Below, piece by piece: positions 1 to 64,000 of a stretch of 64,000 nt of DNA. Location: assembly GCF_028369105.1 (NCBI RefSeq), contig NZ_JAQNDO010000001.1, positions 4,990,501 through 5,054,500 on the forward strand, written 5' to 3'. The first letter of the stretch is position 1. The number at the start of each line of letters is the position of its first letter. Under the pieces are notes generated by a model. The model saw nothing but the letters and a program-made list of their open reading frames with translations. It had not been told where the DNA came from and did no database searches. This DNA is from Polyangium mundeleinium (GTDB taxonomy: Bacteria > Myxococcota_A > Polyangia > Polyangiales > Polyangiaceae). The translations under genes were made by a program, and so were the position numbers.

Positions 1-2660
1 TCCACGAGGCCGCGGCAGATGTAGAGGCCGAGTCCGAGCCCCTTGATCCGCGTCGCTCCCGCGCTCCCCCGCTGAAAGCGCGAGAAGAGCCGCGGCATGA
101 GCTCGGGATCGATCCCCGGCCCCTCGTTGCACACACCCAGCACGACCTCCCCCGGCACGACCCGCAGCCGGAGCGCGATCGGCGTCCCGGGCCTGCCGTA
201 CTTCACCGCGTTCGAGACCAGGTTCTCCACCACCTGCTGGATGCGCGCCGGGTCGACGTGCACGAGCGGCATGTCCCGATCGATCGAGAGCCAGACGCGC
301 GCGCGCGCCTCCTCGTCAGCCATGTCCTCGACGATCTGGCGCAAGAGCGCCGGCAGGTTCGTCGGGGTCCGGACAAGCTCGAGCTTGTGCGTGTCGAGGC
401 GCGAGAGGTCCGAGAGATCGTCGGTCATGCGGATGAGCCGCTCGGCGCTCGCCCGGATCCGCTCGGCCTTGCGCTTCGTGTTCGGCTCGACGACGTAGCG
501 GGCCAGGTGCGCCGCGGTCGCGAGGATCGTGGTCACGGGCTGCCGGAGGTCGTGCGCGACGATGGTCGTCCACTCTTCCCGCAGCCGTGAGAGCTCCTTG
601 ATCGCGGTGATGTCGCTGAAGAGGACCACCGCGCCGTGGATCAGACCGCTCTCGTCCCGCACGGGCGAGGCGTTGACGAGCGTGTGCATGCTCGTTCCGT
701 TCGGCTGCCTCCGGATGAGCTCGCGGCCGACGACCACCTCGCCGCGCAGCGCGCGCTCGATGCTCAGATCGCCGGTCTCGACCGGCGTGCCGTCCGGGTA
801 CGTGACGGTGCTGCGCAGGGCGTCGAGGTTCGGGTTGGCGTCGACGAGGTTGCCGATGAGCAGATCCGCCATGCGGTTCTGCGTGACCCGCGGCGACGCC
901 ACGCCCTGCCAGAGCTGGATGCCGACCGGCGAGCTCTCGATGACGGCCCGGAGCCAGCGGCGCTCGTCCGCGAGGGCCCTGAGCAGCGCCTCGCGCTCGC
1001 GCTCCGCGCGGCGGAGGTCGGTGATGTCCTGCACGACCCCGAGTACGTTGAGCGGCCGCCCCGCCTCGTCCCGCGTGAGCATGGCCTCGACGTGCACGAT
1101 CCGGAGCTCGCCGTCCGGCCGGACGACCCGGTGCTCGCACGAAAAAGGCTCGCCTTTCTCGACGAGCGAGCGGAAGCCGAGGAGGATCCGCATCCGATCC
1201 TCGGGGTGGAGCACGCCCGCGAGCGTCTGATGTGGCTCGGGGCCCGCGCGCGGCGGCAGGCCGAAGATGCGGTAGACCTCGTCCGACCAGCACGACTCCC
1301 CGGTCGCCGCGTCCCACTCCCAGTGGCCCACGTGCGCAACGGCCTGCGCCCGCGCGAGGCTCTCGCGGCTCCTCCGGAGCGCCTGCTCGGCGCGGCGCTG
1401 CTCGGTCACGTCCTGGAGCGTGCCGACGATCCGCACGGCCTTGCCCGCGGCGTCGCACTCGATGTCGGCCTCCTGGTGGAGGAGCCGCTCCTCGCCGTCC
1501 GGGCGGCGGATGTGGATGTCGACCGAGAAGCTCCGGCCGGTCTTCAGCGCCGCTTCGTAGGCCGCGCGCAGGCGCGCCTGCTCCTCGGGGCTCATCCGCG
1601 CCTCCAGGATCGCGTTCGCGTCCCGGAGCGTGCGCGGGGTGGGGGTGGGCTCGAGGCCGAGCAGGCGATAACACTCCTCCGACCAGCGGACCTCGTTGCC
1701 CCGGATGTCCCAGTCGATGCTGCCCACGCGCGCGACCCGCTGCGCGCGCGAAAGGCTCTCATGGTCGCGCCGGATTCGCTCCGCGGCGCGGTTCTGTTCC
1801 GTCACGTCCGAAAACCCCGCCACGTGGCAGCCGGGGACGACGTTCGCCCGCGCGTGATACGCGACGTCGATCGTACTGCCGTCGCCCCGGACGAGGGTGA
1901 AATGGCCGGATTGGATTCCTTCGACCAAGAACGTTCGCCAGAGCTCCTCGAACCGGGCATTGCCGTGGGCCGTCGTGATTTCGTGGATCGAGAGGTTCAG
2001 CATCTCCTCGCGGCTCCGGCCGAGCAGGCTGCAGGCCGCGGCATTCGCCTCGACGAAGCGGCCGTCGTCGTTCGCGACGAGGATGCTGCCCATCGCGACG
2101 TCGAAGAATCGTTGAAACGCGAATTGCCAGGCCTCGGCTTTGGCTTCGGCCTCGGCTTGTGCCTGCTTTTCCTCGAGCACGCTCGCCGCGAGGCCGGCCA
2201 GCGCTTCGAACGTGTCGCGGGTCCTGGGGCTGGTCGGTCGGGAAAAGCCCGCGACGAGCGCGCCGGTGCGTCCGCCGGGCAGGTCGACGGGCGCGGCGAT
2301 GAAATGGCGCACGCCGCTCGCCGTGTGGGCCATGCGGACGTCCTCGGGTGCCGTGGGCGCTTTGGCGTCGGCGGCCTCGGTCGTGCCGTCGCGGACGACG
2401 CGAGCGACGAGGCTCGACGCGGTCAAGGGGATGCGGTGGAGCGGCTCGGGCCATTCCGGCGGGCCGCCTCGATGGGCGACGAGCTCGAGCGCGCGTCTCG
2501 CGTTCGGCAGGTAAAGCAGGAGAACATCGGCTTCGAGCGCGTGGAGCGCCGTGGTGTACAGGCGCTCGAAGGGCTTCGCCACGGATTCGCGTGTCCAGTC
2601 ACGCGCGGCAGAGCCCTCCATGGCATGCGGCCCGGGGCCGGTGCCCATGCCCATCCCCAT
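1..2660 (-). CDS. GAF/multi-PAS sensor histidine kinase (partial, C-terminus outside window)
   Basis: The reading frame is open from an ATG at 2660 (further in-frame ATGs at 2654 and 2648) through the left edge, giving at least 886 residues. It starts with a GAF-like domain (about 20-165), followed by four PAS units (starting near 183, 308, 440 and 567). A HisKA dimerisation helix follows with VAHDLRQPVT, phospho-acceptor about His703. The ATPase domain shows the N box ENLVSNAVKYG near residue 810 and the late glycine motif GLGLGLYIC at the window edge. The G1 box reads NEGPGI, with Asn in place of the usual Asp. No membrane segment is seen, so it is probably a cytoplasmic sensor. Its partner regulator is not in the window. 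The kinase family is certain; the signal sensed is unknown. Confidence 0.9.
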   Translation of the reverse strand, partial: MGMGMGTGPGPHAMEGSAARDWTRESVAKPFERLYTTALHALEADVLLLYLPNARRALELVAHRGGPPEWPEPLHRIPLTASSLVARVVRDGTTEAADAKAPTAPEDVRMAHTASGVRHFIAAPVDLPGGRTGALVAGFSRPTSPRTRDTFEALAGLAASVLEEKQAQAEAEAKAEAWQFAFQRFFDVAMGSILVANDDGRFVEANAAACSLLGRSREEMLNLSIHEITTAHGNARFEELWRTFLVEGIQSGHFTLVRGDGSTIDVAYHARANVVPGCHVAGFSDVTEQNRAAERIRRDHESLSRAQRVARVGSIDWDIRGNEVRWSEECYRLLGLEPTPTPRTLRDANAILEARMSPEEQARLRAAYEAALKTGRSFSVDIHIRRPDGEERLLHQEADIECDAAGKAVRIVGTLQDVTEQRRAEQALRRSRESLARAQAVAHVGHWEWDAATGESCWSDEVYRIFGLPPRAGPEPHQTLAGVLHPEDRMRILLGFRSLVEKGEPFSCEHRVVRPDGELRIVHVEAMLTRDEAGRPLNVLGVVQDITDLRRAEREREALLRALADERRWLRAVIESSPVGIQLWQGVASPRVTQNRMADLLIGNLVDANPNLDALRSTVTYPDGTPVETGDLSIERALRGEVVVGRELIRRQPNGTSMHTLVNASPVRDESGLIHGAVVLFSDITAIKELSRLREEWTTIVAHDLRQPVTTILATAAHLARYVVEPNTKRKAERIRASAERLIRMTDDLSDLSRLDTHKLELVRTPTNLPALLRQIVEDMADEEARARVWLSIDRDMPLVHVDPARIQQVVENLVSNAVKYGRPGTPIALRLRVVPGEVVLGVCNEGPGIDPELMPRLFSRFQRGSAGATRIKGLGLGLYICRGLV

Positions 2661-2862
2661 CCATGCTGGCCAGGTTGTTCCCCTCCACTTGCTCACGTGA
2701 GCGCCGCTGGTTTGCTGAACGAACCATGAAGCTAACACAAGCGGAATCGATCGAGAATGGCTCGTCGAGCCTGCGCGTGCCTCCGGTTTGCGCGGGACGC
2801 GGCCGAGCGCGGGCGTGCGACGTGCTGCGGACGGCGGCTTGGTGGCTTGGCGACGGGGCGCT

Positions 2863-4647
2863 TCAGCCGGGTCGGTTGTAATTTGTGTCTTCGAGGAGGA
2901 TGACGTTCGTCTTCGAGCGGGTCTCGCCGACGTTCGTCACGTAGACGGCGGGCTTGTCCTGAACGGGACAGACCTTTTCGCAGGCGCCGCAGCCGATGCA
3001 GAGCGAGGGGTCGACGTGCGGGCGCTGCACGTGCACGGTGGTCATCCCGGGCTCCTTGCCGTCCTCGCCCGCCATGGGCAGGCGCTTCGGGATGTCGACC
3101 TCCTCGACCCAGATGGCCTTGGGCGAGGTGGGACAGAACTCTTCACAAACGATGCACGGCGTGGCCATGCCCCAGGGCAGGCAGCGGCCCTGATCGTAGA
3201 ACGCGGTGCCGATCGAGACGGGCTTCTGGCCAATGCCGAGCTTCTGGTCCTCGGTGATCTTCTGGATTGCGCCGGTCGGACAAACTTGGCCGCAGAGCAC
3301 GCAGGAGTGCTCACAATAACCGATGCGGGGGATGAGGATCGGCGTCCAGATGCCCTCGACGCCGGCCTCGAAGAACGCCGGGTGCAGGGCGTTGTTCGGG
3401 CAGACCTTCATGCATTCGGCGCAGCGGATGCAGCGCTCGAGGAACTCGCGCTCCTCGACCGAGCCGGGCGGGCGGATGACGCGGTGGTCGTAGTTCGCGT
3501 CGATGACGTCGGCGATGCGCATCGCCGGGATGACGACGGCGCCCGCCGCGGCCGAGGCAATGGCCGTGCGGCGGCCCGTGTCCGGCTTCGAGATCGTGCT
3601 CTTGCGGCTCGGGAGGAAGCGGAACTTGATCACGTCCTCCGGGCAGGCATTCTCGCAGTTCAGGCACATGTGGCACTCGTCCTGGCGCCACTTCACGCCC
3701 CCCTGTGGCGAATCCGCGCCCTGGCAATGCACGATGCACAAATTGCAATCGGTGCACTTCGCGTGGTCCTTCTCCATGCCGAAGAGCGCGAAGCGGGCGA
3801 AGACGCCGAGGAACGCGCCGAGCGGGCAGAGGACGCGGCACCAGAACCGCGGGATCACGCGGTTCATGAAGAGGATCGCGACGAGGAGGATCCCGATGAA
3901 CCAGGTCTGGTGGAAATAAAACTGCTTCGATTGCCAGACGGTCTGCGCCAGGAAGTCCTGCGCGGCGTCGGTCGCGCCCTGCACGGGGCGCACGCCGGCC
4001 TGGCCCGCCGCGACGCTCGCGACGCCCATGATGTACTGGAGGGCCGGGACGACGCCGAGGCCGATCGCGCGGACGGCGACGCAGATCGGATCAAAGAGGC
4101 CGCCGATCGCGCTGCCGGCGACGCTCGCCGCGAGGAAGGCGTAGAGCAGGTAATACTTCACCTGCTGCCGCGGCGCGGTCTTGTTCGATTCGACGCGCTT
4201 GTTTCCGCGCAAATAACGGGAGGGGAAGATCCAGCCGAAGAAATGGTGCAGCGTGCCGAACGGGCAGATCCACCCGCAAAAGACGCGGCCGAAGACGAGC
4301 GTGACCGCGAGCAGGCCGACGGACCACGCGAGCCCGCGGTAGACCGTGTGCGTCGAGAGGAGCGTCATCGCCGCGACGAACGGGTCGGCGAGCAGATACG
4401 CCTCGACGGGCAGGGGCAAGCGCACCGCGGTCTCGGCGGACGCGAACGAGCCGCGGAATGCGGTCTGGAAGAGGAAATAAAGAAACAGCGAGAGAAAGCC
4501 GGCCTGCGAGACGCGACGCACCCAGACGAGGATGCGGATCGACAACCGCGCCTCGATGCCCGAGCCGGGGCGCCCTTTCACCTTGGCGGGCTTGGTGGGC
4601 TTGGCAGGCGGGGCCTTGGTCGTTCCGACGACAGCGGGAGCGGCCAT
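2863..4647 (-). CDS. NapH/NosR-like membrane polyferredoxin (4Fe-4S protein)
   Basis: This 594-residue protein has membrane helices in its N-terminal half and many Cys clusters. Motifs seen in order are CRVLCPLGAF, CTDCNLCIVHC, CHMCLNCENACP, CIRCAECMKVCP, CEHSCVLCGQVCP, CIVCEEFCP and CIGCGACEKVCP, enough for several 4Fe-4S clusters. The family (NapH, MauN, NosR C-terminal part) passes electrons between the quinone pool and soluble or periplasmic redox enzymes. The ATG at 4647 is chosen because it lies 2 nt after the stop of the DUF362 gene; the frame is open further upstream but overlaps that gene. The tight spacing means one transcript with DUF362. No catalytic partner enzyme is adjacent, so the electron acceptor is unknown. 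Confidence 0.85.
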   Translation of the reverse strand: MAAPAVVGTTKAPPAKPTKPAKVKGRPGSGIEARLSIRILVWVRRVSQAGFLSLFLYFLFQTAFRGSFASAETAVRLPLPVEAYLLADPFVAAMTLLSTHTVYRGLAWSVGLLAVTLVFGRVFCGWICPFGTLHHFFGWIFPSRYLRGNKRVESNKTAPRQQVKYYLLYAFLAASVAGSAIGGLFDPICVAVRAIGLGVVPALQYIMGVASVAAGQAGVRPVQGATDAAQDFLAQTVWQSKQFYFHQTWFIGILLVAILFMNRVIPRFWCRVLCPLGAFLGVFARFALFGMEKDHAKCTDCNLCIVHCQGADSPQGGVKWRQDECHMCLNCENACPEDVIKFRFLPSRKSTISKPDTGRRTAIASAAAGAVVIPAMRIADVIDANYDHRVIRPPGSVEEREFLERCIRCAECMKVCPNNALHPAFFEAGVEGIWTPILIPRIGYCEHSCVLCGQVCPTGAIQKITEDQKLGIGQKPVSIGTAFYDQGRCLPWGMATPCIVCEEFCPTSPKAIWVEEVDIPKRLPMAGEDGKEPGMTTVHVQRPHVDPSLCIGCGACEKVCPVQDKPAVYVTNVGETRSKTNVILLEDTNYNRPG

Positions 4648-4649
4648 GG

Positions 4650-5621
4650 TCAGACCTCCACCCAGGGCACGTCTTTCCAGTGCATGGTGCCGAGCCCGCG
4701 CTCGTGGGCCATGCGCAGGTACGGGATCTCCTCGGGCGTACGGCCGACGAGCTGGCATCCGTACGCGTCGACGGCGACCTGATCGGTCGAGGCGAGCAGC
4801 ATGCGCATCTCCTTCGCGTCGGCGATGTTGCCGCCCTGGGGGCCGTTGCGCACGAGGACACGCCAGGCGTCGACGATCGTGAGCGTTGGCTGCATGAAGG
4901 TGGCGAGATCCGCGATGGAGACGTCGATGTTCTGGTGGAGCCGGTTGCGGCGCCCGCCGAGCGAGCCGTACCAGTTCTTCATCGCCGCCGTGTACTTCGA
5001 GAGGTTGTGGTGCTTGGCGATGGGGACGTTGATGACCTTGTCCGCGTTGATGAGCGGCGTGTAGACCGGCCACTCGTCGAGGACCTCGCCCTTGAGGCGC
5101 ATGCCGCGGAAGCGGTGCGCCGCGGGGAGCACGACTTCGGCGCCGACGTCGTACGCCGCCTTCCAGATGCCGGAGCGCTGAAAACAGCGGTTCGGCTCGT
5201 TGCACGAGGCGTCCGTGACGACGACGCGCTTGGCGCCCGCGTCGTAGGCGAGCTTGACCACCTCGGCGACGACCCGCGGGTTCGTGTTCGCCGCGTGGAT
5301 CGGGGTGCGATCCCAGCCGATGTTCGGCTTCACGACGACGATGTCGCCGCGCGAGATGAAGCGGTTCATGCCGCCGAGCGCTGCGATCGCCTTGCGCACG
5401 AGCGCCTCGGGCTCGGCCTCGTTCTTCGCGATGACGAGCGTCGGCAGCTTCGCCAGCGCGTCCTTGAGCCGATAATCCCGCGTCTGCGGCCGATCCTTCG
5501 AGGGACCCTCCGTGATCGAGCCGCGATCGAAGCGCATCTTCGCGAGGGCCCCGGCCCCGCCGAGCACGAGCCCCACAGCGGCGAGGCGCTCGATCATCTC
5601 ACGGCGCGAAATGTTACGCAT
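4650..5621 (-). CDS. DUF362 domain protein with Tat-type N-terminus
   Basis: A 323-residue protein beginning MRNISRREMIERLAAVG, a twin-Arg leader followed by a hydrophobic stretch, so export in folded form is likely. The body matches the DUF362 family by its VVVKPNIGWDR segment, the repeated Asp/Asn turns and the conserved ITNVPIAKHH-like region (here VINVPIAKHHN). DUF362 proteins often occur with or fused to ferredoxin domains. Here the next gene, 2 nt downstream, supplies seven Cys clusters. The frame is open another 36 codons upstream, but only the internal ATG gives the signal sequence. The reaction is unknown; an electron-transfer or cofactor-linked job is inferred from the neighbour. 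Confidence 0.8.
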   Translation of the reverse strand: MRNISRREMIERLAAVGLVLGGAGALAKMRFDRGSITEGPSKDRPQTRDYRLKDALAKLPTLVIAKNEAEPEALVRKAIAALGGMNRFISRGDIVVVKPNIGWDRTPIHAANTNPRVVAEVVKLAYDAGAKRVVVTDASCNEPNRCFQRSGIWKAAYDVGAEVVLPAAHRFRGMRLKGEVLDEWPVYTPLINADKVINVPIAKHHNLSKYTAAMKNWYGSLGGRRNRLHQNIDVSIADLATFMQPTLTIVDAWRVLVRNGPQGGNIADAKEMRMLLASTDQVAVDAYGCQLVGRTPEEIPYLRMAHERGLGTMHWKDVPWVEV

Positions 5622-5738
5622 CGGAAGCTTTCCTACGGATAGCAAGGCCGCGCCGGTGGAACAAGCGCGCCGCGCTGCGGAGAAGCTAGTGGGCAGGGGA
5701 GGGGTCGTCGACGAGGATCGACCGCGCAAACGGGGGGG

Positions 5739-7361
5739 CTACGGGGTCGGCGGCGCGGGTGGAGGCGGCGGAGGCGGCGGAGGCGGCGGAGGCGGCGGAG
5801 GCGGTGGAGGGGGAGGGGGCGGGCCCACGGAGGCGAGCGACGTGAGGGCGGGCGGAGGCGAGACGGACGCGGAGGCCGCGGGGAGCGTCGCGCCGGACCC
5901 GGAGGGCTTCATCTCGGCGCGGAGTTTTTCCCGTTCGTCGCTACACGCCTTCTGCTCGGCGACTCCGCGATCCCGCTCCTCGGTGAGCTTCTTCAGCTCC
6001 TCGGCTCTCTTCTCGGCGAGGGCCTTTTGTTCATCGCGCTCGTTTCCCAGGGCGACGCGCTGTTTGTCCCACTCGGCCTCGCGGCGCTTCCACTCGGTCT
6101 CGGCCTTCTCGGTAGTCTCCTCGCACGTCTGCAGGCGCGCCGCGCCCTGGTCGCGGAGCTTCTTGATCTCGATGGCGCAGTCGAGCTCGCTGCCCGACTC
6201 GCAGAGCTTCATCTGCGCGTCGAGCTGCTCGTCGCAGAGCTTTTTGTCCTTGCCCCAGGACGCCTTGCACTTGTCGACGTCCGACATCGCCGTCTTGTAG
6301 GAGGCGTTGCAGATCTCGATCTGATCGAATCGCCGTGCGCCTTCGGCCCGCGCGCGTTCGAGCTCGGTCGCGAGCTTGAAGGTCTCCCGTTTGGAGAAGG
6401 CGACGACGGCGCCCGCGGCGGCGAGAAGCAGGAGCGCGCCCGCCGACACGCGGAAGGCCTGGAGCGCGGCGCGTTGCTTCTGCCGTTGCCGCTCCTCGGC
6501 GCGGGTGATCGCGCGCTCCGGTTCGAGCAAGACGTCGAGCTCCTCGGCGAGCTCGCTCATCGCCGGCCGCTCGCGCGGATCGTGCGAGAGCCACCGCGTG
6601 AGCGCCCGATCGATCATGCCACGCGCTTCGCCGCGCACCTCGGGGAGCGCGCCCTCGGGCAGCGGGTGTTTCGCGCGGACGTCGAGCGCCCGTTCGAGGT
6701 CGTCCATCGTGTTCGCCGAGGCGCCGGGGTAGCGGTCCTCGCCGACGAGCGAGACGAGCAGCGTCGCAGCGAGGCAATACGTGTCCATCTTCTCGCTGAT
6801 GGGCAGATCCCCGGGGTTGCCCTTCATCGCGGCGAGCTGCTCCGGCGAGGCGTAGAGCGCCGTGCCCGCGACGAACGTGCCCTCACGCTCCGCCGCGACG
6901 CCGAGGTCGAGCAAGATCGGGTGCACGCGCCCGCCGAACGTGGCCAGGAAGATGTTGTCCGGCTTGATGTCCTGATGCCGGAGGCCCGCGGCGTGCAGCG
7001 CTTCGAGGCCGCGGGCGATCGCGAGGACGACGTCGTGGGCCTCGCGCAGGCCGAGGGGCCCGCGTTCGAGCCGCTCGGCGAGGGTCTCGCCGCGGTAGAC
7101 GGGCATCGTCAGCCACACGTACTCGGGCGTCGTGCCGTGGTCCTTCATCTGGACGACGTTCGGGTGGCCGACCGTCGCCAGCATGACGAGCTCGCGCTCG
7201 ACGTTGCGCCCGGCGAAGTGCGATCGCGGCAGGATCTTCAGCGCGACCTGGTGCTCGGGGACGTCCTCGCGCTGGGCGACGTAGACCTTGCCGAACATGC
7301 CGGCGCCGAGCAGGCGCTTCAGGCGGTAGACGCCGCCCACGACGTCGTCGATGGTCGGCAT
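5739..7361 (-). CDS. Membrane-anchored Ser/Thr protein kinase with coiled coil and poly-Pro tail
   Basis: A 540-residue protein with an N-terminal Hanks-type kinase: Gly loop GAGMFGKVY (about 19-27), catalytic Lys42, HQDIKPDN with Asp131, and DLG in place of DFG at 152-154. HQD replaces the usual HRD, removing the Arg that normally senses activation-loop phosphate. A single membrane span (GALLLLAAAGAVVAF) separates the cytoplasmic kinase from an outer part. The outer part is a long charged coiled coil with scattered Cys residues and ends in more than 20 consecutive prolines. The ATG at 7361 is chosen because the kinase fold begins there; the frame is open to 7679, but that stretch has no recognisable domain and faces the next promoter. 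Targets are unknown. Confidence 0.85.
   Translation of the reverse strand: MPTIDDVVGGVYRLKRLLGAGMFGKVYVAQREDVPEHQVALKILPRSHFAGRNVERELVMLATVGHPNVVQMKDHGTTPEYVWLTMPVYRGETLAERLERGPLGLREAHDVVLAIARGLEALHAAGLRHQDIKPDNIFLATFGGRVHPILLDLGVAAEREGTFVAGTALYASPEQLAAMKGNPGDLPISEKMDTYCLAATLLVSLVGEDRYPGASANTMDDLERALDVRAKHPLPEGALPEVRGEARGMIDRALTRWLSHDPRERPAMSELAEELDVLLEPERAITRAEERQRQKQRAALQAFRVSAGALLLLAAAGAVVAFSKRETFKLATELERARAEGARRFDQIEICNASYKTAMSDVDKCKASWGKDKKLCDEQLDAQMKLCESGSELDCAIEIKKLRDQGAARLQTCEETTEKAETEWKRREAEWDKQRVALGNERDEQKALAEKRAEELKKLTEERDRGVAEQKACSDEREKLRAEMKPSGSGATLPAASASVSPPPALTSLASVGPPPPPPPPPPPPPPPPPPPPPPAPPTP
5761..5819. repeat. 9-bp GGAGGCGGC tandem repeat encoding the poly-Pro tail
   Basis: The unit GGAGGCGGC repeats about four times and then degrades to GGTGGAGGGGGAGGGGGC. 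On the minus strand it encodes the proline run at the C-terminus of the kinase. The unit is a multiple of three, so slippage would lengthen or shorten the tail without a frameshift. Confidence 0.8.
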
Positions 7362-7681
7362 GATGACCACCGAGGGCGGGCTCGCGCTCTCGTGCGGGAG
7401 GGCGCCGGCGCGCTGGGAGTCGTCCACGACGGTCACGGCGTAGGCGTGCACGGTGACGGTGGCGCGGAGGTTCGAGCTCTTCACGGCGAGAACGAGCGTA
7501 CCGCGATGCCTCCCCGCGCCGCGAGAAAGCAGCAGTGCGCCCCGCGCTGGCTCGGCGCGTGCAAGCCCCTCGGGCAGGCCCTGGCCGCCGAGCAAGGAGG
7601 TGCCGCTCGGGGGGAGCTCTCCCCGGTTGCGTGACTCGGGGTGAGCCTGCAACCTGCGCTCCCCAGGGAAAAGGAGCATCC
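7362..7681. other. Divergent intergenic region between kinase and stress-protein genes
   Basis: About 320 bases lie between the kinase start and the universal stress protein start. The minus-strand frame is open throughout, so an N-terminal extension of the kinase of up to 106 residues cannot be excluded. A clear AAGGAG ribosome binding site lies just upstream of 7682. No hairpin or other element stands out. Promoters for both genes are expected here but were not identified. Confidence 0.5.
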
Positions 7682-8113
7682 ATGACGACGGGAGCGAACG
7701 AGAAACTGCTGGTCCCCATCGACTTCGAAGCCGCCTCGGCCAAGGCGCTCGCGCTGGCGAAGGATCTCGCCGCGCGCCTCGGAGGCCAGGTCGTGCTGGT
7801 GCACGCCTACCAGCTCCCGGTCTACACGTACCCGGGCCTCGAACCGACGCTTCTCCCCGGTTTCCACACGGAGGTGGCCGCGGCGGCGCAACGCGCGGTG
7901 GAGCAACTCGCGCAGCAGGAAGGCGTGTCCGCGGTGTTGCGCCAGGGCGATCCCGCGACGGAGGTGCTCGCGGCAGCGGAGGAGCTCGGCGCGACGATGA
8001 TCGTCATGGGCACACACGGGCGCACCGGCGTCGCACACCTGATCCTCGGCAGCGTGGCGGAGAAGATCGTGCGCAAGAGCTCGGTCCCCGTGGTGACGGT
8101 GCGGGCGGACTGA
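7682..8113 (+). CDS. Universal stress protein (UspA family)
   Basis: A single-domain 143-residue Usp. It has the beta-strand start KLLVPIDFE with the nucleotide-contacting Asp, and the ATP-binding signature GTHGRTGVAHLILGS near residues 101-115. A complete ATP signature suggests the ATP-binding subclass. The ATG is preceded by AAAAGGAG at a good distance. The CDP-alcohol phosphatidyltransferase gene follows after 21 nt, so the two may share a transcript. The regulated process is unknown. Confidence 0.9.
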   Translation: MTTGANEKLLVPIDFEAASAKALALAKDLAARLGGQVVLVHAYQLPVYTYPGLEPTLLPGFHTEVAAAAQRAVEQLAQQEGVSAVLRQGDPATEVLAAAEELGATMIVMGTHGRTGVAHLILGSVAEKIVRKSSVPVVTVRAD

Positions 8114-8134
8114 ACGATCCCGGGGGGGGTTCGG

Positions 8135-8707
8135 ATGCCGCAGTACCGTGTCGCTGATCTCGGCCTCTTGCCGAACGTCCTCAGCGCGTTGCGCCTGCCG
8201 CTCGCGGTGGTCTTCCCGTTCGTCGTCGACGACGTACGGGCCGCGCTCGCCGTGCTGTTCGCGGCCGCGCTGACGGACGTGCTCGACGGGTGGCTCGCGC
8301 GGCGTCGGGGGCAGCTCACGGCCGTGGGGGCGGTCGTGGATCCGATCGCGGACAAGGTCTTCGCGGTGACCGTGGTGGTCACGTTGCTCTACACCCGGCG
8401 CATGCCCGCGTGGGCGCCCCTGGCCTTGCTCTCGCGCGAGATCCTGGAAGCGCCGCTGCTCGCGTGGGTGCTCGTGAGCCGGAGGTTCCGCGGGGCGCGG
8501 CGGGCGGGGGCGCGGGCGAACGTGCCTGGCAAGCTCGCGACGTGCGTGCAGTTCGTCGCGGTGGTCACGGCGATCACGGCGCCTCATCTCGTGGAGGGCG
8601 CGCTCGTCGCGTCGGCGTGCGTGGGGACCTTGGCGGGTGTGTCGTACTGGACGCGCGAAATCGAGCGGGCGCGGAGGCTCGCGGGCGGGTCGCCGCGCGG
8701 CACCTGA
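8135..8707 (+). CDS. CDP-alcohol phosphatidyltransferase family membrane protein
   Basis: A 190-residue hydrophobic protein carrying the full CDP-alcohol phosphotransferase signature, DG-x2-AR-x8-G-x3-D-x3-D, in LDGWLARRRG through AVVDPIADK. Enzymes of this family (PgsA and relatives) transfer a phosphatidyl group from CDP-diacylglycerol to an alcohol at the inner membrane. Substrate choice (glycerol phosphate, inositol phosphate or other) cannot be read from the motif. The length fits a PgsA-like protein. The universal stress gene lies immediately upstream on the same strand. Confidence 0.85.
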   Translation: MPQYRVADLGLLPNVLSALRLPLAVVFPFVVDDVRAALAVLFAAALTDVLDGWLARRRGQLTAVGAVVDPIADKVFAVTVVVTLLYTRRMPAWAPLALLSREILEAPLLAWVLVSRRFRGARRAGARANVPGKLATCVQFVAVVTAITAPHLVEGALVASACVGTLAGVSYWTREIERARRLAGGSPRGT

Positions 8708-8790
8708 GGCGCACGAGCCCCTTCGCGCGCGACGTGTGCCCATGTAGTGTGGCTGTCGCGCTCCGAAGGCTTCCTCGACCAGGACGAACG

Positions 8791-9720
8791 ATGCGACCGA
8801 AAGCGATCTTCGCGCTCTCCAGCGTGATCCTCGGGCTCTTGCCGGCTTGTTCCGCGGGCGCGCAAGCGCGCTCCTACGCGGCGCCCGCGCGATCGATGGG
8901 CGACATGAGCATGGCCGTCGCCCGGGAGGAGTCCAACGAGGATGCGCTCACGGCGAGCGGCGGCGAGGAAGATGGGATCTCGCTCGCGAGCACGCCGGGA
9001 GGAGGCCTCGCGCTCGGCCTGCATCTGGCGGAAGGAAACGCGGCGCCCGCACCGCCTCCGCCGCCGCCGGCGGGATCCAAGAAGGACCAGGCGCCCCCGA
9101 AGGAGGCGCCCGGCACGCAGACGGCGCCGAGCAGCGAGCCGACGGGCAAGAAGCTCGAAGGCGACGGCACGGTGGCCGTGATGCGCGCGCCGATGCTCGT
9201 CTACACGGCCCGCGTGAACATGGCCGTCTACGAGGTGAAGAGCTCGCTCGGCGAGGTCGAGTCGCTCGCGCGGAGCCTCGGTGGCTTCCTCGCGCGGAGG
9301 AACGATCAGTCGATCACGATCCGCGTGCCGGCCACCCGCTTCGACGAGGCGATCCGGCGTATCGAGAAGCTCGGCGACATGCTTTCGCGCGACGTGCAGG
9401 TCGAGGACGTGACCGAGGAGTTCCACGACACCGAGATCCGCCTGAAGAACGCGCGCGCCGTGCGCGAGCGGCTGGAGCAGCTCCTCGCGAAGGCGACGAA
9501 GGTCGAGGAGTCGATCCAGATCGAGAAGGAGCTCGAGCGCGTCGCCGAGACCATCGACCGGCTCGAAGGGCGCATGAAGTTCCTGCGTGATCGCGCGGCG
9601 TTCTCGACCATCACCGTGACGTTCCAGCCGCAGAGCTCGGCCGAGCTCGGCAAGCGTCGCTTCAACCTGCCCGTGCCCTGGATTTACGAGCTTGGCCTCG
9701 GCCGGCTGCTCAGCCTGTGA
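8791..9720 (+). CDS. DUF4349 lipoprotein
   Basis: A 309-residue protein beginning with a lipoprotein signal (lipobox LPAC near residue 15). A low-complexity Pro/Lys linker follows to about residue 130, then a DUF4349 domain with beta-rich ends and a central coiled coil (KNARAVRERLEQLLAKATKVEES). In DUF4349 proteins the C-terminus often carries a membrane helix; here it ends shortly after the domain with only a weak hydrophobic end. It is the first of a co-oriented run of envelope genes. The next gene starts inside its stop codon context. Function is unknown; an envelope structural or sensing part is inferred. Confidence 0.8.
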   Translation: MRPKAIFALSSVILGLLPACSAGAQARSYAAPARSMGDMSMAVAREESNEDALTASGGEEDGISLASTPGGGLALGLHLAEGNAAPAPPPPPPAGSKKDQAPPKEAPGTQTAPSSEPTGKKLEGDGTVAVMRAPMLVYTARVNMAVYEVKSSLGEVESLARSLGGFLARRNDQSITIRVPATRFDEAIRRIEKLGDMLSRDVQVEDVTEEFHDTEIRLKNARAVRERLEQLLAKATKVEESIQIEKELERVAETIDRLEGRMKFLRDRAAFSTITVTFQPQSSAELGKRRFNLPVPWIYELGLGRLLSL

Positions 9721-9731
9721 CGGAGTGTTGC

Positions 9732-10196
9732 GTGCGATCCCGATTTGACTCCATCGCTCTGCTTGCCCTGCTCTTCGTCTCGGCCTGCCGCCCCTTCGAG
9801 CCGGCCACGCCGCCCGGGTTCGTCGAGCTCGAAGATCGGTACGGCCGCGCCGAGTACCGCGCCACGACGGCCGACGGCGTGGTGATCGGCATCCGCGCGT
9901 TCGACAACGATCCCAAGGGCGAGCGCGCCTTCTGGGTGCGCGCCGTCGAGAACCGCACGCGCGACATGGGGGGGTACGCGCTCCTCGAAAAACGCGAGGT
10001 CAAGGATCGCGCCGGCCTCACGGGGACGCAGCTCCGCTTCGGTCACGACGAGGGCGACGAGCCGTACCTCTATTACCTGACGATCTTCGTGACCGACGAT
10101 CGCGTGTTCATCCTCGAAGCGGGCGGGGCGCGGCCGCAGATGCAGCGGCTCGCCGAGCAGATCGACTGGTCGGTGAAGAATTTCCTCCATCACTGA
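9732..10196 (+). CDS. Small predicted lipoprotein
   Basis: A 154-residue protein. A GTG at 9732 gives a clean lipoprotein signal (MRSRFDSIALLALLFVSAC) with the lipid-carrying Cys near residue 19. A GTG at 9717, overlapping the DUF4349 stop, is an alternative start. The mature part is a compact alpha/beta domain without a recognised family. It follows the DUF4349 gene directly and is probably co-transcribed with it. Confidence 0.7.
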   Translation: MRSRFDSIALLALLFVSACRPFEPATPPGFVELEDRYGRAEYRATTADGVVIGIRAFDNDPKGERAFWVRAVENRTRDMGGYALLEKREVKDRAGLTGTQLRFGHDEGDEPYLYYLTIFVTDDRVFILEAGGARPQMQRLAEQIDWSVKNFLHH

Positions 10197-10281
10197 CGCC
10201 GTCGCTCGGCCCGTCCGCGCGGAGCCCCCGCGCTCGCGACGCGTCTTGCTTGCGCTCGGCCCCTTTGCTACCCCGCGTCTG

Positions 10282-10953
10282 GTGCGTCACCTCCTCTCGT
10301 TCGGCCTTCGGCTCCACCGCCCGCGGCCCAGGTCGCTCGCCGGTGTTGCGTTCCTCGTGCCTGCGCTGCTCGCCGCGCCGGCGTTCGCGCACGGCGGAGG
10401 CGTAGCAAGCCCGCCGATCGAGGTCCCGCCGCCGCCGCCCGGCGACGGCGCGACGGCAGCGGGCATCCTGCGCGACGTTGAAGCCAAGGCCCAGGATCCG
10501 CGCTCGAAGAAGACGGTCGCGGACGCGATCACGCGCTCGAAAAAGGCGCTCGAACGGGCGCACGGCGCGCGCGCTTCGGGGGACGTCCCGCATGCCCGGA
10601 TCCTCGACGGGCTCGCGCTCGAATGGGCGGAGACGGCGCGGGATCTTCTCCGCGCGGCAGAAGCCGAGCAGTCGGCCGCGGCCGTCGCCGACAAGGCGAA
10701 GGAGGCCTCGACGCAAGCCGAGCGAGCGCGCGCGCTGCTCGAAGAGACGCAGGCGCGGAGAGGCCGCGCCGAGGCCGAGCTCGAGCGCGCGACGGCCGAG
10801 GAAAAAGAGGCCCGCGAGGCCGCCGCGAAGGCCGAGGAGGCGCGCATCGCCGGGGGCAAGGGCAAGGACAAACCGGCCAAGAAGGACGACGCCAAGGCCC
10901 CGAAGAAGGCCGGCGGCGCGGCCGCGGTCCCGAAGAAGGGGAAGGGGAAGTGA
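10282..10953 (+). CDS. Secreted Ala/Lys-rich coiled-coil protein
   Basis: About 223 residues from the GTG at 10282 (an upstream TTG at 10246 is possible). A signal peptide ends near AAPAFA-H. The body is a long alanine/glutamate coiled coil, and the last 35 residues are Lys/Ala/Gly-rich (KGKDKPAKKDD and similar), resembling peptidoglycan- or polyanion-binding tails. The stop codon TGA shares one base with the ATG of the OmpA-like gene, so translation is probably coupled. No known family is recognised. Confidence 0.65.
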   Translation: MRHLLSFGLRLHRPRPRSLAGVAFLVPALLAAPAFAHGGGVASPPIEVPPPPPGDGATAAGILRDVEAKAQDPRSKKTVADAITRSKKALERAHGARASGDVPHARILDGLALEWAETARDLLRAAEAEQSAAAVADKAKEASTQAERARALLEETQARRGRAEAELERATAEEKEAREAAAKAEEARIAGGKGKDKPAKKDDAKAPKKAGGAAAVPKKGKGK

Positions 10954-12113
10954 TGAAGCGAATGCTCCTCGTGGTGCTCGTCGCGCTCGCCTCGGCCTGC
11001 GCGCCCGTGCCGCGCCCGCCGATCCTCTCCGAGGTCGACGCCGTCGATCAGGGCGCTGCGGCGAAGGAGGCGCGTGATCTCGCGCCGCTCGCCTATGCGC
11101 GCGCCGAAAAACACCGGAAGGAGGCGCACGCCGCGTTCGAGGCCGACGACGTCGCGGGCGCGCAGCTCCACGCCGAGTGGGCGCTCGCCGCGTACGCCCA
11201 TGCCCAGACGCTCGCCCGCGTCGCGCGCGCCGAGACCGACGCGAAGAGCACCGAGGCCGAGCTCGCCGCGCGCCAAGCCGAGCTCGCGACGCTCGACGGC
11301 GAGCAGACCCGCGCGGCCGCCGAGGTCGCCGCGCTCGAAGCGCGCATCAAGGTCGCCCGCGACGCGCAGCCCGTCGCGCCGTCCGGCCCCGCAGACGCGG
11401 CGCGCGAGAAGGCCCGCGTGGCTGCAGCGCGCTCGCTCGCCCTCGAAGCGCGCATGCTCTGCACGGCGGCGCGCCTGCTCTTGCCCGAGGTCCCGGCGCC
11501 GAAGGCAGACACGCCTGCGCCCATCGGCGCGCCGACCCGCGAGGCGCTCGTCGCCGAGCTCGACGAGGCCCAGCTCATCGTGAAGAAGCTCGACGAGTCG
11601 CTCGCGCAGACGGGCCCTGCGCCGATCGATCTCGCGACGCGCGCCCGTTCGAGTTGCCTCACCGCGCTCACGGGCATGCGCCGCGCGATGACGCCGGTCA
11701 CGCGCGCGCCGGGCGCGGGGGACGCGCTTCTCGGCGAGATCTCCGCCACGCGGTCGTTTTCGCCTTCGCGCGATGATCGCGGCATCGTGGTCACGCTGCG
11801 CAACCTCTTCGCCGGCGACAAGCTCACGCCGGCCGCGACCGAGCAGATCACGCGGCTCGGCAAGCTCGCGGCGCAGAACCCGCGGTTCCCGCTCGCGGTC
11901 GTCGTGCACCAGGACAAGGAGCCCTCGGCGAAGGAACAGGCGGCCGTGAAGGCGCGCGCGGACGCCGTCGCGGCGGCGCTCCAGGGGGCGAACGCGCCGC
12001 GGGTCGACGTCGTCCTCGCAGGCGCGGCCTCACCCGTCGTCGATCCTGCGGGCAGCGATCGGGCGCGCAACGCGCGCGTCGAGATCGTCTTCGTCACCCC
12101 CGAGACATTCTAG
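10953..12113 (+). CDS. OmpA-like lipoprotein with coiled coil
   Basis: A 386-residue protein with a lipobox (LASAC, about residues 12-16), a long helical region (about 35-150) and a C-terminal OmpA-like domain (about 265-385). The domain ends with the typical SDRARNARVEIVF segment that in OmpA/Pal proteins binds peptidoglycan diaminopimelate. The N-terminal helices resemble DUF4398-type envelope proteins. It starts in the stop codon of the upstream secreted coiled-coil gene, suggesting the two products act together. Likely role: tethering the outer membrane to peptidoglycan. Confidence 0.75.
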   Translation: MKRMLLVVLVALASACAPVPRPPILSEVDAVDQGAAAKEARDLAPLAYARAEKHRKEAHAAFEADDVAGAQLHAEWALAAYAHAQTLARVARAETDAKSTEAELAARQAELATLDGEQTRAAAEVAALEARIKVARDAQPVAPSGPADAAREKARVAAARSLALEARMLCTAARLLLPEVPAPKADTPAPIGAPTREALVAELDEAQLIVKKLDESLAQTGPAPIDLATRARSSCLTALTGMRRAMTPVTRAPGAGDALLGEISATRSFSPSRDDRGIVVTLRNLFAGDKLTPAATEQITRLGKLAAQNPRFPLAVVVHQDKEPSAKEQAAVKARADAVAAALQGANAPRVDVVLAGAASPVVDPAGSDRARNARVEIVFVTPETF

Positions 12114-12155
12114 TAGCATGCAGCCGCGCGCGTCGTTTTCGCGCATGAGGTCCCG

Positions 12156-13016
12156 ATGCGTTCGAGCTGGCTCGCTTCTCTGATCGTCCCTGCCGCCCTC
12201 GTGGCGACGCTCCCTGCGTGTGAGGACAATACGAAGGAGCAGGAGCAAGCCGCGGGGTACGTGCTCGACAAGCTCGTGCCCATCGCGAACGAGGACGCCG
12301 CGCAGGTGCGCCGTGGACTACCCGAGGGCGCGAAGAAGCTCGGCGAGGTCGTCGACGCCGATCCCGGGGCGAACCTCCTCGCCTTGCAGAAGGCCGTCCG
12401 CGGGGCGCGCGCGTCGGTGAAGGATCTCGACATCGCGAAGAGCACCTTCTTCACCTTCGTCGACACCACGGGCATCGCTCTGCGCAGCGAGGCCGATCCG
12501 GATCTGCTCGCGCAGAAGTCGGTCCTCTCGTCGTTTCCTACGCTGAAGAAGGGCCTTGAACCGAGCGCGGGCGTCGTCGAGGCGTGGGGCGAGATGCAGG
12601 AGATGCGCGGCGTGCGCACGGGGCCTGACACGCAGTGGGTCGCGGCGCATCCCGTGAAGGACAAGGAAGGCCAGGTGAAGGGCATGTTCGTCACCGGCTG
12701 GTCCTTCCGGCGTTTCGCGCTCCGCCTCGAAGAGATGGCGAAACGCGAACTGCTCGACCGCGCCGAGCGCGAGAAGCAGAAGAAGGTCCCCATCGTCTAC
12801 GTCTTCCTCGTCCGCGAAGGGAAGGCCTACGGCGCCCCCGTCACACCCGACGTCAACGCGCAGGCCGTCGAGGCCATGGATCTCGCGAACAAGACGCAGA
12901 GCGGCCCCTACCGCGGCTCCCTCGAAATCACGAACCGCTTCTACGGCGTCGCGGCCCAGCGCGTGCCCGATCTCGGCGAGGGCACGATCCTCTCCGTGAT
13001 CGCCTCCTCGATCTGA
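12156..13016 (+). CDS. Lipoprotein with Cache-like sensory fold
   Basis: A 286-residue protein with signal sequence and lipobox LPAC (about residues 19-22). After a helical segment it reads STFFTFVDTTGIALRSEADPD, then a beta-rich part with GMFVTGWSFRRFA and VPIVYVFLVREGKAYG. This order of long helix followed by a PAS-like sheet with an exposed D-x-x-G turn resembles extracytoplasmic Cache domains. Those domains are normally part of transmembrane receptors; here there is no transmembrane helix or output domain. The fold assignment is inference from pattern; no exact family is recognised. Confidence 0.6.
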   Translation: MRSSWLASLIVPAALVATLPACEDNTKEQEQAAGYVLDKLVPIANEDAAQVRRGLPEGAKKLGEVVDADPGANLLALQKAVRGARASVKDLDIAKSTFFTFVDTTGIALRSEADPDLLAQKSVLSSFPTLKKGLEPSAGVVEAWGEMQEMRGVRTGPDTQWVAAHPVKDKEGQVKGMFVTGWSFRRFALRLEEMAKRELLDRAEREKQKKVPIVYVFLVREGKAYGAPVTPDVNAQAVEAMDLANKTQSGPYRGSLEITNRFYGVAAQRVPDLGEGTILSVIASSI

Positions 13017-13029
13017 AGCGTGGTGTGTC

Positions 13030-14349
13030 GTGGCGAGCGAGCCCCCGCCCGCGCCTCCGGCCCGTGACCCCGCGGCAAACGCGCGACACAAGCCTCGCTC
13101 GCGTCGTCGCCGGATCGCCACCCTCGTCGTCCTCGCGCTCGCGCTCCTCCTCGTCCTCGATCAGGTCGGCGTGCGCGAGCTCTCGGGCCGCGATTTCCCG
13201 CAGACCGACCCGCTCTCGCCCGTGCTGCGCGCGCACGTCGAGGCGCTCGCCGCGCCCGCGTGGGCCGGCCGGATCCCCGGCAGCGAGGGCAACGCCGCGG
13301 CGGCGCGCTACCTCGCCGACGCGCTCGCTGCGGCCGGCGTAAAACCTTTCCCTTCGCTCGGCAGTTACCTCGCGCCGCTCGCCGCGCCGACCTCGCCGCT
13401 CGGGCACAACGTGCTCGGATGGATCCCGCCCGAAGGCCCAGGCGAGCCGCGCGGCACCGTCGTCCTCGGCGCGCACTTCGATCACCTCGGCAGGACCGAC
13501 GAGGGCCTCCTCCTCGGCGCCGACGACAACGCTGCGGCCGTCGCCGTCCTCCTCGGCGCGCTTCCCTCGCTCCTCGCGCAGCATCCACGCCCGTACGGCA
13601 TCGCCGTCGCCTTCTTCAACACCGAAGAGTCGCCCTACTTCGGCACGCCGCGCCAGGGCTCGCAACGCTTCGTCGCCGCGCTCCCCAAGGAGATCGGCGG
13701 CCTCACCTCGGTCCGCCTCGCCGTCGTCCTCGACCTCATCGGCGGCGTCGTCTGGCGCCGCACCGCGGACGCCATCTACGCATGTGGCGCCGAGAAGACC
13801 CTCGGCCTTCCGGCGATCGTCGACGACGTCCGCGAGCCTGGCCTCGACGTGCGCCGCCTCGGCATCCACGCGGTCGAGAACATCCCTGGGTACGCGCCGC
13901 AGCCCTTCTCCGACTACGACGTCTTCCGGGATCACGGCGTCCCGTTCCTCTTCCTCTCCAGCGGCCGCACGCCTCGGTACCACCGCGCCTCGGACCTCCC
14001 GGACACGCTTTTCTACGACCGTATGGCGCGCACCTCGCGCTGGATCGCCTCCCTCGTCGCCGCGCTCGACGCCGCGCCGCCTGCGCTCTCCTTCGACCCG
14101 CGCGGCGAGGACCTCGCGGCCGATCGCGACACGCTCCGGTTCGCCTTCGACGCGGCGGCCAAGCCCTGGAGTTCGATCCCTGGCACGAGCCCGATCACCG
14201 CGGCGCGGATCCTCGGGGATCGCAGCCGCCTCGAAGCCATGGCCGAGCCGGGCCACGTGTGGACCTCCGAGGACGCCCGGGCGATCGAGCGCGCGAGCTT
14301 CCGCCTCCAGTGCCTGCTTTATCGCTACCCGGTCTGCTTCACGCTTTGA
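13030..14349 (+). CDS. M28-family metallopeptidase (membrane-anchored)
   Basis: A 439-residue protein starting at GTG 13030. A hydrophobic helix (about 30-45) anchors the N-terminus. The catalytic domain shows M28 zinc motifs: GAHFDHLG (His about 149), GADDNAAAV (bridging Asp), FNTEESPYFG (Glu-Glu pair) and a late His in YHRASDLPDT. M28 enzymes are aminopeptidases or glutaminyl cyclase relatives acting in the periplasm or outside. It follows the Cache-like lipoprotein gene after 13 nt, so the two are probably co-expressed. Substrate is unknown. Confidence 0.85.
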   Translation: MASEPPPAPPARDPAANARHKPRSRRRRIATLVVLALALLLVLDQVGVRELSGRDFPQTDPLSPVLRAHVEALAAPAWAGRIPGSEGNAAAARYLADALAAAGVKPFPSLGSYLAPLAAPTSPLGHNVLGWIPPEGPGEPRGTVVLGAHFDHLGRTDEGLLLGADDNAAAVAVLLGALPSLLAQHPRPYGIAVAFFNTEESPYFGTPRQGSQRFVAALPKEIGGLTSVRLAVVLDLIGGVVWRRTADAIYACGAEKTLGLPAIVDDVREPGLDVRRLGIHAVENIPGYAPQPFSDYDVFRDHGVPFLFLSSGRTPRYHRASDLPDTLFYDRMARTSRWIASLVAALDAAPPALSFDPRGEDLAADRDTLRFAFDAAAKPWSSIPGTSPITAARILGDRSRLEAMAEPGHVWTSEDARAIERASFRLQCLLYRYPVCFTL

Positions 14350-14467
14350 CGCTGCGGTTCTGCGTTGTTGCGGAGCCAACGCTCATCCCAGCCGAACGAA
14401 CGTGCAGAACGACCTCTGCGCGAGCACATCGCTTCATGCTACGTTCGCTCCCGGAGATTGCTCGAGA

Positions 14468-14734
14468 ATGCCTGCGAACATCGACCAGATGCTCAAGGTT
14501 TGCCGTGAGGTGATCGCTCCGCTCGTGCGCGCGGATCAAGGCGAACTCTACCTCGTGGCGGTGGAGCCCGATCAGATCACGCTCCACCTTGCTGGGATGT
14601 GCGCGGGTTGCCCCGGCGCGAACCTCACCACGAAGGGCGTCATCGAGCCGGCCGTGCACGCGGTCGCGCCTTCGGCGCGGGTCGTCGTGACGAGCGGCAT
14701 CCGCATCCCCGAAGGCGCGTCGCTCGTCACCTGA
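14468..14734 (+). CDS. NifU C-terminal-type Fe-S scaffold protein
   Basis: An 88-residue protein consisting only of the NifU C-terminal domain, with the cluster-binding pair in CAGCPGANLTTKG and the following VIEPAVHA helix. Such stand-alone domains (Nfu-like) assemble or carry 4Fe-4S clusters in the cytoplasm. The polyferredoxin and radical SAM proteins elsewhere in the window are the kind of clients it could serve, but nothing links them directly. A hairpin terminator follows about 90 bp downstream. Confidence 0.85.
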   Translation: MPANIDQMLKVCREVIAPLVRADQGELYLVAVEPDQITLHLAGMCAGCPGANLTTKGVIEPAVHAVAPSARVVVTSGIRIPEGASLVT

Positions 14735-14823
14735 GCCCACGCGGGGCCGCGAAGGCGACGCGCTCGCGTGTCGGCCTTGGTTTGTCCTGGAGAGGGGGGA
14801 GGGCGTTTCGCCCTGAAACGCGA

Positions 14824-14848
14824 AGGGCCCCGCGGCTTTCGGGGCCCT
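14824..14848. terminator. Bidirectional hairpin between convergent genes
   Basis: Nine perfect base pairs (AGGGCCCCG with CGGGGCCCT) around a 7-base loop lie between the NifU-like gene and the convergent minus-strand gene, 8 nt past the latter's stop. There is no strong U-tract, as is common in high-GC genomes. Confidence 0.7.
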
Positions 14849-14855
14849 CGTCGGT

Positions 14856-15692
14856 TCACTTCTTCTTCTTGTCGGCGGGCGGAGGCGGCGGCTCGGGCGC
14901 CTTCTCCTCGCCGCGGATCGCGGCAGCCACGGCAGGATCGATGGCGTCTTCCTGCTTCGGCTTGTTCGGGCGCAGCGACTCGATGTTCTGCAGCGTCGCG
15001 TTGTCCTCGTACGCGATCGCGATCGCCGGATCACCGCGCTCGATCAGGCGCACGTGCGTCGTCGCGTCTTTCCAGTCGACGACGGTCGCAAACATCCCGA
15101 GGTCCGGGTTCGGCGGGATGATCCGGCCCGGCGCGCCGTACGCCGTGGAGAGCTTGACGGCGGCTTCCTGGAAGTTCGCGCCGAGCGATGCGCTCTTGGA
15201 GAGCTTGATCTCGTCGATGATCTTCCAGAGCTTGTCCTGGATGAAGAAGAAGTACCGGGTCTTGCCGTCCCGGTTCATCGACAACATCCACTCTTTGTTG
15301 AGGTAGCTGTACTCGCCGCGCAGCGGCGTGGAGTCCGTGGCGACCGGCAACTTGCCGAACTCGATCTTGCTGCGGCGGAAGGCGTTTTTCTCTTCCGCGA
15401 GCGCCGCGTCGAGCTCCCGCATCTTCACGCCGGGCGAGACCTTCTGGTAGAGCGGCTTGTACGCCTCGTCGAGCTGCGCGTCGATCGCCTCGCCGACCTG
15501 CTTCGTCGTCATGCCCCACTTGAGCGAAGCCGGCTCGAGCGCGATGGGCTTCTTGGTGACCGCCGGGCCCATCTGGGCGGGCGCGGTCGCCGCTTTCTTC
15601 TTGGCCTGCGCCTCGACCACCACCGGGGTCACCGTGGCCGCGAGGCCAAACGTCGTCGCCAGGAGCGCCGCCCAAAGCTTGTTCACCTTCAT
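14856..15692 (-). CDS. Secreted protein of unknown function with Pro/Lys C-terminus
   Basis: A 278-residue protein with a signal peptide (cleavage near VVEAQA-K), a mixed alpha/beta body and a C-terminus of Pro and Lys runs (PEPPPPPADKKKK). The segment LKWGMTTKQVGEAID near residue 58 resembles the short repeat found in many myxobacterial periplasmic proteins, but no family is assigned. The ATG at 15692 follows GGAGGAGTGGAG, a good ribosome binding site. It is divergent from the lipoprotein gene at 15881. Confidence 0.7.
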   Translation of the reverse strand: MKVNKLWAALLATTFGLAATVTPVVVEAQAKKKAATAPAQMGPAVTKKPIALEPASLKWGMTTKQVGEAIDAQLDEAYKPLYQKVSPGVKMRELDAALAEEKNAFRRSKIEFGKLPVATDSTPLRGEYSYLNKEWMLSMNRDGKTRYFFFIQDKLWKIIDEIKLSKSASLGANFQEAAVKLSTAYGAPGRIIPPNPDLGMFATVVDWKDATTHVRLIERGDPAIAIAYEDNATLQNIESLRPNKPKQEDAIDPAVAAAIRGEEKAPEPPPPPADKKKK

Positions 15693-15880
15693 CTCCACTC
15701 CTCCGCCCCGCCGGCCCACGGCCGGCAAACGGGATCTACCAGATTCTGCGGGAAAAGGGGCCCGCCGAGGTCTTCGGGGTGTTGGACGAAGCCCGCGTCC
15801 GATCGATGGAAAGGGATCCGATCGAGGCAGGAGGCTGCCAGCACTGACAGATCGGAGGGGACGTGCTAGGTGCAGGCCCC

Positions 15881-16474
15881 ATGGCGCAGCTCTTGACGCG
15901 GACGGCCAGGCGGGCCAGGGCGGTCGCGTTCGGCGCGGCCCTCGGGGGGCTCGTGTCCGGGTGCGGGGCTGCGGGCGTCCAGGGCGACCCGAACGTCGTC
16001 GTGCATCCGCGTTGGCTCGGGCACGACCGGGAGCTCTTCGACGACGTCGTCGATGCGGGCGCCCTCGGCCTCGGCGCAGATGTTTCGAACGCGCAGAAGG
16101 ATCCGCTCCTGAAAGAGCGGGCACGTGGCTCGGAGCTGGTCTCGCGGGTGCGGGTGAGCACGGTGACGGTCGAATCGCTCGATCAGGTCCGCACCTACCA
16201 CCTCGTCCTTCAGGTCGTCCCGCCGGCCTTTGGCACGCCGGCGTTCGAGCAGACGGCCTTCGAGCTCGTCATTGGGCCCGCCGCCCCGTCCTACGGGGTC
16301 GCGCAGGCGTTCGACATGCGCCTGCGTGGCGCGTCGTTCATCGGCTTTCTCCGTCGCTTTGCGGGCGAGGGAGACGAGCCGAGCAGGCTTCACTGGCACC
16401 TGTCGCCGGACACCGCCGAGGTGGCGGCTGCCGTGACGGATGCCCTCGCCCTCGCGGAGCTGTCCGGATCGTGA
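15881..16474 (+). CDS. Predicted lipoprotein preceding map
   Basis: A 197-residue protein with a lipoprotein signal (LVSGC near residue 25) and a beta-rich mature domain with no recognised family. An ATG at 15881 is used; a start at 15863 is in frame but gives a poorer signal. Its stop overlaps the GTG of the methionine aminopeptidase gene by 4 nt, so the two are translationally coupled. Confidence 0.7.
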   Translation: MAQLLTRTARRARAVAFGAALGGLVSGCGAAGVQGDPNVVVHPRWLGHDRELFDDVVDAGALGLGADVSNAQKDPLLKERARGSELVSRVRVSTVTVESLDQVRTYHLVLQVVPPAFGTPAFEQTAFELVIGPAAPSYGVAQAFDMRLRGASFIGFLRRFAGEGDEPSRLHWHLSPDTAEVAAAVTDALALAELSGS

Positions 16475-17292
16475 GCAACGTCAGCATCAAAACGTTGAAG
16501 GAAGTGGAAGGGATGCGGGCCGCGTGCCAGATGGCCGCGGAGACGCTGCTCGATGTCGGGGAGATGCTCCGCCCGGGGATCACCACCGAGGACATCAACC
16601 GTTTCGTCCACGACGACACGGTTCGGCGGGGCGGCTGGCCCGCGCCGCTGAACTACCACGGCTTCCCGAAGAGCGTGTGCACCTCGGTGAACGAGGTCGT
16701 CTGCCACGGGATCCCGGGGGCGCGGGTCCTCGAGCCGGGCGACATCATCAACGTCGACGTGACTACGATCTACAACGGGTTTTACGGCGACACGTCGGCG
16801 ACCTTCTACGTGGGCAAACCTTCGTCCGCGGCCAAGCACGTGACCGAGGTGTCGCGGCGCTCGCTCGATCTCGCGATCGCGCAGGTGCGTGAGGGCGCGC
16901 GGCTCGGGGACATCGGCGCGGCGATCCAGGAGTTCGCCGAGGGCGAGGGCTGCTCGGTGGTGCGCGCGTTCGTCGGACACGGCATCGGCCGGGTGTTCCA
17001 CGAGGCGCCGCAGGTGTCGCACGTCGGCAAGCGCGGGACGGGGATGCGCTTGCGCGCCGGGATGTGCTTCACGATCGAGCCGATGATCAACCTCGGCCAC
17101 CACGACGTGGAGGTCCTCGCGGACAAGTGGACGGCCGTCACCGCGGATGGCTCGCTCTCCGCGCAGTTCGAGCACACGCTCGTCGTGACGAAGAACGGCT
17201 GCGAGGTGCTGACGCGCCGGAGCAGGCAGCTCTCGAACAGCGAGATCTTCGGGGACGTGTTTTCGGTCGCCGCCGCGGCCACGACGCGCTAA
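16471..17292 (+). CDS. map: Methionine aminopeptidase, type I
   Basis: A 273-residue enzyme of usual type I length that removes the N-terminal Met from new proteins. All metal ligands are visible: Asp in INVDVTTI, Asp in GDTSATF, His in FVGHGIGRVFH, Glu in FTIEPM and Glu in AQFEHTLVV. The substrate His lies in CHGIPG. It starts at a GTG that overlaps the upstream lipoprotein stop and is followed after 15 nt by the double ThyX gene. Being downstream of a lipoprotein rather than in the secY/rpl operon suggests it may be a second map copy; this cannot be tested here. Confidence 0.95.
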   Translation: MSNVSIKTLKEVEGMRAACQMAAETLLDVGEMLRPGITTEDINRFVHDDTVRRGGWPAPLNYHGFPKSVCTSVNEVVCHGIPGARVLEPGDIINVDVTTIYNGFYGDTSATFYVGKPSSAAKHVTEVSRRSLDLAIAQVREGARLGDIGAAIQEFAEGEGCSVVRAFVGHGIGRVFHEAPQVSHVGKRGTGMRLRAGMCFTIEPMINLGHHDVEVLADKWTAVTADGSLSAQFEHTLVVTKNGCEVLTRRSRQLSNSEIFGDVFSVAAAATTR

Positions 17293-17307
17293 CGGACCAC
17301 GGGTCCC

Positions 17308-18834
17308 ATGCCCCTCGACGAAGCTGCGCGCGGCCGGATCGCGCCGTACGTATCTAGCCTGACCGACGACGTCTTCGCGCTCTCGGGTTTGCCCGAGGAG
17401 GTGATCGCCGTCCTCTTTGCCTACTACTCGCGCAGCCGCGACGATCTGCGAACGAACCTGGCGCGCTTGCTCACCGACCAGGAGCTCGACGTCGGGGAAG
17501 GCGTGACGACGCGCCCCTCGTTCGGGCTCGCGACGGAGAAGGCGCGCGCGTTCCACGAAAAATGGGTCGTTGGCTACGGACACGCGTCGGTCGCGGAGCA
17601 CGCGGTCGTGCACCTCGCGATCGAGAACGTGAGCATCGTGGCCTCGAAGGTGATCGAGGACCTCCGGCTCGGCTCGTACACCGAGAAGAGCACGCGCTAC
17701 GTCGTCTTCGATCGGAACAGTTTCGTCGACCTGCCCGAGCTCGAAGGGTCGCTCGGACAGACGTACCGGGCCAGCGCGGAGCGGCTCTTCACGACGTACG
17801 TCGATCTCATGGCGCGCGTGATGGATGCGCTTCGCGTGCGCGTGCTCCGGCCGCCGGGCGCGTCGGAGGCGGCGCACGCGGCGGCGATCCGCGCGCATGC
17901 TTGTGATCTTCTGCGCGGGCTCTTACCGGCTGGCACGCGGACGAACCTCGGCCTCACTGCGAATGCGCGCGCGCTCGAAGCGCTGCTCACGAAGATGCTC
18001 TCGCATCCGCTCGCGGAGGTCCGCAACGTCGCGACGTCCATGCATGTGGCTGCGCGCACCGTCACGCCGACCCTGGTCAAGTACGCGGGGCGGAGCGAGC
18101 ATCGGTCCGCGCAGCGCGGCGACGTGGGGGACAAGCTGCGATCGATCTACGATCCCGGTCCCTGGGACGCGAGTGCGACGAATGTTGTCGGGCAACCGGT
18201 GCGGCTCGTGCGGCACGACAAGGACGCGCTGGAGCGGATCGTGCTCGCGCTCGCGTACGAGAGCAGCGAGCCGAACGTGCACGCGCGTGGCCTCACGGAG
18301 GCGATGCGGCATGCGACGTCGCGCGAGCTCGAAGACGTCGTTCGCGCGTCGGTCGCGCGGCGTGGCGCGCACGATCCCGTGCCGCGTGGCTTCGAGGCGA
18401 CGACGATGACGTTCGAGTTGATGCTCGATTACGGCGCGTACCGCGATCTGCAGCGGCACCGCATGCTCCTGCCGGCGACGCAGCGGCTCACGTGCCGGCT
18501 CGGTTTCGAGACGCCCGCGGAGCTCGCGGAGCTCGAGCTCGATCGGGCGTACACTGACGCGATGGTCGCGGCGTGCGATGCGTGGGAGGAGCTCGAGAGC
18601 AAACACCCGCAGGAAGCGCAGTACGCGGTGCCGCTCGGATTCCGCATCCGCACGCTCTGGACGCTCAACCTGCGCGAGCTCTTTCACGTGGTCGAGCTGC
18701 GATCGGCGCGGCAAGGGCACGCGAGCTATCGGCGCATCGCGCAGGGGCTCTTCCGCGCGGCGATTGCGGTGCACCCCTGGCTCGAAGGTCTCGTCCGCGT
18801 CGATCTCGGCGACTACTCATTGTCCCGTGCCTGA
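17308..18834 (+). CDS. Double-length FAD-dependent thymidylate synthase (ThyX-like)
   Basis: A 508-residue protein, about twice the usual ThyX length, made of two ThyX-like halves. The first half has GHASVAEHAVVHLAIENVS (about 91-109) and then GSYTEKSTRYV, but the ThyX RHR triplet is DLR at 118-120. The second half has an intact RHR at 383-385 (LQRHRMLLPATQRLT), but the Ser, Ser and Arg that normally follow are Leu, Arg and Thr. Each half thus keeps what the other lost. ThyX makes dTMP from dUMP using FAD and methylene-tetrahydrofolate, with active sites built between subunits. Either a single composite site or a new function is possible. Assignment to the family is firm; activity is not. Confidence 0.8.
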   Translation: MPLDEAARGRIAPYVSSLTDDVFALSGLPEEVIAVLFAYYSRSRDDLRTNLARLLTDQELDVGEGVTTRPSFGLATEKARAFHEKWVVGYGHASVAEHAVVHLAIENVSIVASKVIEDLRLGSYTEKSTRYVVFDRNSFVDLPELEGSLGQTYRASAERLFTTYVDLMARVMDALRVRVLRPPGASEAAHAAAIRAHACDLLRGLLPAGTRTNLGLTANARALEALLTKMLSHPLAEVRNVATSMHVAARTVTPTLVKYAGRSEHRSAQRGDVGDKLRSIYDPGPWDASATNVVGQPVRLVRHDKDALERIVLALAYESSEPNVHARGLTEAMRHATSRELEDVVRASVARRGAHDPVPRGFEATTMTFELMLDYGAYRDLQRHRMLLPATQRLTCRLGFETPAELAELELDRAYTDAMVAACDAWEELESKHPQEAQYAVPLGFRIRTLWTLNLRELFHVVELRSARQGHASYRRIAQGLFRAAIAVHPWLEGLVRVDLGDYSLSRA

Positions 18835-18836
18835 CT

Positions 18837-18980
18837 GCGCTGTTCCACAGCGCAAATCGATGCGTTTTTGCATCGACCGCATCGCGGTCGATGCACCAAA
18901 GGTCCAGGGCTGGCCCTGGTCCGGGTCGAGGGGCGGACAGCCCCTCGTCGGGTCCGGGGTGAAACCCCGGCGCTACGCTG
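18837..18980 (+). repeat. Multi-hairpin intergenic module, copy 1
   Basis: The gap between thyX and the convergent recN is filled by stem-loops. A first hairpin starts 3 nt after the thyX stop (18837-18853). The four-hairpin module follows: stem GCATCGACCGC (18870-18894), stem CCAGGGC (18904-18919), stem CGAGGGGC with loop GGACA (18927-18947) and stem CCGGGGT (18954-18970), then a short tail CGCTACGCTG. All stems are perfect. It is closest to copy 4 at 53812-53921. It could act as a terminator, but its repeated, covarying structure suggests more. Confidence 0.85.
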
Positions 18981-18992
18981 CAGAGCACCCCC

Positions 18993-20744
18993 TCACGAAG
19001 CGCGACCCTTCGCGCCGCGCTTCGGGCTCGCAGCGGCGGCCACCGAACGCGCCTTCACCTCGTCCAACATCTCGGAGGCTGCCTTCAGTGCGCTCGGACC
19101 GACCTTCGCGCCTGCCAGCATGCGTGCGACTTCGGCGACTCGCTCTTTGCCCTCGACGCGCTTGACGGTGCTCTTCGTGATGGGCCCGTCGACCTGCTTC
19201 GACACCACGAAATGTGCGTCTGCGAAGGCTGCGATCGTGGCGAGGTGCGTGATGCAGAGGACCTGATGGTGGCGCGCTACGTCCGCGATCGCGCGGCCGA
19301 TCTTGTCCGCTACTGCGCCGCCGACGCCGGCGTCCACCTCGTCGAACACGTAGAGCCCTGCCGGCCCTGACTCTGCGAGCGTGCGCTTGAGCGCGAGCAG
19401 CGCGCGCGAGAGCTCGCCGCCCGAGGCGATCTTGCGCAGCGGGCGCGGCTCGATGCCTTTGTTTGGCGCGATGAGGAACTCGACTCGGTCGATGCCGTCG
19501 CGGCCGAGCCGCGCGCCGTCGATGACGAGCTCGGACCTCTCGCCTGAGAGCGGCGCGACGTCCACGATCACGCGCGCGCCGCCCATCCCGAGATCGGCAA
19601 GCTCTCCGCCGATGGATGCGCCGAGCTTCTCGCCGGCTTCGCGGCGCTTCTGTGAGAGCTGCCGCGCGCGCTCTCCCGCCACGCGCAGCAGCCGGTCGCG
19701 CTCGTGCTCCAGTGCTTCGAGCTTCGTCTCCACGTTGCCGAGCCCTTCGAGCTCCGTCGCGATGCGCGACCGCGCCGCGATCACGTCGTCGATCGTGGGC
19801 CCGTGTTGCCGGAGGAGGCCTTCGAGCCGGTACATGCGGTCCTCGATTTCCGAGAGCCGCGATGGGTTTGCCTCGGCGCGCTCGGCGTACCGATCGACCT
19901 CGCGGGCGATCTCTCGAAGCTCGGAGAACAAACCATCGAGTGTGTTCGCTGTTGCTTCGAGGGATGGATCGAGATCCGCGGCGGCGCGGAGATCCTTCGA
20001 GAGCTTCGCGAGCTCGTCGCAGATCGCGTGCTCGCCTTGATCGAGCCGCGCGGCCGCGTGCTCGGTCAGCTCGCGGAGCCGGCCGGCGTGGCGGAGCCGC
20101 TGGCGCTCGGCCGCGAGTTCTTCGAGCTCCCCGGGCCGCGGGGACACGGTGTCGATGCCCTGGAGCTGGAAGCCGAGGAATGCTTCGCGCTCGACGCGGC
20201 CGCGCTCGGCCTCGCGCACCTCGCGGATCTCGGCGACGACCTTTTCAAGCTTCTCGACCTCTGCGGCGAGCGCCTCGCGTGTGGTCGAGAGACGGCCGAA
20301 ACGATCGAGGTAACCGAGGTGCGTCGAGGGATCGGTCAACGCGACGCTCTCGTGTTGCGAGGCGACGTCGCAGAGCTCCGACGCGAGCGCTTGCAGCTCG
20401 CCCGCGGTGCAGAGACGCCCGTTCAGGTACGCGCGCGAGCGGCCGTTTTGCTGCACCACGCGGCGGATGACGAGCTCGCCGCCGGAGGACACGCCGGCTG
20501 CGTCGAGCGCCGTCGCGAGCTGCTCGCTGCCTGTCACGTCGAAGAGCGCCTCGACCTCGGCCTCGTCGGCGCCGGGCCGCACCTGTTCGGCGTTGCCGCG
20601 GCCGCCGAGCACCAGCGAGAGTGCGCCGACGACGATCGACTTGCCCGCGCCGGTCTCGCCGGTGAGCACGTTGAAGCCGGGCTCGAGGCGGAGCTCGAGC
20701 GAATCCATGAGGACGAAGTTCTTGACGCGGAGGGCGACCAGCAC
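18993..20744 (-). CDS. recN: DNA repair protein RecN
   Basis: A 583-residue SMC-like ATPase that holds broken DNA ends during double-strand break repair. It shows Walker A GETGAGKS near residue 31, a long central coiled coil, the ABC signature ASGGELSRALLALKR and Walker B GLYVFDEVDAGVGG, followed by the ITHLATIAAFAD motif typical of RecN. The start is a GTG at 20744. It is the last gene of a minus-strand run that also contains the AgmX-type protein, an unknown protein and a DUF1232 protein. Length and motifs are standard. Confidence 0.95.
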   Translation of the reverse strand: MLVALRVKNFVLMDSLELRLEPGFNVLTGETGAGKSIVVGALSLVLGGRGNAEQVRPGADEAEVEALFDVTGSEQLATALDAAGVSSGGELVIRRVVQQNGRSRAYLNGRLCTAGELQALASELCDVASQHESVALTDPSTHLGYLDRFGRLSTTREALAAEVEKLEKVVAEIREVREAERGRVEREAFLGFQLQGIDTVSPRPGELEELAAERQRLRHAGRLRELTEHAAARLDQGEHAICDELAKLSKDLRAAADLDPSLEATANTLDGLFSELREIAREVDRYAERAEANPSRLSEIEDRMYRLEGLLRQHGPTIDDVIAARSRIATELEGLGNVETKLEALEHERDRLLRVAGERARQLSQKRREAGEKLGASIGGELADLGMGGARVIVDVAPLSGERSELVIDGARLGRDGIDRVEFLIAPNKGIEPRPLRKIASGGELSRALLALKRTLAESGPAGLYVFDEVDAGVGGAVADKIGRAIADVARHHQVLCITHLATIAAFADAHFVVSKQVDGPITKSTVKRVEGKERVAEVARMLAGAKVGPSALKAASEMLDEVKARSVAAAASPKRGAKGRAS

Positions 20745-20799
20745 GGGGCCGGGAGGATAAAGAACGGAACGAGAAACGTCGACGCGTTCTACGCGGAGA

Positions 20800-22263
20800 T
20801 CAGCGGATCGTGACGGACTTGCTCACCGTCACGGAATCACCGGAGAAGGGCGGGACCGAGGCGCTGCGGAACGCTGCGGCGATGCAGCCTCCGGTCGGCG
20901 TGCCGGCGAACGGCGGGCCGTTGACCTGCGCCTTCGTGGCGCGGCCGGACGGGGCGAACGTGACGCTCACGCGGGCTGTGCCGCTCGGGTCGCCAGGTGC
21001 CTTGCAGCCTGAGGCCCTGCCGGCGGCGGCGCCGAGCGCGGAGGCCGCGGCGCTCCTGCTGAACTCGTTGCCGCCGCCCGAGGGCGCCTCGGGCACGGCG
21101 GGCTTGTTGTTCGCCGCGGCCATCGCGGCTGCGAGATCCTGCGTCTTGTTCCCCGCCGCCGTTTCGGCGGGTTTTGCGTCGGTCTTCTCCGGCGGTTTGT
21201 CTCCGCCCGCCGCCGGTTTGTCCCGGCCGTCGCTTTTCGGCGCTGCGTCGGCCGCGCCGGCGCGTTTGTCCGCGGGGGCCTCCGTGCCTGCCTTCGCCGC
21301 TGCGGCCGGATCACTCGGCGCCGGGGTGTTCGTGTTCGGCGCGGGCGCCTGGTTCGTGGCCCCCGGTTGCAGGGCGAGCGGCGCGTCGTTCCCGGTGCCG
21401 GGCGGTGTGGTCGTCGACTCGGTAGCGACCGCGGCCGTCGGCTCCTCGGACGTCGTCGACGCGCGTTGTACCAGGAAAAACACGAGGCCCGCGAGGGCCG
21501 CGACGAGCACGACGCCGATCCCGAGACGCTTGCGATCGAGCTTTCCGGTCGCGGCCGCGACGTCGACGTCGAGATCGATCGCGTCCATCGACGACTTCGT
21601 CATTGGCGCCGGCGGCGCCGTGATGGGTGGCGCGGCCAGGAAGAGCGAACCTCCGCTGTTTGCCGCGTCGGCTTTTCCTGCGGCCGGATCGGCCGGCTTC
21701 GGCGCGGTCGTGAGATCCTTGCCGAGCGCCGAGATCCCGAGCGCCGAGACGTCGGGCGCCACGAGCGGCGTGAGCCCCTGGTTGCTGAAGAGGCTGCTGC
21801 TCAGGTTGAACAGATCCTCGTCGACGATCTTCCGGCTGCGGCTGATCTCGCGCGGATCGGGCCGCGAGCCGCGCTGGGCCGCCTTGTCCGAGGGTTTTTC
21901 CGGGGCGGCTTCGGGCTGCGCGTGCTTGGCCTCGTGCCGGTCGACGTCGAAGACCTCGAAGAACGAGGGCCTGTCGTCGTCGTCGTCCTTCAACGTCGGC
22001 GTGCGCTTCGTCGCGGCCGGCATTGGCGTGGCGTTTTTCGCCATCGATGGCTGCGAGGCTGCTTTCGCGCGCGGCGCCGGCGGCGGCGGCGGGATCTTCA
22101 CGTTGTCGTCCGCGCCTGCGAGCGCGGGCGGCGGCACCGTCACCACCTCGGCCGACACGTCGAGGTCGAAGACGCTCGTCCGCTCGGGGATCGATTTCAT
22201 CGTCTCTGGCGGGGGTTCCACGTTGCCCGCTGCCGTCTTCGTGTCGTCTTGTTTCTTGCTCAT
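20800..22263 (-). CDS. AgmX/PglI C-terminal domain protein, single-pass
   Basis: A 487-residue protein with a Pro/Asp-rich cytoplasmic N-terminal region, one membrane span (about 247-266, LGIGVVLVAALAGLVFFLVQ), a long Ala/Pro/Lys linker and a small C-terminal domain. In that domain a Cys pair (SGCKAPGD and GGCIAAAF) and the VSVTFAPSGRATKA segment match the AgmX/PglI C-terminal type found in myxobacterial gliding and envelope proteins, itself TonB-like. A Cys pair could form a disulfide. The start ATG overlaps the preceding stop (ATGA). Role in motility or envelope energy transfer is inferred from the domain only. Confidence 0.75.
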   Translation of the reverse strand: MSKKQDDTKTAAGNVEPPPETMKSIPERTSVFDLDVSAEVVTVPPPALAGADDNVKIPPPPPAPRAKAASQPSMAKNATPMPAATKRTPTLKDDDDDRPSFFEVFDVDRHEAKHAQPEAAPEKPSDKAAQRGSRPDPREISRSRKIVDEDLFNLSSSLFSNQGLTPLVAPDVSALGISALGKDLTTAPKPADPAAGKADAANSGGSLFLAAPPITAPPAPMTKSSMDAIDLDVDVAAATGKLDRKRLGIGVVLVAALAGLVFFLVQRASTTSEEPTAAVATESTTTPPGTGNDAPLALQPGATNQAPAPNTNTPAPSDPAAAAKAGTEAPADKRAGAADAAPKSDGRDKPAAGGDKPPEKTDAKPAETAAGNKTQDLAAAMAAANNKPAVPEAPSGGGNEFSRSAAASALGAAAGRASGCKAPGDPSGTARVSVTFAPSGRATKAQVNGPPFAGTPTGGCIAAAFRSASVPPFSGDSVTVSKSVTIR

Positions 22264-23093
22264 CGTGGCAGAACCTCGCGGTCGTCGGGTCCGCCCGGAT
22301 CCCCCGAGAGCCCGTAGATCCAGTGCTTTTCGAGCCAATCGAGCGCGACGTCCGCGCGGCGGATCGTCGCGTCGACGGCCATCACTTGGGGATCCGGCGC
22401 GCCGGCGTCCTTCGCGTAGGCGCGCGCGTACAGGATCCATGTCGAGAGTTCGTAGTGGTGCAGGAGCGGTCCGAAACGATGCGTGTCGAAACGCGCGATC
22501 CTCTCGGCCGCTTCCTCGACGGAGGGCGCGCGCACGAGCGTGGTGCTCGCGTCGAAGAGCAGCTCGCGCAGATCCTCGAACGCCTTGTCAGGATCACGCG
22601 ACACCTCGTCGAGCATCGCTTCGAACGCGTCTTCCGGCATGCCAGCTTGCAGCGCGGCCTCCGCCATCGCGGGCACCTGCGTTTCGAGGAACGCGGCGTC
22701 CGGCGCGTGGCCGAGCAAGCGACCGACGAGGTAGAGATCAAACGCGCTCGCGATCGACTCGCCGAGCAGGAGCGCGTCGGGGCTCTGGCTCGCCGTCGCT
22801 CCGAGCGCGTCGAGCGCGCGGCGCGTGACGTGGTGCCAGCCCGCGTGCATCACCACGTCTGCGGGGATGGCGTCGCTGTCGAGGACGTCGCCAGGCTGGT
22901 CGGGCGACCAGAACGTGAGATTGAGGAAGAGCGCTCGATCCCAGCGTGCCTCCGGTGTCCCGGGTTTCGGCACGAGGAAGGTGACGTGGTCACGCACGAG
23001 CGCACGCTTGAGCTCGGCGTAGAGACCGATGTGTCGGTACGAGCGCTCGTCTTCGATGCGGAGATTTTCGAGCGTAAAACGTTGGAGTCGCAC
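22260..23093 (-). CDS. Conserved-looking protein of unknown function
   Basis: A 277-residue, mostly helical soluble protein with no signal peptide. Notable segments are MHAGWHHVTRRALD and the helical SPDALLLGESIASAFDLYLVGRLLG (shown here only in part). The start is GTG 23093, 12 nt after the DUF1232 gene, and it overlaps the AgmX-type gene by 4 nt, so all three should be co-translated. A Glu and His-containing helix pair could bind metal, but no family is recognised. Confidence 0.65.
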   Translation of the reverse strand: MRLQRFTLENLRIEDERSYRHIGLYAELKRALVRDHVTFLVPKPGTPEARWDRALFLNLTFWSPDQPGDVLDSDAIPADVVMHAGWHHVTRRALDALGATASQSPDALLLGESIASAFDLYLVGRLLGHAPDAAFLETQVPAMAEAALQAGMPEDAFEAMLDEVSRDPDKAFEDLRELLFDASTTLVRAPSVEEAAERIARFDTHRFGPLLHHYELSTWILYARAYAKDAGAPDPQVMAVDATIRRADVALDWLEKHWIYGLSGDPGGPDDREVLPR

Positions 23094-23105
23094 GGGAACC
23101 CGCGT

Positions 23106-23480
23106 TCAGGCTACGCGGACATCGGCTCCGGATCGAGGCCCACGCACGTCCTCCACGATTTCCGATCGGGGCTCGTGGTACCGGCCGAGTTGACGGTGGA
23201 GGATCACCCGGAAGAGGAGCACCACGCCCACGTCGTCGATCCAGGTGATGAAAGGTACGGCGTCGGGCACGAGATCCAGCGGCCAGACGCAGTAAACCAC
23301 CGACAGAACGACGAGCGCCTTGGCCCAGAGCGCGGCTTCCCGGTCGCGGAGCAGCCGCCAAGCCGCTGGCGCATCCCGGAGGAGCGGCACGAGCGCGAGC
23401 CCGCGAGCCTTTCCGGAGACCTTCTTGCCTTCGAGCTTCTGCGGGCGCAGGTCGGTGGTTTTTTTCACGACGGCCAACAT
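23106..23480 (-). CDS. DUF1232 (YkvA-like) small membrane protein
   Basis: A 124-residue protein with the DUF1232 core VYCVWPLDLVPDAVPFITW followed by DDVGVVLLF, the signature of YkvA-type membrane proteins. The frame is open upstream to 23606; the ATG at 23480 is chosen because it begins just before the conserved region. It is the first gene of the minus-strand run ending in recN. Function of the family is unknown. Confidence 0.8.
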   Translation of the reverse strand: MLAVVKKTTDLRPQKLEGKKVSGKARGLALVPLLRDAPAAWRLLRDREAALWAKALVVLSVVYCVWPLDLVPDAVPFITWIDDVGVVLLFRVILHRQLGRYHEPRSEIVEDVRGPRSGADVRVA

Positions 23481-23626
23481 GATTCCGCTGCGCGCGGCCG
23501 CAAGGGGCGGGGGCAGGATCGCCGCGGTGCGACGCTTGAAAGTCCGTGCTGGTCGGGCATGATGCCGGTCCGGCCTTCGCCCGGCCTTTGCCGCGGCGTG
23601 GGGCATCTTCGAGGAGGCATGTCTTC

Positions 23627-24853
23627 ATGATCCGGCTGCGGTCTTTCCTTCCGTTCGTGCTCGCGCTCGCTCCCCTGACCGTAGGCTGCAAGAAGGAGGA
23701 GCCGCCCGCGCCCGCGCCGGAGGCGAAGCCCTCTGCGGCGATGCTGCCGAGCGGGAAGGGCAAGCTGCCGCTGCGCACGCCGATCGCCCCCATCCCGAAG
23801 TTCGACCCGCAGGCGATGAAGAACTACCGCCTCGAGGTTTGTTACTTCGGTACGCTCACTCTGCGTCAAGCGCGTGACGCGTACCTCGGGAGCCTCGGCA
23901 AGGACGAGCCGAGCGAGAAGAAGATCCCGAGCTTCGGCATCCCCGGGGCGTCGCTGCCGCCGGCTCCGCCCACGCTCGTGCCGCCGAAGCCCGGTGGCTC
24001 CGCTGCGCCCTCCGCGGGCCCCGTCGCCTCCGCGGCACCACGCGCTTCCGCCGCGCCTGGCAACAGCGCGTTCGCAGGCCGCAAGATGGCCGACATGGGC
24101 ATGCGCGCTCCGCACGAGCGCAACGCGCGGGCGTGCACCGTCGCCGCCGATCTCAAGGAGCCGGCGATGCCCGACGTCGACGCGGCGCTCATGACGTTCG
24201 CCCCGTTCTCGCTGGAGCTCAGCCGCAACATCGCCGCGGCCAGCGTGTACTACCAGCGCGAGGAGTACACGAAGGACAAGTTCGAGCGCGGCAAGGAGCT
24301 GCACAAGAAGCTCGTCGCCGACTTTGCCAAGCTCGACGAGAACGCCGACAAACTCGGCAGCGCGATCGCCGCGTGGCACAAGGAGCACCCGGTCGACGCG
24401 GCGAAGCTCGACGAGGGCGAGCGGCTCGTGCTCACGGCCTACGACAGGGCGCGCGGGCTCGTCCTGTCGGTGCTCGCGAAGAAGATCGACACGGCGGCCT
24501 TCAAGGAGGGCGTCGCGGCGCTCGCGAAGGACATCGAGGCCATCAAGACGTTCGGCACGAACAACCCGAACGATCCCTGGGCGAGGATCACCGTGCCGCC
24601 CTTGAGCGCGTTCCAGAAGGCCGCGGAAGAGGCCCAGGCGAAGATCAGCGACAAGGGGATCGAGCCCGACGGCTTCCTCCCGCTGGTCAACGGGTTCACC
24701 TCCGTGATCGAGGCGAAGCACCGCGCCCTCTCGCGCGCGCTCACTGCGAAGGGCGAGGTCGTCGAGCCGAAGGCGGGGCCGCCCACGCGGCGGATCCCGA
24801 CGCCGGGGCAGCAGGTCGAGCACCCCGACGATCACGCCGGTCACGCGCATTAG
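23627..24853 (+). CDS. DUF3829-type lipoprotein
   Basis: A 408-residue protein with a lipoprotein signal (LTVGC, about residues 17-21). An Ala/Pro-rich linker (about 105-150) follows, then a helical domain resembling DUF3829 (YiiG-like): KNYRLEVCYFG, LMTFAPFSLELSRNI and YYQREEYTKDKF. The ATG is preceded by GAGGAGG. The C-terminus is His/Asp-rich (HPDDHAGHAH) and may bind metal. It ends against a triple-hairpin terminator shared with glgA. Function unknown. Confidence 0.75.
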   Translation: MIRLRSFLPFVLALAPLTVGCKKEEPPAPAPEAKPSAAMLPSGKGKLPLRTPIAPIPKFDPQAMKNYRLEVCYFGTLTLRQARDAYLGSLGKDEPSEKKIPSFGIPGASLPPAPPTLVPPKPGGSAAPSAGPVASAAPRASAAPGNSAFAGRKMADMGMRAPHERNARACTVAADLKEPAMPDVDAALMTFAPFSLELSRNIAAASVYYQREEYTKDKFERGKELHKKLVADFAKLDENADKLGSAIAAWHKEHPVDAAKLDEGERLVLTAYDRARGLVLSVLAKKIDTAAFKEGVAALAKDIEAIKTFGTNNPNDPWARITVPPLSAFQKAAEEAQAKISDKGIEPDGFLPLVNGFTSVIEAKHRALSRALTAKGEVVEPKAGPPTRRIPTPGQQVEHPDDHAGHAH

Positions 24854-24857
24854 TCCC

Positions 24858-24942
24858 GAGGGGGACGCCTCGCGTCCCCCTCTCGTCCGGGCAAAGCCCG
24901 GCCGATTCACCCCCTCGAGGGAGCTCGCTTTGCGAGCTCCCT
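24858..24942. terminator. Three consecutive perfect hairpins between convergent genes
   Basis: Three stem-loops fill the gap between the DUF3829 gene and glgA: stem GAGGGGGACGC (24858-24882, 11 bp, loop CTC), stem CCGGGC (24887-24901, loop AAA) and stem AGGGAGCTCGC (24918-24942, 11 bp, loop TTT). Each is perfectly paired and symmetric, so it can stop transcription from both sides. The middle one resembles the last hairpin of the repeat modules elsewhere in the window. Confidence 0.75.
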
Positions 24943-24955
24943 GCTCACCACGAGC

Positions 24956-26404
24956 TCAGCGTTCTCCGCGATGCCGTGAGATGGCGAGCCGGTACATCGC
25001 CTCGTACTGGCGGCTCGCGTAATCCCAGCCAAACGGCTTTTTCATCGCCCGCCTCTGCATCGAGCGGAAGTGCTCGGGGTGCTCGCGGTAGATCCACGCC
25101 GCTTCGAGCACCGTGTCGGCAAGCACGTCGGCCGAGAGATCCAGGAACTTGAAGCCCGTCGCCATGTGCTCGACCGTATCGTCGAGCCCGCCCACCGCGC
25201 GCACGATGGGCAGCGTACCGTACCGCTGGCTGTAGAGCTGGTTCAGCCCGCAAGGCTCGTAGCGCGAGGGCATCACGAAGAGATCCGAGCCCGCCTCGAT
25301 GCGGTGCGCGAGCGCGTCGTTCATACCGATGTGCGCGCGGAATCGATCCGTCGAGTGGCTGAGCCGCGTGAAAAGATCCTCCGCCCAGCTCTCGCCCGAT
25401 CCGAGCACCACGACCTGCACGTCTCGCTGGAGCAGCGTCCCGAGCGCGCCCGCGAAGATGTCGATGCCCTTCTGGTGCACGAGCCGGCTGATGAGGCCGA
25501 TGATCGGTACGTCGGGGCGAACCGGGAGCCCCATCTCGCGCTGCAGCTCGGCCTTGCAGAAGGCCTTGCCTTGCAGATCGTCGGCGTCGAAATGCGCGGG
25601 GAGGTGTTTGTCCGTCGCGGGGTTCCAGATCTCGTCGTCGATCCCGTTCAGGATGCCGATCACATCACCGCCGCGCGCGCGCAAGTCGCCTTCGAGCCCG
25701 TGCCCTCCCTCGCTCGTCTGGATCTCCTGCGCGTACCGCGGCGACACCGTCGAGAGCATCGTCGAGAAGTTGATGCCGCCTTTCAGCAGGTTCAGCCGAT
25801 CGTAGGACTCGAGCGCGCGGTGGTGGAAGACGTCCCAGCCGAGGCCGGTCTGGTAGAGTTCGTTTTTGTCGAACCAGCCCTGATAACCCATGTTGTGGAT
25901 CGTCAGGATCGACGCGGCCCCGCCGAGCGGCGAACGGGCGTCGAGGGTCTTCATGTACACAGGCACGAGGCACGTCGGCCAGTCGTGCACGTGCACGACG
26001 TCGGGGATGAACCCGAGCACGCTCGCGAGACGAAGCGCCCCGCGCGAGAGGAACGTGAAGCGCGCGAGGTTGTCGCGGTAATCCCCGTTCGAATCGTTGT
26101 AGATGCCGCTGCGATCGTAGAGCTCGTCGTGCTCGAGCAGGTAGACGCGCGACGTGCTCTCGCCGAGCCGCGCCTCCCACACCGCGCCCCACGCCTCACT
26201 GCCGCCGACGGGCACGCCGAGCGAGATCGGCAGCCGTTTGGCCGGGTGTTTCTTCGCGATGCGGTAGCGCGGCATGACGGTGCGTACGTCGTGGCCTCGC
26301 GCCGCGAGGGCGATGGGGAGCGCGCCGGCTACGTCCGCCAGGCCTCCCGTCTTGGCGAAAGGGACGCACTCGGAGACGACGTTGAGGATGCGGAGGCGGG
26401 GCAT
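24956..26404 (-). CDS. glgA: Glycogen synthase (ADP-glucose type, GT5)
   Basis: A 482-residue GT-B enzyme that extends alpha-1,4-glucan from ADP-glucose. It shows the GT5 start motif KTGGLADVAGALP near residue 18, VVHVHDWPT, NGIDDEIWNP, SRLVHQKGID and the catalytic EPCGLNQLYSQRYG. The length is normal. The ATG at 26404 is used. Its stop lies beside the triple hairpin, and the upstream boxR-type gene ends 4 nt before its start, so some read-through co-expression is possible, although a functional link is not evident. Confidence 0.95.
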   Translation of the reverse strand: MPRLRILNVVSECVPFAKTGGLADVAGALPIALAARGHDVRTVMPRYRIAKKHPAKRLPISLGVPVGGSEAWGAVWEARLGESTSRVYLLEHDELYDRSGIYNDSNGDYRDNLARFTFLSRGALRLASVLGFIPDVVHVHDWPTCLVPVYMKTLDARSPLGGAASILTIHNMGYQGWFDKNELYQTGLGWDVFHHRALESYDRLNLLKGGINFSTMLSTVSPRYAQEIQTSEGGHGLEGDLRARGGDVIGILNGIDDEIWNPATDKHLPAHFDADDLQGKAFCKAELQREMGLPVRPDVPIIGLISRLVHQKGIDIFAGALGTLLQRDVQVVVLGSGESWAEDLFTRLSHSTDRFRAHIGMNDALAHRIEAGSDLFVMPSRYEPCGLNQLYSQRYGTLPIVRAVGGLDDTVEHMATGFKFLDLSADVLADTVLEAAWIYREHPEHFRSMQRRAMKKPFGWDYASRQYEAMYRLAISRHRGER

Positions 26405-26408
26405 GCGT

Positions 26409-27254
26409 TCAACCGACCGGCGGTGCCGGCAGCCTACCACGGCTCGCCGTGTTGACGATCTTCACAAGCCGGTCGATCGCACGTTCGAGGCCAAGCGCCG
26501 ACGTGTCGATGATGTGGGCCGCGCGCTCGTAGAGGGCACGTCGCGCGCGCAGGATCGCGCGAAGCTCCTCCATCGCCGCCGGCCGGCTCGCCATCGGCCG
26601 CGCGTCGCCTTGGTCGATCACGCGCTGGAAGTGATCCTCGGGACGCGCGCGCAGCCACACGGTCACGGCCTCGCGACAGAGAAGTTCGAACGTCTCGTGA
26701 TCGGTCACGAGGCTGCCGCTCGTCGCGACGATCCCACGATCGCCACGCGTGACGAGCCGCGTGAGCTCCTCGCGTTCGAGCCTGCGGAAGTAGGCCGTGC
26801 CGTGCATCTCGAAGATTTCAGTGAGACTCATGCCGGTCCGCGTCACGACGAGGCTGTCGAGCTCCACGAAGGGCAACCCGATCCGGGCCGCCGCGCGGCT
26901 CCCCAGCGTGGTTTTTCCCGCCCCGCGCAGGCCGAGCAGCGCCACGAGCGGGCCCTTCACGGCTGCGCGCGGCGCCTCCGTGGGCGCGTCTGCGAGCAGC
27001 GCCGACGCCGACGTGTCGAGCGCGCGCGCGATCGCGTCGAGACGAACCACGGACACGTTCGCCTTGCCGCCCTCGACGAGCACCAGAAACCGCTCGCTCA
27101 CGCCCGACGCGACCCCGAGATCCCGGAGCGTCAAACCCGCCGCGCGCCGCCGCTCGCGCACCCGCTCGCCGAGCACCCGCAGGAGCGGCGAGCCCACGCC
27201 TTCCGGTTCGTCTGCGCCCGCGTCGGGCTTCTTTCGGGCGGCCACGTCATGCAC
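26409..27254 (-). CDS. boxR: BoxR/BzdR-type regulator (HTH fused to shikimate kinase-like domain)
   Basis: A 281-residue fusion. An XRE-type helix-turn-helix domain (about 25-85, LTLRDLGVASGVSERFL) is joined to a shikimate kinase-like domain with P-loop GLRGAGKTT (about 108-116), the GIVATSGSLV segment and the lid ARPMASRP. This architecture is known for BzdR and BoxR, repressors of anaerobic and aerobic benzoate pathways that sense benzoyl-CoA through the kinase-like domain. It is divergent from boxC-boxB, as expected for BoxR. The start is GTG at 27254, with another GTG at 27245; both lie inside or next to the candidate operator, so self-repression is likely. Confidence 0.85.
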   Translation of the reverse strand: MHDVAARKKPDAGADEPEGVGSPLLRVLGERVRERRRAAGLTLRDLGVASGVSERFLVLVEGGKANVSVVRLDAIARALDTSASALLADAPTEAPRAAVKGPLVALLGLRGAGKTTLGSRAAARIGLPFVELDSLVVTRTGMSLTEIFEMHGTAYFRRLEREELTRLVTRGDRGIVATSGSLVTDHETFELLCREAVTVWLRARPEDHFQRVIDQGDARPMASRPAAMEELRAILRARRALYERAAHIIDTSALGLERAIDRLVKIVNTASRGRLPAPPVG

Positions 27255-27297
27255 TATATTTCATGAGCGCGGCAAAGGCACGCAGTATATTGCTTGA
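27250..27297. promoter_or_regulatory. Candidate BoxR operator: 17-bp direct repeat, 31-bp spacing
   Basis: Between boxR and boxC lie TGCACTATATTTCATGA (27250-27266) and CGCAGTATATTGCTTGA (27281-27297), 13 of 17 bases identical, with starts 31 bp apart, about three helix turns. They are the AT-richest bases in the neighbourhood and overlap the boxR start codon. The position between a repressor and its likely target operon, plus same-face spacing, supports an operator. TGCA-type elements are known for BzdR; exact equivalence is inference. A TATATT at 27286-27291 might also be a -10 for boxC. Confidence 0.6.
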
Positions 27298-27330
27298 CAC
27301 CCTCCCGCCCCGGTGATGGAGTTTTCGGCG

Positions 27331-29006
27331 ATGGGCATCGAGAGTGAAAGCGGCGGGGCCAAGGCGCCCGCCATCCGTTTCGAGACACATCCGAGCCGCT
27401 ACAAGCACTGGAAGCTGTCGTTCGACGGCGCGATCGCGCGGCTCGTGATGGATGTGGTCGAGGAGGCGCCGATGCGCCCCGGCTACACGCTGAAGCTGAA
27501 CAGCTACGACCTCGGCGTGGACATCGAGCTCGCGGACGCGGTGGAGCGGCTGCGCTTCGAGCACCCCGAGGTGAAGGTCGTGATCGTCACGAGCGGGCAG
27601 CCGCGCATCTTCTGCGCCGGCGCGAACATCTACATGCTCGGCTCGTCGACGCACGCCTTCAAGGTCAACTTCTGCAAGTACACGAACGAGACGCGCCTCT
27701 CGCTCGAAGCCGCCTGCGCCGAGAGCGACCAGCACTACGTGGCCGCGCTGAACGGCGTGGCCTCGGGCGGCGGCTACGAGCTCGCGCTCGCGTGCGAGAA
27801 GATCCTGCTCTGCGACGATGGATCGAGCGCGGTCTCGTTCCCGGAGACGCCGCTGCTCGCCGTGCTCCCGGGCACGGGCGGGCTCACGCGCCTCGTGGAC
27901 AAGCGCAAGGTCCGCCGCGATCTCGCCGACGTGTTCAGCACGCTCGCCGAGGGCGTTCGCGGCAAGCGCGCCGAGGAGTGGCGCCTCGTCGATCGTTCGA
28001 TCCCGAAGAGCCGCTTCGATCAGGTGGTGATCGAGGAGGCAAACGCGATCGCCGCGCGCACGAAGGACAAGCAGGGCCCGGGCGTCACGCTCGCCCCGCT
28101 CGACGTGAAGCGCTCCGAGGACGGCAGCAAGATCAAGTCCGAGTACAAGTACGTCACGCTCGTCATCGACAGCGCGACGCGCGTCGCCGAGATCGAGGTG
28201 CGCGCGCCCGAGGGCACGCCGGAGACGACGGTGGAGGCGCTCCACAAGAGCGGCTCCGACGTGTGGTCGCTGCGCGTGTTCCGCGAGCTCGACGACGCGC
28301 TGCTCGACCTGCGCTTCAACCACCCGGAGGCGGGCCTCGTGCTGCTCCGGACGAAGGGCGATCCCGAGGCCGTTCGCGCCGCGGATCGCGCGCTCCACGC
28401 GCTGCAGGACGACTGGTTCGCCCGCGAGATCCTGCTCAAGATGCGCCGCACCCTGAAGCGCCTGGATCTCACGGCGCGCAGCGTGTTCTCGCTCGTCGAG
28501 CCCGGCTCGTGTTTCGCGGGCAGCCTCTTCGAGCTGGCCCTCGCCGGCGACCGGACCTACATGCTCGACGGCGGCGACGAGCCGCCCGTGATCGGCCTCT
28601 CGCCGCTGAACTTCGGCCCGTTCCCGATGCCGAACGGCCTCACGCGTCTGGAGACGCGGTTCCTGCACGATCCTTCGGCCGTGAAGCGTCTGGAAGGACA
28701 AACGGAGCTGCTCGACGCGGACGCCGCCAAGAAGCTCGGGCTCGTGACGTTCACGCCCGACGAGATGGACTGGGACGACGAGGTGCGGATCGCGGTCGAG
28801 GAGCGCGCGAGCCTGTCGCCCGACGCGCTGACCGGGATGGAGGCCTCGCTGCGATTCGCGGGGCCCGAGACGCTGGAGACGAAGATCTTCGGGCGCCTCT
28901 CGGCCTGGCAAAACTGGATCTTCCAGCGCCCGAATGCGGTCGGCGAGCGGGGCGCGCTCACGATGTACGGCCGGCCCGAGCGACCCGAATTCGACTGGAG
29001 GCGAAC

Positions 29007-29010
<4 letters not shown>
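27331..29010 (+). CDS. boxC: BoxC, 2,3-epoxybenzoyl-CoA dihydrolase
   Basis: A 559-residue crotonase-superfamily enzyme of BoxC size. It opens the ring of 2,3-epoxybenzoyl-CoA, using two waters, to give 3,4-dehydroadipyl-CoA semialdehyde and formate. Motifs seen include FCAGANIYMLGSSTHAFKVN (about residues 94-113), NGVASGGGYELALACE (oxyanion hole) and FPETPLLAVLPGTGGL. A second crotonase-like half occupies about 330-540. The ATG at 27331 follows TGGAG at about 9 nt; ATG 27316 and GTG 27313 lack a clear site. Its stop overlaps the boxB GTG (GTGA). Confidence 0.93.
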
Positions 29011-30446
<1,436 letters not shown>

Positions 30447-30475
30447 GCTGAGCGTTTCGTGTTGGGGCCGCTGCG

Positions 30476-30786
30476 CCGGGGCGCTGCCCCGGTCCCCGCG
30501 GGGGGCTGTCCGCCCCCTCGACCCCGGACCAGCCAGGGGCTGGACCCAGGTTTGAAAAACTGCGCGGTGCGCAGTTTTTCAAACAGGCCGACGAAGAACC
30601 CAGGTTGCCAGCAGAACCCGCAGCGCGGCTGTCTTGGTCGGCAACGCCGCTGTCGGTCTTGACCGGGCCTGTTCGATGAACTGCGCACCGCGCAGTTCAT
30701 CGAGCTTGGGTCCAGCCCCTGGCTGGTCCAGGTGCAGGGGCGGACAGCCCCTGCTGGGGCCTGGGGCAAAGCCCCAGCGCAGCGCC
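30476..30786. repeat. 311-bp composite hairpin element, copy 2 (inverted partner at 34796)
   Basis: The whole 356-bp gap between boxB and the PP2C gene is this element. It is two four-hairpin modules facing away from a centre of about 90 bp. The left module (minus orientation) has stems at 30476-30492, 30501-30517, 30529-30543 and a 16-bp perfect stem at 30550-30584. The right module (plus orientation) has stems at 30673-30703 (14 bp), 30712-30726, 30734-30754 (loop GGACA) and 30761-30777. Read on the opposite strand it matches 34796-35106 at about 95%. No ORF of note; no transposase inside. Confidence 0.9.
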
Positions 30787-30802
30787 TTCAAAACGAAACC
30801 AC

Positions 30803-32074
30803 CTACGACGTGTAAGGCGTGACGCCTTGGGCTTCGAAAAGCTCGGCGCGTGCTTCGGAGAGCTCGGTGTTCACCGTGCGCAGGCGCTGCGAGAGGCCCT
30901 GCACGAAGCTCCAGAGCAGCTTCACGGCGAGCACTGGCTCGCGTCGCATGACGTTCATCATGTCTGTTCGTGTGATGACCATCGTGCGTACGGGCTCGAG
31001 GGCCCGCACGGTGGCCGAGCGCCGCGAGTCGTCGACGAGGCCCATCTCGCCGAAGTATCCGCCTGTCATGATCGACGTGATGGCGACGTTGTCCTTCTCG
31101 ACGGCCACCCGCCCTCGCAGGATCACGTAGAGATCCTCGCCTGGCTCGCCCTCGGTCACGATCGCTGCGCCGATCGGGTGGCTGCGCACGTCCGAGATCG
31201 CCAGGATCTCGGCCTGCTCGCGGTAGGTCAGGTGCATGAAGAGCGGGATGCCGCGCAGCGCCTCGTGTTTCGTGAGCGCCTCTGGCTCCGGCTCCTCTGC
31301 TGTCGCGCCGTGGAACGAGAGCACGAGCGCCGTGATGTTGTCGCGGCCGCCTCGCTCGTTCGCGACGTCGACGAGCGCTTCTGCGAGGTTGTCCGGTACG
31401 CCGGCGCAGAGCGCGGGGACCTCCTCGTCCTCGATGTACCCGTAGAGGCCGTCGCTGCAGATCAGGAAGAGATCGCCCGGCATGATTTCCACGAGCAGCG
31501 TGTCGACCTGCACCGACGCCTGCGTCCCCACGGCCCGCGTGAGCACGCTGCGAAGGGCGCTCACCTTGGCTTGCTCCTTCGTCATCGTGCCGTTCTTGAT
31601 CGAGGCCGCGACGATCGTGTGGTCCTCGGTCAGCCGGTTCGCCACGCCTTGCCGCAGGAGGTAGGCGCGGCTGTCGCCCACGTGCCCGACGACGCCGCGA
31701 TCTCCTGCGACCGCGAAGAGCACCATCGTCGTGCCCATGCCGCGGAGCTTGGGGTCGTTCTCGGCCATGGCCCAGAGGTCCGCGCATGCGGCCTGGATTG
31801 CCGAGGCGACGAGCTCCTGCGCCGCGACGCGGTTCTCCTGGGAGGGGTTTGCCGCGAAGCGCGTGAGCACGTCGACCCGATCGGCCACGTAGGCCCGCGC
31901 GACGTCGACTGCGCGGCGCGACGCGACGTCGCCGGCTGCCTGGCCGCCCATGCCGTCGGCGACGATGTACAGGCCGAGGTCGGGGTCTGCGAGGTGGCTG
32001 TCCTCGTTGCGCTTGCGCTTCCGGCCGACGTGCGTCGCGGCCTGCGGCGAAACCGAGAGGGGCATGCCCCGCAT
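30803..32074 (-). CDS. PP2C-type protein phosphatase fused to a cyclic-nucleotide-binding domain
   Basis: A 423-residue protein. The N-terminal PP2C domain (about 10-255) carries the metal motifs RNEDSH, VADGMGG (about 38-44), VGHVGDSRAYL, CSDGLYGYI and RGGRDNITALV. The C-terminal half (about 280-400) is a cNMP-binding fold with GEDLYVILRGRVAVEK and GGYFGEMGLVDDSRRSATVRA, the phosphate-binding cassette. It should remove phosphate from Ser/Thr targets, perhaps gated by a cyclic nucleotide. With several Hanks kinases in the window it is a natural antagonist, but no partner is adjacent. A small membrane protein gene lies 52 nt upstream on the same strand. Confidence 0.9.
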   Translation of the reverse strand: MRGMPLSVSPQAATHVGRKRKRNEDSHLADPDLGLYIVADGMGGQAAGDVASRRAVDVARAYVADRVDVLTRFAANPSQENRVAAQELVASAIQAACADLWAMAENDPKLRGMGTTMVLFAVAGDRGVVGHVGDSRAYLLRQGVANRLTEDHTIVAASIKNGTMTKEQAKVSALRSVLTRAVGTQASVQVDTLLVEIMPGDLFLICSDGLYGYIEDEEVPALCAGVPDNLAEALVDVANERGGRDNITALVLSFHGATAEEPEPEALTKHEALRGIPLFMHLTYREQAEILAISDVRSHPIGAAIVTEGEPGEDLYVILRGRVAVEKDNVAITSIMTGGYFGEMGLVDDSRRSATVRALEPVRTMVITRTDMMNVMRREPVLAVKLLWSFVQGLSQRLRTVNTELSEARAELFEAQGVTPYTS

Positions 32075-32126
32075 CCTAGTCGAGGCGAACGCTCCTTCGG
32101 AAGGGGCGGAACGTGGCGCTCCTCGG

Positions 32127-32609
32127 TCAAACCGTGGGGGCGCGTCGCTGGAACGGGAGAAACCCGATCGCGAGTGCGAGCCCGAAGATCACGTGTTCGA
32201 GGATCGCGGGACCCACGGGCGCGCTCGTCGCGAGTGCGCCGAGTCCCGCCGCGGGCAGGACAACCCGGTACATGACGAACCAGACGATCACGCCGTACGC
32301 CGCGCCGAACACGAGCGTGCGGAACACGTTCGCGCCGAGGACGAGCAAGCCGAACAGCGCGCCCCAGCCGATCGAGACGGCGAAATGCAGGAGGATGCCG
32401 AGCACCACGGCGCCCGCGTCGAAGCCGGGCGCGAACGCGCGTTCGGCGAGGAACGGCGCCGAGGCTCCCTTGAACACGACCCACGGGTCGCCCCCGCGCG
32501 CGACCGCCGACAGGAGCCCGTACAGGCTCAGCACGATCCCGCCGAAAATGCCCGCGATCACGCCGCCCGAGAGCGCGATGACCGTCCTCTGTCTCCCCCT
32601 CGCCGCCAT
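32127..32609 (-). CDS. Small multi-pass membrane protein
   Basis: A 160-residue protein with about four membrane segments (VIALSGGVIAGIFGGIVLSL, AGAVVLGILLHFAVSIGWG, LVFGAAYGVIVWFVMYRVV, EHVIFGLALAIGFLPF). No signal peptide or known family is evident. It lies upstream of the PP2C gene on the same strand and divergent from the 32722 gene. Confidence 0.65.
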   Translation of the reverse strand: MAARGRQRTVIALSGGVIAGIFGGIVLSLYGLLSAVARGGDPWVVFKGASAPFLAERAFAPGFDAGAVVLGILLHFAVSIGWGALFGLLVLGANVFRTLVFGAAYGVIVWFVMYRVVLPAAGLGALATSAPVGPAILEHVIFGLALAIGFLPFQRRAPTV

Positions 32610-32721
32610 GTAGGTCCCGTGGCGCCAAGGGCTTGCATGTCAACCGCGGGCCTCCTGTCGCAATCGGGCGAGCTCGGCGTCTCTGCCTTGACGCCGGCCG
32701 GTGGCTCCCGATCATCCGTCC

Positions 32722-34482
32722 ATGACAATCACACTTCGGCGCGATATCGCGCTCCTCTTGGCCTTGGCCTCGGCCGCTGCGCTCGGCGCGACCGGGGTAT
32801 CGTGTTCCGCGAACAGCAACAACGGGGACTCGTCCGCGACCCAGGGAACCGGCGGGGCCGGTGCTTCTGGATCGGGCGGCTCGGCCGGCGCGGGCGGGGA
32901 AGGGGGGACGTTCATTGGCAGCGGCCCCAATCCCGACGGACCGTTCCTCGATTTCCCCGCCGGCCCGCAGCTCGACATGGGCGCGCCGGCCGAGGCGCCC
33001 GGACTCTTCCAGGGCACGCCCGGAGAGCCGCAGGGCGGACCGTGCGTCTCGGAGCCGCCGGTGGACGCGCTCGTCCCGACGAACTGGACCCCGCTGCGCT
33101 TCGAATGGATCGCGCCGCCGGGGCACAACGTCTTCGAGCTTCGGCTCAAGGTCGACAACCAGGTGAACGAGCTCGTGGTCTACACGTCGGCCACGTCGTA
33201 CACGATTCCCGCGGAGATCTGGTCCGGGCTCGCGGGGCACAGCGCGGGCCGCGACATCAAGATGGCCGTGCGAAGCGCCCAGATCGACGGCGGCCAGCTC
33301 GTCGCAGGTCCGCTCGCAGGGACCGAGGGCGTGGTCCACGTGGCGCCCGTGGCGGCGCCGGGCTCGATCGTTTACTGGACGACGGGCGCGCCGGGCTCGG
33401 GCAAGACCGCATTGAAGGGTTTTGCCATCGGCGACACCCAGTTGACGACGGTGCTCTCGCCCGAGATCATGGGCGGCGATACGACATGCGTGGCCTGCCA
33501 CGCCTCGTCGCCGGACGGCGCGCTCACGTTTTTCACGCGTGACGCGTCGATCGGGACGCGGACCGTCACGGCGCGAAAGGTGGACGGGACGGCGGGTTTG
33601 CCCACGGAGGCGCAGGTCTCGGCCGTCGCGCTCGGCCTGCTCGGGCGGCAAAAGCAATCGGCGCCGACGCTCTCGGAGAAGCATTTTACGGCGCAGGACG
33701 CCGTCGCCATCACGGTGATGATCGACCCTGCGTTCACGGCGAACAGGAACGAGCTCGTCTGGACCGACCTGCATACCCAGGATCCGGCGACGGGCTCGGG
33801 CATTCTCCCGCGGGTCGGGGATACCCACGCCCCCGCGTCGCCGACGTTCTGGCACGACGGGACGACGATCGCGTACACGACGGCCACGACCTCCGGCGAA
33901 GGCGTCGTCACGGGCATCACGGACGCCGACACGACGATGGACATCTACACGGTGCCCTTCAACGACCGACAAGGCGGCAATGCGACGCCGCTGCCCGGCG
34001 CGAGTGATCCGGGGTTTCTGGAGTTTTACCCCGTCATCTCGCCGGGGGACACGTTGCTCGCGTTCAATCGGTTCGCGCCCTACAAGTTCGACGGCGTGAA
34101 CTGGGCGGATTCGTACGACGAGCCGATGGCCGAGGTCTTCGTCGTGCCGGCGAAGGGCGGCGAGCCGGTGCGCGTCGCCGCCAACGATCCGCCGGCCTGC
34201 GTGAACCGATCGAGCCCGGGCATCACGAACTCGTGGCCGCGCTGGGCGCCGAGCGCCGAGGTGTTCCAGGGGAAGAGGTATTACTGGCTGACGTTCAGCT
34301 CGAAGCGGCGCGATCTGAACAACCCGCAGCTCTTCGTGAGCGGCGTCGTGACGAAGGTGCAGCCCGACGGCTCCGAGGTCATCGAAAAGACCTACCCCGC
34401 GCTGTACGTGACGTCGCAGGTCCCCGAGGAGAACAACCACACGCCCGCCTGGGACGTGTTCCAGATCGAACCGCCCCAGTAG
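32722..34482 (+). CDS. Secreted beta-propeller-like lipoprotein with a CxxCH motif
   Basis: A 586-residue protein with a lipoprotein signal (GVSC near residues 25-28) and a Gly/Ser linker. A beta-sandwich-like region follows and then a WD40/TolB-like repeat region (PRVGDTHAPASPTFWHDGTTI, EFYPVISPGDTLLAFN and similar, each Ser/Asp-rich). Near residue 258 it has CVACHASSPDG, a classic single heme c attachment motif just before the propeller part. A family of TolB-like secreted proteins with such a motif is common in Polyangiaceae. Whether heme is attached is uncertain. The start ATG 32722 is clear. The stop precedes the 43-bp repeat array. Confidence 0.75.
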   Translation: MTITLRRDIALLLALASAAALGATGVSCSANSNNGDSSATQGTGGAGASGSGGSAGAGGEGGTFIGSGPNPDGPFLDFPAGPQLDMGAPAEAPGLFQGTPGEPQGGPCVSEPPVDALVPTNWTPLRFEWIAPPGHNVFELRLKVDNQVNELVVYTSATSYTIPAEIWSGLAGHSAGRDIKMAVRSAQIDGGQLVAGPLAGTEGVVHVAPVAAPGSIVYWTTGAPGSGKTALKGFAIGDTQLTTVLSPEIMGGDTTCVACHASSPDGALTFFTRDASIGTRTVTARKVDGTAGLPTEAQVSAVALGLLGRQKQSAPTLSEKHFTAQDAVAITVMIDPAFTANRNELVWTDLHTQDPATGSGILPRVGDTHAPASPTFWHDGTTIAYTTATTSGEGVVTGITDADTTMDIYTVPFNDRQGGNATPLPGASDPGFLEFYPVISPGDTLLAFNRFAPYKFDGVNWADSYDEPMAEVFVVPAKGGEPVRVAANDPPACVNRSSPGITNSWPRWAPSAEVFQGKRYYWLTFSSKRRDLNNPQLFVSGVVTKVQPDGSEVIEKTYPALYVTSQVPEENNHTPAWDVFQIEPPQ

Positions 34483-34531
34483 CAGGATTCCCCGCACCCG
34501 CACGCGGTGGCGCATGGCGCGCGCCGCGCAT

Positions 34532-34796
34532 CGTTGCGCGAGCGACGCCCACCTCCTGGCGGTCGCCCCGGAACCGTTGCGCAAGGCGCGGCCACGCCGT
34601 GGCCGAGGGTGCGGAAACGTTGCGCAAGCGGCGTCCAGGTCCTGGAAGTGCGCTCGGAAACGTTGCGCGAGCGGCGATCACCTCATGGCGGTGGGCTCGG
34701 CAACGTTACGCGACCGGCATCCCTGTCGCGGCTGCGCCTCGCGCAACGATGCTGCACCGTCGTCCATCCCGTGCGGCGCCCTCGCGCAACGTTGCG
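34532..34796. repeat. Tandem array, exact 43-bp period, about six units
   Basis: Six units and part of a seventh start at 34532, 34575, 34618, 34661, 34704, 34747 and 34790, each exactly 43 bp apart. Each opens with a core like CGTTGCGCGAGCGGCG, preceded by GGAAA or GCAA, so the unit boundary is palindromic (GCAACGTTGC). The rest of each unit is variable, and copies diverge towards both ends. The period is not a multiple of three and the strand frames are not conserved, so it is not a protein repeat. The last unit runs directly into copy 3 of the hairpin element. Confidence 0.85.
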
Positions 34797-35106
34797 GCGC
34801 TGTACTGGGGCTTTGCCCCAGGCCCCAGCAGGGGCTGTCCGCCCCTGCACCCGGACCAGCCAGGGGCTGGACCCAAGCTCGATGAACTGCGCGGTGCGCA
34901 GCTCATCGAACAGGCCCGGTCAAGACCGACAGCGGCGTTGCCGACCAAGACAGCCGCGCTGCGGGTTCGGCTGGCGACCAGGGTTGTTCGTCGGCCTGTT
35001 TGAAAAACTGCGCGGAGCGCAGTTTTTCAACCCTGGGTCCAGCCCCTGGCTGGTCCGGGGTCGAGGGGGCGGACAGCCCCCCGCGGGGTCCGGGGCGGCG
35101 CCCCGG
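34796..35106. repeat. 311-bp composite hairpin element, copy 3 (inverted partner of 30476)
   Basis: Inverted and about 95% identical to 30476-30786. The left module (minus orientation) has stems at 34805-34821, 34828-34848, 34856-34870 and 34879-34909. The right module (plus orientation) has stems at 35000-35030, 35039-35053, 35065-35081 (loop GGACA) and 35090-35106. One base change in the 34879-34909 stem is A-C on one strand but a paired G-U on the other. It fills the gap up to 19 bp from the stop of the next, convergent gene. Confidence 0.9.
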
Positions 35107-35124
35107 TCCGGTCCGCTTCGGGCC

Positions 35125-36345
35125 TCACGGAAGGGCTTCGAGCGCGCCTTCCGCCTCCTTCACGTCCTTCGTGAACTCCTTCACGTGGCGGTCCCGCTCC
35201 TCGCTTTGCCATTCCGCATCCGAAAACACGCTCTCCGCATAGGCCTTCGTCGTGTAGAAAGGCCCGTCGCGCCCTGGGACGAGTTCGCGGTCGGGGTAGG
35301 TGTCTTCTTTCAGCAGGTATGCCTCCACGTCGCGCAGCACGAACGGGGATTTCGCTCGCTCGTCGAGGACGAGTTTGCCGAAAATGCACATTTTCGCCTC
35401 CTGCGTGCCCGCGTCGAGCGGATCGTTGTGCTCCAGGTACGCGAACCCGTCCCCGTCGGCGTCGTCCACGCGGCCTACGACCACGTAACGGCCCGGTTTG
35501 TCCACGGCGAGGCGCAGGTACAAGCACAGCGAGCCGTTTTCGAGGACCTCGCGCACGTCGCCCGTCAGGCGGGCCGGCGGCGCGGGCGTGTAGATGACGT
35601 CGAACCGCGCGCCACCTTCCTCGCCGTCGATGCGCAGATCGAGGTTTACGGCGATGGGCCCGTGGTATCCGCCGAACCCCTCCTTCGCTGGGGCGAAGAG
35701 CGTGGTGACGGCGGATCCGCCTTCGTCGGCGAACACGACGGGGGCCGCGGGCATGTTGCCTGCCTGCGGCATCGTCTCCGGGACGCGGGCCTCGGCGCGC
35801 AGGACCTCGCACCGCGCAGGGCCTTCGCTCGTGGTGCACGAGACCTTGAGGCGCGCGGCCTCGTCGCCGACGAGATACAGGCGATCTTGCTCCAGCGTCA
35901 CGCGGGCGTCCGTGAGCTTCTTGTCCGATCGCGCGAGCGGCTGCGTGCTCTTCGCGACGGAATGCGCCTTCTGGAGATCGGGTTTTTCCGAGAGGGGGCG
36001 CGCGCCGGGCGGGTACCGTGTCGCCTGCAAATACCCTTCGAGCGTGTGTCGCGTGCGTTCCAGGCGCCTTTCGGCGCGTTCACGCGCGCCCGCCCCGTCG
36101 TCGCCTGCGGCTTTGGGGTCCACCCATCGGGACTTCGGGCCGTCCTGGCGAGGGGCGGGCGTGTCGCTTGCCGCGCGCGCGGGGGCTGCGGCGAAGAGCT
36201 CGTCTTCGGAGGGCGCGCGCCGCGGCGAGAGGCGATCGCGCTGCCAGAAAAGCAGGAGGCCTGCGGCGAGGACGACCGCCCCGAGGGCGAGGCGTCGCCG
36301 TCCCGACCGCGGGGAGGTCGTTTTTCCTGGCAATCGTTTCGTCAC
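35125..36345 (-). CDS. Single-pass envelope protein of unknown function
   Basis: A 406-residue protein starting at GTG 36345 with one N-terminal membrane span (LALGAVVLAAGLLLFW, about 19-34), a disordered Ala/Arg region and a beta-rich outer domain. Segments such as VGRVDDADGDGFAYLEHNDPLD carry Asp-rich turns that may bind calcium. Two Cys pairs are present. It lies 9 nt downstream of the secreted hydrolase-like gene and is probably co-transcribed with it. Confidence 0.65.
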   Translation of the reverse strand: MTKRLPGKTTSPRSGRRRLALGAVVLAAGLLLFWQRDRLSPRRAPSEDELFAAAPARAASDTPAPRQDGPKSRWVDPKAAGDDGAGARERAERRLERTRHTLEGYLQATRYPPGARPLSEKPDLQKAHSVAKSTQPLARSDKKLTDARVTLEQDRLYLVGDEAARLKVSCTTSEGPARCEVLRAEARVPETMPQAGNMPAAPVVFADEGGSAVTTLFAPAKEGFGGYHGPIAVNLDLRIDGEEGGARFDVIYTPAPPARLTGDVREVLENGSLCLYLRLAVDKPGRYVVVGRVDDADGDGFAYLEHNDPLDAGTQEAKMCIFGKLVLDERAKSPFVLRDVEAYLLKEDTYPDRELVPGRDGPFYTTKAYAESVFSDAEWQSEERDRHVKEFTKDVKEAEGALEALP

Positions 36346-36354
36346 GCGGAGGAT

Positions 36355-37245
36355 TTACAGGGCGTCGGCGACCATGTCGGCGCGCACCGGGGCGATGATC
36401 CCCGCCCAGGCGCCGTTCGCGTAATGGTTGTACTGCTCGGCGTCGTCGCGGAGAAGGACCGAGTGGTACGACCACTTCGCCTTGCCGTTGCTGGTCGTGC
36501 CCGAGCCCGTCGTGAGCGTGCCGTCGCACAGGAGGTCGCCCGGGTTGCAGAAGCCGCCTGTCACGGAGACGCCGCCGGTCGAGTGGTACCCGACCGCCTC
36601 GTCGTCCTGGCCGGCCAGCGTGCCCGAGTAGAGCGTGCCCTTCGCGCCCGCGAACATGTAAAACCACTTTCCGCGGGTCTGGTTGTGGTCGTAGAGGGCG
36701 CGCATCGTGGCCGTCTTCAGGTCGTCCGTGAGCTTGTCGCTCACCGCCCAGGCGCCGATGTTCGCGAGCTCGCTGCCGCCGCCGGCGCCGCTCGCGACGT
36801 CGACCCACTTGATGTTCCAGCCGGTCTGCGTGCCGCCCGCATTGCCACACGTGCCGTCGGCGGCCGGGGTGGCGTTCTTGATGCTGCGCGACGAGCCGCC
36901 GAATTGCGCCAGCGCGTAGCCGATCTGGGCGTCGCCGGCGCTGTGGGCGGCGATGTAACACCAGTTCGAGCCCGTACAGTAGCAATCGAGGGCGTCGCGG
37001 ATGCGGTAGTTCTGCTCGGAGATGCGGCTCTTGCCGTCCCAGTTGACGGCCTTCTTGTTGACGCCGGCCGCGGTCCCCGACGAACCCCAGTAGGAGAAGT
37101 CGGTGTAATTGCCCGCCTTGGTCGCCGTGCCGGTGTTCCGGCCGTGAATCCAGAGCGAGAAGTTCGTCGCCGACGCGTCGGGAGCTACGAGGAGCGCGGC
37201 GGCGGCCAGAGGAGCGAATGCGAGGAGGAGGGAGGCGCGGGACAT
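36355..37245 (-). CDS. Secreted alpha/beta-hydrolase-like protein
   Basis: A 296-residue protein with a signal peptide ending near PDASA-T. It starts the fold with NFSLWIHGRNTG, an HG oxyanion-type motif, and has YIAAHSAGDAQIGYAL, a nucleophile elbow (A-H-S-A-G) as in lipases and esterases. Four or more Cys suggest disulfides (CYCTGSNWC, FCNPGDLLC). The ATG at 37245 is chosen for the signal peptide; the frame is open 54 codons further. It is divergent from the phosphatase/nuclease-like gene at 37416, with about 170 bp between them. A lipid or ester substrate is inferred. Confidence 0.7.
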   Translation of the reverse strand: MSRASLLLAFAPLAAAALLVAPDASATNFSLWIHGRNTGTATKAGNYTDFSYWGSSGTAAGVNKKAVNWDGKSRISEQNYRIRDALDCYCTGSNWCYIAAHSAGDAQIGYALAQFGGSSRSIKNATPAADGTCGNAGGTQTGWNIKWVDVASGAGGGSELANIGAWAVSDKLTDDLKTATMRALYDHNQTRGKWFYMFAGAKGTLYSGTLAGQDDEAVGYHSTGGVSVTGGFCNPGDLLCDGTLTTGSGTTSNGKAKWSYHSVLLRDDAEQYNHYANGAWAGIIAPVRADMVADAL

Positions 37246-37415
37246 CCTGCGAGGAGAATCGAGCGGCACGATTGTGTCAAGCGAGAACCCGGCGCGATCA
37301 TTCGAAGGAATTGCAGGCCCGCAGAGCTTTTCCGCGCCGGCTGAACCGGCCCGTGACGGGGGCCACTTGTAAGGATCTTTCAACCGTCGGGGCGTGACGG
37401 GTAGCATGGGCGGTC

Positions 37416-38576
37416 ATGGCACTCCTCACCCGCCGCAGCGCGTCCTTCGCGCTCTCGATGTCGGCGCTCCTCGCCTTGCTCCCGGCCTGCGAGCCGCTCG
37501 CGGACGACCTCGATTTCGTCCGCCAGGAGGTCCAGGTCACGACGCGCAGCACGCTCGTGCCGCCCGCCGATCCTGCGCCCGCCACGCTCAAGGTGATGGC
37601 CTGGAACGTGAAATACGGCGCCGCGCGGATCGACTTCTGGTTCGATTACTGGGGCGACCGCGTGCAGATGACGAAGCAGGAGGTCGCCGAGAACATGGCC
37701 GACCTCTACCGCCTCGTGAACGAGTACGACCCCGATATCCTCATGACCGAGGAGATCGAGGTGAACTCCCGGCGTAGCGCCTATTACGACATGGTGCAGG
37801 GCATGCTGGAGGGCACGAGCCTCAATTACGCGGCCTACATCCAGACCTGGAACAGCCGCTTCATCCCCTCCGAGGGCGTCGGCCGGATGGACCTCGGCAA
37901 CGCGATCTTCTCGAAATACCCCATCACGTTCGCCGAGCGGATCCGGCAGGAGGATCGCACCGATCAGGACGGGATCACGGCCAAGTTCTACATTCACCGC
38001 ATGATCGGGCGCGCCGTGATCGACGTGGGCGCGGGCCGCGACGTGGCCGCGTACGTGGTGCACACCGAGGCCTACGACGTCGACGGCACGAAAGGCCGGC
38101 AGATCCGGCAGATCTACGACGAAATCAAAAAGGAGACGCTCCCGTTCGTGCTCGGCGGCGATTTCAACGAGCTGCCGCCGAACGCGATCAAGCTCGTCGG
38201 TTTCCCCGACGAACACCCGAGCTCGATCGGCACCGAGTACGAGCAGCCCCCCTACACGCCGGAGATCATGCAGACATTCTACGACGATTACGTGCCCTGG
38301 GTGAGCCTCGAAGCCTACGGCACCACCGAGGCCGCGCAGCGGCGGTATTTCACGCACACCGTGGCCGGGCCGCTGCACAAGGATGAAACGGGCAATCCGC
38401 AGTTCTGGAACCGCACCCTCGATTACCTCTTCATCACAAAGGCCGACGCCTGGGCCCCGGGCTCGACGGACGTGCTCCAGGAGCCGGGCAGGCAAGGGAT
38501 CCAGAGTGATCCGCTGATGCTCAGCGATCACGCGCCCGTCGTGGGGACGTGGGTGCTCGGGGGAGGGACGCCGTGA
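37416..38576 (+). CDS. Secreted endonuclease/exonuclease/phosphatase-family lipoprotein
   Basis: A 386-residue EEP-fold protein with a lipoprotein signal (LLPAC, about residues 21-25). Catalytic motifs are visible: MAWNVKYG (Asn), MTEEIEV (Glu, metal), VLGGDFNELP (Asp/Asn), LDYLF and SDHAPVVG (Asp-His). The family includes DNase I, sphingomyelinases and inositol phosphatases. Being a surface lipoprotein, it may act on external lipids or nucleic acids. It overlaps the outer membrane protein gene by 4 nt (GTGA), so the two are coupled. Confidence 0.8.
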   Translation: MALLTRRSASFALSMSALLALLPACEPLADDLDFVRQEVQVTTRSTLVPPADPAPATLKVMAWNVKYGAARIDFWFDYWGDRVQMTKQEVAENMADLYRLVNEYDPDILMTEEIEVNSRRSAYYDMVQGMLEGTSLNYAAYIQTWNSRFIPSEGVGRMDLGNAIFSKYPITFAERIRQEDRTDQDGITAKFYIHRMIGRAVIDVGAGRDVAAYVVHTEAYDVDGTKGRQIRQIYDEIKKETLPFVLGGDFNELPPNAIKLVGFPDEHPSSIGTEYEQPPYTPEIMQTFYDDYVPWVSLEAYGTTEAAQRRYFTHTVAGPLHKDETGNPQFWNRTLDYLFITKADAWAPGSTDVLQEPGRQGIQSDPLMLSDHAPVVGTWVLGGGTP

Positions 38577-39400
38577 AACGAGCCATGTTCGGAGCGATCG
38601 GGCTCCTCGCCCTGCTCTCGCCGGCCCTCGCCGAGGCCGAGCCGATGCCCGCGCGCGAGACGGCGCGCGTCCTCGACAAGGGAAAACTCTCCGGCGGGCT
38701 CCTCTCGCCGTTCGAGCTCGGGCTCGGCGGCGGCTGGGAGGTCACGACGATGATCGTGCCCTGGCTCCTGCTCTCGCCGAACATCACGTTCCGCGGCGAG
38801 CTCGGCCATCTCGGCAAGGGGGTCGTGGTGACGGGTGAATACGGACTTTCCGTACCGACGGGCGCGATGCGCCTGACGCAGGGGTATCTGTTCCCGACGT
38901 GGGAGACGTCGGGGCAGCGGCCCGGCTGGGTGGTCGCGCCGACGGCGGGGCTCTGGATTTCGGGCGGCGATCGCGGCGTCCTCACAGGACGGCTGGAGAC
39001 GACGGTCGGCCTCTCGCTCGGCGAGAACCCGGCGACGCCGCTGGAGTCGTACGCGCCGCTCGAGCTGCTCTTCGCGCCCGCGCTGAACGGCTTCCGCGTC
39101 CGGACCGGCCTGGCCTACGATTACGCGATCCTCGATTGGCTGCGGGCCCGCGCCGCCGTGAATGGATATGCGATCGGGCGGAGCCCGCACCCGCCGCGCT
39201 CGCCGTTCTACGCGAGCGCCGAGGTCGGGATCGAGATCGGGCTCGGCAAGACGGTGCGCGTGGCGCTCGGCGGCATCTGGTACAATTACGATCAGCGCGA
39301 AAAGGTCCTCCAAAAAGGGGACGACGGGCGATGGCGTAGGGTTCCCGTGCGAACGAACGATTTTTTCCCCACGTTCGACTTGATTCTCCGGCCCCGGTGA
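38573..39400 (+). CDS. Predicted outer membrane beta-barrel-like protein
   Basis: A 275-residue protein starting at GTG 38573. A signal peptide (AEAEP) is followed by alternating hydrophobic/polar strands with aromatic girdles, for example KLSGGLLSPFELGLGGGWEV and VALGGIWYNYD, ending in an LRPR tail. This is the pattern of a small barrel, though no family is recognised. Translational coupling to the EEP lipoprotein suggests they work together at the cell surface. Confidence 0.65.
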   Translation: MKRAMFGAIGLLALLSPALAEAEPMPARETARVLDKGKLSGGLLSPFELGLGGGWEVTTMIVPWLLLSPNITFRGELGHLGKGVVVTGEYGLSVPTGAMRLTQGYLFPTWETSGQRPGWVVAPTAGLWISGGDRGVLTGRLETTVGLSLGENPATPLESYAPLELLFAPALNGFRVRTGLAYDYAILDWLRARAAVNGYAIGRSPHPPRSPFYASAEVGIEIGLGKTVRVALGGIWYNYDQREKVLQKGDDGRWRRVPVRTNDFFPTFDLILRPR

Positions 39401-39421
39401 AGCGAGGCTAGAACGACCCTT

Positions 39422-39460
39422 CTCCCCTCTCCCGCCGAGAGGGGCTCGGGGGGAGGGGAG
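39422..39460 (+). promoter_or_regulatory. Possible mutually exclusive RNA helices over the kinase ribosome binding site
   Basis: The leader can form a short hairpin CCCCTCTC with GAGAGGGG (39424-39444, 8 bp). Alternatively CTCCCCTCTCCC (39422-39433) can pair with GGGGGAGGGGAG (39449-39460) over 12 positions with one G-U. The second helix would bury the Shine-Dalgarno GGAGGGGAG that lies 9 nt before GTG 39470. The two helices share bases, so only one can form. A regulatory role is inference from pairing only. Confidence 0.4.
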
Positions 39461-39469
39461 CTTCCGATC

Positions 39470-43324
<3,855 letters not shown>

Positions 43325-43347
43325 CCTTCCTTTACGAGATTCGGGTC

Positions 43348-44751
43348 ATGCAAAACCACGCGGTCGTCATCGGTGCGGGCATGTCCGGCCTCTCGGCCGC
43401 GCGGGTGCTCGAGCGATTCTTCGAGAAGATCACGGTCCTCGATCGGGACGAGCTCCCGGAGGGCCCCACCGCGCGGGCCGGGGTGCCGCAGGCGAGGCAC
43501 GTGCATGCCCTCGTCACGCGTGGGGCCCAGGAGCTCGACGCCCTGTTCCCGGGTTTCCTTGCGGAGTACGAGGCGAAAGGCGCCCACAAGCTCGACGTCT
43601 CCTACGACGGCGCGGTCCTGCGATATCCCGGCTGGCAGCAGCCGATGCGCAGCGGCTGCACGGCGTATTTGGCGACGCGGGATCTGACCGAATCCATCGT
43701 GCGCCGGCGGCTGCGGGAAGGCGGCCGCGTGGAGATCCTCCCGAGGACCGAGGCGACGGGCCTGTACGTTCGCCCGGACGCGCCCGGACGGGCCGCGGGG
43801 GTGCTCGCGGTGCAGCGGGGCGGCGGGACGAACCTCACGCTCCCGGCCGATCTCGTGGTCGACGCGAGCGGCCGTTCGTCGAAGGCGCCTTCGTGGCTCG
43901 CGTCGCTCGGCGCGGAGGTCCCGCGCGAGGAGGTGGTCGATTGTCACTCGGGGTATAGCTCCCGCTGGTACGAGGCCCCCGAAGCATTGCCCGCGGATTG
44001 TTGGTGGAAGCTCGTCTGGCTCGATCCTTCGCCCGAGGAGAACCATTTCGTCGGCGGCGTGCTCTTCCCGGTCGAGGGGCGCCGCTGGATCATCACGCTC
44101 GTCGGGTACGCCAAGCACTACCCGCCGAGCGACGAGGAGGGGTTTTTTCGGGCGCTCGGCGCGCTGCGGTCTCCGGTGTTGCAGCGCATGGCGGAGCTCG
44201 GCCGGCCCGTCTCGCCGGTCTATTCGAGCCGCGCGAACCAGAATCGCCTGCGCCGCTTCGACAAGCTGACAAAACCCCTGCCGGGGTTCGTCGCCGTGAG
44301 CGACAGCGTCTGCACGTTCAATCCGGTGTACGGCCAGGGCATGACCGTCGCCACGCTCTCGGCCCGCGCCCTCGAATCCACGCTCGAGCGCGTCTCGCTC
44401 GGGGATCCCGGCTTCGAGCGGGTCTTTTTCGGCAGCCAGCACCGCGCGGCCAGGGACGCGTGGAACCTCGCGACGAGCGCCGACATGCGTTTCCCGGGCG
44501 TGAAGAGTGATCTGCCGGCGCCCTCGCGGTTCGCGTCGTTTTTCGGCGATTCGATCTTGCGGACGATGAACCACGACGCCGAGGTGCTCCGGCGGGTGAC
44601 GCCCGTGTATTACATGCTGAAACCCACGCGCACGCTCTTCGAGCCGGATCTCGCCGCCCGCATCCTGCTCGGCGGCGCGGCCGGCGTGGCCGCGGCGCGC
44701 CTCCGCAGGGCCCCCCTCTCACCGAACCCGCCGCCGCGCCCCGAGATCTAG
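43348..44751 (+). CDS. FAD-dependent oxidoreductase
   Basis: A 467-residue flavoprotein with the N-terminal dinucleotide fold VVIGAGMSGLSAARVLER, a Glu/Asp at the end of the second strand, the GRSSKAPSW segment and the late VAVSDSVCTFNPVYGQGMT motif. The GD-type segment reads AVSDS. This places it among aromatic-ring hydroxylase/halogenase-like or geranylgeranyl-reductase-like proteins rather than amine oxidases. It follows the giant kinase gene after 23 nt; co-expression is likely. The 3' ends of this gene and the GST-like gene overlap by 4 nt. Substrate is unknown. Confidence 0.8.
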   Translation: MQNHAVVIGAGMSGLSAARVLERFFEKITVLDRDELPEGPTARAGVPQARHVHALVTRGAQELDALFPGFLAEYEAKGAHKLDVSYDGAVLRYPGWQQPMRSGCTAYLATRDLTESIVRRRLREGGRVEILPRTEATGLYVRPDAPGRAAGVLAVQRGGGTNLTLPADLVVDASGRSSKAPSWLASLGAEVPREEVVDCHSGYSSRWYEAPEALPADCWWKLVWLDPSPEENHFVGGVLFPVEGRRWIITLVGYAKHYPPSDEEGFFRALGALRSPVLQRMAELGRPVSPVYSSRANQNRLRRFDKLTKPLPGFVAVSDSVCTFNPVYGQGMTVATLSARALESTLERVSLGDPGFERVFFGSQHRAARDAWNLATSADMRFPGVKSDLPAPSRFASFFGDSILRTMNHDAEVLRRVTPVYYMLKPTRTLFEPDLAARILLGGAAGVAAARLRRAPLSPNPPPRPEI

Positions 44752-45476
44752 GCCGCGGGCTCGTTCGCCCAGTACGTTTCGCGGATCCGCTCGCAGAACG
44801 CGACCAGGTTCGCCTTCTCCAGCGCGCGGGCCTTCACGGGGTTCTCGGGGGGCGAAAAGACAAGCGGCGCGAGCATCCCGTACGCCGTCGTGTCGAGCGT
44901 CGAGGGCGCGTCGTCGAGGAAATACGGTTTGTCGCCGAGCAATTCGGAGGCCGCGTCCACGAGCGAGCGGCCCATGGCATACACCTCTTCGCGCGTGTGC
45001 CGCCCGATCCCCTGCGCCTTGAGCATGCTGCGCGTCTGCCGCTGCGCGAACGAGAGCAGCGGCGACACGGCGAAGCGCGGGACCCCGCCGGCCATCATGC
45101 TCTGCGCGATCGCGGGGCGGATGTGGACGAAATCCTCGTCGCGCCACCAGCGCAAGTAGACGAAGATGTAATAAAGATCGGCCTCGAACATCGATTTGAG
45201 GGCAAGCCCGAGCGCCCGCTCCTTCGGGCCGAACCGGCCGTCGTTCAATCGATCCCCGTGCTTCTCGATGAGGTAATCGATGATCTGGCTCGAATCGGGG
45301 ATCCGCCGGTCCCCGTCCTCCGCGTAGGGGATTTTTCCCTTCGGCGCCTTGCGGAAATCACCGATTTCGCTGCGATAGGGCAGGCCCGCCATGCGCAGCC
45401 ACGTCTCGACCTTGATGACGAACGGGCCGAGGTCGGGCAAACCAAACGCAGGGCCGAATTTGTAGACTGTCAGCAT
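44748..45476 (-). CDS. Glutathione S-transferase-like protein
   Basis: A 242-residue protein. Its first 80 residues form a thioredoxin-like fold (LTVYKFGPAFGLPD, KVETWLRMAGLPYRSE, PDSSQIIDYL), followed by an all-helical C-terminal half, as in GST and metaxin/Faxc-like proteins. A DSSQIIDYLI stretch gives the gamma-Glu binding part. The usual catalytic Ser/Cys is not evident in the first loop. It ends inside the stop of the convergent flavoprotein gene and is followed, 10 nt upstream, by a small secreted-protein gene. Function is not assigned. Confidence 0.75.
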   Translation of the reverse strand: MLTVYKFGPAFGLPDLGPFVIKVETWLRMAGLPYRSEIGDFRKAPKGKIPYAEDGDRRIPDSSQIIDYLIEKHGDRLNDGRFGPKERALGLALKSMFEADLYYIFVYLRWWRDEDFVHIRPAIAQSMMAGGVPRFAVSPLLSFAQRQTRSMLKAQGIGRHTREEVYAMGRSLVDAASELLGDKPYFLDDAPSTLDTTAYGMLAPLVFSPPENPVKARALEKANLVAFCERIRETYWANEPAA

Positions 45477-45486
45477 GATCGTTCCT

Positions 45487-45975
45487 TCAGGGAAGGCTGC
45501 TGTCCTTGCCGTCCTTGCCGTCCTTGGCGCCGTCGTTCTCGGGCGGCGGGGCCGGGGGCTGGGGATCGGGCTTGCGGGGCGGATCGCCGTACTCGACGTG
45601 TAACTTCTTCGCGAGCGCGTCGACGATCATCCGCTCGTGGTAGCTCGGCATCGTGGCGAGCTGCACCGTGACGCGCACGACGTCCTTGCCGCTCTTCACG
45701 ATCTCGATCGAGCCTGCATGCACGCGTTTTCCGCTCTCGGGGCTCGTGTACTTGAAGAGCAGGTAGCCGTGCTCGGAATCCTTCTCCGTGATCTCGAGCC
45801 CGAGATCCACGCGGACGAGGCGAACCGTGGTGCCCCAGGTCTGCTCGAAGGTGTAGGGCGACTCGTAGGCCGTGGCCGCGAGCGCCTCGCGTTCGAAGGC
45901 GGGCACGAGGACCACGCCCCCGAGGAGGAACGCGCAAAGAGCCATGCCCCAGATCCTTCGTCGCATTCCCAGCAT
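45487..45975 (-). CDS. Small secreted protein
   Basis: A 162-residue protein with a signal peptide (MALCAFLLGGVVLVPAF) and an alpha/beta mature domain, ending in a Pro/Asp/Lys-rich tail. Its ATG at 45975 directly follows the stop of the flippase-like gene (TAG-ATG); an ATG at 45966 is also possible. No family is recognised. Confidence 0.65.
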   Translation of the reverse strand: MLGMRRRIWGMALCAFLLGGVVLVPAFEREALAATAYESPYTFEQTWGTTVRLVRVDLGLEITEKDSEHGYLLFKYTSPESGKRVHAGSIEIVKSGKDVVRVTVQLATMPSYHERMIVDALAKKLHVEYGDPPRKPDPQPPAPPPENDGAKDGKDGKDSSLP

Positions 45976-47190
45976 CTACCCCAAAGCTTCGGCCTTGGGC
46001 CAGGTTTCCGGCGCCCGCCGCAAGAGCCTCATCCCGAGCCCGAGCGCGGCGAGGTGGAATCCCACCTGGGACACATACAGCACGAACACGAACGCGGCGC
46101 CGGGGCCCCGGAGCACGTCCTCGGGGAAGAACATGGCGAGGGCCATGTACGTGGCGAGCTGAAACGCGCCGAAATACCCGGGCCCCGAGGGGACGAGGAT
46201 CCCGATGCCGAGGCAGCCCATGGTCACACAAGCCTCGGCCAGCGTGATCCCCGAGAGCCCCGACCCCCACGCGAGGAGCCAGACGCCCGCGGCATTGATG
46301 CTCCAGTACGCGGCCGTCTCCAGGAGGAAAGGCACGAGGTGGCGCGGCGAGGGCAAGAAGCGGATGCCCTGCGCGACACGGTCGACGATGTCGGCGACGC
46401 GCTCGCCGAGCGGCGCGGAGACGAGGCCAAAGACCTTTTGGGTCGCGCGGCGAGCGAAATCGCGGGCGAAAAAGAAGACGGCCATCGTGACGAAGGCCGA
46501 GCAAAAGAGAAAAAGCGCGCCCATGGCGGCGCTGGGCACGGCGGCGACGGGGACCTCGAGATCACCGATGTGATCGGGGAGGGGGTCGAGCGGCGTGGCG
46601 CGGCGGAGGCCGATGAAGAGGATGGTGCTGAGCGCGAGGCCATCGATGACACGCTCGGCCCCGACGCTGCCCGTCGCTTCCCACATGCGGATGGAGCTGC
46701 GGGTGGTGACGAGGTAAGGCCGGACGACCTCGCCGCTGCGGAGAGGCGAGAGGAGGATGGCGCCGAAGCCGACCCAGGAGACGGCGACGACCTCGCGGAG
46801 GGAGAGCCGGCCGAGGGGTCGGAGCAGGTGGCGCCAGCGCGCCGCGCGGAACCAGTGGACGGCGGCGAGGGAGGCCACGTAGGCGACGACGGTCCAGGGG
46901 CGGAGGAGGTCGAACGCGCCGTCCGGCGGGTAGATGGGGAGGCCGCCATCCAGGAGGATCCAGACGAGGCCGACGCCGCAGAGGAGGGAGATGGCGAGGC
47001 GGCTGCGCCAGGGGGTTTGGGGGCGTTCGGGGGCGACGCTCGGACCGGGCGTAGGTGCAGGCGGGAGAGGCTCGTCCGCGGCGGACACGGCGCGCAGGGT
47101 GGCAGGACGAACGGGCGGGGGCAAGGCGGGAGCGGAGGCGGGGGCGGGGTTCTTTGCCCTTCGTGTTCGCTTGGGCAAAGAAGCGCTCAT
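45976..47190 (-). CDS. Flippase-like membrane protein (lysylphosphatidylglycerol synthase TM family)
   Basis: A 404-residue protein with about eight membrane helices after a Pro/Ala-rich N-terminus of 65 residues. Conserved-type segments are WFRAARWRHLLRPLG, LSPLRSGEVVRPYLV and the ERVIDGLALSTILF pattern, with GILVPSGPGYFGAFQ late in the protein. The family includes MprF N-terminal parts and AglD-like flippases. The start ATG (47190) overlaps the ATG of the divergent gene at 47189, so the real start may lie further in. It is followed directly by the small secreted protein gene. Confidence 0.8.
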   Translation of the reverse strand: MSASLPKRTRRAKNPAPASAPALPPPVRPATLRAVSAADEPLPPAPTPGPSVAPERPQTPWRSRLAISLLCGVGLVWILLDGGLPIYPPDGAFDLLRPWTVVAYVASLAAVHWFRAARWRHLLRPLGRLSLREVVAVSWVGFGAILLSPLRSGEVVRPYLVTTRSSIRMWEATGSVGAERVIDGLALSTILFIGLRRATPLDPLPDHIGDLEVPVAAVPSAAMGALFLFCSAFVTMAVFFFARDFARRATQKVFGLVSAPLGERVADIVDRVAQGIRFLPSPRHLVPFLLETAAYWSINAAGVWLLAWGSGLSGITLAEACVTMGCLGIGILVPSGPGYFGAFQLATYMALAMFFPEDVLRGPGAAFVFVLYVSQVGFHLAALGLGMRLLRRAPETWPKAEALG

Positions 47191-48565
47191 GAGATTTCGT
47201 GGTGTGGCGCTCGGGCTCGTGGGACTTTTCGGTTACGCGTGCGGCGGCAAGTCCGCCCTCGAAGTGGACATCGGCAGCGGCGACGCCTCGTCCAGCACCG
47301 GCAGCGGCGGCGCCGGGGGCGGGAGCAGCATTGCAAGCTCGTCCAGCACGGGCGGCGGCGGCGTCGGACCTGGCGCGCCGTATGGCCTCGTGCTCTCGGG
47401 CAAACTCGCGACCTATCCCCTCGCCGTCGCGCCCGACGGCTCCGCCTGGGTGTTTGGCGGGATCACCACCGAGGAAGTCCCCGGCGACACGGTATGGGAG
47501 AGTGCCTGGATCACGAAGCTCGATCCCTATGGCAACATCGTGTTCAAAGGGACCATCGACGGCCCGGACATCGACGTCGAGCCCATCGCCATCAAGACCG
47601 ACGCGGAAGGCAACGTGCTCTTCTCCGGGTATGCGAAGCGCAAGCCGGCGTCGCAGGCGGACCTCGATTTTTGGGGGAACAAGTTCCAGACCTACGAGGA
47701 GGCTCCGTTCGTCGTGCGCCTCGATCCCAGCGGAAACATTCGATGGGCCTACGTCACCGACAGCCAGCAGACCCCCAGCGATCCGCCCGCGTATCGCTTC
47801 AACGACGTCGGCGCCGACGGCAAGGGCAACGTGTATATCGCCGCTTGGATTTCGAGCCCGTTCGTGTCGGACCAGACCGACTCCGAGGTGTCGATTCGAT
47901 CGCCCGGCGAAGCCATGCTCCTGGACACACACACGATGCCGGCGATGAAAACCGTGTTCTGGAAGATCGACGTGGAGCCGAATGGGGACTTCTGGCTCGC
48001 GCGCTCCTCGTATTATCAAAAAGCACGGGTGCAAAAGTTCAAAAAATGGGGGGAGCTGGAGCTCGAGGTGACCGAGAGCGTCTGCTGGGTCGACGCGTTC
48101 GCCTTCGCGCCCGACGGCAAAGAAGGATACTTCATGGCCCGCGCAGAGGACCCCGCGGAGCATTGTTATTCCTCCCTCCAGCACCACTCACCCGACGGGA
48201 GCAGCGATTGGTTCGTCGAGGGAGAAGAATTCTACGCCGTCCACACGACGCTCACGAAGAGCGCCCCTGGACGCGCATGGCTGGCCCTTGGGCTCGAAGG
48301 GACCATGAACATCAACGGGTCGACGCTCACAGGCCAGTCTTATGAAGACATCACCGTCGCCGAGATCGACGAGCAAGGGACTTTCTTGCAATCCGCGACG
48401 TACGGAGGGCCCGGGGAGGATTACGCTGTTCAAATCGCGCTCGACAGCGAAGGCCGTCGGTACATGGCCGGTTATTTCACGAGCCAGATCGACTTCGGAC
48501 AAGGCGCGCTCGTGAACGACAGCGGCCAGCCGCGCGCCATCTTCGTGACCCGCTTGGATCCCTGA
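47189..48565 (+). CDS. Secreted repeat lipoprotein (myxobacterial type)
   Basis: A 458-residue protein with a lipoprotein signal (LFGYAC, about residues 13-18), a Ser/Gly-rich linker and a repeat region. It contains short beta-propeller-like units, each with Asp-x-x-Gly turns (VAPDGSAWVFGG, IKTDAEGNVLFSG, GADGKGNVYIAAW, DSEGRRYMAGYF). These resemble SBBP-type or delta-60-type repeats found in large secreted proteins. ATG 47189 gives the signal peptide. It shares bases of its start codon with the divergent flippase-like gene. Confidence 0.7.
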   Translation: MRFRGVALGLVGLFGYACGGKSALEVDIGSGDASSSTGSGGAGGGSSIASSSSTGGGGVGPGAPYGLVLSGKLATYPLAVAPDGSAWVFGGITTEEVPGDTVWESAWITKLDPYGNIVFKGTIDGPDIDVEPIAIKTDAEGNVLFSGYAKRKPASQADLDFWGNKFQTYEEAPFVVRLDPSGNIRWAYVTDSQQTPSDPPAYRFNDVGADGKGNVYIAAWISSPFVSDQTDSEVSIRSPGEAMLLDTHTMPAMKTVFWKIDVEPNGDFWLARSSYYQKARVQKFKKWGELELEVTESVCWVDAFAFAPDGKEGYFMARAEDPAEHCYSSLQHHSPDGSSDWFVEGEEFYAVHTTLTKSAPGRAWLALGLEGTMNINGSTLTGQSYEDITVAEIDEQGTFLQSATYGGPGEDYAVQIALDSEGRRYMAGYFTSQIDFGQGALVNDSGQPRAIFVTRLDP

Positions 48566-48605
48566 GGACGCCCGCGCGAGGCGGTCGAGCCGCAAGGCGT
48601 GGTCG

Positions 48606-49235
48606 TTACGGCTTCGCCGGGCTCAAGAATTGCCAGATCGCGGCGAATGTGACGATGAGGATGCCCCACATGGCGAGGAGCGAGGCGCCGAGAATGGCGA
48701 GGACCTCGAGCCATCCGAGCGACTTGGGGGCGACGATCTCCGCGTCCAGCCTATCCGCCTCCGCCTGCGCGGCGTCCGCGCGCGCCATGAAAAGGCCCCA
48801 CAGGAACGGGGAGAGGGCGAGGTTCAGCACGGGCACGAGCTGGACGAGGCAAGCCACGAACGCGAGCGTCGACGGGACCTCGACCGAGCGCGCATGAACC
48901 CGCTTCAGGCGACGCTCGATGGCGCCACAGAGACCCGTATTGGCGACGAAGAGCCAGTAGATGCCGTAGACGGGGATGAACAGCTTCCAGACCGCCTGGT
49001 CCGGCTCGATGCGCTGGCCGTCGTAGGCCTGACGTTGCGGCTTGGGAATACGCGCCCAGGTTTGATGAAGCCAGGAGAGCCCGAGGGTCATCCCCACGAT
49101 GCCGAGGGCCGGCTCCAGGAAGGCCCAAGGGGGGTATTGCCGCAAGACGAACCCATAGCCCGCGACGAGCAGGGCGATCCGCACGAGCAGAAGGCCGACA
49201 TAAGCACGCGTGAGGGGGGACCATCGACCGATCAT
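48606..49235 (-). CDS. Multi-pass membrane protein, DUF4328-like
   Basis: A 209-residue protein with about five membrane helices. The segment FIPVYGIYWLFVANTGLCGAI, with the preceding PDQAVW, resembles DUF4328/DUF4234-type small membrane proteins. The ATG at 49235 is chosen because the residues upstream do not look like a membrane protein. A gap of about 120 bp separates it from the VOC gene. Function unknown. Confidence 0.65.
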   Translation of the reverse strand: MIGRWSPLTRAYVGLLLVRIALLVAGYGFVLRQYPPWAFLEPALGIVGMTLGLSWLHQTWARIPKPQRQAYDGQRIEPDQAVWKLFIPVYGIYWLFVANTGLCGAIERRLKRVHARSVEVPSTLAFVACLVQLVPVLNLALSPFLWGLFMARADAAQAEADRLDAEIVAPKSLGWLEVLAILGASLLAMWGILIVTFAAIWQFLSPAKP

Positions 49236-49357
49236 GACTGCGCTTCCGCCGCACGATTGGCCCCCATCTTGGAGACTCTGCTCATGGTACCTCCCTGTCG
49301 AAGGTGGCTTCTGTAACACAGTGAGGGTGGGCAGAGGAACAGGTGAGGAGACCGATC

Positions 49358-49726
49358 TCAGCAGGTCACCTCGAACAGGTGCCCATTCTCGTCCACGAAG
49401 TACACCCGGCCTGCGCCGCCGAGAGGGTCGTCCGTCTTCCCATTGCGGGGATCCTCCGGATCGTTGCCGAAAGACATGCCGCGCGCTTCGAGCCGCTTCA
49501 CGACCTCGGCGAACCTTGTTTCGTCGACGCGAAAGGCGACGTGGTCCGGGTGGACGGTCGTGGCTGGGTTGAAGAGCAGGAAGGCTCCGTGGTCGAGGTC
49601 GATTCGATACATGTCGTCGTCGGCGCCTTCGACCGTCGGCGCGGCGGCTCCCAGGATCGCGGCGAGGGTTTCGGCCGACGCGCGCGCGTCCCGAGCGGCC
49701 AGACCGATGTGATCGACTTTGAGCAT
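49358..49726 (-). CDS. VOC-family (glyoxalase-like) protein
   Basis: A 122-residue single VOC unit, beginning MLKVDHIGLAARD and ending GHLFEVTC. The likely metal ligands are His6, His about 63 (PDHVAFRV) and Glu about 119. VOC enzymes include lactoylglutathione lyases, methylmalonyl-CoA epimerases and dioxygenases. The start with DHIGLAARD resembles the epimerase branch, but the short length leaves substrate open. It ends 120 bp from the neighbouring membrane gene and its start is adjacent to the propeller-lipoprotein stop. Confidence 0.8.
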   Translation of the reverse strand: MLKVDHIGLAARDARASAETLAAILGAAAPTVEGADDDMYRIDLDHGAFLLFNPATTVHPDHVAFRVDETRFAEVVKRLEARGMSFGNDPEDPRNGKTDDPLGGAGRVYFVDENGHLFEVTC

Positions 49727-49727
49727 T

Positions 49728-50909
49728 TCAACCTCCGGTTTTTTCCTTGGCAGGAACGTTGCCGGGATTCTCCGGCGGGGTCTCGTCGAAGATGCTCGTG
49801 CGCCAGGCGAAGACGGCTTCTTTGCCGCGGTCGGCCCAGAAGATCGTGTCCCCTTCGACGGCGACGCCGCAGGCTCGTTTTGCCTCCGGGGCGTGTACGC
49901 GGACGACCGCTCCGGTCGTGACGTCGATGCGAGAGAGCGTGTCGTCGCCGTCTGCCCAGTAATAGTAGCGCCCGCTCGCGAATGCGCCGTTTCCCCGGTC
50001 GCCGTAGGTTCTGATCGGGAAACGTTTTTGCTCCTTCATGCCGTCGGCGGAGACCACGATGACGGCTTCCGTTGTGCGGACGAGCCAACCGCCTGGGAAG
50101 GCGCTGCCGTCCGAGGGCATTTCGCCGAGCGGTATCCCGCGGGTCGTCTTTCGCGTGGCGAGGTCGGTGAGCGTGATTTCCCAGCTCCGGTCGGCCCACG
50201 CGAGGGTCCGCGCGTCTGCGGCGATGAGCCAGGGCTGCTCCTTGTCCGGCAAGATGGCCTCGCCTGCGGGGTGCGCCTCGTCGACGCGGAGCGCGCCGCC
50301 CTTGCCGAAACGATCGGAGACGAACACGCTCGTCGGCGAGGCGATCACGCCGAGGTAGTTCCGATCCTTTGCGCCAATCACGGACGGCTTGGAGGACGTG
50401 CCTTCGCGGTAGGACCAGAGCCAATCGGGATGCGCCCCCGAGCGCGCCCCCCCGGTGCACGGCGCGCCGGTCCAGTAAAGGGTCTCGCCCTGCGCGGTCA
50501 GGCCGTAGGGGCGGTAGTCGAGCGCGGCGAGCGTGACCTTTTTGCCTTCGTGTCTCGACGTCCGCGTGAGCGCGCCGCCGGCCTCGTCGCACATGAGGGC
50601 GGCACCATAGGCGCCCGAGCCGCTCGGCGTAGGGGGAGGCGCGGAATGCCGATCGTGGATTTCGAGCCAGTAGACATGCGTCGGGGTCGCCACGAGGTCG
50701 CAGTGCCCGCTGTCGAATGAGCCCAGGCGCAGCGGCATCGACGGCGCGGGCGGCGGCTTTGCGGGAGGGGCGGGGGCCGCGGGCGGAGGGGCCGCGGGGG
50801 GCGGGGCCATCACCACGGTCGGCGCCGCGGCGGGCGCAGGTGTTTCTGCATGGCAGCTCGAAAGCGCGGCGACGCCGAGCGCGAGCAAGCCGAGGGGGAT
50901 TCGTGTCAC
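49728..50909 (-). CDS. Propeller-like lipoprotein
   Basis: A 393-residue protein starting at GTG 50909, with a lipoprotein signal (LSSC, about residues 16-19) and a long Ala/Pro linker. Its repeated strands are rich in Trp and Tyr (VYWLEIHD, LYWTGAPC, YYYWADGDD, IFWADRGKEA), a six- to eight-bladed propeller pattern like DUF5050/LDL-receptor YWTD repeats. Such lipoproteins are common in Polyangiaceae; binding partners are unknown. The stop precedes the VOC start by one base. Confidence 0.75.
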   Translation of the reverse strand: MTRIPLGLLALGVAALSSCHAETPAPAAAPTVVMAPPPAAPPPAAPAPPAKPPPAPSMPLRLGSFDSGHCDLVATPTHVYWLEIHDRHSAPPPTPSGSGAYGAALMCDEAGGALTRTSRHEGKKVTLAALDYRPYGLTAQGETLYWTGAPCTGGARSGAHPDWLWSYREGTSSKPSVIGAKDRNYLGVIASPTSVFVSDRFGKGGALRVDEAHPAGEAILPDKEQPWLIAADARTLAWADRSWEITLTDLATRKTTRGIPLGEMPSDGSAFPGGWLVRTTEAVIVVSADGMKEQKRFPIRTYGDRGNGAFASGRYYYWADGDDTLSRIDVTTGAVVRVHAPEAKRACGVAVEGDTIFWADRGKEAVFAWRTSIFDETPPENPGNVPAKEKTGG

Positions 50910-51039
50910 CCGCGGCAGGGTAGCGGCTTCCCGGTTCCGGGGATAGGCAGAGGGGGCAGAAGGGGGAGGTGGGCTGGGAGGTAGGACACGGGTTTCCGAT
51001 TGAAAACAAGCGGGCTGGCGTACGTGTTAGCGTGTGCTC

Positions 51040-51693
51040 ATGCGCCGCTTCGCACGCGTTCCTTTCCACGTCTTCGTCGCCGTCTCGGCGGGAGCTTTCG
51101 GATGTGCCTCGAGCGCTCCGCGACCGGGCGCGGAGGGGAACGAGCCGCCCGCGAAGGCGGCAACCGCGAAGGCGGTAGCGGAGGTAACGACGGTGCCGCT
51201 CGAGGAGGGCTGCCCCGCCGCCGAGCCCAAGGAGCTCGGCGCCTGCGACACCGCCGGTCGCCTCTGTACGTATGCCTCGTCCCAGGGATGCGGGACCGTA
51301 TACGATTGCCACCTCGGGACGTGGCGCGTGGCCCTCCCCGTGGCGTGCACGGACGCGCATCGGGACGGCGCTTGCGCCCCGGAGCCGGAGCGGGAGCGCG
51401 CTCCGGCGACGCCGCTCGAGAAAAGCCCTGTGTGCCTCTATTCCGGAGCCACAGCGTGCACCTACAACCTCGACATGCCGCCGCAGCCGTGCAGCGGCGT
51501 GCCCCGGCAGGCGCCGCCGCTCAAGTTCGTGTGGCGCTGCCAAGGATTGACCTCCGGCGGATGTGGTGCTGGTTTCGCCGAAGGCGAGCGCTGCGCGCCC
51601 GAGGGCGCGTCCTGCGGGACGACGTGCTGCGGGAAGAGCGCGCTTTGCTCGGGTGGGAAGTGGCACGTCACGGAGCACGGCTGCCCGCCGTAG
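51040..51693 (+). CDS. Cys-rich lipoprotein
   Basis: A 217-residue protein with a lipoprotein signal (AFGC, about residues 19-22) and at least 16 Cys residues in the mature part, arranged in pairs (CGTVYDC, CSGVPRQ, CGTTCCGKSALC). It should be a disulfide-stabilised surface protein. GTG 51034 is an alternative start. No family is recognised. Confidence 0.7.
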   Translation: MRRFARVPFHVFVAVSAGAFGCASSAPRPGAEGNEPPAKAATAKAVAEVTTVPLEEGCPAAEPKELGACDTAGRLCTYASSQGCGTVYDCHLGTWRVALPVACTDAHRDGACAPEPERERAPATPLEKSPVCLYSGATACTYNLDMPPQPCSGVPRQAPPLKFVWRCQGLTSGGCGAGFAEGERCAPEGASCGTTCCGKSALCSGGKWHVTEHGCPP

Positions 51694-51720
51694 CCCGCGC
51701 GGGCGTGTGGCAGGGTCGAG

Positions 51721-53040
51721 CTAGAGCCGCACGACCTTCGTCTTGTCGCCCTCGACCTTGCGGAGCGCATCACGCGTGTCGACCACGAGCTTCGCCTCGC
51801 GGAGGATCCGCGCATAATCGACCGACGCGTGATCCGTCACGATCACGACCGCATCGTATTCGCCGTACGCCACGTTGTTCGGCTCCGATTTCATCACGAT
51901 GCCGCCTTCGTCGCATTCAGCCACGTACGGATCGTGATACCGCACGTCGGCGCCGAGCTCCTGGAGCTGGTGGATGATGTCGAACGCCGGCGACTCGCGG
52001 TAATCGGCCACGTCGCGCTTGTACGCCACGCCGCTCACCAGGATCTTCGATCCATTCGCCGCCTTGCGCTCGCCGTTGAGCGCCTGTTGCACGAGGTGCA
52101 CGACGTATTCAGGCATCCCGCTGTTGATCGTGTCGGCGAGCTCGATGAAGCGCGCCTGGTACTTCAGCGTCCGCATCCGCCACGAGAGGTAGAGCGGGTC
52201 GATCGGAATGCAGTGGCCGCCGAGGCCCGGGCCCGGGAAGAAGGGCATGAAGCCAAACGGCTTCGTCGCTGCCGCCCGGATGACCTCCCAGACGTCGATG
52301 CCGAGCTTGCGGCTCATCAGCGCGACCTCGTTCACGAGGCCGATGTTGACCGCGCGGAACGTGTTCTCCAGGAGCTTGACCATTTCGGCCGCGTCGGTGC
52401 TCGACACCGGGACCACGGTCTCGATGATCTTGCCATAGAGCGCCATCGCGACTTCGAGGCAGCCGGGCGTCGCGCCGCCGAGGACCTTCGGCGTGTTGCG
52501 CGTGCCATACGTCTTGTTGCCAGGGTCGACGCGCTCGGGACTGAAGGCAATGAAGACGTCCTTGCCGAGCTCGTAGCGGCCAGCCGTGAGCTTCGGGACC
52601 AGGACCTCGCGCGTCGTGCCCGGGTACGTCGTCGACTCGAGCACGATGAGCATGTTCGAGTGCTGGTGCTCCGCAATCTCGTCGCTCGCCGACAGGATGA
52701 AGCGCATGTCGGGGTCTTTGGTCTTGTTGAGCGGCGTCGGGACGCAGACGACAATCGCGTCGGCCGAGCCAAGGACGTCAGGGTCGGTCGTGGCGCGGAG
52801 GCGGCCCGCCGCGACGTGCGGCGCGAGCGCCGAGGACGGGATGTCGCCGATGTACGAAACGCCTTGGCCGAGCAGCCGAACCTTCTCGCGATCCTTGTCG
52901 TAGCCGGTGACGGAGAAGCCGGCTTGAGCGAACTCCACGACGAGCGGCAGCCCGACGTAGCCAATGCCCACGACGACGATGTGCGCGCTACGATCCTCGA
53001 TCTTCTTGAGAAGCTCCTGCACGATGCCTGTCCCTTTCAC
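51721..53040 (-). CDS. Nucleotide-sugar dehydrogenase (UDP-N-acetylglucosamine 6-dehydrogenase type)
   Basis: A 439-residue NAD-dependent enzyme that oxidises the C6 of a UDP-hexose to a uronic acid. It shows VVGIGYVGLPLV (NAD fold), the VESTTYPGTT segment, ENTFRAVNIGLVNE and the catalytic PGLGGHCIPIDPLYL with active Cys. The WbpA/WbpO class is preferred over UDP-glucose dehydrogenase because of the GGHCIP and PTPLNKTKDPD region. Start GTG 53040 overlaps the stop of the CpsB-type gene; GTG 53022 is an alternative. The product would feed surface polysaccharide synthesis. Confidence 0.9.
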   Translation of the reverse strand: MKGTGIVQELLKKIEDRSAHIVVVGIGYVGLPLVVEFAQAGFSVTGYDKDREKVRLLGQGVSYIGDIPSSALAPHVAAGRLRATTDPDVLGSADAIVVCVPTPLNKTKDPDMRFILSASDEIAEHQHSNMLIVLESTTYPGTTREVLVPKLTAGRYELGKDVFIAFSPERVDPGNKTYGTRNTPKVLGGATPGCLEVAMALYGKIIETVVPVSSTDAAEMVKLLENTFRAVNIGLVNEVALMSRKLGIDVWEVIRAAATKPFGFMPFFPGPGLGGHCIPIDPLYLSWRMRTLKYQARFIELADTINSGMPEYVVHLVQQALNGERKAANGSKILVSGVAYKRDVADYRESPAFDIIHQLQELGADVRYHDPYVAECDEGGIVMKSEPNNVAYGEYDAVVIVTDHASVDYARILREAKLVVDTRDALRKVEGDKTKVVRL

Positions 53041-53765
53041 GAGTCGACCCGGCCCTCCAGGATGGAAAGCGGTCCTTCGATCAGCATGTCGCGTGCCTCC
53101 GCCGCGCCGAGCGCGCGGTGCAGGTGTTCGATGCCCGCAGCGACGTCCTCGACGTCCCCCGGGCGATGGGCGTCGCTGCACGCCGCGTAGTAGTAGCCCT
53201 CTTCCAGGAGCGTCTCCGCGCACTTGCGTGTCGCCCGTCCGTACTTGCCAACGAGCGAAGCGATGTCGAGCAGAAGGACGACGCCGCCGTCGAGCAGCGG
53301 ATCGAGCACAGTGCGGTCGTTCCAGACGGGTTCGTACCGCTCGGGGTGCGCGAGGACAGGGCGGAGCTTTTTCTTGCGGCGGAGGTCGGCGAAGCGAGAC
53401 GCAAGGCGCGCAGGGAAGGCGCGCGGGGAGAGCTCGACCAGGACAGCACGCTCGCCAGGGTAGGGGAGGGCGTCGCCGCGCATGAGGCGCTCGTAGACGA
53501 CGTCGTCGAAGAAGTGTTCCGACGAGAGCGCGAGCTCAGGCAAGCCGGGCACATCCGCGAGGGCCTGCCGCGTGGCCTCGTAAGCGCGCGCGAGGTCGCC
53601 CTTGGTGTTGTCGAACATCCCAGGGCGCATGTGCGGCGTGGCAACGACCTTGCCGAACCCCGCACCCGCGAGGCCCATGAGCAAGGCGCGGCTGTCCGCG
53701 ACGGTCTTCACGCCGTCGTCGATGCCAACCACCCAGTGGCAGTGAAGGTCGATGTACCCCGTCAT
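53037..53765 (-). CDS. CpsB/YwqE-type PHP-domain tyrosine phosphatase
   Basis: A 242-residue PHP metal enzyme. It has DLHCHWVVGIDDG near the N-terminus, ATPHMRPGMFDN, LSSEHFFDD, VLAHPERY and CSDAHRPGDVED, the metal ligands of CpsB/CapC/YwqE tyrosine phosphatases. Such enzymes dephosphorylate bacterial tyrosine kinases controlling capsule or exopolysaccharide export. It overlaps the nucleotide-sugar dehydrogenase gene, a natural pairing in polysaccharide operons. No tyrosine kinase or Wzx/Wzy genes lie nearby. The frame is open upstream, but ATG 53765 starts exactly at the PHP fold. Confidence 0.9.
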   Translation of the reverse strand: MTGYIDLHCHWVVGIDDGVKTVADSRALLMGLAGAGFGKVVATPHMRPGMFDNTKGDLARAYEATRQALADVPGLPELALSSEHFFDDVVYERLMRGDALPYPGERAVLVELSPRAFPARLASRFADLRRKKKLRPVLAHPERYEPVWNDRTVLDPLLDGGVVLLLDIASLVGKYGRATRKCAETLLEEGYYYAACSDAHRPGDVEDVAAGIEHLHRALGAAEARDMLIEGPLSILEGRVDS

Positions 53766-53811
53766 CACGCGCCGCGCGAACCTAGCAGTTTTTGAGGAGG
53801 GCGCGCGCGCA

Positions 53812-53921
53812 CAGCGTCTCGCCGGGGTTTCACCCCGGGCCCGACGAGGGGCTATCCGCCCCTCGACCCGGACCAGGCACGGCCTGGACCGAGGGTGCAT
53901 CGACCGCGATGCGGTCGATGC
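53812..53921 (-). repeat. Multi-hairpin intergenic module, copy 4
   Basis: Minus-oriented module between the unknown gene at 53954 and the CpsB-type gene. Stems: 53822-53838, 53845-53865 (loop TATCC, the complement of GGATA), 53873-53887 and 53897-53921 (11 bp, same stem as copy 1). It is nearest to copy 1 (18870-18980). It lies 33 nt beyond the stop of the 53954 gene, so on the minus strand its first hairpin follows that gene. Confidence 0.85.
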
Positions 53922-53953
53922 AGAGAAGAGTGGAAGGGCTGTGGAGCCCCCTC

Positions 53954-54343
53954 TCAGAGGGCGCGGGTGAGGATCTTCGCGATTTCGAGATCCGTCAGGC
54001 AGCCGTCGGAGCCCTTGGCGAAGACACACGCGAGGGTGACGACGCTGTTGTCGAGCACGACGGAAGGGGCGCCCTCCTTCTGGTTCGTGACGACGATGCG
54101 CTTGACGCCGTCGCGGACGGCCTCCTTGCCAAGCTCGTCGACGCAGATGACGCGGAAGGCGTTGGCGAGCTTGCGGACGCCGAGGTGCTGGACGTTCTTC
54201 AGCGCAGCCTCGTCCGTCTCGAAGGTCGGCCAGTCGACGTCGACGACGATGGGGGCGCCCGCGACGTCCTGGATGTCTTTTTGCTCGCCCGGAAGCCAGG
54301 ACTCCTTCGCTTCCTTGATGAGCCGCTTTTCGATGAGTCCCAT
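53954..54343 (-). CDS. Small conserved-looking soluble protein
   Basis: A 129-residue protein beginning MGLIEKRLIKEAKESWLPGE. The rest is a mixed alpha/beta domain with NVQHLGVRKLANAFRVICVD and two Cys. It is rich in acidic and basic residues and has no signal. No family is recognised. A copy of the hairpin module lies just beyond its stop. It is divergent from the roadblock-like gene. Confidence 0.7.
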   Translation of the reverse strand: MGLIEKRLIKEAKESWLPGEQKDIQDVAGAPIVVDVDWPTFETDEAALKNVQHLGVRKLANAFRVICVDELGKEAVRDGVKRIVVTNQKEGAPSVVLDNSVVTLACVFAKGSDGCLTDLEIAKILTRAL

Positions 54344-54470
54344 GGAAACCGCCTCCGTTCGAACGCGTGACGATCACGCCGGGGGCGGAGCATACAGGAA
54401 CGGGATCTCGCCGGAAAGTGGACCCCAGCGCGGCGAACGGGCGACCATTTCCCGCGAAGGAGGTTCTCTC

Positions 54471-54887
54471 TTGTCGAGGATGGATCCCACCGAGGCCCCG
54501 CCGCCGTCGCTCGGAGCCGAGCGCCGCAGGCGGAGGAGCGAAGACCCGATCACGGCGCTGCACTACCAGCTCTCGGTCGCGCGCAGCGAAGGGAAGCTCG
54601 AGGCCCTCGTGCTCGTCGACGATCGAGGCTGCCTCGTCGCAGGCGCCGGCTCATGGCCCGTCTGCGAGGAGCTCGCCGCCTACGCGCCGCTGCTCGCCGA
54701 GCCCGACCTGCCCACATCCGCAGCCGTCGGCACACGGATCGCCGATCTCTCGCGCGAGGTGCTCGTGCGCGCGCTCCCCCTCGGCACGGCCGAGGCGCTG
54801 CTTGCGGTGCGTGGAGGAGGGGAGGACCGGTCGGCCTTCATCGCCCGCGCAGCCGCAGGCTGCCGGCGGATCTTGCAGGCGGCCTGA
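54471..54887 (+). CDS. Roadblock/LC7-like small protein
   Basis: A 138-residue protein. The core EALVLVDDRGCLVAGAGSW, followed by a helix (CEELAAYAPLL) and later GGEDRSAFIARAAAGCRRIL, matches the roadblock/LC7 (MglB-like) pattern used by small-GTPase partner proteins in myxobacteria. A TTG at 54471 is preferred over ATG 54480 because AAGGAGG lies 7 nt upstream of it. No GTPase gene is adjacent. The last 33 bp of the gene recur near 57308, flanking the GlxA/NDH-2 pair. Confidence 0.65.
   Translation: MSRMDPTEAPPPSLGAERRRRRSEDPITALHYQLSVARSEGKLEALVLVDDRGCLVAGAGSWPVCEELAAYAPLLAEPDLPTSAAVGTRIADLSREVLVRALPLGTAEALLAVRGGGEDRSAFIARAAAGCRRILQAA
54853..54885 (+). repeat. 33-bp direct repeat, left copy (right copy 57308-57340)
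   Basis: The 3' end of the roadblock-like gene (54853-54885) recurs at 57308-57340 in the same orientation, 29 of 33 bases identical (both end in GGCGGCCT). The copies bracket a 2.4-kb segment with the GlxA-type regulator and the NDH-2-like gene. The right copy is not in a gene. This could be an insertion footprint or a remnant of duplication. Confidence 0.6.
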
Positions 54888-54960
54888 GCCGCCCACCGCC
54901 GTCCCGAAATCGTCAAGAAAAATCGCTTCGCATGGGAGCCACGCGAAGACGTGGTCTCCC

Positions 54961-55971
54961 TCATCGTGAGAATCTGCGGCGGTACTCCGTCGGCGACACC
55001 GCGAGGTGCCGCTGGAAGGTCATCCGCATCCGCTCCACGTCGCCGAATCCACACTGCCGCGCGATCTCGTCGACGTTCCGCTCCGACGCCTCCAGCAGCC
55101 GTCGCGCCGCCGCGAGCCGGAACACCTCCATCGCCTTCGCCGGCGTTCTCCCCGTCTTCTGCTTGTAGACCCGCGCAAAGTTCCGCGGGCTCATCCCCGC
55201 CCTCTTCGCGAGCTGCTCCACCGTCAGATCCTCGCGGCCGAGGTGCTCGGCGATCCACTGGTGCAAGTCGTCGAAGCCCGCGTGGTCGTCTGCCTGCGCT
55301 TGCAGCACCTCGCTGAACTGCGACTGTCCGCCCGGTCGCTTCAAGAAGACCACGAGATCCCGCGCGACCTTCATCGCGATGTCACGCCCGCAGTCCGCCT
55401 CCACCAGCGCCAGGGAGAGGTCGATCCCCGCCGTCACGCCCGCCGACGTCCACACCGGCCCCTCCTGCACGTAGATCGCGTCCGGCTCGACCTTGATCGA
55501 GGGAAACCGCCGCTTCAGCAGGTCACACATCGCCCAGTGCGTCGCCGCGCGTTTGCCCTGGAGGAGCCCCGCCTGCGCCAGCAAGAACGTCCCGCTGCAC
55601 ACCGAGGCCGTTCGCCGCACCTTGCGGGACATCGCGGAGAGCCACGCCACCAGATCCGCGGAGCCCTCCAGCGCCTGCTCGATCGCCGGCGCGCCAGGCA
55701 CGATCAGCGTGTCCACCTCGTGGTCCGCGAACGCCGAGAGCGGCAGCGTGTCGAGCTCCACGCCCTCCGCCGAGGGCACGAGCCCGCCCCCGAGGCTCAC
55801 CGTCCGCCGCACGTACCCGGGCAGCCCACGTTCCTCCGCGTACCGCGACGCGGACCAGAACGCGGTCTGTGGCCCGGTCATGTCGAGCAGCCCCATGCCG
55901 GGAAACGCCACGAACAGGAGGAGCCGAGGCTGGCACGTGGACGTTGGCAGAAAATCAGGGATCAATGGCAT
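54961..55971 (-). CDS. GlxA-family regulator (DJ-1/PfpI domain plus AraC HTH)
   Basis: A 336-residue regulator with an N-terminal DJ-1/PfpI-type domain (about 15-190; LIVPGAPAIEQAL, and the Cys elbow SVCSGTFLLAQAGLL) and a C-terminal AraC-type DNA-binding domain (about 235-336; LTVEQLAKRAGMSPRNFARV, CGFGDVERMRMTFQRHL). It follows the GlxA layout. The ligand is unknown. It is divergent from the NDH-2-like gene at 56081, so that gene is its probable target. Confidence 0.9.
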   Translation of the reverse strand: MPLIPDFLPTSTCQPRLLLFVAFPGMGLLDMTGPQTAFWSASRYAEERGLPGYVRRTVSLGGGLVPSAEGVELDTLPLSAFADHEVDTLIVPGAPAIEQALEGSADLVAWLSAMSRKVRRTASVCSGTFLLAQAGLLQGKRAATHWAMCDLLKRRFPSIKVEPDAIYVQEGPVWTSAGVTAGIDLSLALVEADCGRDIAMKVARDLVVFLKRPGGQSQFSEVLQAQADDHAGFDDLHQWIAEHLGREDLTVEQLAKRAGMSPRNFARVYKQKTGRTPAKAMEVFRLAAARRLLEASERNVDEIARQCGFGDVERMRMTFQRHLAVSPTEYRRRFSR

Positions 55972-56080
55972 GCCCGCGGCGTCCCTCTCGACCTACGCCC
56001 TAGGACGATAGCGTGCTCCGGCCTTCCGCACCTCCAGCGCGAAGGCTGGGTTCGCCTGAACGAGAGGAACAAAAGGCAGC

Positions 56081-57289
56081 ATGTCGAAGAAAGTATTGAT
56101 CGTCGGCGCCGGCTTCGCTGGCGTATGGGGCGCCCTCGCCGCCGCGCGGCTGCTCGACGAGCAGGGCAAGACGGGCGCGGACGTCGAGATCACCCTCATC
56201 TCGCCCAAACCCGCCCTCGACATCCGCCCGCGGCTCTATGAGCCCTCTCCGCAGGACATGAGCGCGCCCCTCCTGCCGCTGCTCGAGGCCATCGGCGTCC
56301 GGTTCGTCGAGGGCTCCGTCGCGGAGATCCGGAGCGGCGCAAAGGAGGTGGACGTGCTCACCACGGACGGCGGTAGGCTCACGCTGCCGTATGACCGGCT
56401 CCTGCTCACGAGCGGCAGCAAGCTCTTCCGCCCGCCTGTCCCCGGCCTGGAGGAGCATGCCTTTTCGGTGGATCAGGTCGAGGACGCCGTCGAGCTCGAC
56501 AAGCACCTCGCGAGCCTCGCCGGCCTGCCCGCGTCACCCGCGCGCAATACGGTCGTGGTCGTGGGAGGTGGCTTCACGGGGCTCGAGCTCGCGACCGAGC
56601 TGCCCCAGCGCTTGCGCGCGGTCCTCGGCGCGGAGGCAAAGGTTTCGGTCGTCCTCGTCGACAGGGCCGCGGAGGTCGGCGCGGGCCTCGGCGCGAATCC
56701 ACGTCCCGCCATTGCGGAGGCGCTCGGCTCTCTCGGCGTGGACTTCCGGGGCGGCGCGGGTGTCGCGGCCATCGATGCCACGGGCGTCGTGACCGCCGCA
56801 GGAACACGCATCGACGCCGGCACCGTCGTCTGGACCGGCGGCATGCGCGCCAGCAGCTTGACCGCGCAGGTCTCTTCCTCGCTCGATCCGCTCGGCCGCG
56901 TCGAGGTCACGCCGGACCTGCGCGTCGTCGGCACCGATCACGTCTTCGCCGCGGGCGACGTCGCGCACGCGCGCTCCGATGATCAGGGCAACTACGCCCT
57001 CATGTCCTGCCAGCACGCGATCTTCATGGGCCGCTTCGGCGGGCACAACGCCGTGGCCGATCTGCTCGGCCTTCCGACCCTCGAATATCGCCAGGTCTTC
57101 TACGCCACCTGCCTCGATCTCGGGGAATGGGGGGCCGTCTACACGGAAGGCTGGGACCGTCAGGTCAAGCTCACCGGCGCCGAGGGGAAGGAGCGCAAGC
57201 GGATGATCAACACCGCCTGGATCTATCCCCCCGCTCCGATCCGCGCCGAAGCCCTCGCCGCCGGCAACCCGCAGATCACCTTCGGCTGA
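56081..57289 (+). CDS. NDH-2-like NAD(P)/FAD oxidoreductase
   Basis: A 402-residue flavoprotein of the NDH-2 type. It has FAD motif VLIVGAGFAGVWGALAAAR at the start, NAD motif VVVVGGGFTGLELATEL (about residue 162) and VFAAGDVAHARSDD near the C-terminus, the typical second FAD contact. The C-terminus lacks the long hydrophobic membrane tail of many NDH-2, so it may be peripheral. It is divergent from a GlxA-family regulator and was perhaps acquired with it. The electron acceptor (quinone or other) is inferred. Confidence 0.85.
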   Translation: MSKKVLIVGAGFAGVWGALAAARLLDEQGKTGADVEITLISPKPALDIRPRLYEPSPQDMSAPLLPLLEAIGVRFVEGSVAEIRSGAKEVDVLTTDGGRLTLPYDRLLLTSGSKLFRPPVPGLEEHAFSVDQVEDAVELDKHLASLAGLPASPARNTVVVVGGGFTGLELATELPQRLRAVLGAEAKVSVVLVDRAAEVGAGLGANPRPAIAEALGSLGVDFRGGAGVAAIDATGVVTAAGTRIDAGTVVWTGGMRASSLTAQVSSSLDPLGRVEVTPDLRVVGTDHVFAAGDVAHARSDDQGNYALMSCQHAIFMGRFGGHNAVADLLGLPTLEYRQVFYATCLDLGEWGAVYTEGWDRQVKLTGAEGKERKRMINTAWIYPPAPIRAEALAAGNPQITFG

Positions 57290-57307
57290 ACCTCGCGAGG
57301 GGCTCTC

Positions 57308-57340
57308 CCGCAGGTCGCCGGCAGATCTTGCGGGCGGCCT
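57308..57340 (+). repeat. 33-bp direct repeat, right copy
   Basis: Matches 54853-54885 at 29 of 33 bases, same orientation. It lies in the 102-bp gap before the ArsA-type gene, 19 nt after the NDH-2-like stop. In that copy the reading frame of the roadblock gene is not continued, so it is a relic or an insertion edge. Confidence 0.6.
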
Positions 57341-57391
57341 CCGCGCTTTCCGTCATCCCCGAACCTCCCGAGCCGTGCTAAAGGGCGCCCC

Positions 57392-58564
57392 GTGGCAGCT
57401 TCGGATTCTCGTTCGTCCTCGCCCGGCGGGCTCGGCAAGCTCCTCGATTCGCGGCGGGTCCTCCTCGTCGTCGGCTGCGGCGGGGTCGGCAAGACGACGA
57501 CCACGGCGGCGCTCGGTCTCGCGGCAGCACGTCGCGGCAAGCGCGTGCTCTGCTTGACGATCGACCCGGCGCGGCGCCTCTCGCAGAGCCTCGGCATCGA
57601 GGAGATGAAGACCGAGGCGCAGACGATCGATCCGGCCCTCTTCGCGCAGGCGGGTGTACCGGTCACGGGCTCGATGACCGTGATGATGCTGGACACGAAG
57701 AGCACGTTCGACTCGCTCGTCCGAGAGCTCGCGCCCTCCGTCGAGCAGCGCGATCGCATCCTGAACAACGTGCTCTACAAGTACATCTCGACGTCGCTCG
57801 CCGGTACCCAGGAGTACATGGCGATGGAGAAGCTCTACGCGACGAAGGGCGATCCGAGCTACGACCTGATCCTGCTCGATACGCCGCCGACGCCCAACGC
57901 GCTCGACTTCCTCGACGCGCCGGAGCGGCTCGTGGGCGCGATCGACAGCGCCGCGACGCGGTGGCTCGTGCAGGCCGTGCAGAGCTCGGGGAAGTTTTCG
58001 CTCAACGTGCTCGCGAAGGGCGCAGCCGCGATCGTGCGGGGCATCGGAAAGGTGTCGGGCAGCGGGTTCTTGGAGCAGATGGCGGCGTTCATCGCGGAGA
58101 TCAACTCGGTCTTCGGCGGGTGGAAGAAACGCGCGGACGCCGTGAGCACGGCGCTGCGCGGGCCCGACGTGGCCTACGTGCTCGTGACGACACCGGACCC
58201 GCTCGCCGTGCGCGAGGTGATGTTCTTCGCGGACCGGCTGCGCGAGCAGGACATGCGGCGCGACGCGTTCGTGGTGAACCGCGTGCACCCGACGTACGGG
58301 CGCGTGCCGGACGCGGCGGAGGTGGAGGCGGCCCTTTCGCGGAGCGCGATCTCGCTCGGGCCAGACGCGCCGGCGAGGCTCCGGCGCGCGGCGGAGGACG
58401 AGAGCCGCATGGGCAAGCTCGACGCGCTGCACCTCGTGGGGCTCGAGGCGGCGCTGGAAGACGAGGCCTCGGGCGGGAGCCTGCTCGCGCACGTGCCGGC
58501 GTTCCCCTACGACATCCACGATCTGGAGCGGCTCTCGCGGATCGCCGAGGTCCTCGCGCCCTAG
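57392..58564 (+). CDS. ArsA-family ATPase
   Basis: A 390-residue P-loop ATPase with GCGGVGKTTTTAALG near residue 30 (deviant Walker A), TIDPARRLSQSLG, LILLDTPPTPNALDF (Walker B-type, DTPPT) and a late VTTPDPLAVREVMFF. ArsA/Get3 ATPases drive arsenite pumps or deliver tail-anchored proteins. A single-domain, dimer-forming type is indicated by length. No arsenic pump (arsB) or resistance genes are nearby, so a chaperone-like or general role is more likely. Start is GTG at 57392. Confidence 0.85.
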   Translation: MAASDSRSSSPGGLGKLLDSRRVLLVVGCGGVGKTTTTAALGLAAARRGKRVLCLTIDPARRLSQSLGIEEMKTEAQTIDPALFAQAGVPVTGSMTVMMLDTKSTFDSLVRELAPSVEQRDRILNNVLYKYISTSLAGTQEYMAMEKLYATKGDPSYDLILLDTPPTPNALDFLDAPERLVGAIDSAATRWLVQAVQSSGKFSLNVLAKGAAAIVRGIGKVSGSGFLEQMAAFIAEINSVFGGWKKRADAVSTALRGPDVAYVLVTTPDPLAVREVMFFADRLREQDMRRDAFVVNRVHPTYGRVPDAAEVEAALSRSAISLGPDAPARLRRAAEDESRMGKLDALHLVGLEAALEDEASGGSLLAHVPAFPYDIHDLERLSRIAEVLAP

Positions 58565-58623
58565 TGCGCGGAGGGACGCTTCTGCGTGTTCCGCCCGGGC
58601 CGTCCTCGTGGCATGGTCGGGGC

Positions 58624-59400
58624 ATGGATCGAGGCGGCAAGAGGCTTTCGCGTACGCGCTGGGCGTTCCTTTCGCTCGTCGGAGCGCCGCTCCTGTTCGC
58701 GTGGCTCTCGGGCGCAGCCGGGTGCACCGAGGAGGACGGACTGGAGCCGCGGCCCGGCTTCCCCGGCGATAGCTGCACCAAGACGGACGATTGCGCGGTG
58801 CCGCTGCGCTGCATCAGCAACGTCTGCGTGGTGCCGGGCGGATCAGGCGGCGGCGACGGCGGCGTCGATCCCGACGCCTTCGGCCCCGGCCCCGGGCCAA
58901 GCGCCGACGCAGGCCCCTGGAGCCAGTGCGACGAGTGCCTGGAGGGGACCTGCGGGCAGGCCGAGAAGGCATGTGGTCCCGATTGTCGCTCCATCGAGGC
59001 GTGCATCGAGACGGTGTGCGTGAACCTCAGCGACTCGCCGCAGGACGAGAGCGCATGCTTCCTGTACTGCCAGGACCGCTTCCCGGCCGGAAAGGATCAG
59101 CACCTCGCCGTCGTGAACTGCGCGCAGGAGGTGAAGTGCTCGCCGCCCTGCACGTTCTACCCGCAGGACTATGAGCTCTGCCGGACGTTCATGAACAACG
59201 GCGATTGCACGGGCTACCTGAAGGCATGCGAAGCCGACGCGCGGTGCGGGGTGTACCGCGATTGCGTGAAGTTCTGCACCTCGATCGGGGACTGCACCGC
59301 CTGCGACGACTCCGCCGACGGGACCGAGGGGCGGAAGCTGCTCGAAGCCTACGAGCAGTGTGTCGCAGGGGAATGCATGACGGAGTCGTGGATTCCTTGA
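58624..59400 (+). CDS. Cys-rich lipoprotein, first of a convergent pair
   Basis: A 258-residue protein with a lipoprotein signal (AAGC near residue 34), a Gly/Asp linker and about 26 Cys in pairs such as CDECLEGTCGQ, CGVYRDC and CTACDD. The mature part repeats a C-x(n)-C pattern over 40-60 residues. It is similar in plan to the protein on the opposite strand at 59446-60021, with which it shares a hairpin terminator. No known family. Confidence 0.7.
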   Translation: MDRGGKRLSRTRWAFLSLVGAPLLFAWLSGAAGCTEEDGLEPRPGFPGDSCTKTDDCAVPLRCISNVCVVPGGSGGGDGGVDPDAFGPGPGPSADAGPWSQCDECLEGTCGQAEKACGPDCRSIEACIETVCVNLSDSPQDESACFLYCQDRFPAGKDQHLAVVNCAQEVKCSPPCTFYPQDYELCRTFMNNGDCTGYLKACEADARCGVYRDCVKFCTSIGDCTACDDSADGTEGRKLLEAYEQCVAGECMTESWIP

Positions 59401-59411
59401 GGTGAAGCGCA

Positions 59412-59434
59412 GAGCTGGGGCGTTGCCCCAGCTC
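59412..59434. terminator. Bidirectional hairpin between two Cys-rich lipoprotein genes
   Basis: A 10-bp perfect stem GAGCTGGGGC with loop GTT sits between the two convergent genes. Its stem and loop size match the last hairpin of the module family (CTGGGGC stem), so it may be a stand-alone member. Confidence 0.75.
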
Positions 59435-59445
59435 CGCGCCTCCCG

Positions 59446-60021
59446 TCAGGGGCAGTTCGGGTTTGCGGCTTCGACGACGGCGCAGTACTCGGGCGCGCCG
59501 TCGCTCATGCAGATCGTCTTGCAGGTCTGGCAGAAGACGCAGGAGTCGAGGGCCTCGAACTTCTGGAGCGCGCCTGCGGGCGTGTTGAGGTCCTGCGCAC
59601 ACTTGAGCGTGCAGCAGCCGCCGTCCGTGCTGAGCGCGCAGTTGTCGTAGGAGCAATCGGCGAGGGCCTTGCAGGCGGCGTCGGCGACGCAGGCGTCTGC
59701 GAGCGCCTTGCACTCGTTTGCGTACGCGCCCGTGGTGTTGTTCGTGCAGTCGCTGCAGACCGAGTAGCTGCCGCTGCCGCCGCTGCCGGAGGAGCTCGAC
59801 GAACTGCCGCCGCTGCCGGAGGAGCTCGACGAGCCGCCGCCCGCGGAGCTCGACGAGCCGCCGCCTGCGGAGCTCGACGAGCTGCTGCCCGAGGAGCTCG
59901 AAGACGAACCGTTGCCGGAGCCGCCCGCGCCACCCGAGCCGCCCGTATCGTCACCGCATCCCACGGACACGAACAAAGAGCCGAGCGCTGCGAGCCCGAG
60001 CGCGTACAAACCAAGCCTCAT
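59446..60021 (-). CDS. Cys-rich lipoprotein with Ser/Gly linker
   Basis: A 191-residue protein with a lipoprotein signal (SVGC near residue 22), a Ser/Gly linker of about 55 residues and a Cys-rich domain of about 13 Cys (CSDCTNNTT, CTLKCAQD, CVFCQTCKTIC). The linker is encoded by a tandem repeat. The family (short Cys-rich lipoprotein on a Ser/Gly stalk) is frequent in Polyangiaceae, with unknown function. ATG 60021 is used. Confidence 0.75.
   Translation of the reverse strand: MRLGLYALGLAALGSLFVSVGCGDDTGGSGGAGGSGNGSSSSSSGSSSSSSAGGGSSSSAGGGSSSSSGSGGSSSSSSGSGGSGSYSVCSDCTNNTTGAYANECKALADACVADAACKALADCSYDNCALSTDGGCCTLKCAQDLNTPAGALQKFEALDSCVFCQTCKTICMSDGAPEYCAVVEAANPNCP
59791..59904 (-). repeat. 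Tandem repeat behind the Ser/Gly linker
   Basis: The core GGAGCTCGACGA or close variants starts at 59791, 59821, 59845, 59869 and 59893, with spacings of 30, 24, 24 and 24 bp. All are multiples of three, so the linker can change length by slippage while staying in frame. Confidence 0.75.
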
Positions 60022-60080
60022 CGTCTGTCTCCCTTCCAAGCGTGAGCCACGCGCCGTCCGCGCGGTGGAATGGAGGCATC

Positions 60081-61079
60081 CTACCGCGGAGGCGTCTCCT
60101 TCGGGCGCGCGAACTCGTCCGTGAGACCCGACCAAGGCAGAGCCGCGTCTGATCCCGCAGGCTCGGACGAAGCGGCCTCGGGGGCTTCGGCGAAGGACCA
60201 CGCCGTGAGCACGACGAGCGCCATCCACACGAGATCGGCGAGCAGGAGGTGCACGAGCTGCATCGCCACGGGCGCGAGGAGGAAGAGGTTCAGAAAGCCC
60301 GCGCCGATCTGCACGATCACGAGCGCCGACACGAGCCGCGCGGGCTTGAGCAGCGCTGGGCGTTGCGACGCGACGAAGCCCGTCGCGAAGAGCAAGTACG
60401 CCGCCACCACGCCGGCCACGATCGGGTGGTAGACGCGGAGCTGCACGAACACGTGCGCGGCCTGCGACACGTCCGCGGCGAGGCCTTCGCTCAGCGTCTT
60501 TGCGGGGAAGAGCGTGTCGCCGAGGGCCGCGATCGCGCCCGTCACGCCGACGGCCACGACGCCGAGGAGGCCACCGCCGAGCACGTAGGTCGGCGTGCCC
60601 GAGGAGCGACGCGGCAAGGGGCCGCCCGAGGCCCAGAGCACCGTGAGCGTCATCGCTGCGACGAGCAGGAACGTGTTGATCAGATGCGCGCTCATCCAGT
60701 AGCCACGCGCGATCGACGTGTCGCCCGCGACGCGCTCGAAGAGGACGATGCCCGCGCCGACGGCCGCTTCGGTGACCATGAAGAACATCGACGCGACCGC
60801 GCCGAACCGCACCGCGTGCCGGCGTGGGAAGGCGCGGAAGGCCCACACGAGCTGGAGCAACGTGAGCAGGAAGGCGACCCCCGAGGTGAGCCGATGCGTG
60901 TACTCGATCAGGGTCTTCACGCTGGGCGCGCGGGGAATGACCTCGCCGTTGCAGGTGGGCCAGTGGCTCCCGCAGCCCGCGCCCGCGCCGGTGGCGCGGA
61001 CGTAGGCGCCCCAGAGGATCACGCCGAGCGTGGCGGCGAGCGTCGCCCACGCGACCCGGCGAAACGAACCTTGCGACAT
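60081..61079 (-). CDS. ctaA: Heme A synthase (COX15/CtaA family)
   Basis: A 332-residue, eight-helix membrane protein that oxidises heme O to heme A for cytochrome oxidase. Conserved His residues are visible in YTHRLTSG, SAHLINTFL, RVYHPIVAG and LVHLLLADL, each in a membrane segment. The Cys pair in CGSHWPTCNG matches the extracellular loop. The ATG at 61079 is used. No cox or ctaB genes are adjacent. Confidence 0.9.
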   Translation of the reverse strand: MSQGSFRRVAWATLAATLGVILWGAYVRATGAGAGCGSHWPTCNGEVIPRAPSVKTLIEYTHRLTSGVAFLLTLLQLVWAFRAFPRRHAVRFGAVASMFFMVTEAAVGAGIVLFERVAGDTSIARGYWMSAHLINTFLLVAAMTLTVLWASGGPLPRRSSGTPTYVLGGGLLGVVAVGVTGAIAALGDTLFPAKTLSEGLAADVSQAAHVFVQLRVYHPIVAGVVAAYLLFATGFVASQRPALLKPARLVSALVIVQIGAGFLNLFLLAPVAMQLVHLLLADLVWMALVVLTAWSFAEAPEAASSEPAGSDAALPWSGLTDEFARPKETPPR

Positions 61080-61172
61080 GCCCCCCGTTCTAGGGCCGGC
61101 CGGGCGTCCAGGCGAGCGCCTTTCATCCTCTCGACGCGCGAGCGAGGCCGCTTTATGCCTCCCAGGGTCCCC

Positions 61173-61994
61173 ATGAGCACCATCACCCTGAGCGGACTCT
61201 TCGTGTATCCCGTCAAGGGCGCGCGCGGCATCGCCCTCGACCGGGCTCGGGCGCAGAGCCTCGGCATCGAGCACGACCGGCGGTTCATGATCGTCGACCC
61301 GGACGGCGAGTTCCTCACGCAACGCGAGCACCCCGAGATGGCCCTGCTCGAAACGGCGATCGAGGGCGACACGCTCGTCCTCCGCGCGAAGGACCACGGC
61401 CCGCTCCGCCTCCCGCTCCGCCCCGAAGGCCCCACGGATCGGCGCGTCCGGGTCTGGAGCGACAAGTGCCGCGCCGTGTTCGTCGGCGACGAGGCCGCCG
61501 CGTACCTGAGCGACGCCCTCGGCCGCCGCGTGGAGCTCGTGTACATGCCCGACGACGCCGCGCGGCGTGTGGACGGCCGCTACGTGAACCGCAAGGAGCG
61601 GGTCGCGTTCGCCGACGGGTTTCCGTACCTGATCACCTCGGAGGGCTCGCTCGCGGACCTGAACGCGCGCCTGCGCGAGGCCGTGCCGATGGATCGGTTC
61701 CGGCCGAACCTCGTGGTCCGCGGGGCGCCGCCCTGGGCCGAGGACGCGTGGACGAGCCTGTCCATCGGCTCCGTGGTCTTCCACCTGCGCAAGCCGTGCA
61801 GCCGTTGCAGCGTGGTCACCGTGGACCAGGCGACGGGCGTGCGGGGCAAGGATCCGCTGGCGACGCTGGCGACGTTCCGGGCGCGGGCGAACCGCGTGTA
61901 CTTCGGCTGGAACATGGTCGCCGAAGGGGAAGGGGAGCTCCGCGTCGGCGACGCCGTGACCCTGCTCGCGCGTTCGTACGACGACGTCGGCTGA
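61173..61994 (+). CDS. MOSC-domain protein (YcbX/mARC-like)
   Basis: A 273-residue protein with the N-terminal MOSC-N beta-barrel (LSGLFVYPVKGARGI, HDRRFMIVDPDGEFLTQREH) and the MOSC domain with its conserved Cys in RKPCSRCSVVTVDQATG. These proteins carry a molybdenum cofactor and reduce N-hydroxylated compounds, with an electron partner (YcbX often carries a ferredoxin domain, absent here). Start ATG 61173 is preferred over 61155. It is divergent from ctaA. Confidence 0.85.
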   Translation: MSTITLSGLFVYPVKGARGIALDRARAQSLGIEHDRRFMIVDPDGEFLTQREHPEMALLETAIEGDTLVLRAKDHGPLRLPLRPEGPTDRRVRVWSDKCRAVFVGDEAAAYLSDALGRRVELVYMPDDAARRVDGRYVNRKERVAFADGFPYLITSEGSLADLNARLREAVPMDRFRPNLVVRGAPPWAEDAWTSLSIGSVVFHLRKPCSRCSVVTVDQATGVRGKDPLATLATFRARANRVYFGWNMVAEGEGELRVGDAVTLLARSYDDVG

Positions 61995-62139
61995 AGCACC
62001 GGCTCGTGATCACGGAGGATGGAGAGCCTCTCCCCGCTGCGATGGGCCCCACGTCGAGCGCCACGATCGGCTGATTTTGCCGCACAAACGCGGCAGCGCC
62101 GAGCGTGCAAACCGGCTCGGGCTGGTGCAGCCTCGACGT

Positions 62140-62520
62140 ATGGCGATCACGTGCAGACAAGAAGCGACGCGCTGGGTGCATCGGTACGCGATCGGAGGTG
62201 CGGCGTTCGCCACCCTCCCGCTCCCGGTCTCCACGACGGCGGGCCTCGCCGCTCTCGAGGTCCACATGATCAACTTCATCGGCAACGTGTACGAAGAGCC
62301 CGTGGGCAACCTGAAGAGCCTCGCCGCGGGCGGCGGCCTCGAGGTCATGGGCGCGGGCCTCAAGTTCGTGGCCACGCGCGCCGCCTCCTTCGTCCCCGGC
62401 CCGGCGGGCATCGTGATCCGGGCGAGCATCGCGGCGGTCGTGATCGAGTCCCTCGGCCGCGCGATCATCGGGTATTTCGAGCGCAAGCACCCCAACAAGG
62501 TCTTTTCGCCCGCGGTCTAG
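62140..62520 (+). CDS. DUF697-like small membrane protein
   Basis: A 126-residue protein (ATG 62140; TTG 62077 would add 21 residues). It contains RYAIGGAAFATLPLPVSTTAGLAALEVHMINFIGNVY, a DUF697-type hydrophobic start with the conserved Pro turn (shown here across two quoted parts), and a second helix IVIRASIAAVVIESLG. DUF697 proteins are membrane-associated, often beside GTPases. The downstream radical SAM gene starts 30 nt after its stop. Confidence 0.6.
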   Translation: MAITCRQEATRWVHRYAIGGAAFATLPLPVSTTAGLAALEVHMINFIGNVYEEPVGNLKSLAAGGGLEVMGAGLKFVATRAASFVPGPAGIVIRASIAAVVIESLGRAIIGYFERKHPNKVFSPAV

Positions 62521-62549
62521 GACCTGCTTCGTACTAAGATCGCGCTGTC

Positions 62550-64000
62550 GTGAAGGCGCTGATCAAAGTCGGCTACGCGTGCAACGAGAACTGCACGTTC
62601 TGCCATACGGCCGACATCCGCCACCTCGACGACACGTCCGAGCGGGTCGACTGGAAGATCGATCGCGCCAAGCGCCTCGGCGCGTCCATGGTCGTCCTCT
62701 CCGGCGGCGAACCCACGATGCGGCCCGAGCTCTCGCGCTGGGCGCGCCGCATCGCCGCACACGGCCTCGATTTTGGCCTCGTCACGAACGGGCTGATGCT
62801 CTCGTACCGGAACGTCGTCGACGAGCTCGTGGGCGAGTGCCGTCTCCGCTACGTGTACATGTCCCTCCACGGCGGCGAGCCCAAGGTGCACGGCTCCGTC
62901 GTCCGCGCCGACACCTTTCACAAGGCGATGCAGGCCATCGAGAACCTGCACGGCAGGATCCCCGATCTCACGATCAACTGCGTGATCACGACGGCGAACC
63001 TGAAGCACTTGAAGGGCCTCGTCGATCGGCTGCTCCCGTTCGAAGATCTCTGCATCAAGTTCTCGATGACGCAGCCGAAGGGCGCGGCGAACCGTGCCTT
63101 CGACGTCATCGTGCCCGAGGTCGCCGCCTGCGCCGCGCGCGTGAACGAGGCGATCGCGTACGGGCTCTCGCGGCGAACCGAGCGCGGCCCGCGCTTCGCG
63201 CACGACGGCCTGCCGTTTTGCCTGCTGCCTGGATACGAACACCTCTACGACGATCTCAAGACGCATCGGTACGCGACGATGATCGAGTCCGACGAGGACG
63301 ACTTCGTGCCCGTCGACGACGTGGCGAAGATCCAGCCCGAGGAGGTCTGCGGCGACTGCGCGCTGCGCGGCGCGTGTCCGGGGCTGTACCGCGGCTACCA
63401 CGAGATCCACGGCGCGAGCGCGCTCCGGCCCGTCACGGACCGCCCTCGGGCGAACTCGTACAACTTCGTCCCCGAGCGCGACCTCGCGCGCCCGCCCGGC
63501 GCGCCGTGCCCGATCCGCGCGGACGGCACGAGCCCGTACGATCGCGGCCGCACGCTGCTGCTCCGCCTCAAGGACCGGATGCGCCTCTTCCGCACCGAGA
63601 CGCGGGACTTCTCCGACGAGGAGCTCTTCGCCACCAAGGAGAGCGCCGGCCAGCTCTACCTCGACGTGTCGACGAAGCTCGCCCCCGACGACTTCGCGAA
63701 GGACTTACGGAAGCTCCGCCCCGCGGCCGAGTGCGAGGCGTGCCCTGAGCGCCCGCGTTGCACCGGCGCATGGGAGCCGGTGCCCGCCGACGTGTTTACG
63801 CGTGATGATCGCGACGTGATGGAGATCCTCGCGAACCTCTCGGGTCGCGTGCTCGACCTCGGCTGCGGCGAAGGGCCGTACCTCGAAGCGCTCGCGCGGC
63901 GCGCGGCGGAAGGGCACATCACGTACGTCGGCGTCGATCCGGATCCGCAGCGGCTCGCCGTCCTCGCGTCGCGCCACCCGTTCGCGCAGTTCGTGGAGGG
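62550..64000 (+). CDS. Radical SAM protein fused to a class I methyltransferase (partial, C-terminus outside window)
   Basis: The start GTG at 62550 gives at least 483 residues. The N-terminal radical SAM domain has the cluster motif CNENCTFC (Cys11, 15, 18) and VVLSGGEPTMRP. After the radical SAM part it has Cys clusters CGDCALRGACPG (about 267-278) and CEACPERPRC (about 395-404), like SPASM auxiliary clusters. From about residue 430 it enters a methyltransferase fold with VLDLGCGEGPYLEAL and VGVDPDP. A radical SAM-SPASM-methyltransferase fusion suggests peptide or natural-product modification followed by methylation. No precursor peptide gene is seen upstream; it may lie past the right edge. 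Confidence 0.85.
   Translation, partial: MKALIKVGYACNENCTFCHTADIRHLDDTSERVDWKIDRAKRLGASMVVLSGGEPTMRPELSRWARRIAAHGLDFGLVTNGLMLSYRNVVDELVGECRLRYVYMSLHGGEPKVHGSVVRADTFHKAMQAIENLHGRIPDLTINCVITTANLKHLKGLVDRLLPFEDLCIKFSMTQPKGAANRAFDVIVPEVAACAARVNEAIAYGLSRRTERGPRFAHDGLPFCLLPGYEHLYDDLKTHRYATMIESDEDDFVPVDDVAKIQPEEVCGDCALRGACPGLYRGYHEIHGASALRPVTDRPRANSYNFVPERDLARPPGAPCPIRADGTSPYDRGRTLLLRLKDRMRLFRTETRDFSDEELFATKESAGQLYLDVSTKLAPDDFAKDLRKLRPAAECEACPERPRCTGAWEPVPADVFTRDDRDVMEILANLSGRVLDLGCGEGPYLEALARRAAEGHITYVGVDPDPQRLAVLASRHPFAQFVE

Follow-up and report, generated by a model that had tools for sequence, protein, structure and literature searches.

Four-hairpin modules of Polyangium as probable building blocks of miniature transposable elements and as targets of a Tn5-like insertion sequence

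Introduction

A module of four hairpins recurs in a 64,000-nucleotide stretch of the Polyangium mundeleinium genome (hereafter the window, meaning this whole stretch), with stems that change in sequence from copy to copy while their pairing is kept. This raises the question of whether such a repeat is an RNA under selection, as proposed in a preliminary description made from the sequence of the window, or DNA that spreads by other means. Here we follow the module from the window to the whole genus, and we argue, with a probability of about 0.7, that it is the building block of genus-specific miniature transposable elements moved by a Tn5-like insertion sequence (IS), which itself inserts into the modules.

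Six modules at four loci of the window

Reading and folding of the six window copies showed that each module consists of four stem-loops, H1 to H4. The six modules lie at four loci, where they were first placed, and the sequence readings agree on this with the matches of a covariance model (R1) that covers H2-H4. In the window R1 recovered six strong copies, scoring 65-98 bits (E between 1.5e-16 and 1.6e-10), with H2-H4 at 18901-18971(+), 30475-30546(-), 30709-30778(+), 34804-34873(-), 35036-35107(+) and 53821-53890(-); they match by construction, since all six are among the rows from which R1 was built. Of the 15 matches listed, the next best scores 27.8 bits and is copy 1 read on its reverse strand; the R1 scan gave no seventh strong copy in the window. 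Folding z-scores ranged from -5.5 to -7.1 in five copies and were -2.0 for the sixth, folded with its first hairpin cut off. No Rfam family reached its gathering score, in agreement with the preliminary description, which had recognised none.

H1 has a stem of 12-15 bp with a 3-nt loop in the window copies, somewhat narrower than the 11 to 16 bp first given, and one of these stems (34879-34909) contains a mismatch. H2 carries a constant T.T mismatch (GG-T-CCA../..TGG-T-CC), and the stem of H4 measures 6-7 bp. The alignment bears out that the H3 loop is GGACA in five of the six copies and GGATA in the other. The account of the H3 stem itself stands in part: the version assigned to the copies other than the first and fourth, GCAGGGGC, is found in two of them, but the copies at 30475 and 35036 read GGGGGC/GCCCCC with mismatches beyond.

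Two loci hold single modules and two hold doubles, all delimited by reading, folding and R1. The first single occupies 18869..18971 on the plus strand (H1 18869-18895, H2 18901-18922, H3 18927-18947 with loop GGACA, H4 18954-18970), and the second, the copy with loop GGATA, occupies 53821..53923 on the minus strand (H1 53897-53923). Both doubles had been correctly seen to contain two copies, but their arrangement, missed at first, is inverted rather than tandem, with H1 inside, H4 outside and a core of ~85 bp between the arms. In pair 1, the left arm (30475..30588, minus strand) runs H4-H3-H2-H1 on the plus strand with H1 at 30551-30583, followed by the core (30589..30672, from the sequence reading) and by the right arm (30673..30778, plus strand), which starts with H1 at 30673-30703 and continues with H2-H4. 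Pair 2 is built likewise, from a left arm at 34804..34913 (minus strand, H1 34879-34909), a core read at 34914..34995 and a right arm at 34996..35107 (plus strand, H1 35000-35030, then H2-H4). Beside pair 2, at 34527-34795 of the window, lies an array of several diverged units around AACGTTGCGCGAGCGGCG, which is present in one relative (G003) too.

A large family restricted to one genus

The family comprises ~280 copies in the 13.25-Mb P. mundeleinium genome. Its H3 motif, GGGGYGGAYARCCCC (15 bases, 1 mismatch), occurs at 286 places in this genome vs 6 for the reversed pattern, and R1 gave at least 150 matches. Within 100 regions of the same genome, each picked because a module was present, 222 modules resolve into 86 inverted pairs and 50 singles (136 units). 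Assuming 300 copies of 110 bp, modules make up ~0.25% of the genome and, if copy number is taken as a rough guide, possibly a few percent of its intergenic DNA.

We label the P. mundeleinium genome G000 and the other Polyangium genomes G001-G005. With stricter filters, R1 matched all six Polyangium genomes and none of 53 other relatives (59 genomes), with at least 85 modules in G004. A pattern scan of named genomes found at least 120 stretches, picked by a single-type H4 pattern, and all 80 that were listed belong to Polyangium. No module match was obtained in phage, plasmid or viral-contig collections. Copies with identical surroundings were removed before counting, which reduced 492 modules to 483.

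A resident Tn5-like insertion sequence that inserts into modules

Outside H4 of long pairs we first noticed a further sequence, CTGAGCATGGGTCTCATC, termed here terminal repeat 1, which is found at 60 places in the P. mundeleinium genome vs 3 for the control. Four pairs of this repeat are spaced exactly 1,504 bp, and each encloses a transposase of 475 amino acids. In the one copy scanned, the transposase contains the domains Tnp_DNA_bind, DDE_Tnp_1 and Dimer_Tnp_Tn5, matches NF033590 (E 1.4e-75) and matches the Tn5 structure (4.5e-36). By these domains, its terminal inverted repeats and its 9-bp target duplication, the 1,504-bp IS belongs to the IS4 family and is Tn5/IS50-like; it may already bear a name. 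The end of IS50 starts with CTGA. Our IS shares with IS50/Tn5 the transposase domains, a terminal repeat starting with CTGA and the 9-bp duplication, but differs in its length of 1,504 bp and in inserting nearly only into one repeat family. Matches to it occur in five of the six Polyangium genomes, G004 having none; full-length copies are confined to G000 and G002, and in the draft genome G003 the IS matches are contig ends.

The target preference of the IS is strong, as 18 of 20 near-identical copies lie in modules (3/4 in G000, 12/13 in G003 and 3/3 in G002). Insertions were counted by hand as right ends, leaving out the diverged matches L401, L404 and L392 and the left ends L394, L397 and L414; some right ends scored low because the stored modules stop at H2 and the ends read into H1, and these were placed by eye from their flanks. 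Sixteen of the 18 insertions interrupt H2, one lies in H3 (L400, which probably represents the same insertion event as L414) and one spans H3 to H2 (L368), a rearranged copy in which the stretch between has been lost and which has no duplication. The insertions outside modules are L366 and L394+L406, and diverged relatives of the IS (L388, L389, L393) lie outside modules as well. Target duplications are complete (9/9) at L367, L369, L371, L394+L406 and L387 and reach 8/9 at L366. The element at L371 measures 2,090 bp (L371:338-2427, C1:6314037-6316126), is bounded by the IS repeats and sits in H2 of a module, with a 497-amino-acid frame without Pfam match in the place of the transposase. Near dnaA lie two module-free elements of 80 bp (L373 and L374, at C1:11488554 and 11522982) that carry a variant form of terminal repeat 1.

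IS ends on the outside of some module pairs

The same IS ends are found outside some modules at a favoured distance. Terminal repeat 1 peaks 31 nt outside H4, where 30 of 475 flanks match at 11 or more of 18 positions and the reversed control gives 0; within 26-36 nt of H4 the counts are 58 vs 12 in the control. L042 (1,011 bp) has perfect repeats with CCGGCCAGG on each side, a 9/9 duplication, and L422 (367 bp, in G003) has a 10/10 duplication and sits in a palindrome with a 10-bp stem, palindrome runs as long as this being found at 0.03% of random places. Further pairs are duplicated at 8/9 (L426) and 7/9 (L309). A 1,033-bp chimera, L370, joins a full arm and core on its left to the final 164 bp of the IS (88%) on its right, with the terminal repeat at both ends and no visible duplication.

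Such ends are a minority. Both terminal repeats are recognisable (at least 12/18) in 6 of 169 pairs, namely L042 and L309, duplicated as above, and L050, L082, L111 and L188, where only 1-3 of 9 positions agree. A further set of 20 pairs from G003, selected for their good match to pair 1, contains three with at least 13/18 at both ends, among them the duplicated L422 and L426. Beyond ~11 nt from H4 most outer ends carry no conserved sequence; at pair 1 of the window a weak match by eye, CTGAGCGTTTCGTGTTGG at 30448..30466 (plus strand), may be a decayed terminal repeat 1 outside H4. Since most pairs have no recognisable IS ends, descent of all pairs from the IS is an extrapolation. At the six insertion sites outside modules, a palindrome at the target is clear for L042 and L422 and is not for L366, L394+L406, L426 and L309. 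L042 and L422 are inserted centrally in CCCCTCTCC..GGAGAGGGG-like palindromes, which are perhaps another dispersed repeat or terminators.

The scarcity of recognisable ends is also what would be expected if the modules were an older, independent repeat, and the Tn5-like IS and the IS5-like elements described below were secondary parasites that sometimes captured modules. This explanation gains from G004, which has modules and no IS match, and from the association of the module with two unrelated terminal repeats. It fits poorly with the favoured spacing of the IS repeat outside H4, a place different from the H2/H3 insertion points, and with L042 and L422, where a whole pair is bounded by near-intact IS ends and target duplications. 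We regard it as the strongest of the alternatives and still as unlikely.

A second terminal repeat and IS5-like miniature elements

A different repeat, terminal repeat 2 (GAGGGTGTTCCACA), bounds 129-bp elements that lack the module, with identical CTNAG at each side in seven of the nine read (L381 and L383 differ). Ten such module-free elements (L375-L383 and L345) lie on contig C1 of G000, at 3380366, 4672667, 5568662, 1984185, 2226913, 5511378, 10165931, 10203786, 7675711 and 9757318, most of them flanked left and right by the same TNA/CTNAG; their CTNAG target can take in a stop codon, TGA or TAA. Elements of 147-168 bp that combine the module with repeat 2 are found in G000 and in loci of its relatives, and four of six have the same TNA on each side (L002 and L004 differ). 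Repeat 2 lies 21 nt outside H4 in 17 of 20 good matches.

Both singles of the window carry decayed forms of this repeat. To the left of the first, CTGTTCCACAGCG at 18840..18852 (plus strand) matches intact copies imperfectly by eye, as does its right counterpart at about 18975-18994, GAGGGGGTGCTCTGCAGCG on the reverse strand. Beside the second single, CTGAGAGGGGGCTCCACA on the reverse strand, with two mismatches, lies at 53940..53957 (C1:5044440-5044457). A terminal repeat together with a TNA duplication is what we take to be the rule of the IS5 family, and by this rule the repeat-2 miniature elements would be IS5-like. In the fetched loci, a part of the genome, no IS5-like transposase lay between two repeats 2.

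Gain, loss and exchange at orthologous sites

Orthologous sites in the other Polyangium genomes differ in occupancy. At 18834-18993, G001 has no element and the two stop codons abut as TGATCA, G003 has a variant single, G004 and G005 have pairs, and G002 is unreadable there. The site of pair 2 (34.5-35.1 kb) is occupied in G000 and G003 and empty in the four others; that at 53.8 kb is likewise occupied in G000 and G003, with three genomes empty and one unread. At 44.75 kb G002 alone of five genomes has a pair, with CTAG on each side; in the other four the stops overlap there as CTAG. From presence and absence at these sites it follows that they are gained or lost.

The site of pair 1 (30451-30803) is occupied in all six genomes by elements of differing sequence, G001 having a single and the other five a pair. 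Pair 1 shares 75% identity with its G003 orthologue vs 95.5% with pair 2 of its own genome, the latter over 311 bp in inverted orientation and including the core, while the gene ends flanking pair 1 are 94-96% identical. Pair 2 is 93% identical to its G003 orthologue and up to 95.7% to its best paralogue, without sign of exchange. The comparison indicates that element content has been swapped at least at one old site, that at 30.4 kb. We read the copies as mobile DNA because of their presence and absence, the repeats at fixed distances, the target duplications, the matching IS and this exchange of content.

Placement behind genes and covariation of the stems

The next question is whether the modules could nevertheless be 3'-end RNA elements under selection, such as bidirectional terminators or stabilisers, spread by transposition and kept because genes use them. 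Their placement, based on genes called with a purpose-written codon-bias script in place of a published caller, speaks for such a use. None of 314 units in the genus lies inside a gene; 170 of the 273 placed units are between convergent genes, 92 between tandem and 11 between divergent genes, with 41 more at sequence edges, and in the background, the gene adjacencies of 224 kb of the P. mundeleinium genome, the three classes number 25, 95 and 26, respectively (chi-square p 9e-19). Singles are enriched in these counts, because the stretches from named genomes were picked by a single-type H4 pattern. The distance to the flanking stop has a median of 21-22 bp (quartiles 13-35), and in tandem settings the upstream stop is the nearer one in 80 of 92 units. 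The near-perfect stems and the one site occupied in all six genomes by differing sequences also favour an RNA function.

Other observations weigh against it. Within 18700-35300 the hairpins lack a following T tract: a terminator scan of this part gave 13 matches vs 9.0 expected, none in the hairpins, the one match within an element being weak and in the core of pair 1 (the copy at 53.8 kb lies outside the scanned part). Between tandem genes, singles occur in both orientations (24 vs 14), the family is restricted to one genus, and sites are empty in relatives, down to the abutting stops of G001.

The covariation of the stems is genuine. In an alignment fitted to the model, with 106 distinct but related rows, 98.6% of cells pair vs 89.1% in shuffles, and cells with a double change number 230 vs 81, a value reached by 0 of 500 shuffles; slid controls fall far below the real alignment. 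Copies throughout the genome thus covary beyond chance on the strongest measures, as the preliminary description had suggested from six copies. Counts by pair are less decisive, as pairs with a double change number 8 vs 6.8 in shuffles, a level that 40 of 500 shuffles reach; for further pair types the numbers are 16 vs 13.8, reached by 23 of 500. H1 exists with 38 distinct 5' strands, and all its 12 positions are paired in 402 of 477 scored copies.

The kind of change is informative. Variable pairs mostly swap whole, C-G to T-A or C-G to G-C, and wobble pairs (G.U or U.G) occupy 12 of 2314 cells; the loop-closing pair is C-G in 60 rows, U-A in 45 and U-G in 1 for H4, and C-G in 76, U-A in 29 and U-G in 1 for H3. 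When unique stems are counted and H3 is trimmed to the five inner pairs, G.T is not clearly commoner than A.C (20 vs 13). The pooled count runs the opposite way (G.T 50, A.C 150, p 8e-13), but 133 of the A.C come from H3, in which one subfamily is in shifted register. Scarce wobble and whole swaps are what palindromic DNA that stays in register would be expected to show, and the pattern may be compatible with selection at the RNA level too, without demonstrating any. The step from compensating changes to selection on an RNA fold, taken in the preliminary description, is therefore unsupported in view of the whole-pair swaps, the few wobble pairs and the behaviour as mobile DNA. A high-copy repeat with perfect covariation, the case cautions, need not be a selected RNA. 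A selected 3'-end RNA element appears improbable to us as the primary nature of the module, and a terminator or stabiliser role may coexist with that of a mobile element.

Two further readings are less credible still. The high copy number, palindromes, inverted pairs and extragenic location would suit a classical REP/BIME family spread by a Y1 tyrosine transposase of the REP-associated type (RAYT), and the modules, with over 100 copies in alternating orientations, are like REP/BIME sequences as presented in Nunvar 2010 (PMC2817692). According to that study, RAYTs are always flanked by two inverted REPs and REPs measure 20-40 nt; here, by comparison, the units measure ~110 and ~310 bp and have DDE-type ends and duplications. 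Y1_Tnp matches are limited to three of the six genomes, with none in the own genome, G002 and G004, and 28.6 kb around Y1 genes contain one module (E <= 0.05), near the end of the L437 contig. This reading was dropped as very unlikely, because the own genome has no Y1_Tnp and the Y1 genes of the relatives are not flanked by modules. The Y1-type transposases lie at G003:C165:65272, G001:C42:2448 and C35:3881, and G005:C74:3078.

Finally, the origin-distal half of the chromosome (dnaA is at C1:11.65 Mb) holds 88% of the 150 best copies, and their density climbs towards the point opposite dnaA, as matS-like sites organising the terminus half would, but units far longer than a protein binding site that are gained and lost between species make this scarcely credible, and a similar gradient may hold for mobile elements at large.

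A possible mechanism and its relation to known systems

Returning to miniature elements moved by a Tn5-like IS, the paired modules would be inverted arms of elements that end, wherever the outer ends are preserved, in the terminal repeats of the IS, and the IS transposase most likely moves, or moved, the pairs in trans. Some singles sit in a second miniature element, the putatively IS5-like one with its other terminal repeat and TNA duplications. Each miniature element landing behind a gene would add two harmless landing pads for the IS, and recombination among the many copies would swap arms at old sites; such arm exchange would preserve perfect stems and give changes the appearance of double compensation. 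The position behind stop codons would reflect survival, with perhaps some preference for palindromes such as terminators added, a weakly supported idea given two clear palindromic targets in six. Put together, we tentatively propose self-made safe harbours, in which a Tn5-like IS might mobilise derivatives whose arms are its own preferred target, the arms being captured by a second, unrelated element and swapped by recombination at fixed sites; this fuller scheme is possible rather than probable.

ERIC and bcr1 of Bacillus cereus are bacterial miniature elements, the latter with a conserved predicted RNA fold. Correia and RUP are named as miniature elements of DDE transposons in PMC2817692. 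Like these four, the elements described here are short, non-autonomous and extragenic and have terminal repeats; they differ in the transposon families involved and in their four-hairpin paired arms. We know of no self-targeting IS among elements of this type.

The nearest parallel is found in Tobes and Pareja 2006 (PMC1525189), where REPs are targeted by insertion sequences of five families, including the IS4-family ISRm22, whose copies in Sinorhizobium meliloti are in REPs in 10/10 cases by the table and in nine by the text, and where REPs are often located between convergent genes. Both cases have high-copy extragenic palindromes used as target by an IS4-family IS, but here the target is a four-hairpin unit of ~110 bp, often in inverted pairs, and, unlike in the ISRm22/REP case, some pairs bear the repeats of the targeting IS, so that target and derivative are one. 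The kind is therefore known, as REP-like targets of insertion sequences, and the combination is new to us; literature searches on repeats, miniature elements and insertion sequences of this type in myxobacteria or Polyangium returned nothing relevant. The combination bears on why REP-like IS targets persist and spread: target, miniature derivative and autonomous element coexist in a single genus for which several genome assemblies are available, and target choice, trans-mobilisation and exchange between copies are thereby directly testable.

Variant modules and cargo

Some units depart from the common form. In L170, L154 and L093 the module is a variant in which H3 is lengthened by an extra hairpin, GGGGCGTAGCTCGGCTTGCCGAGCGTAGCCCC. 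Long pairs carry extra DNA, with minisatellites seen by eye in L042, L117 and L126, and at L119:9825-10427 a gene for a HAD-like hydrolase and a minisatellite lie between two arms, as cargo.
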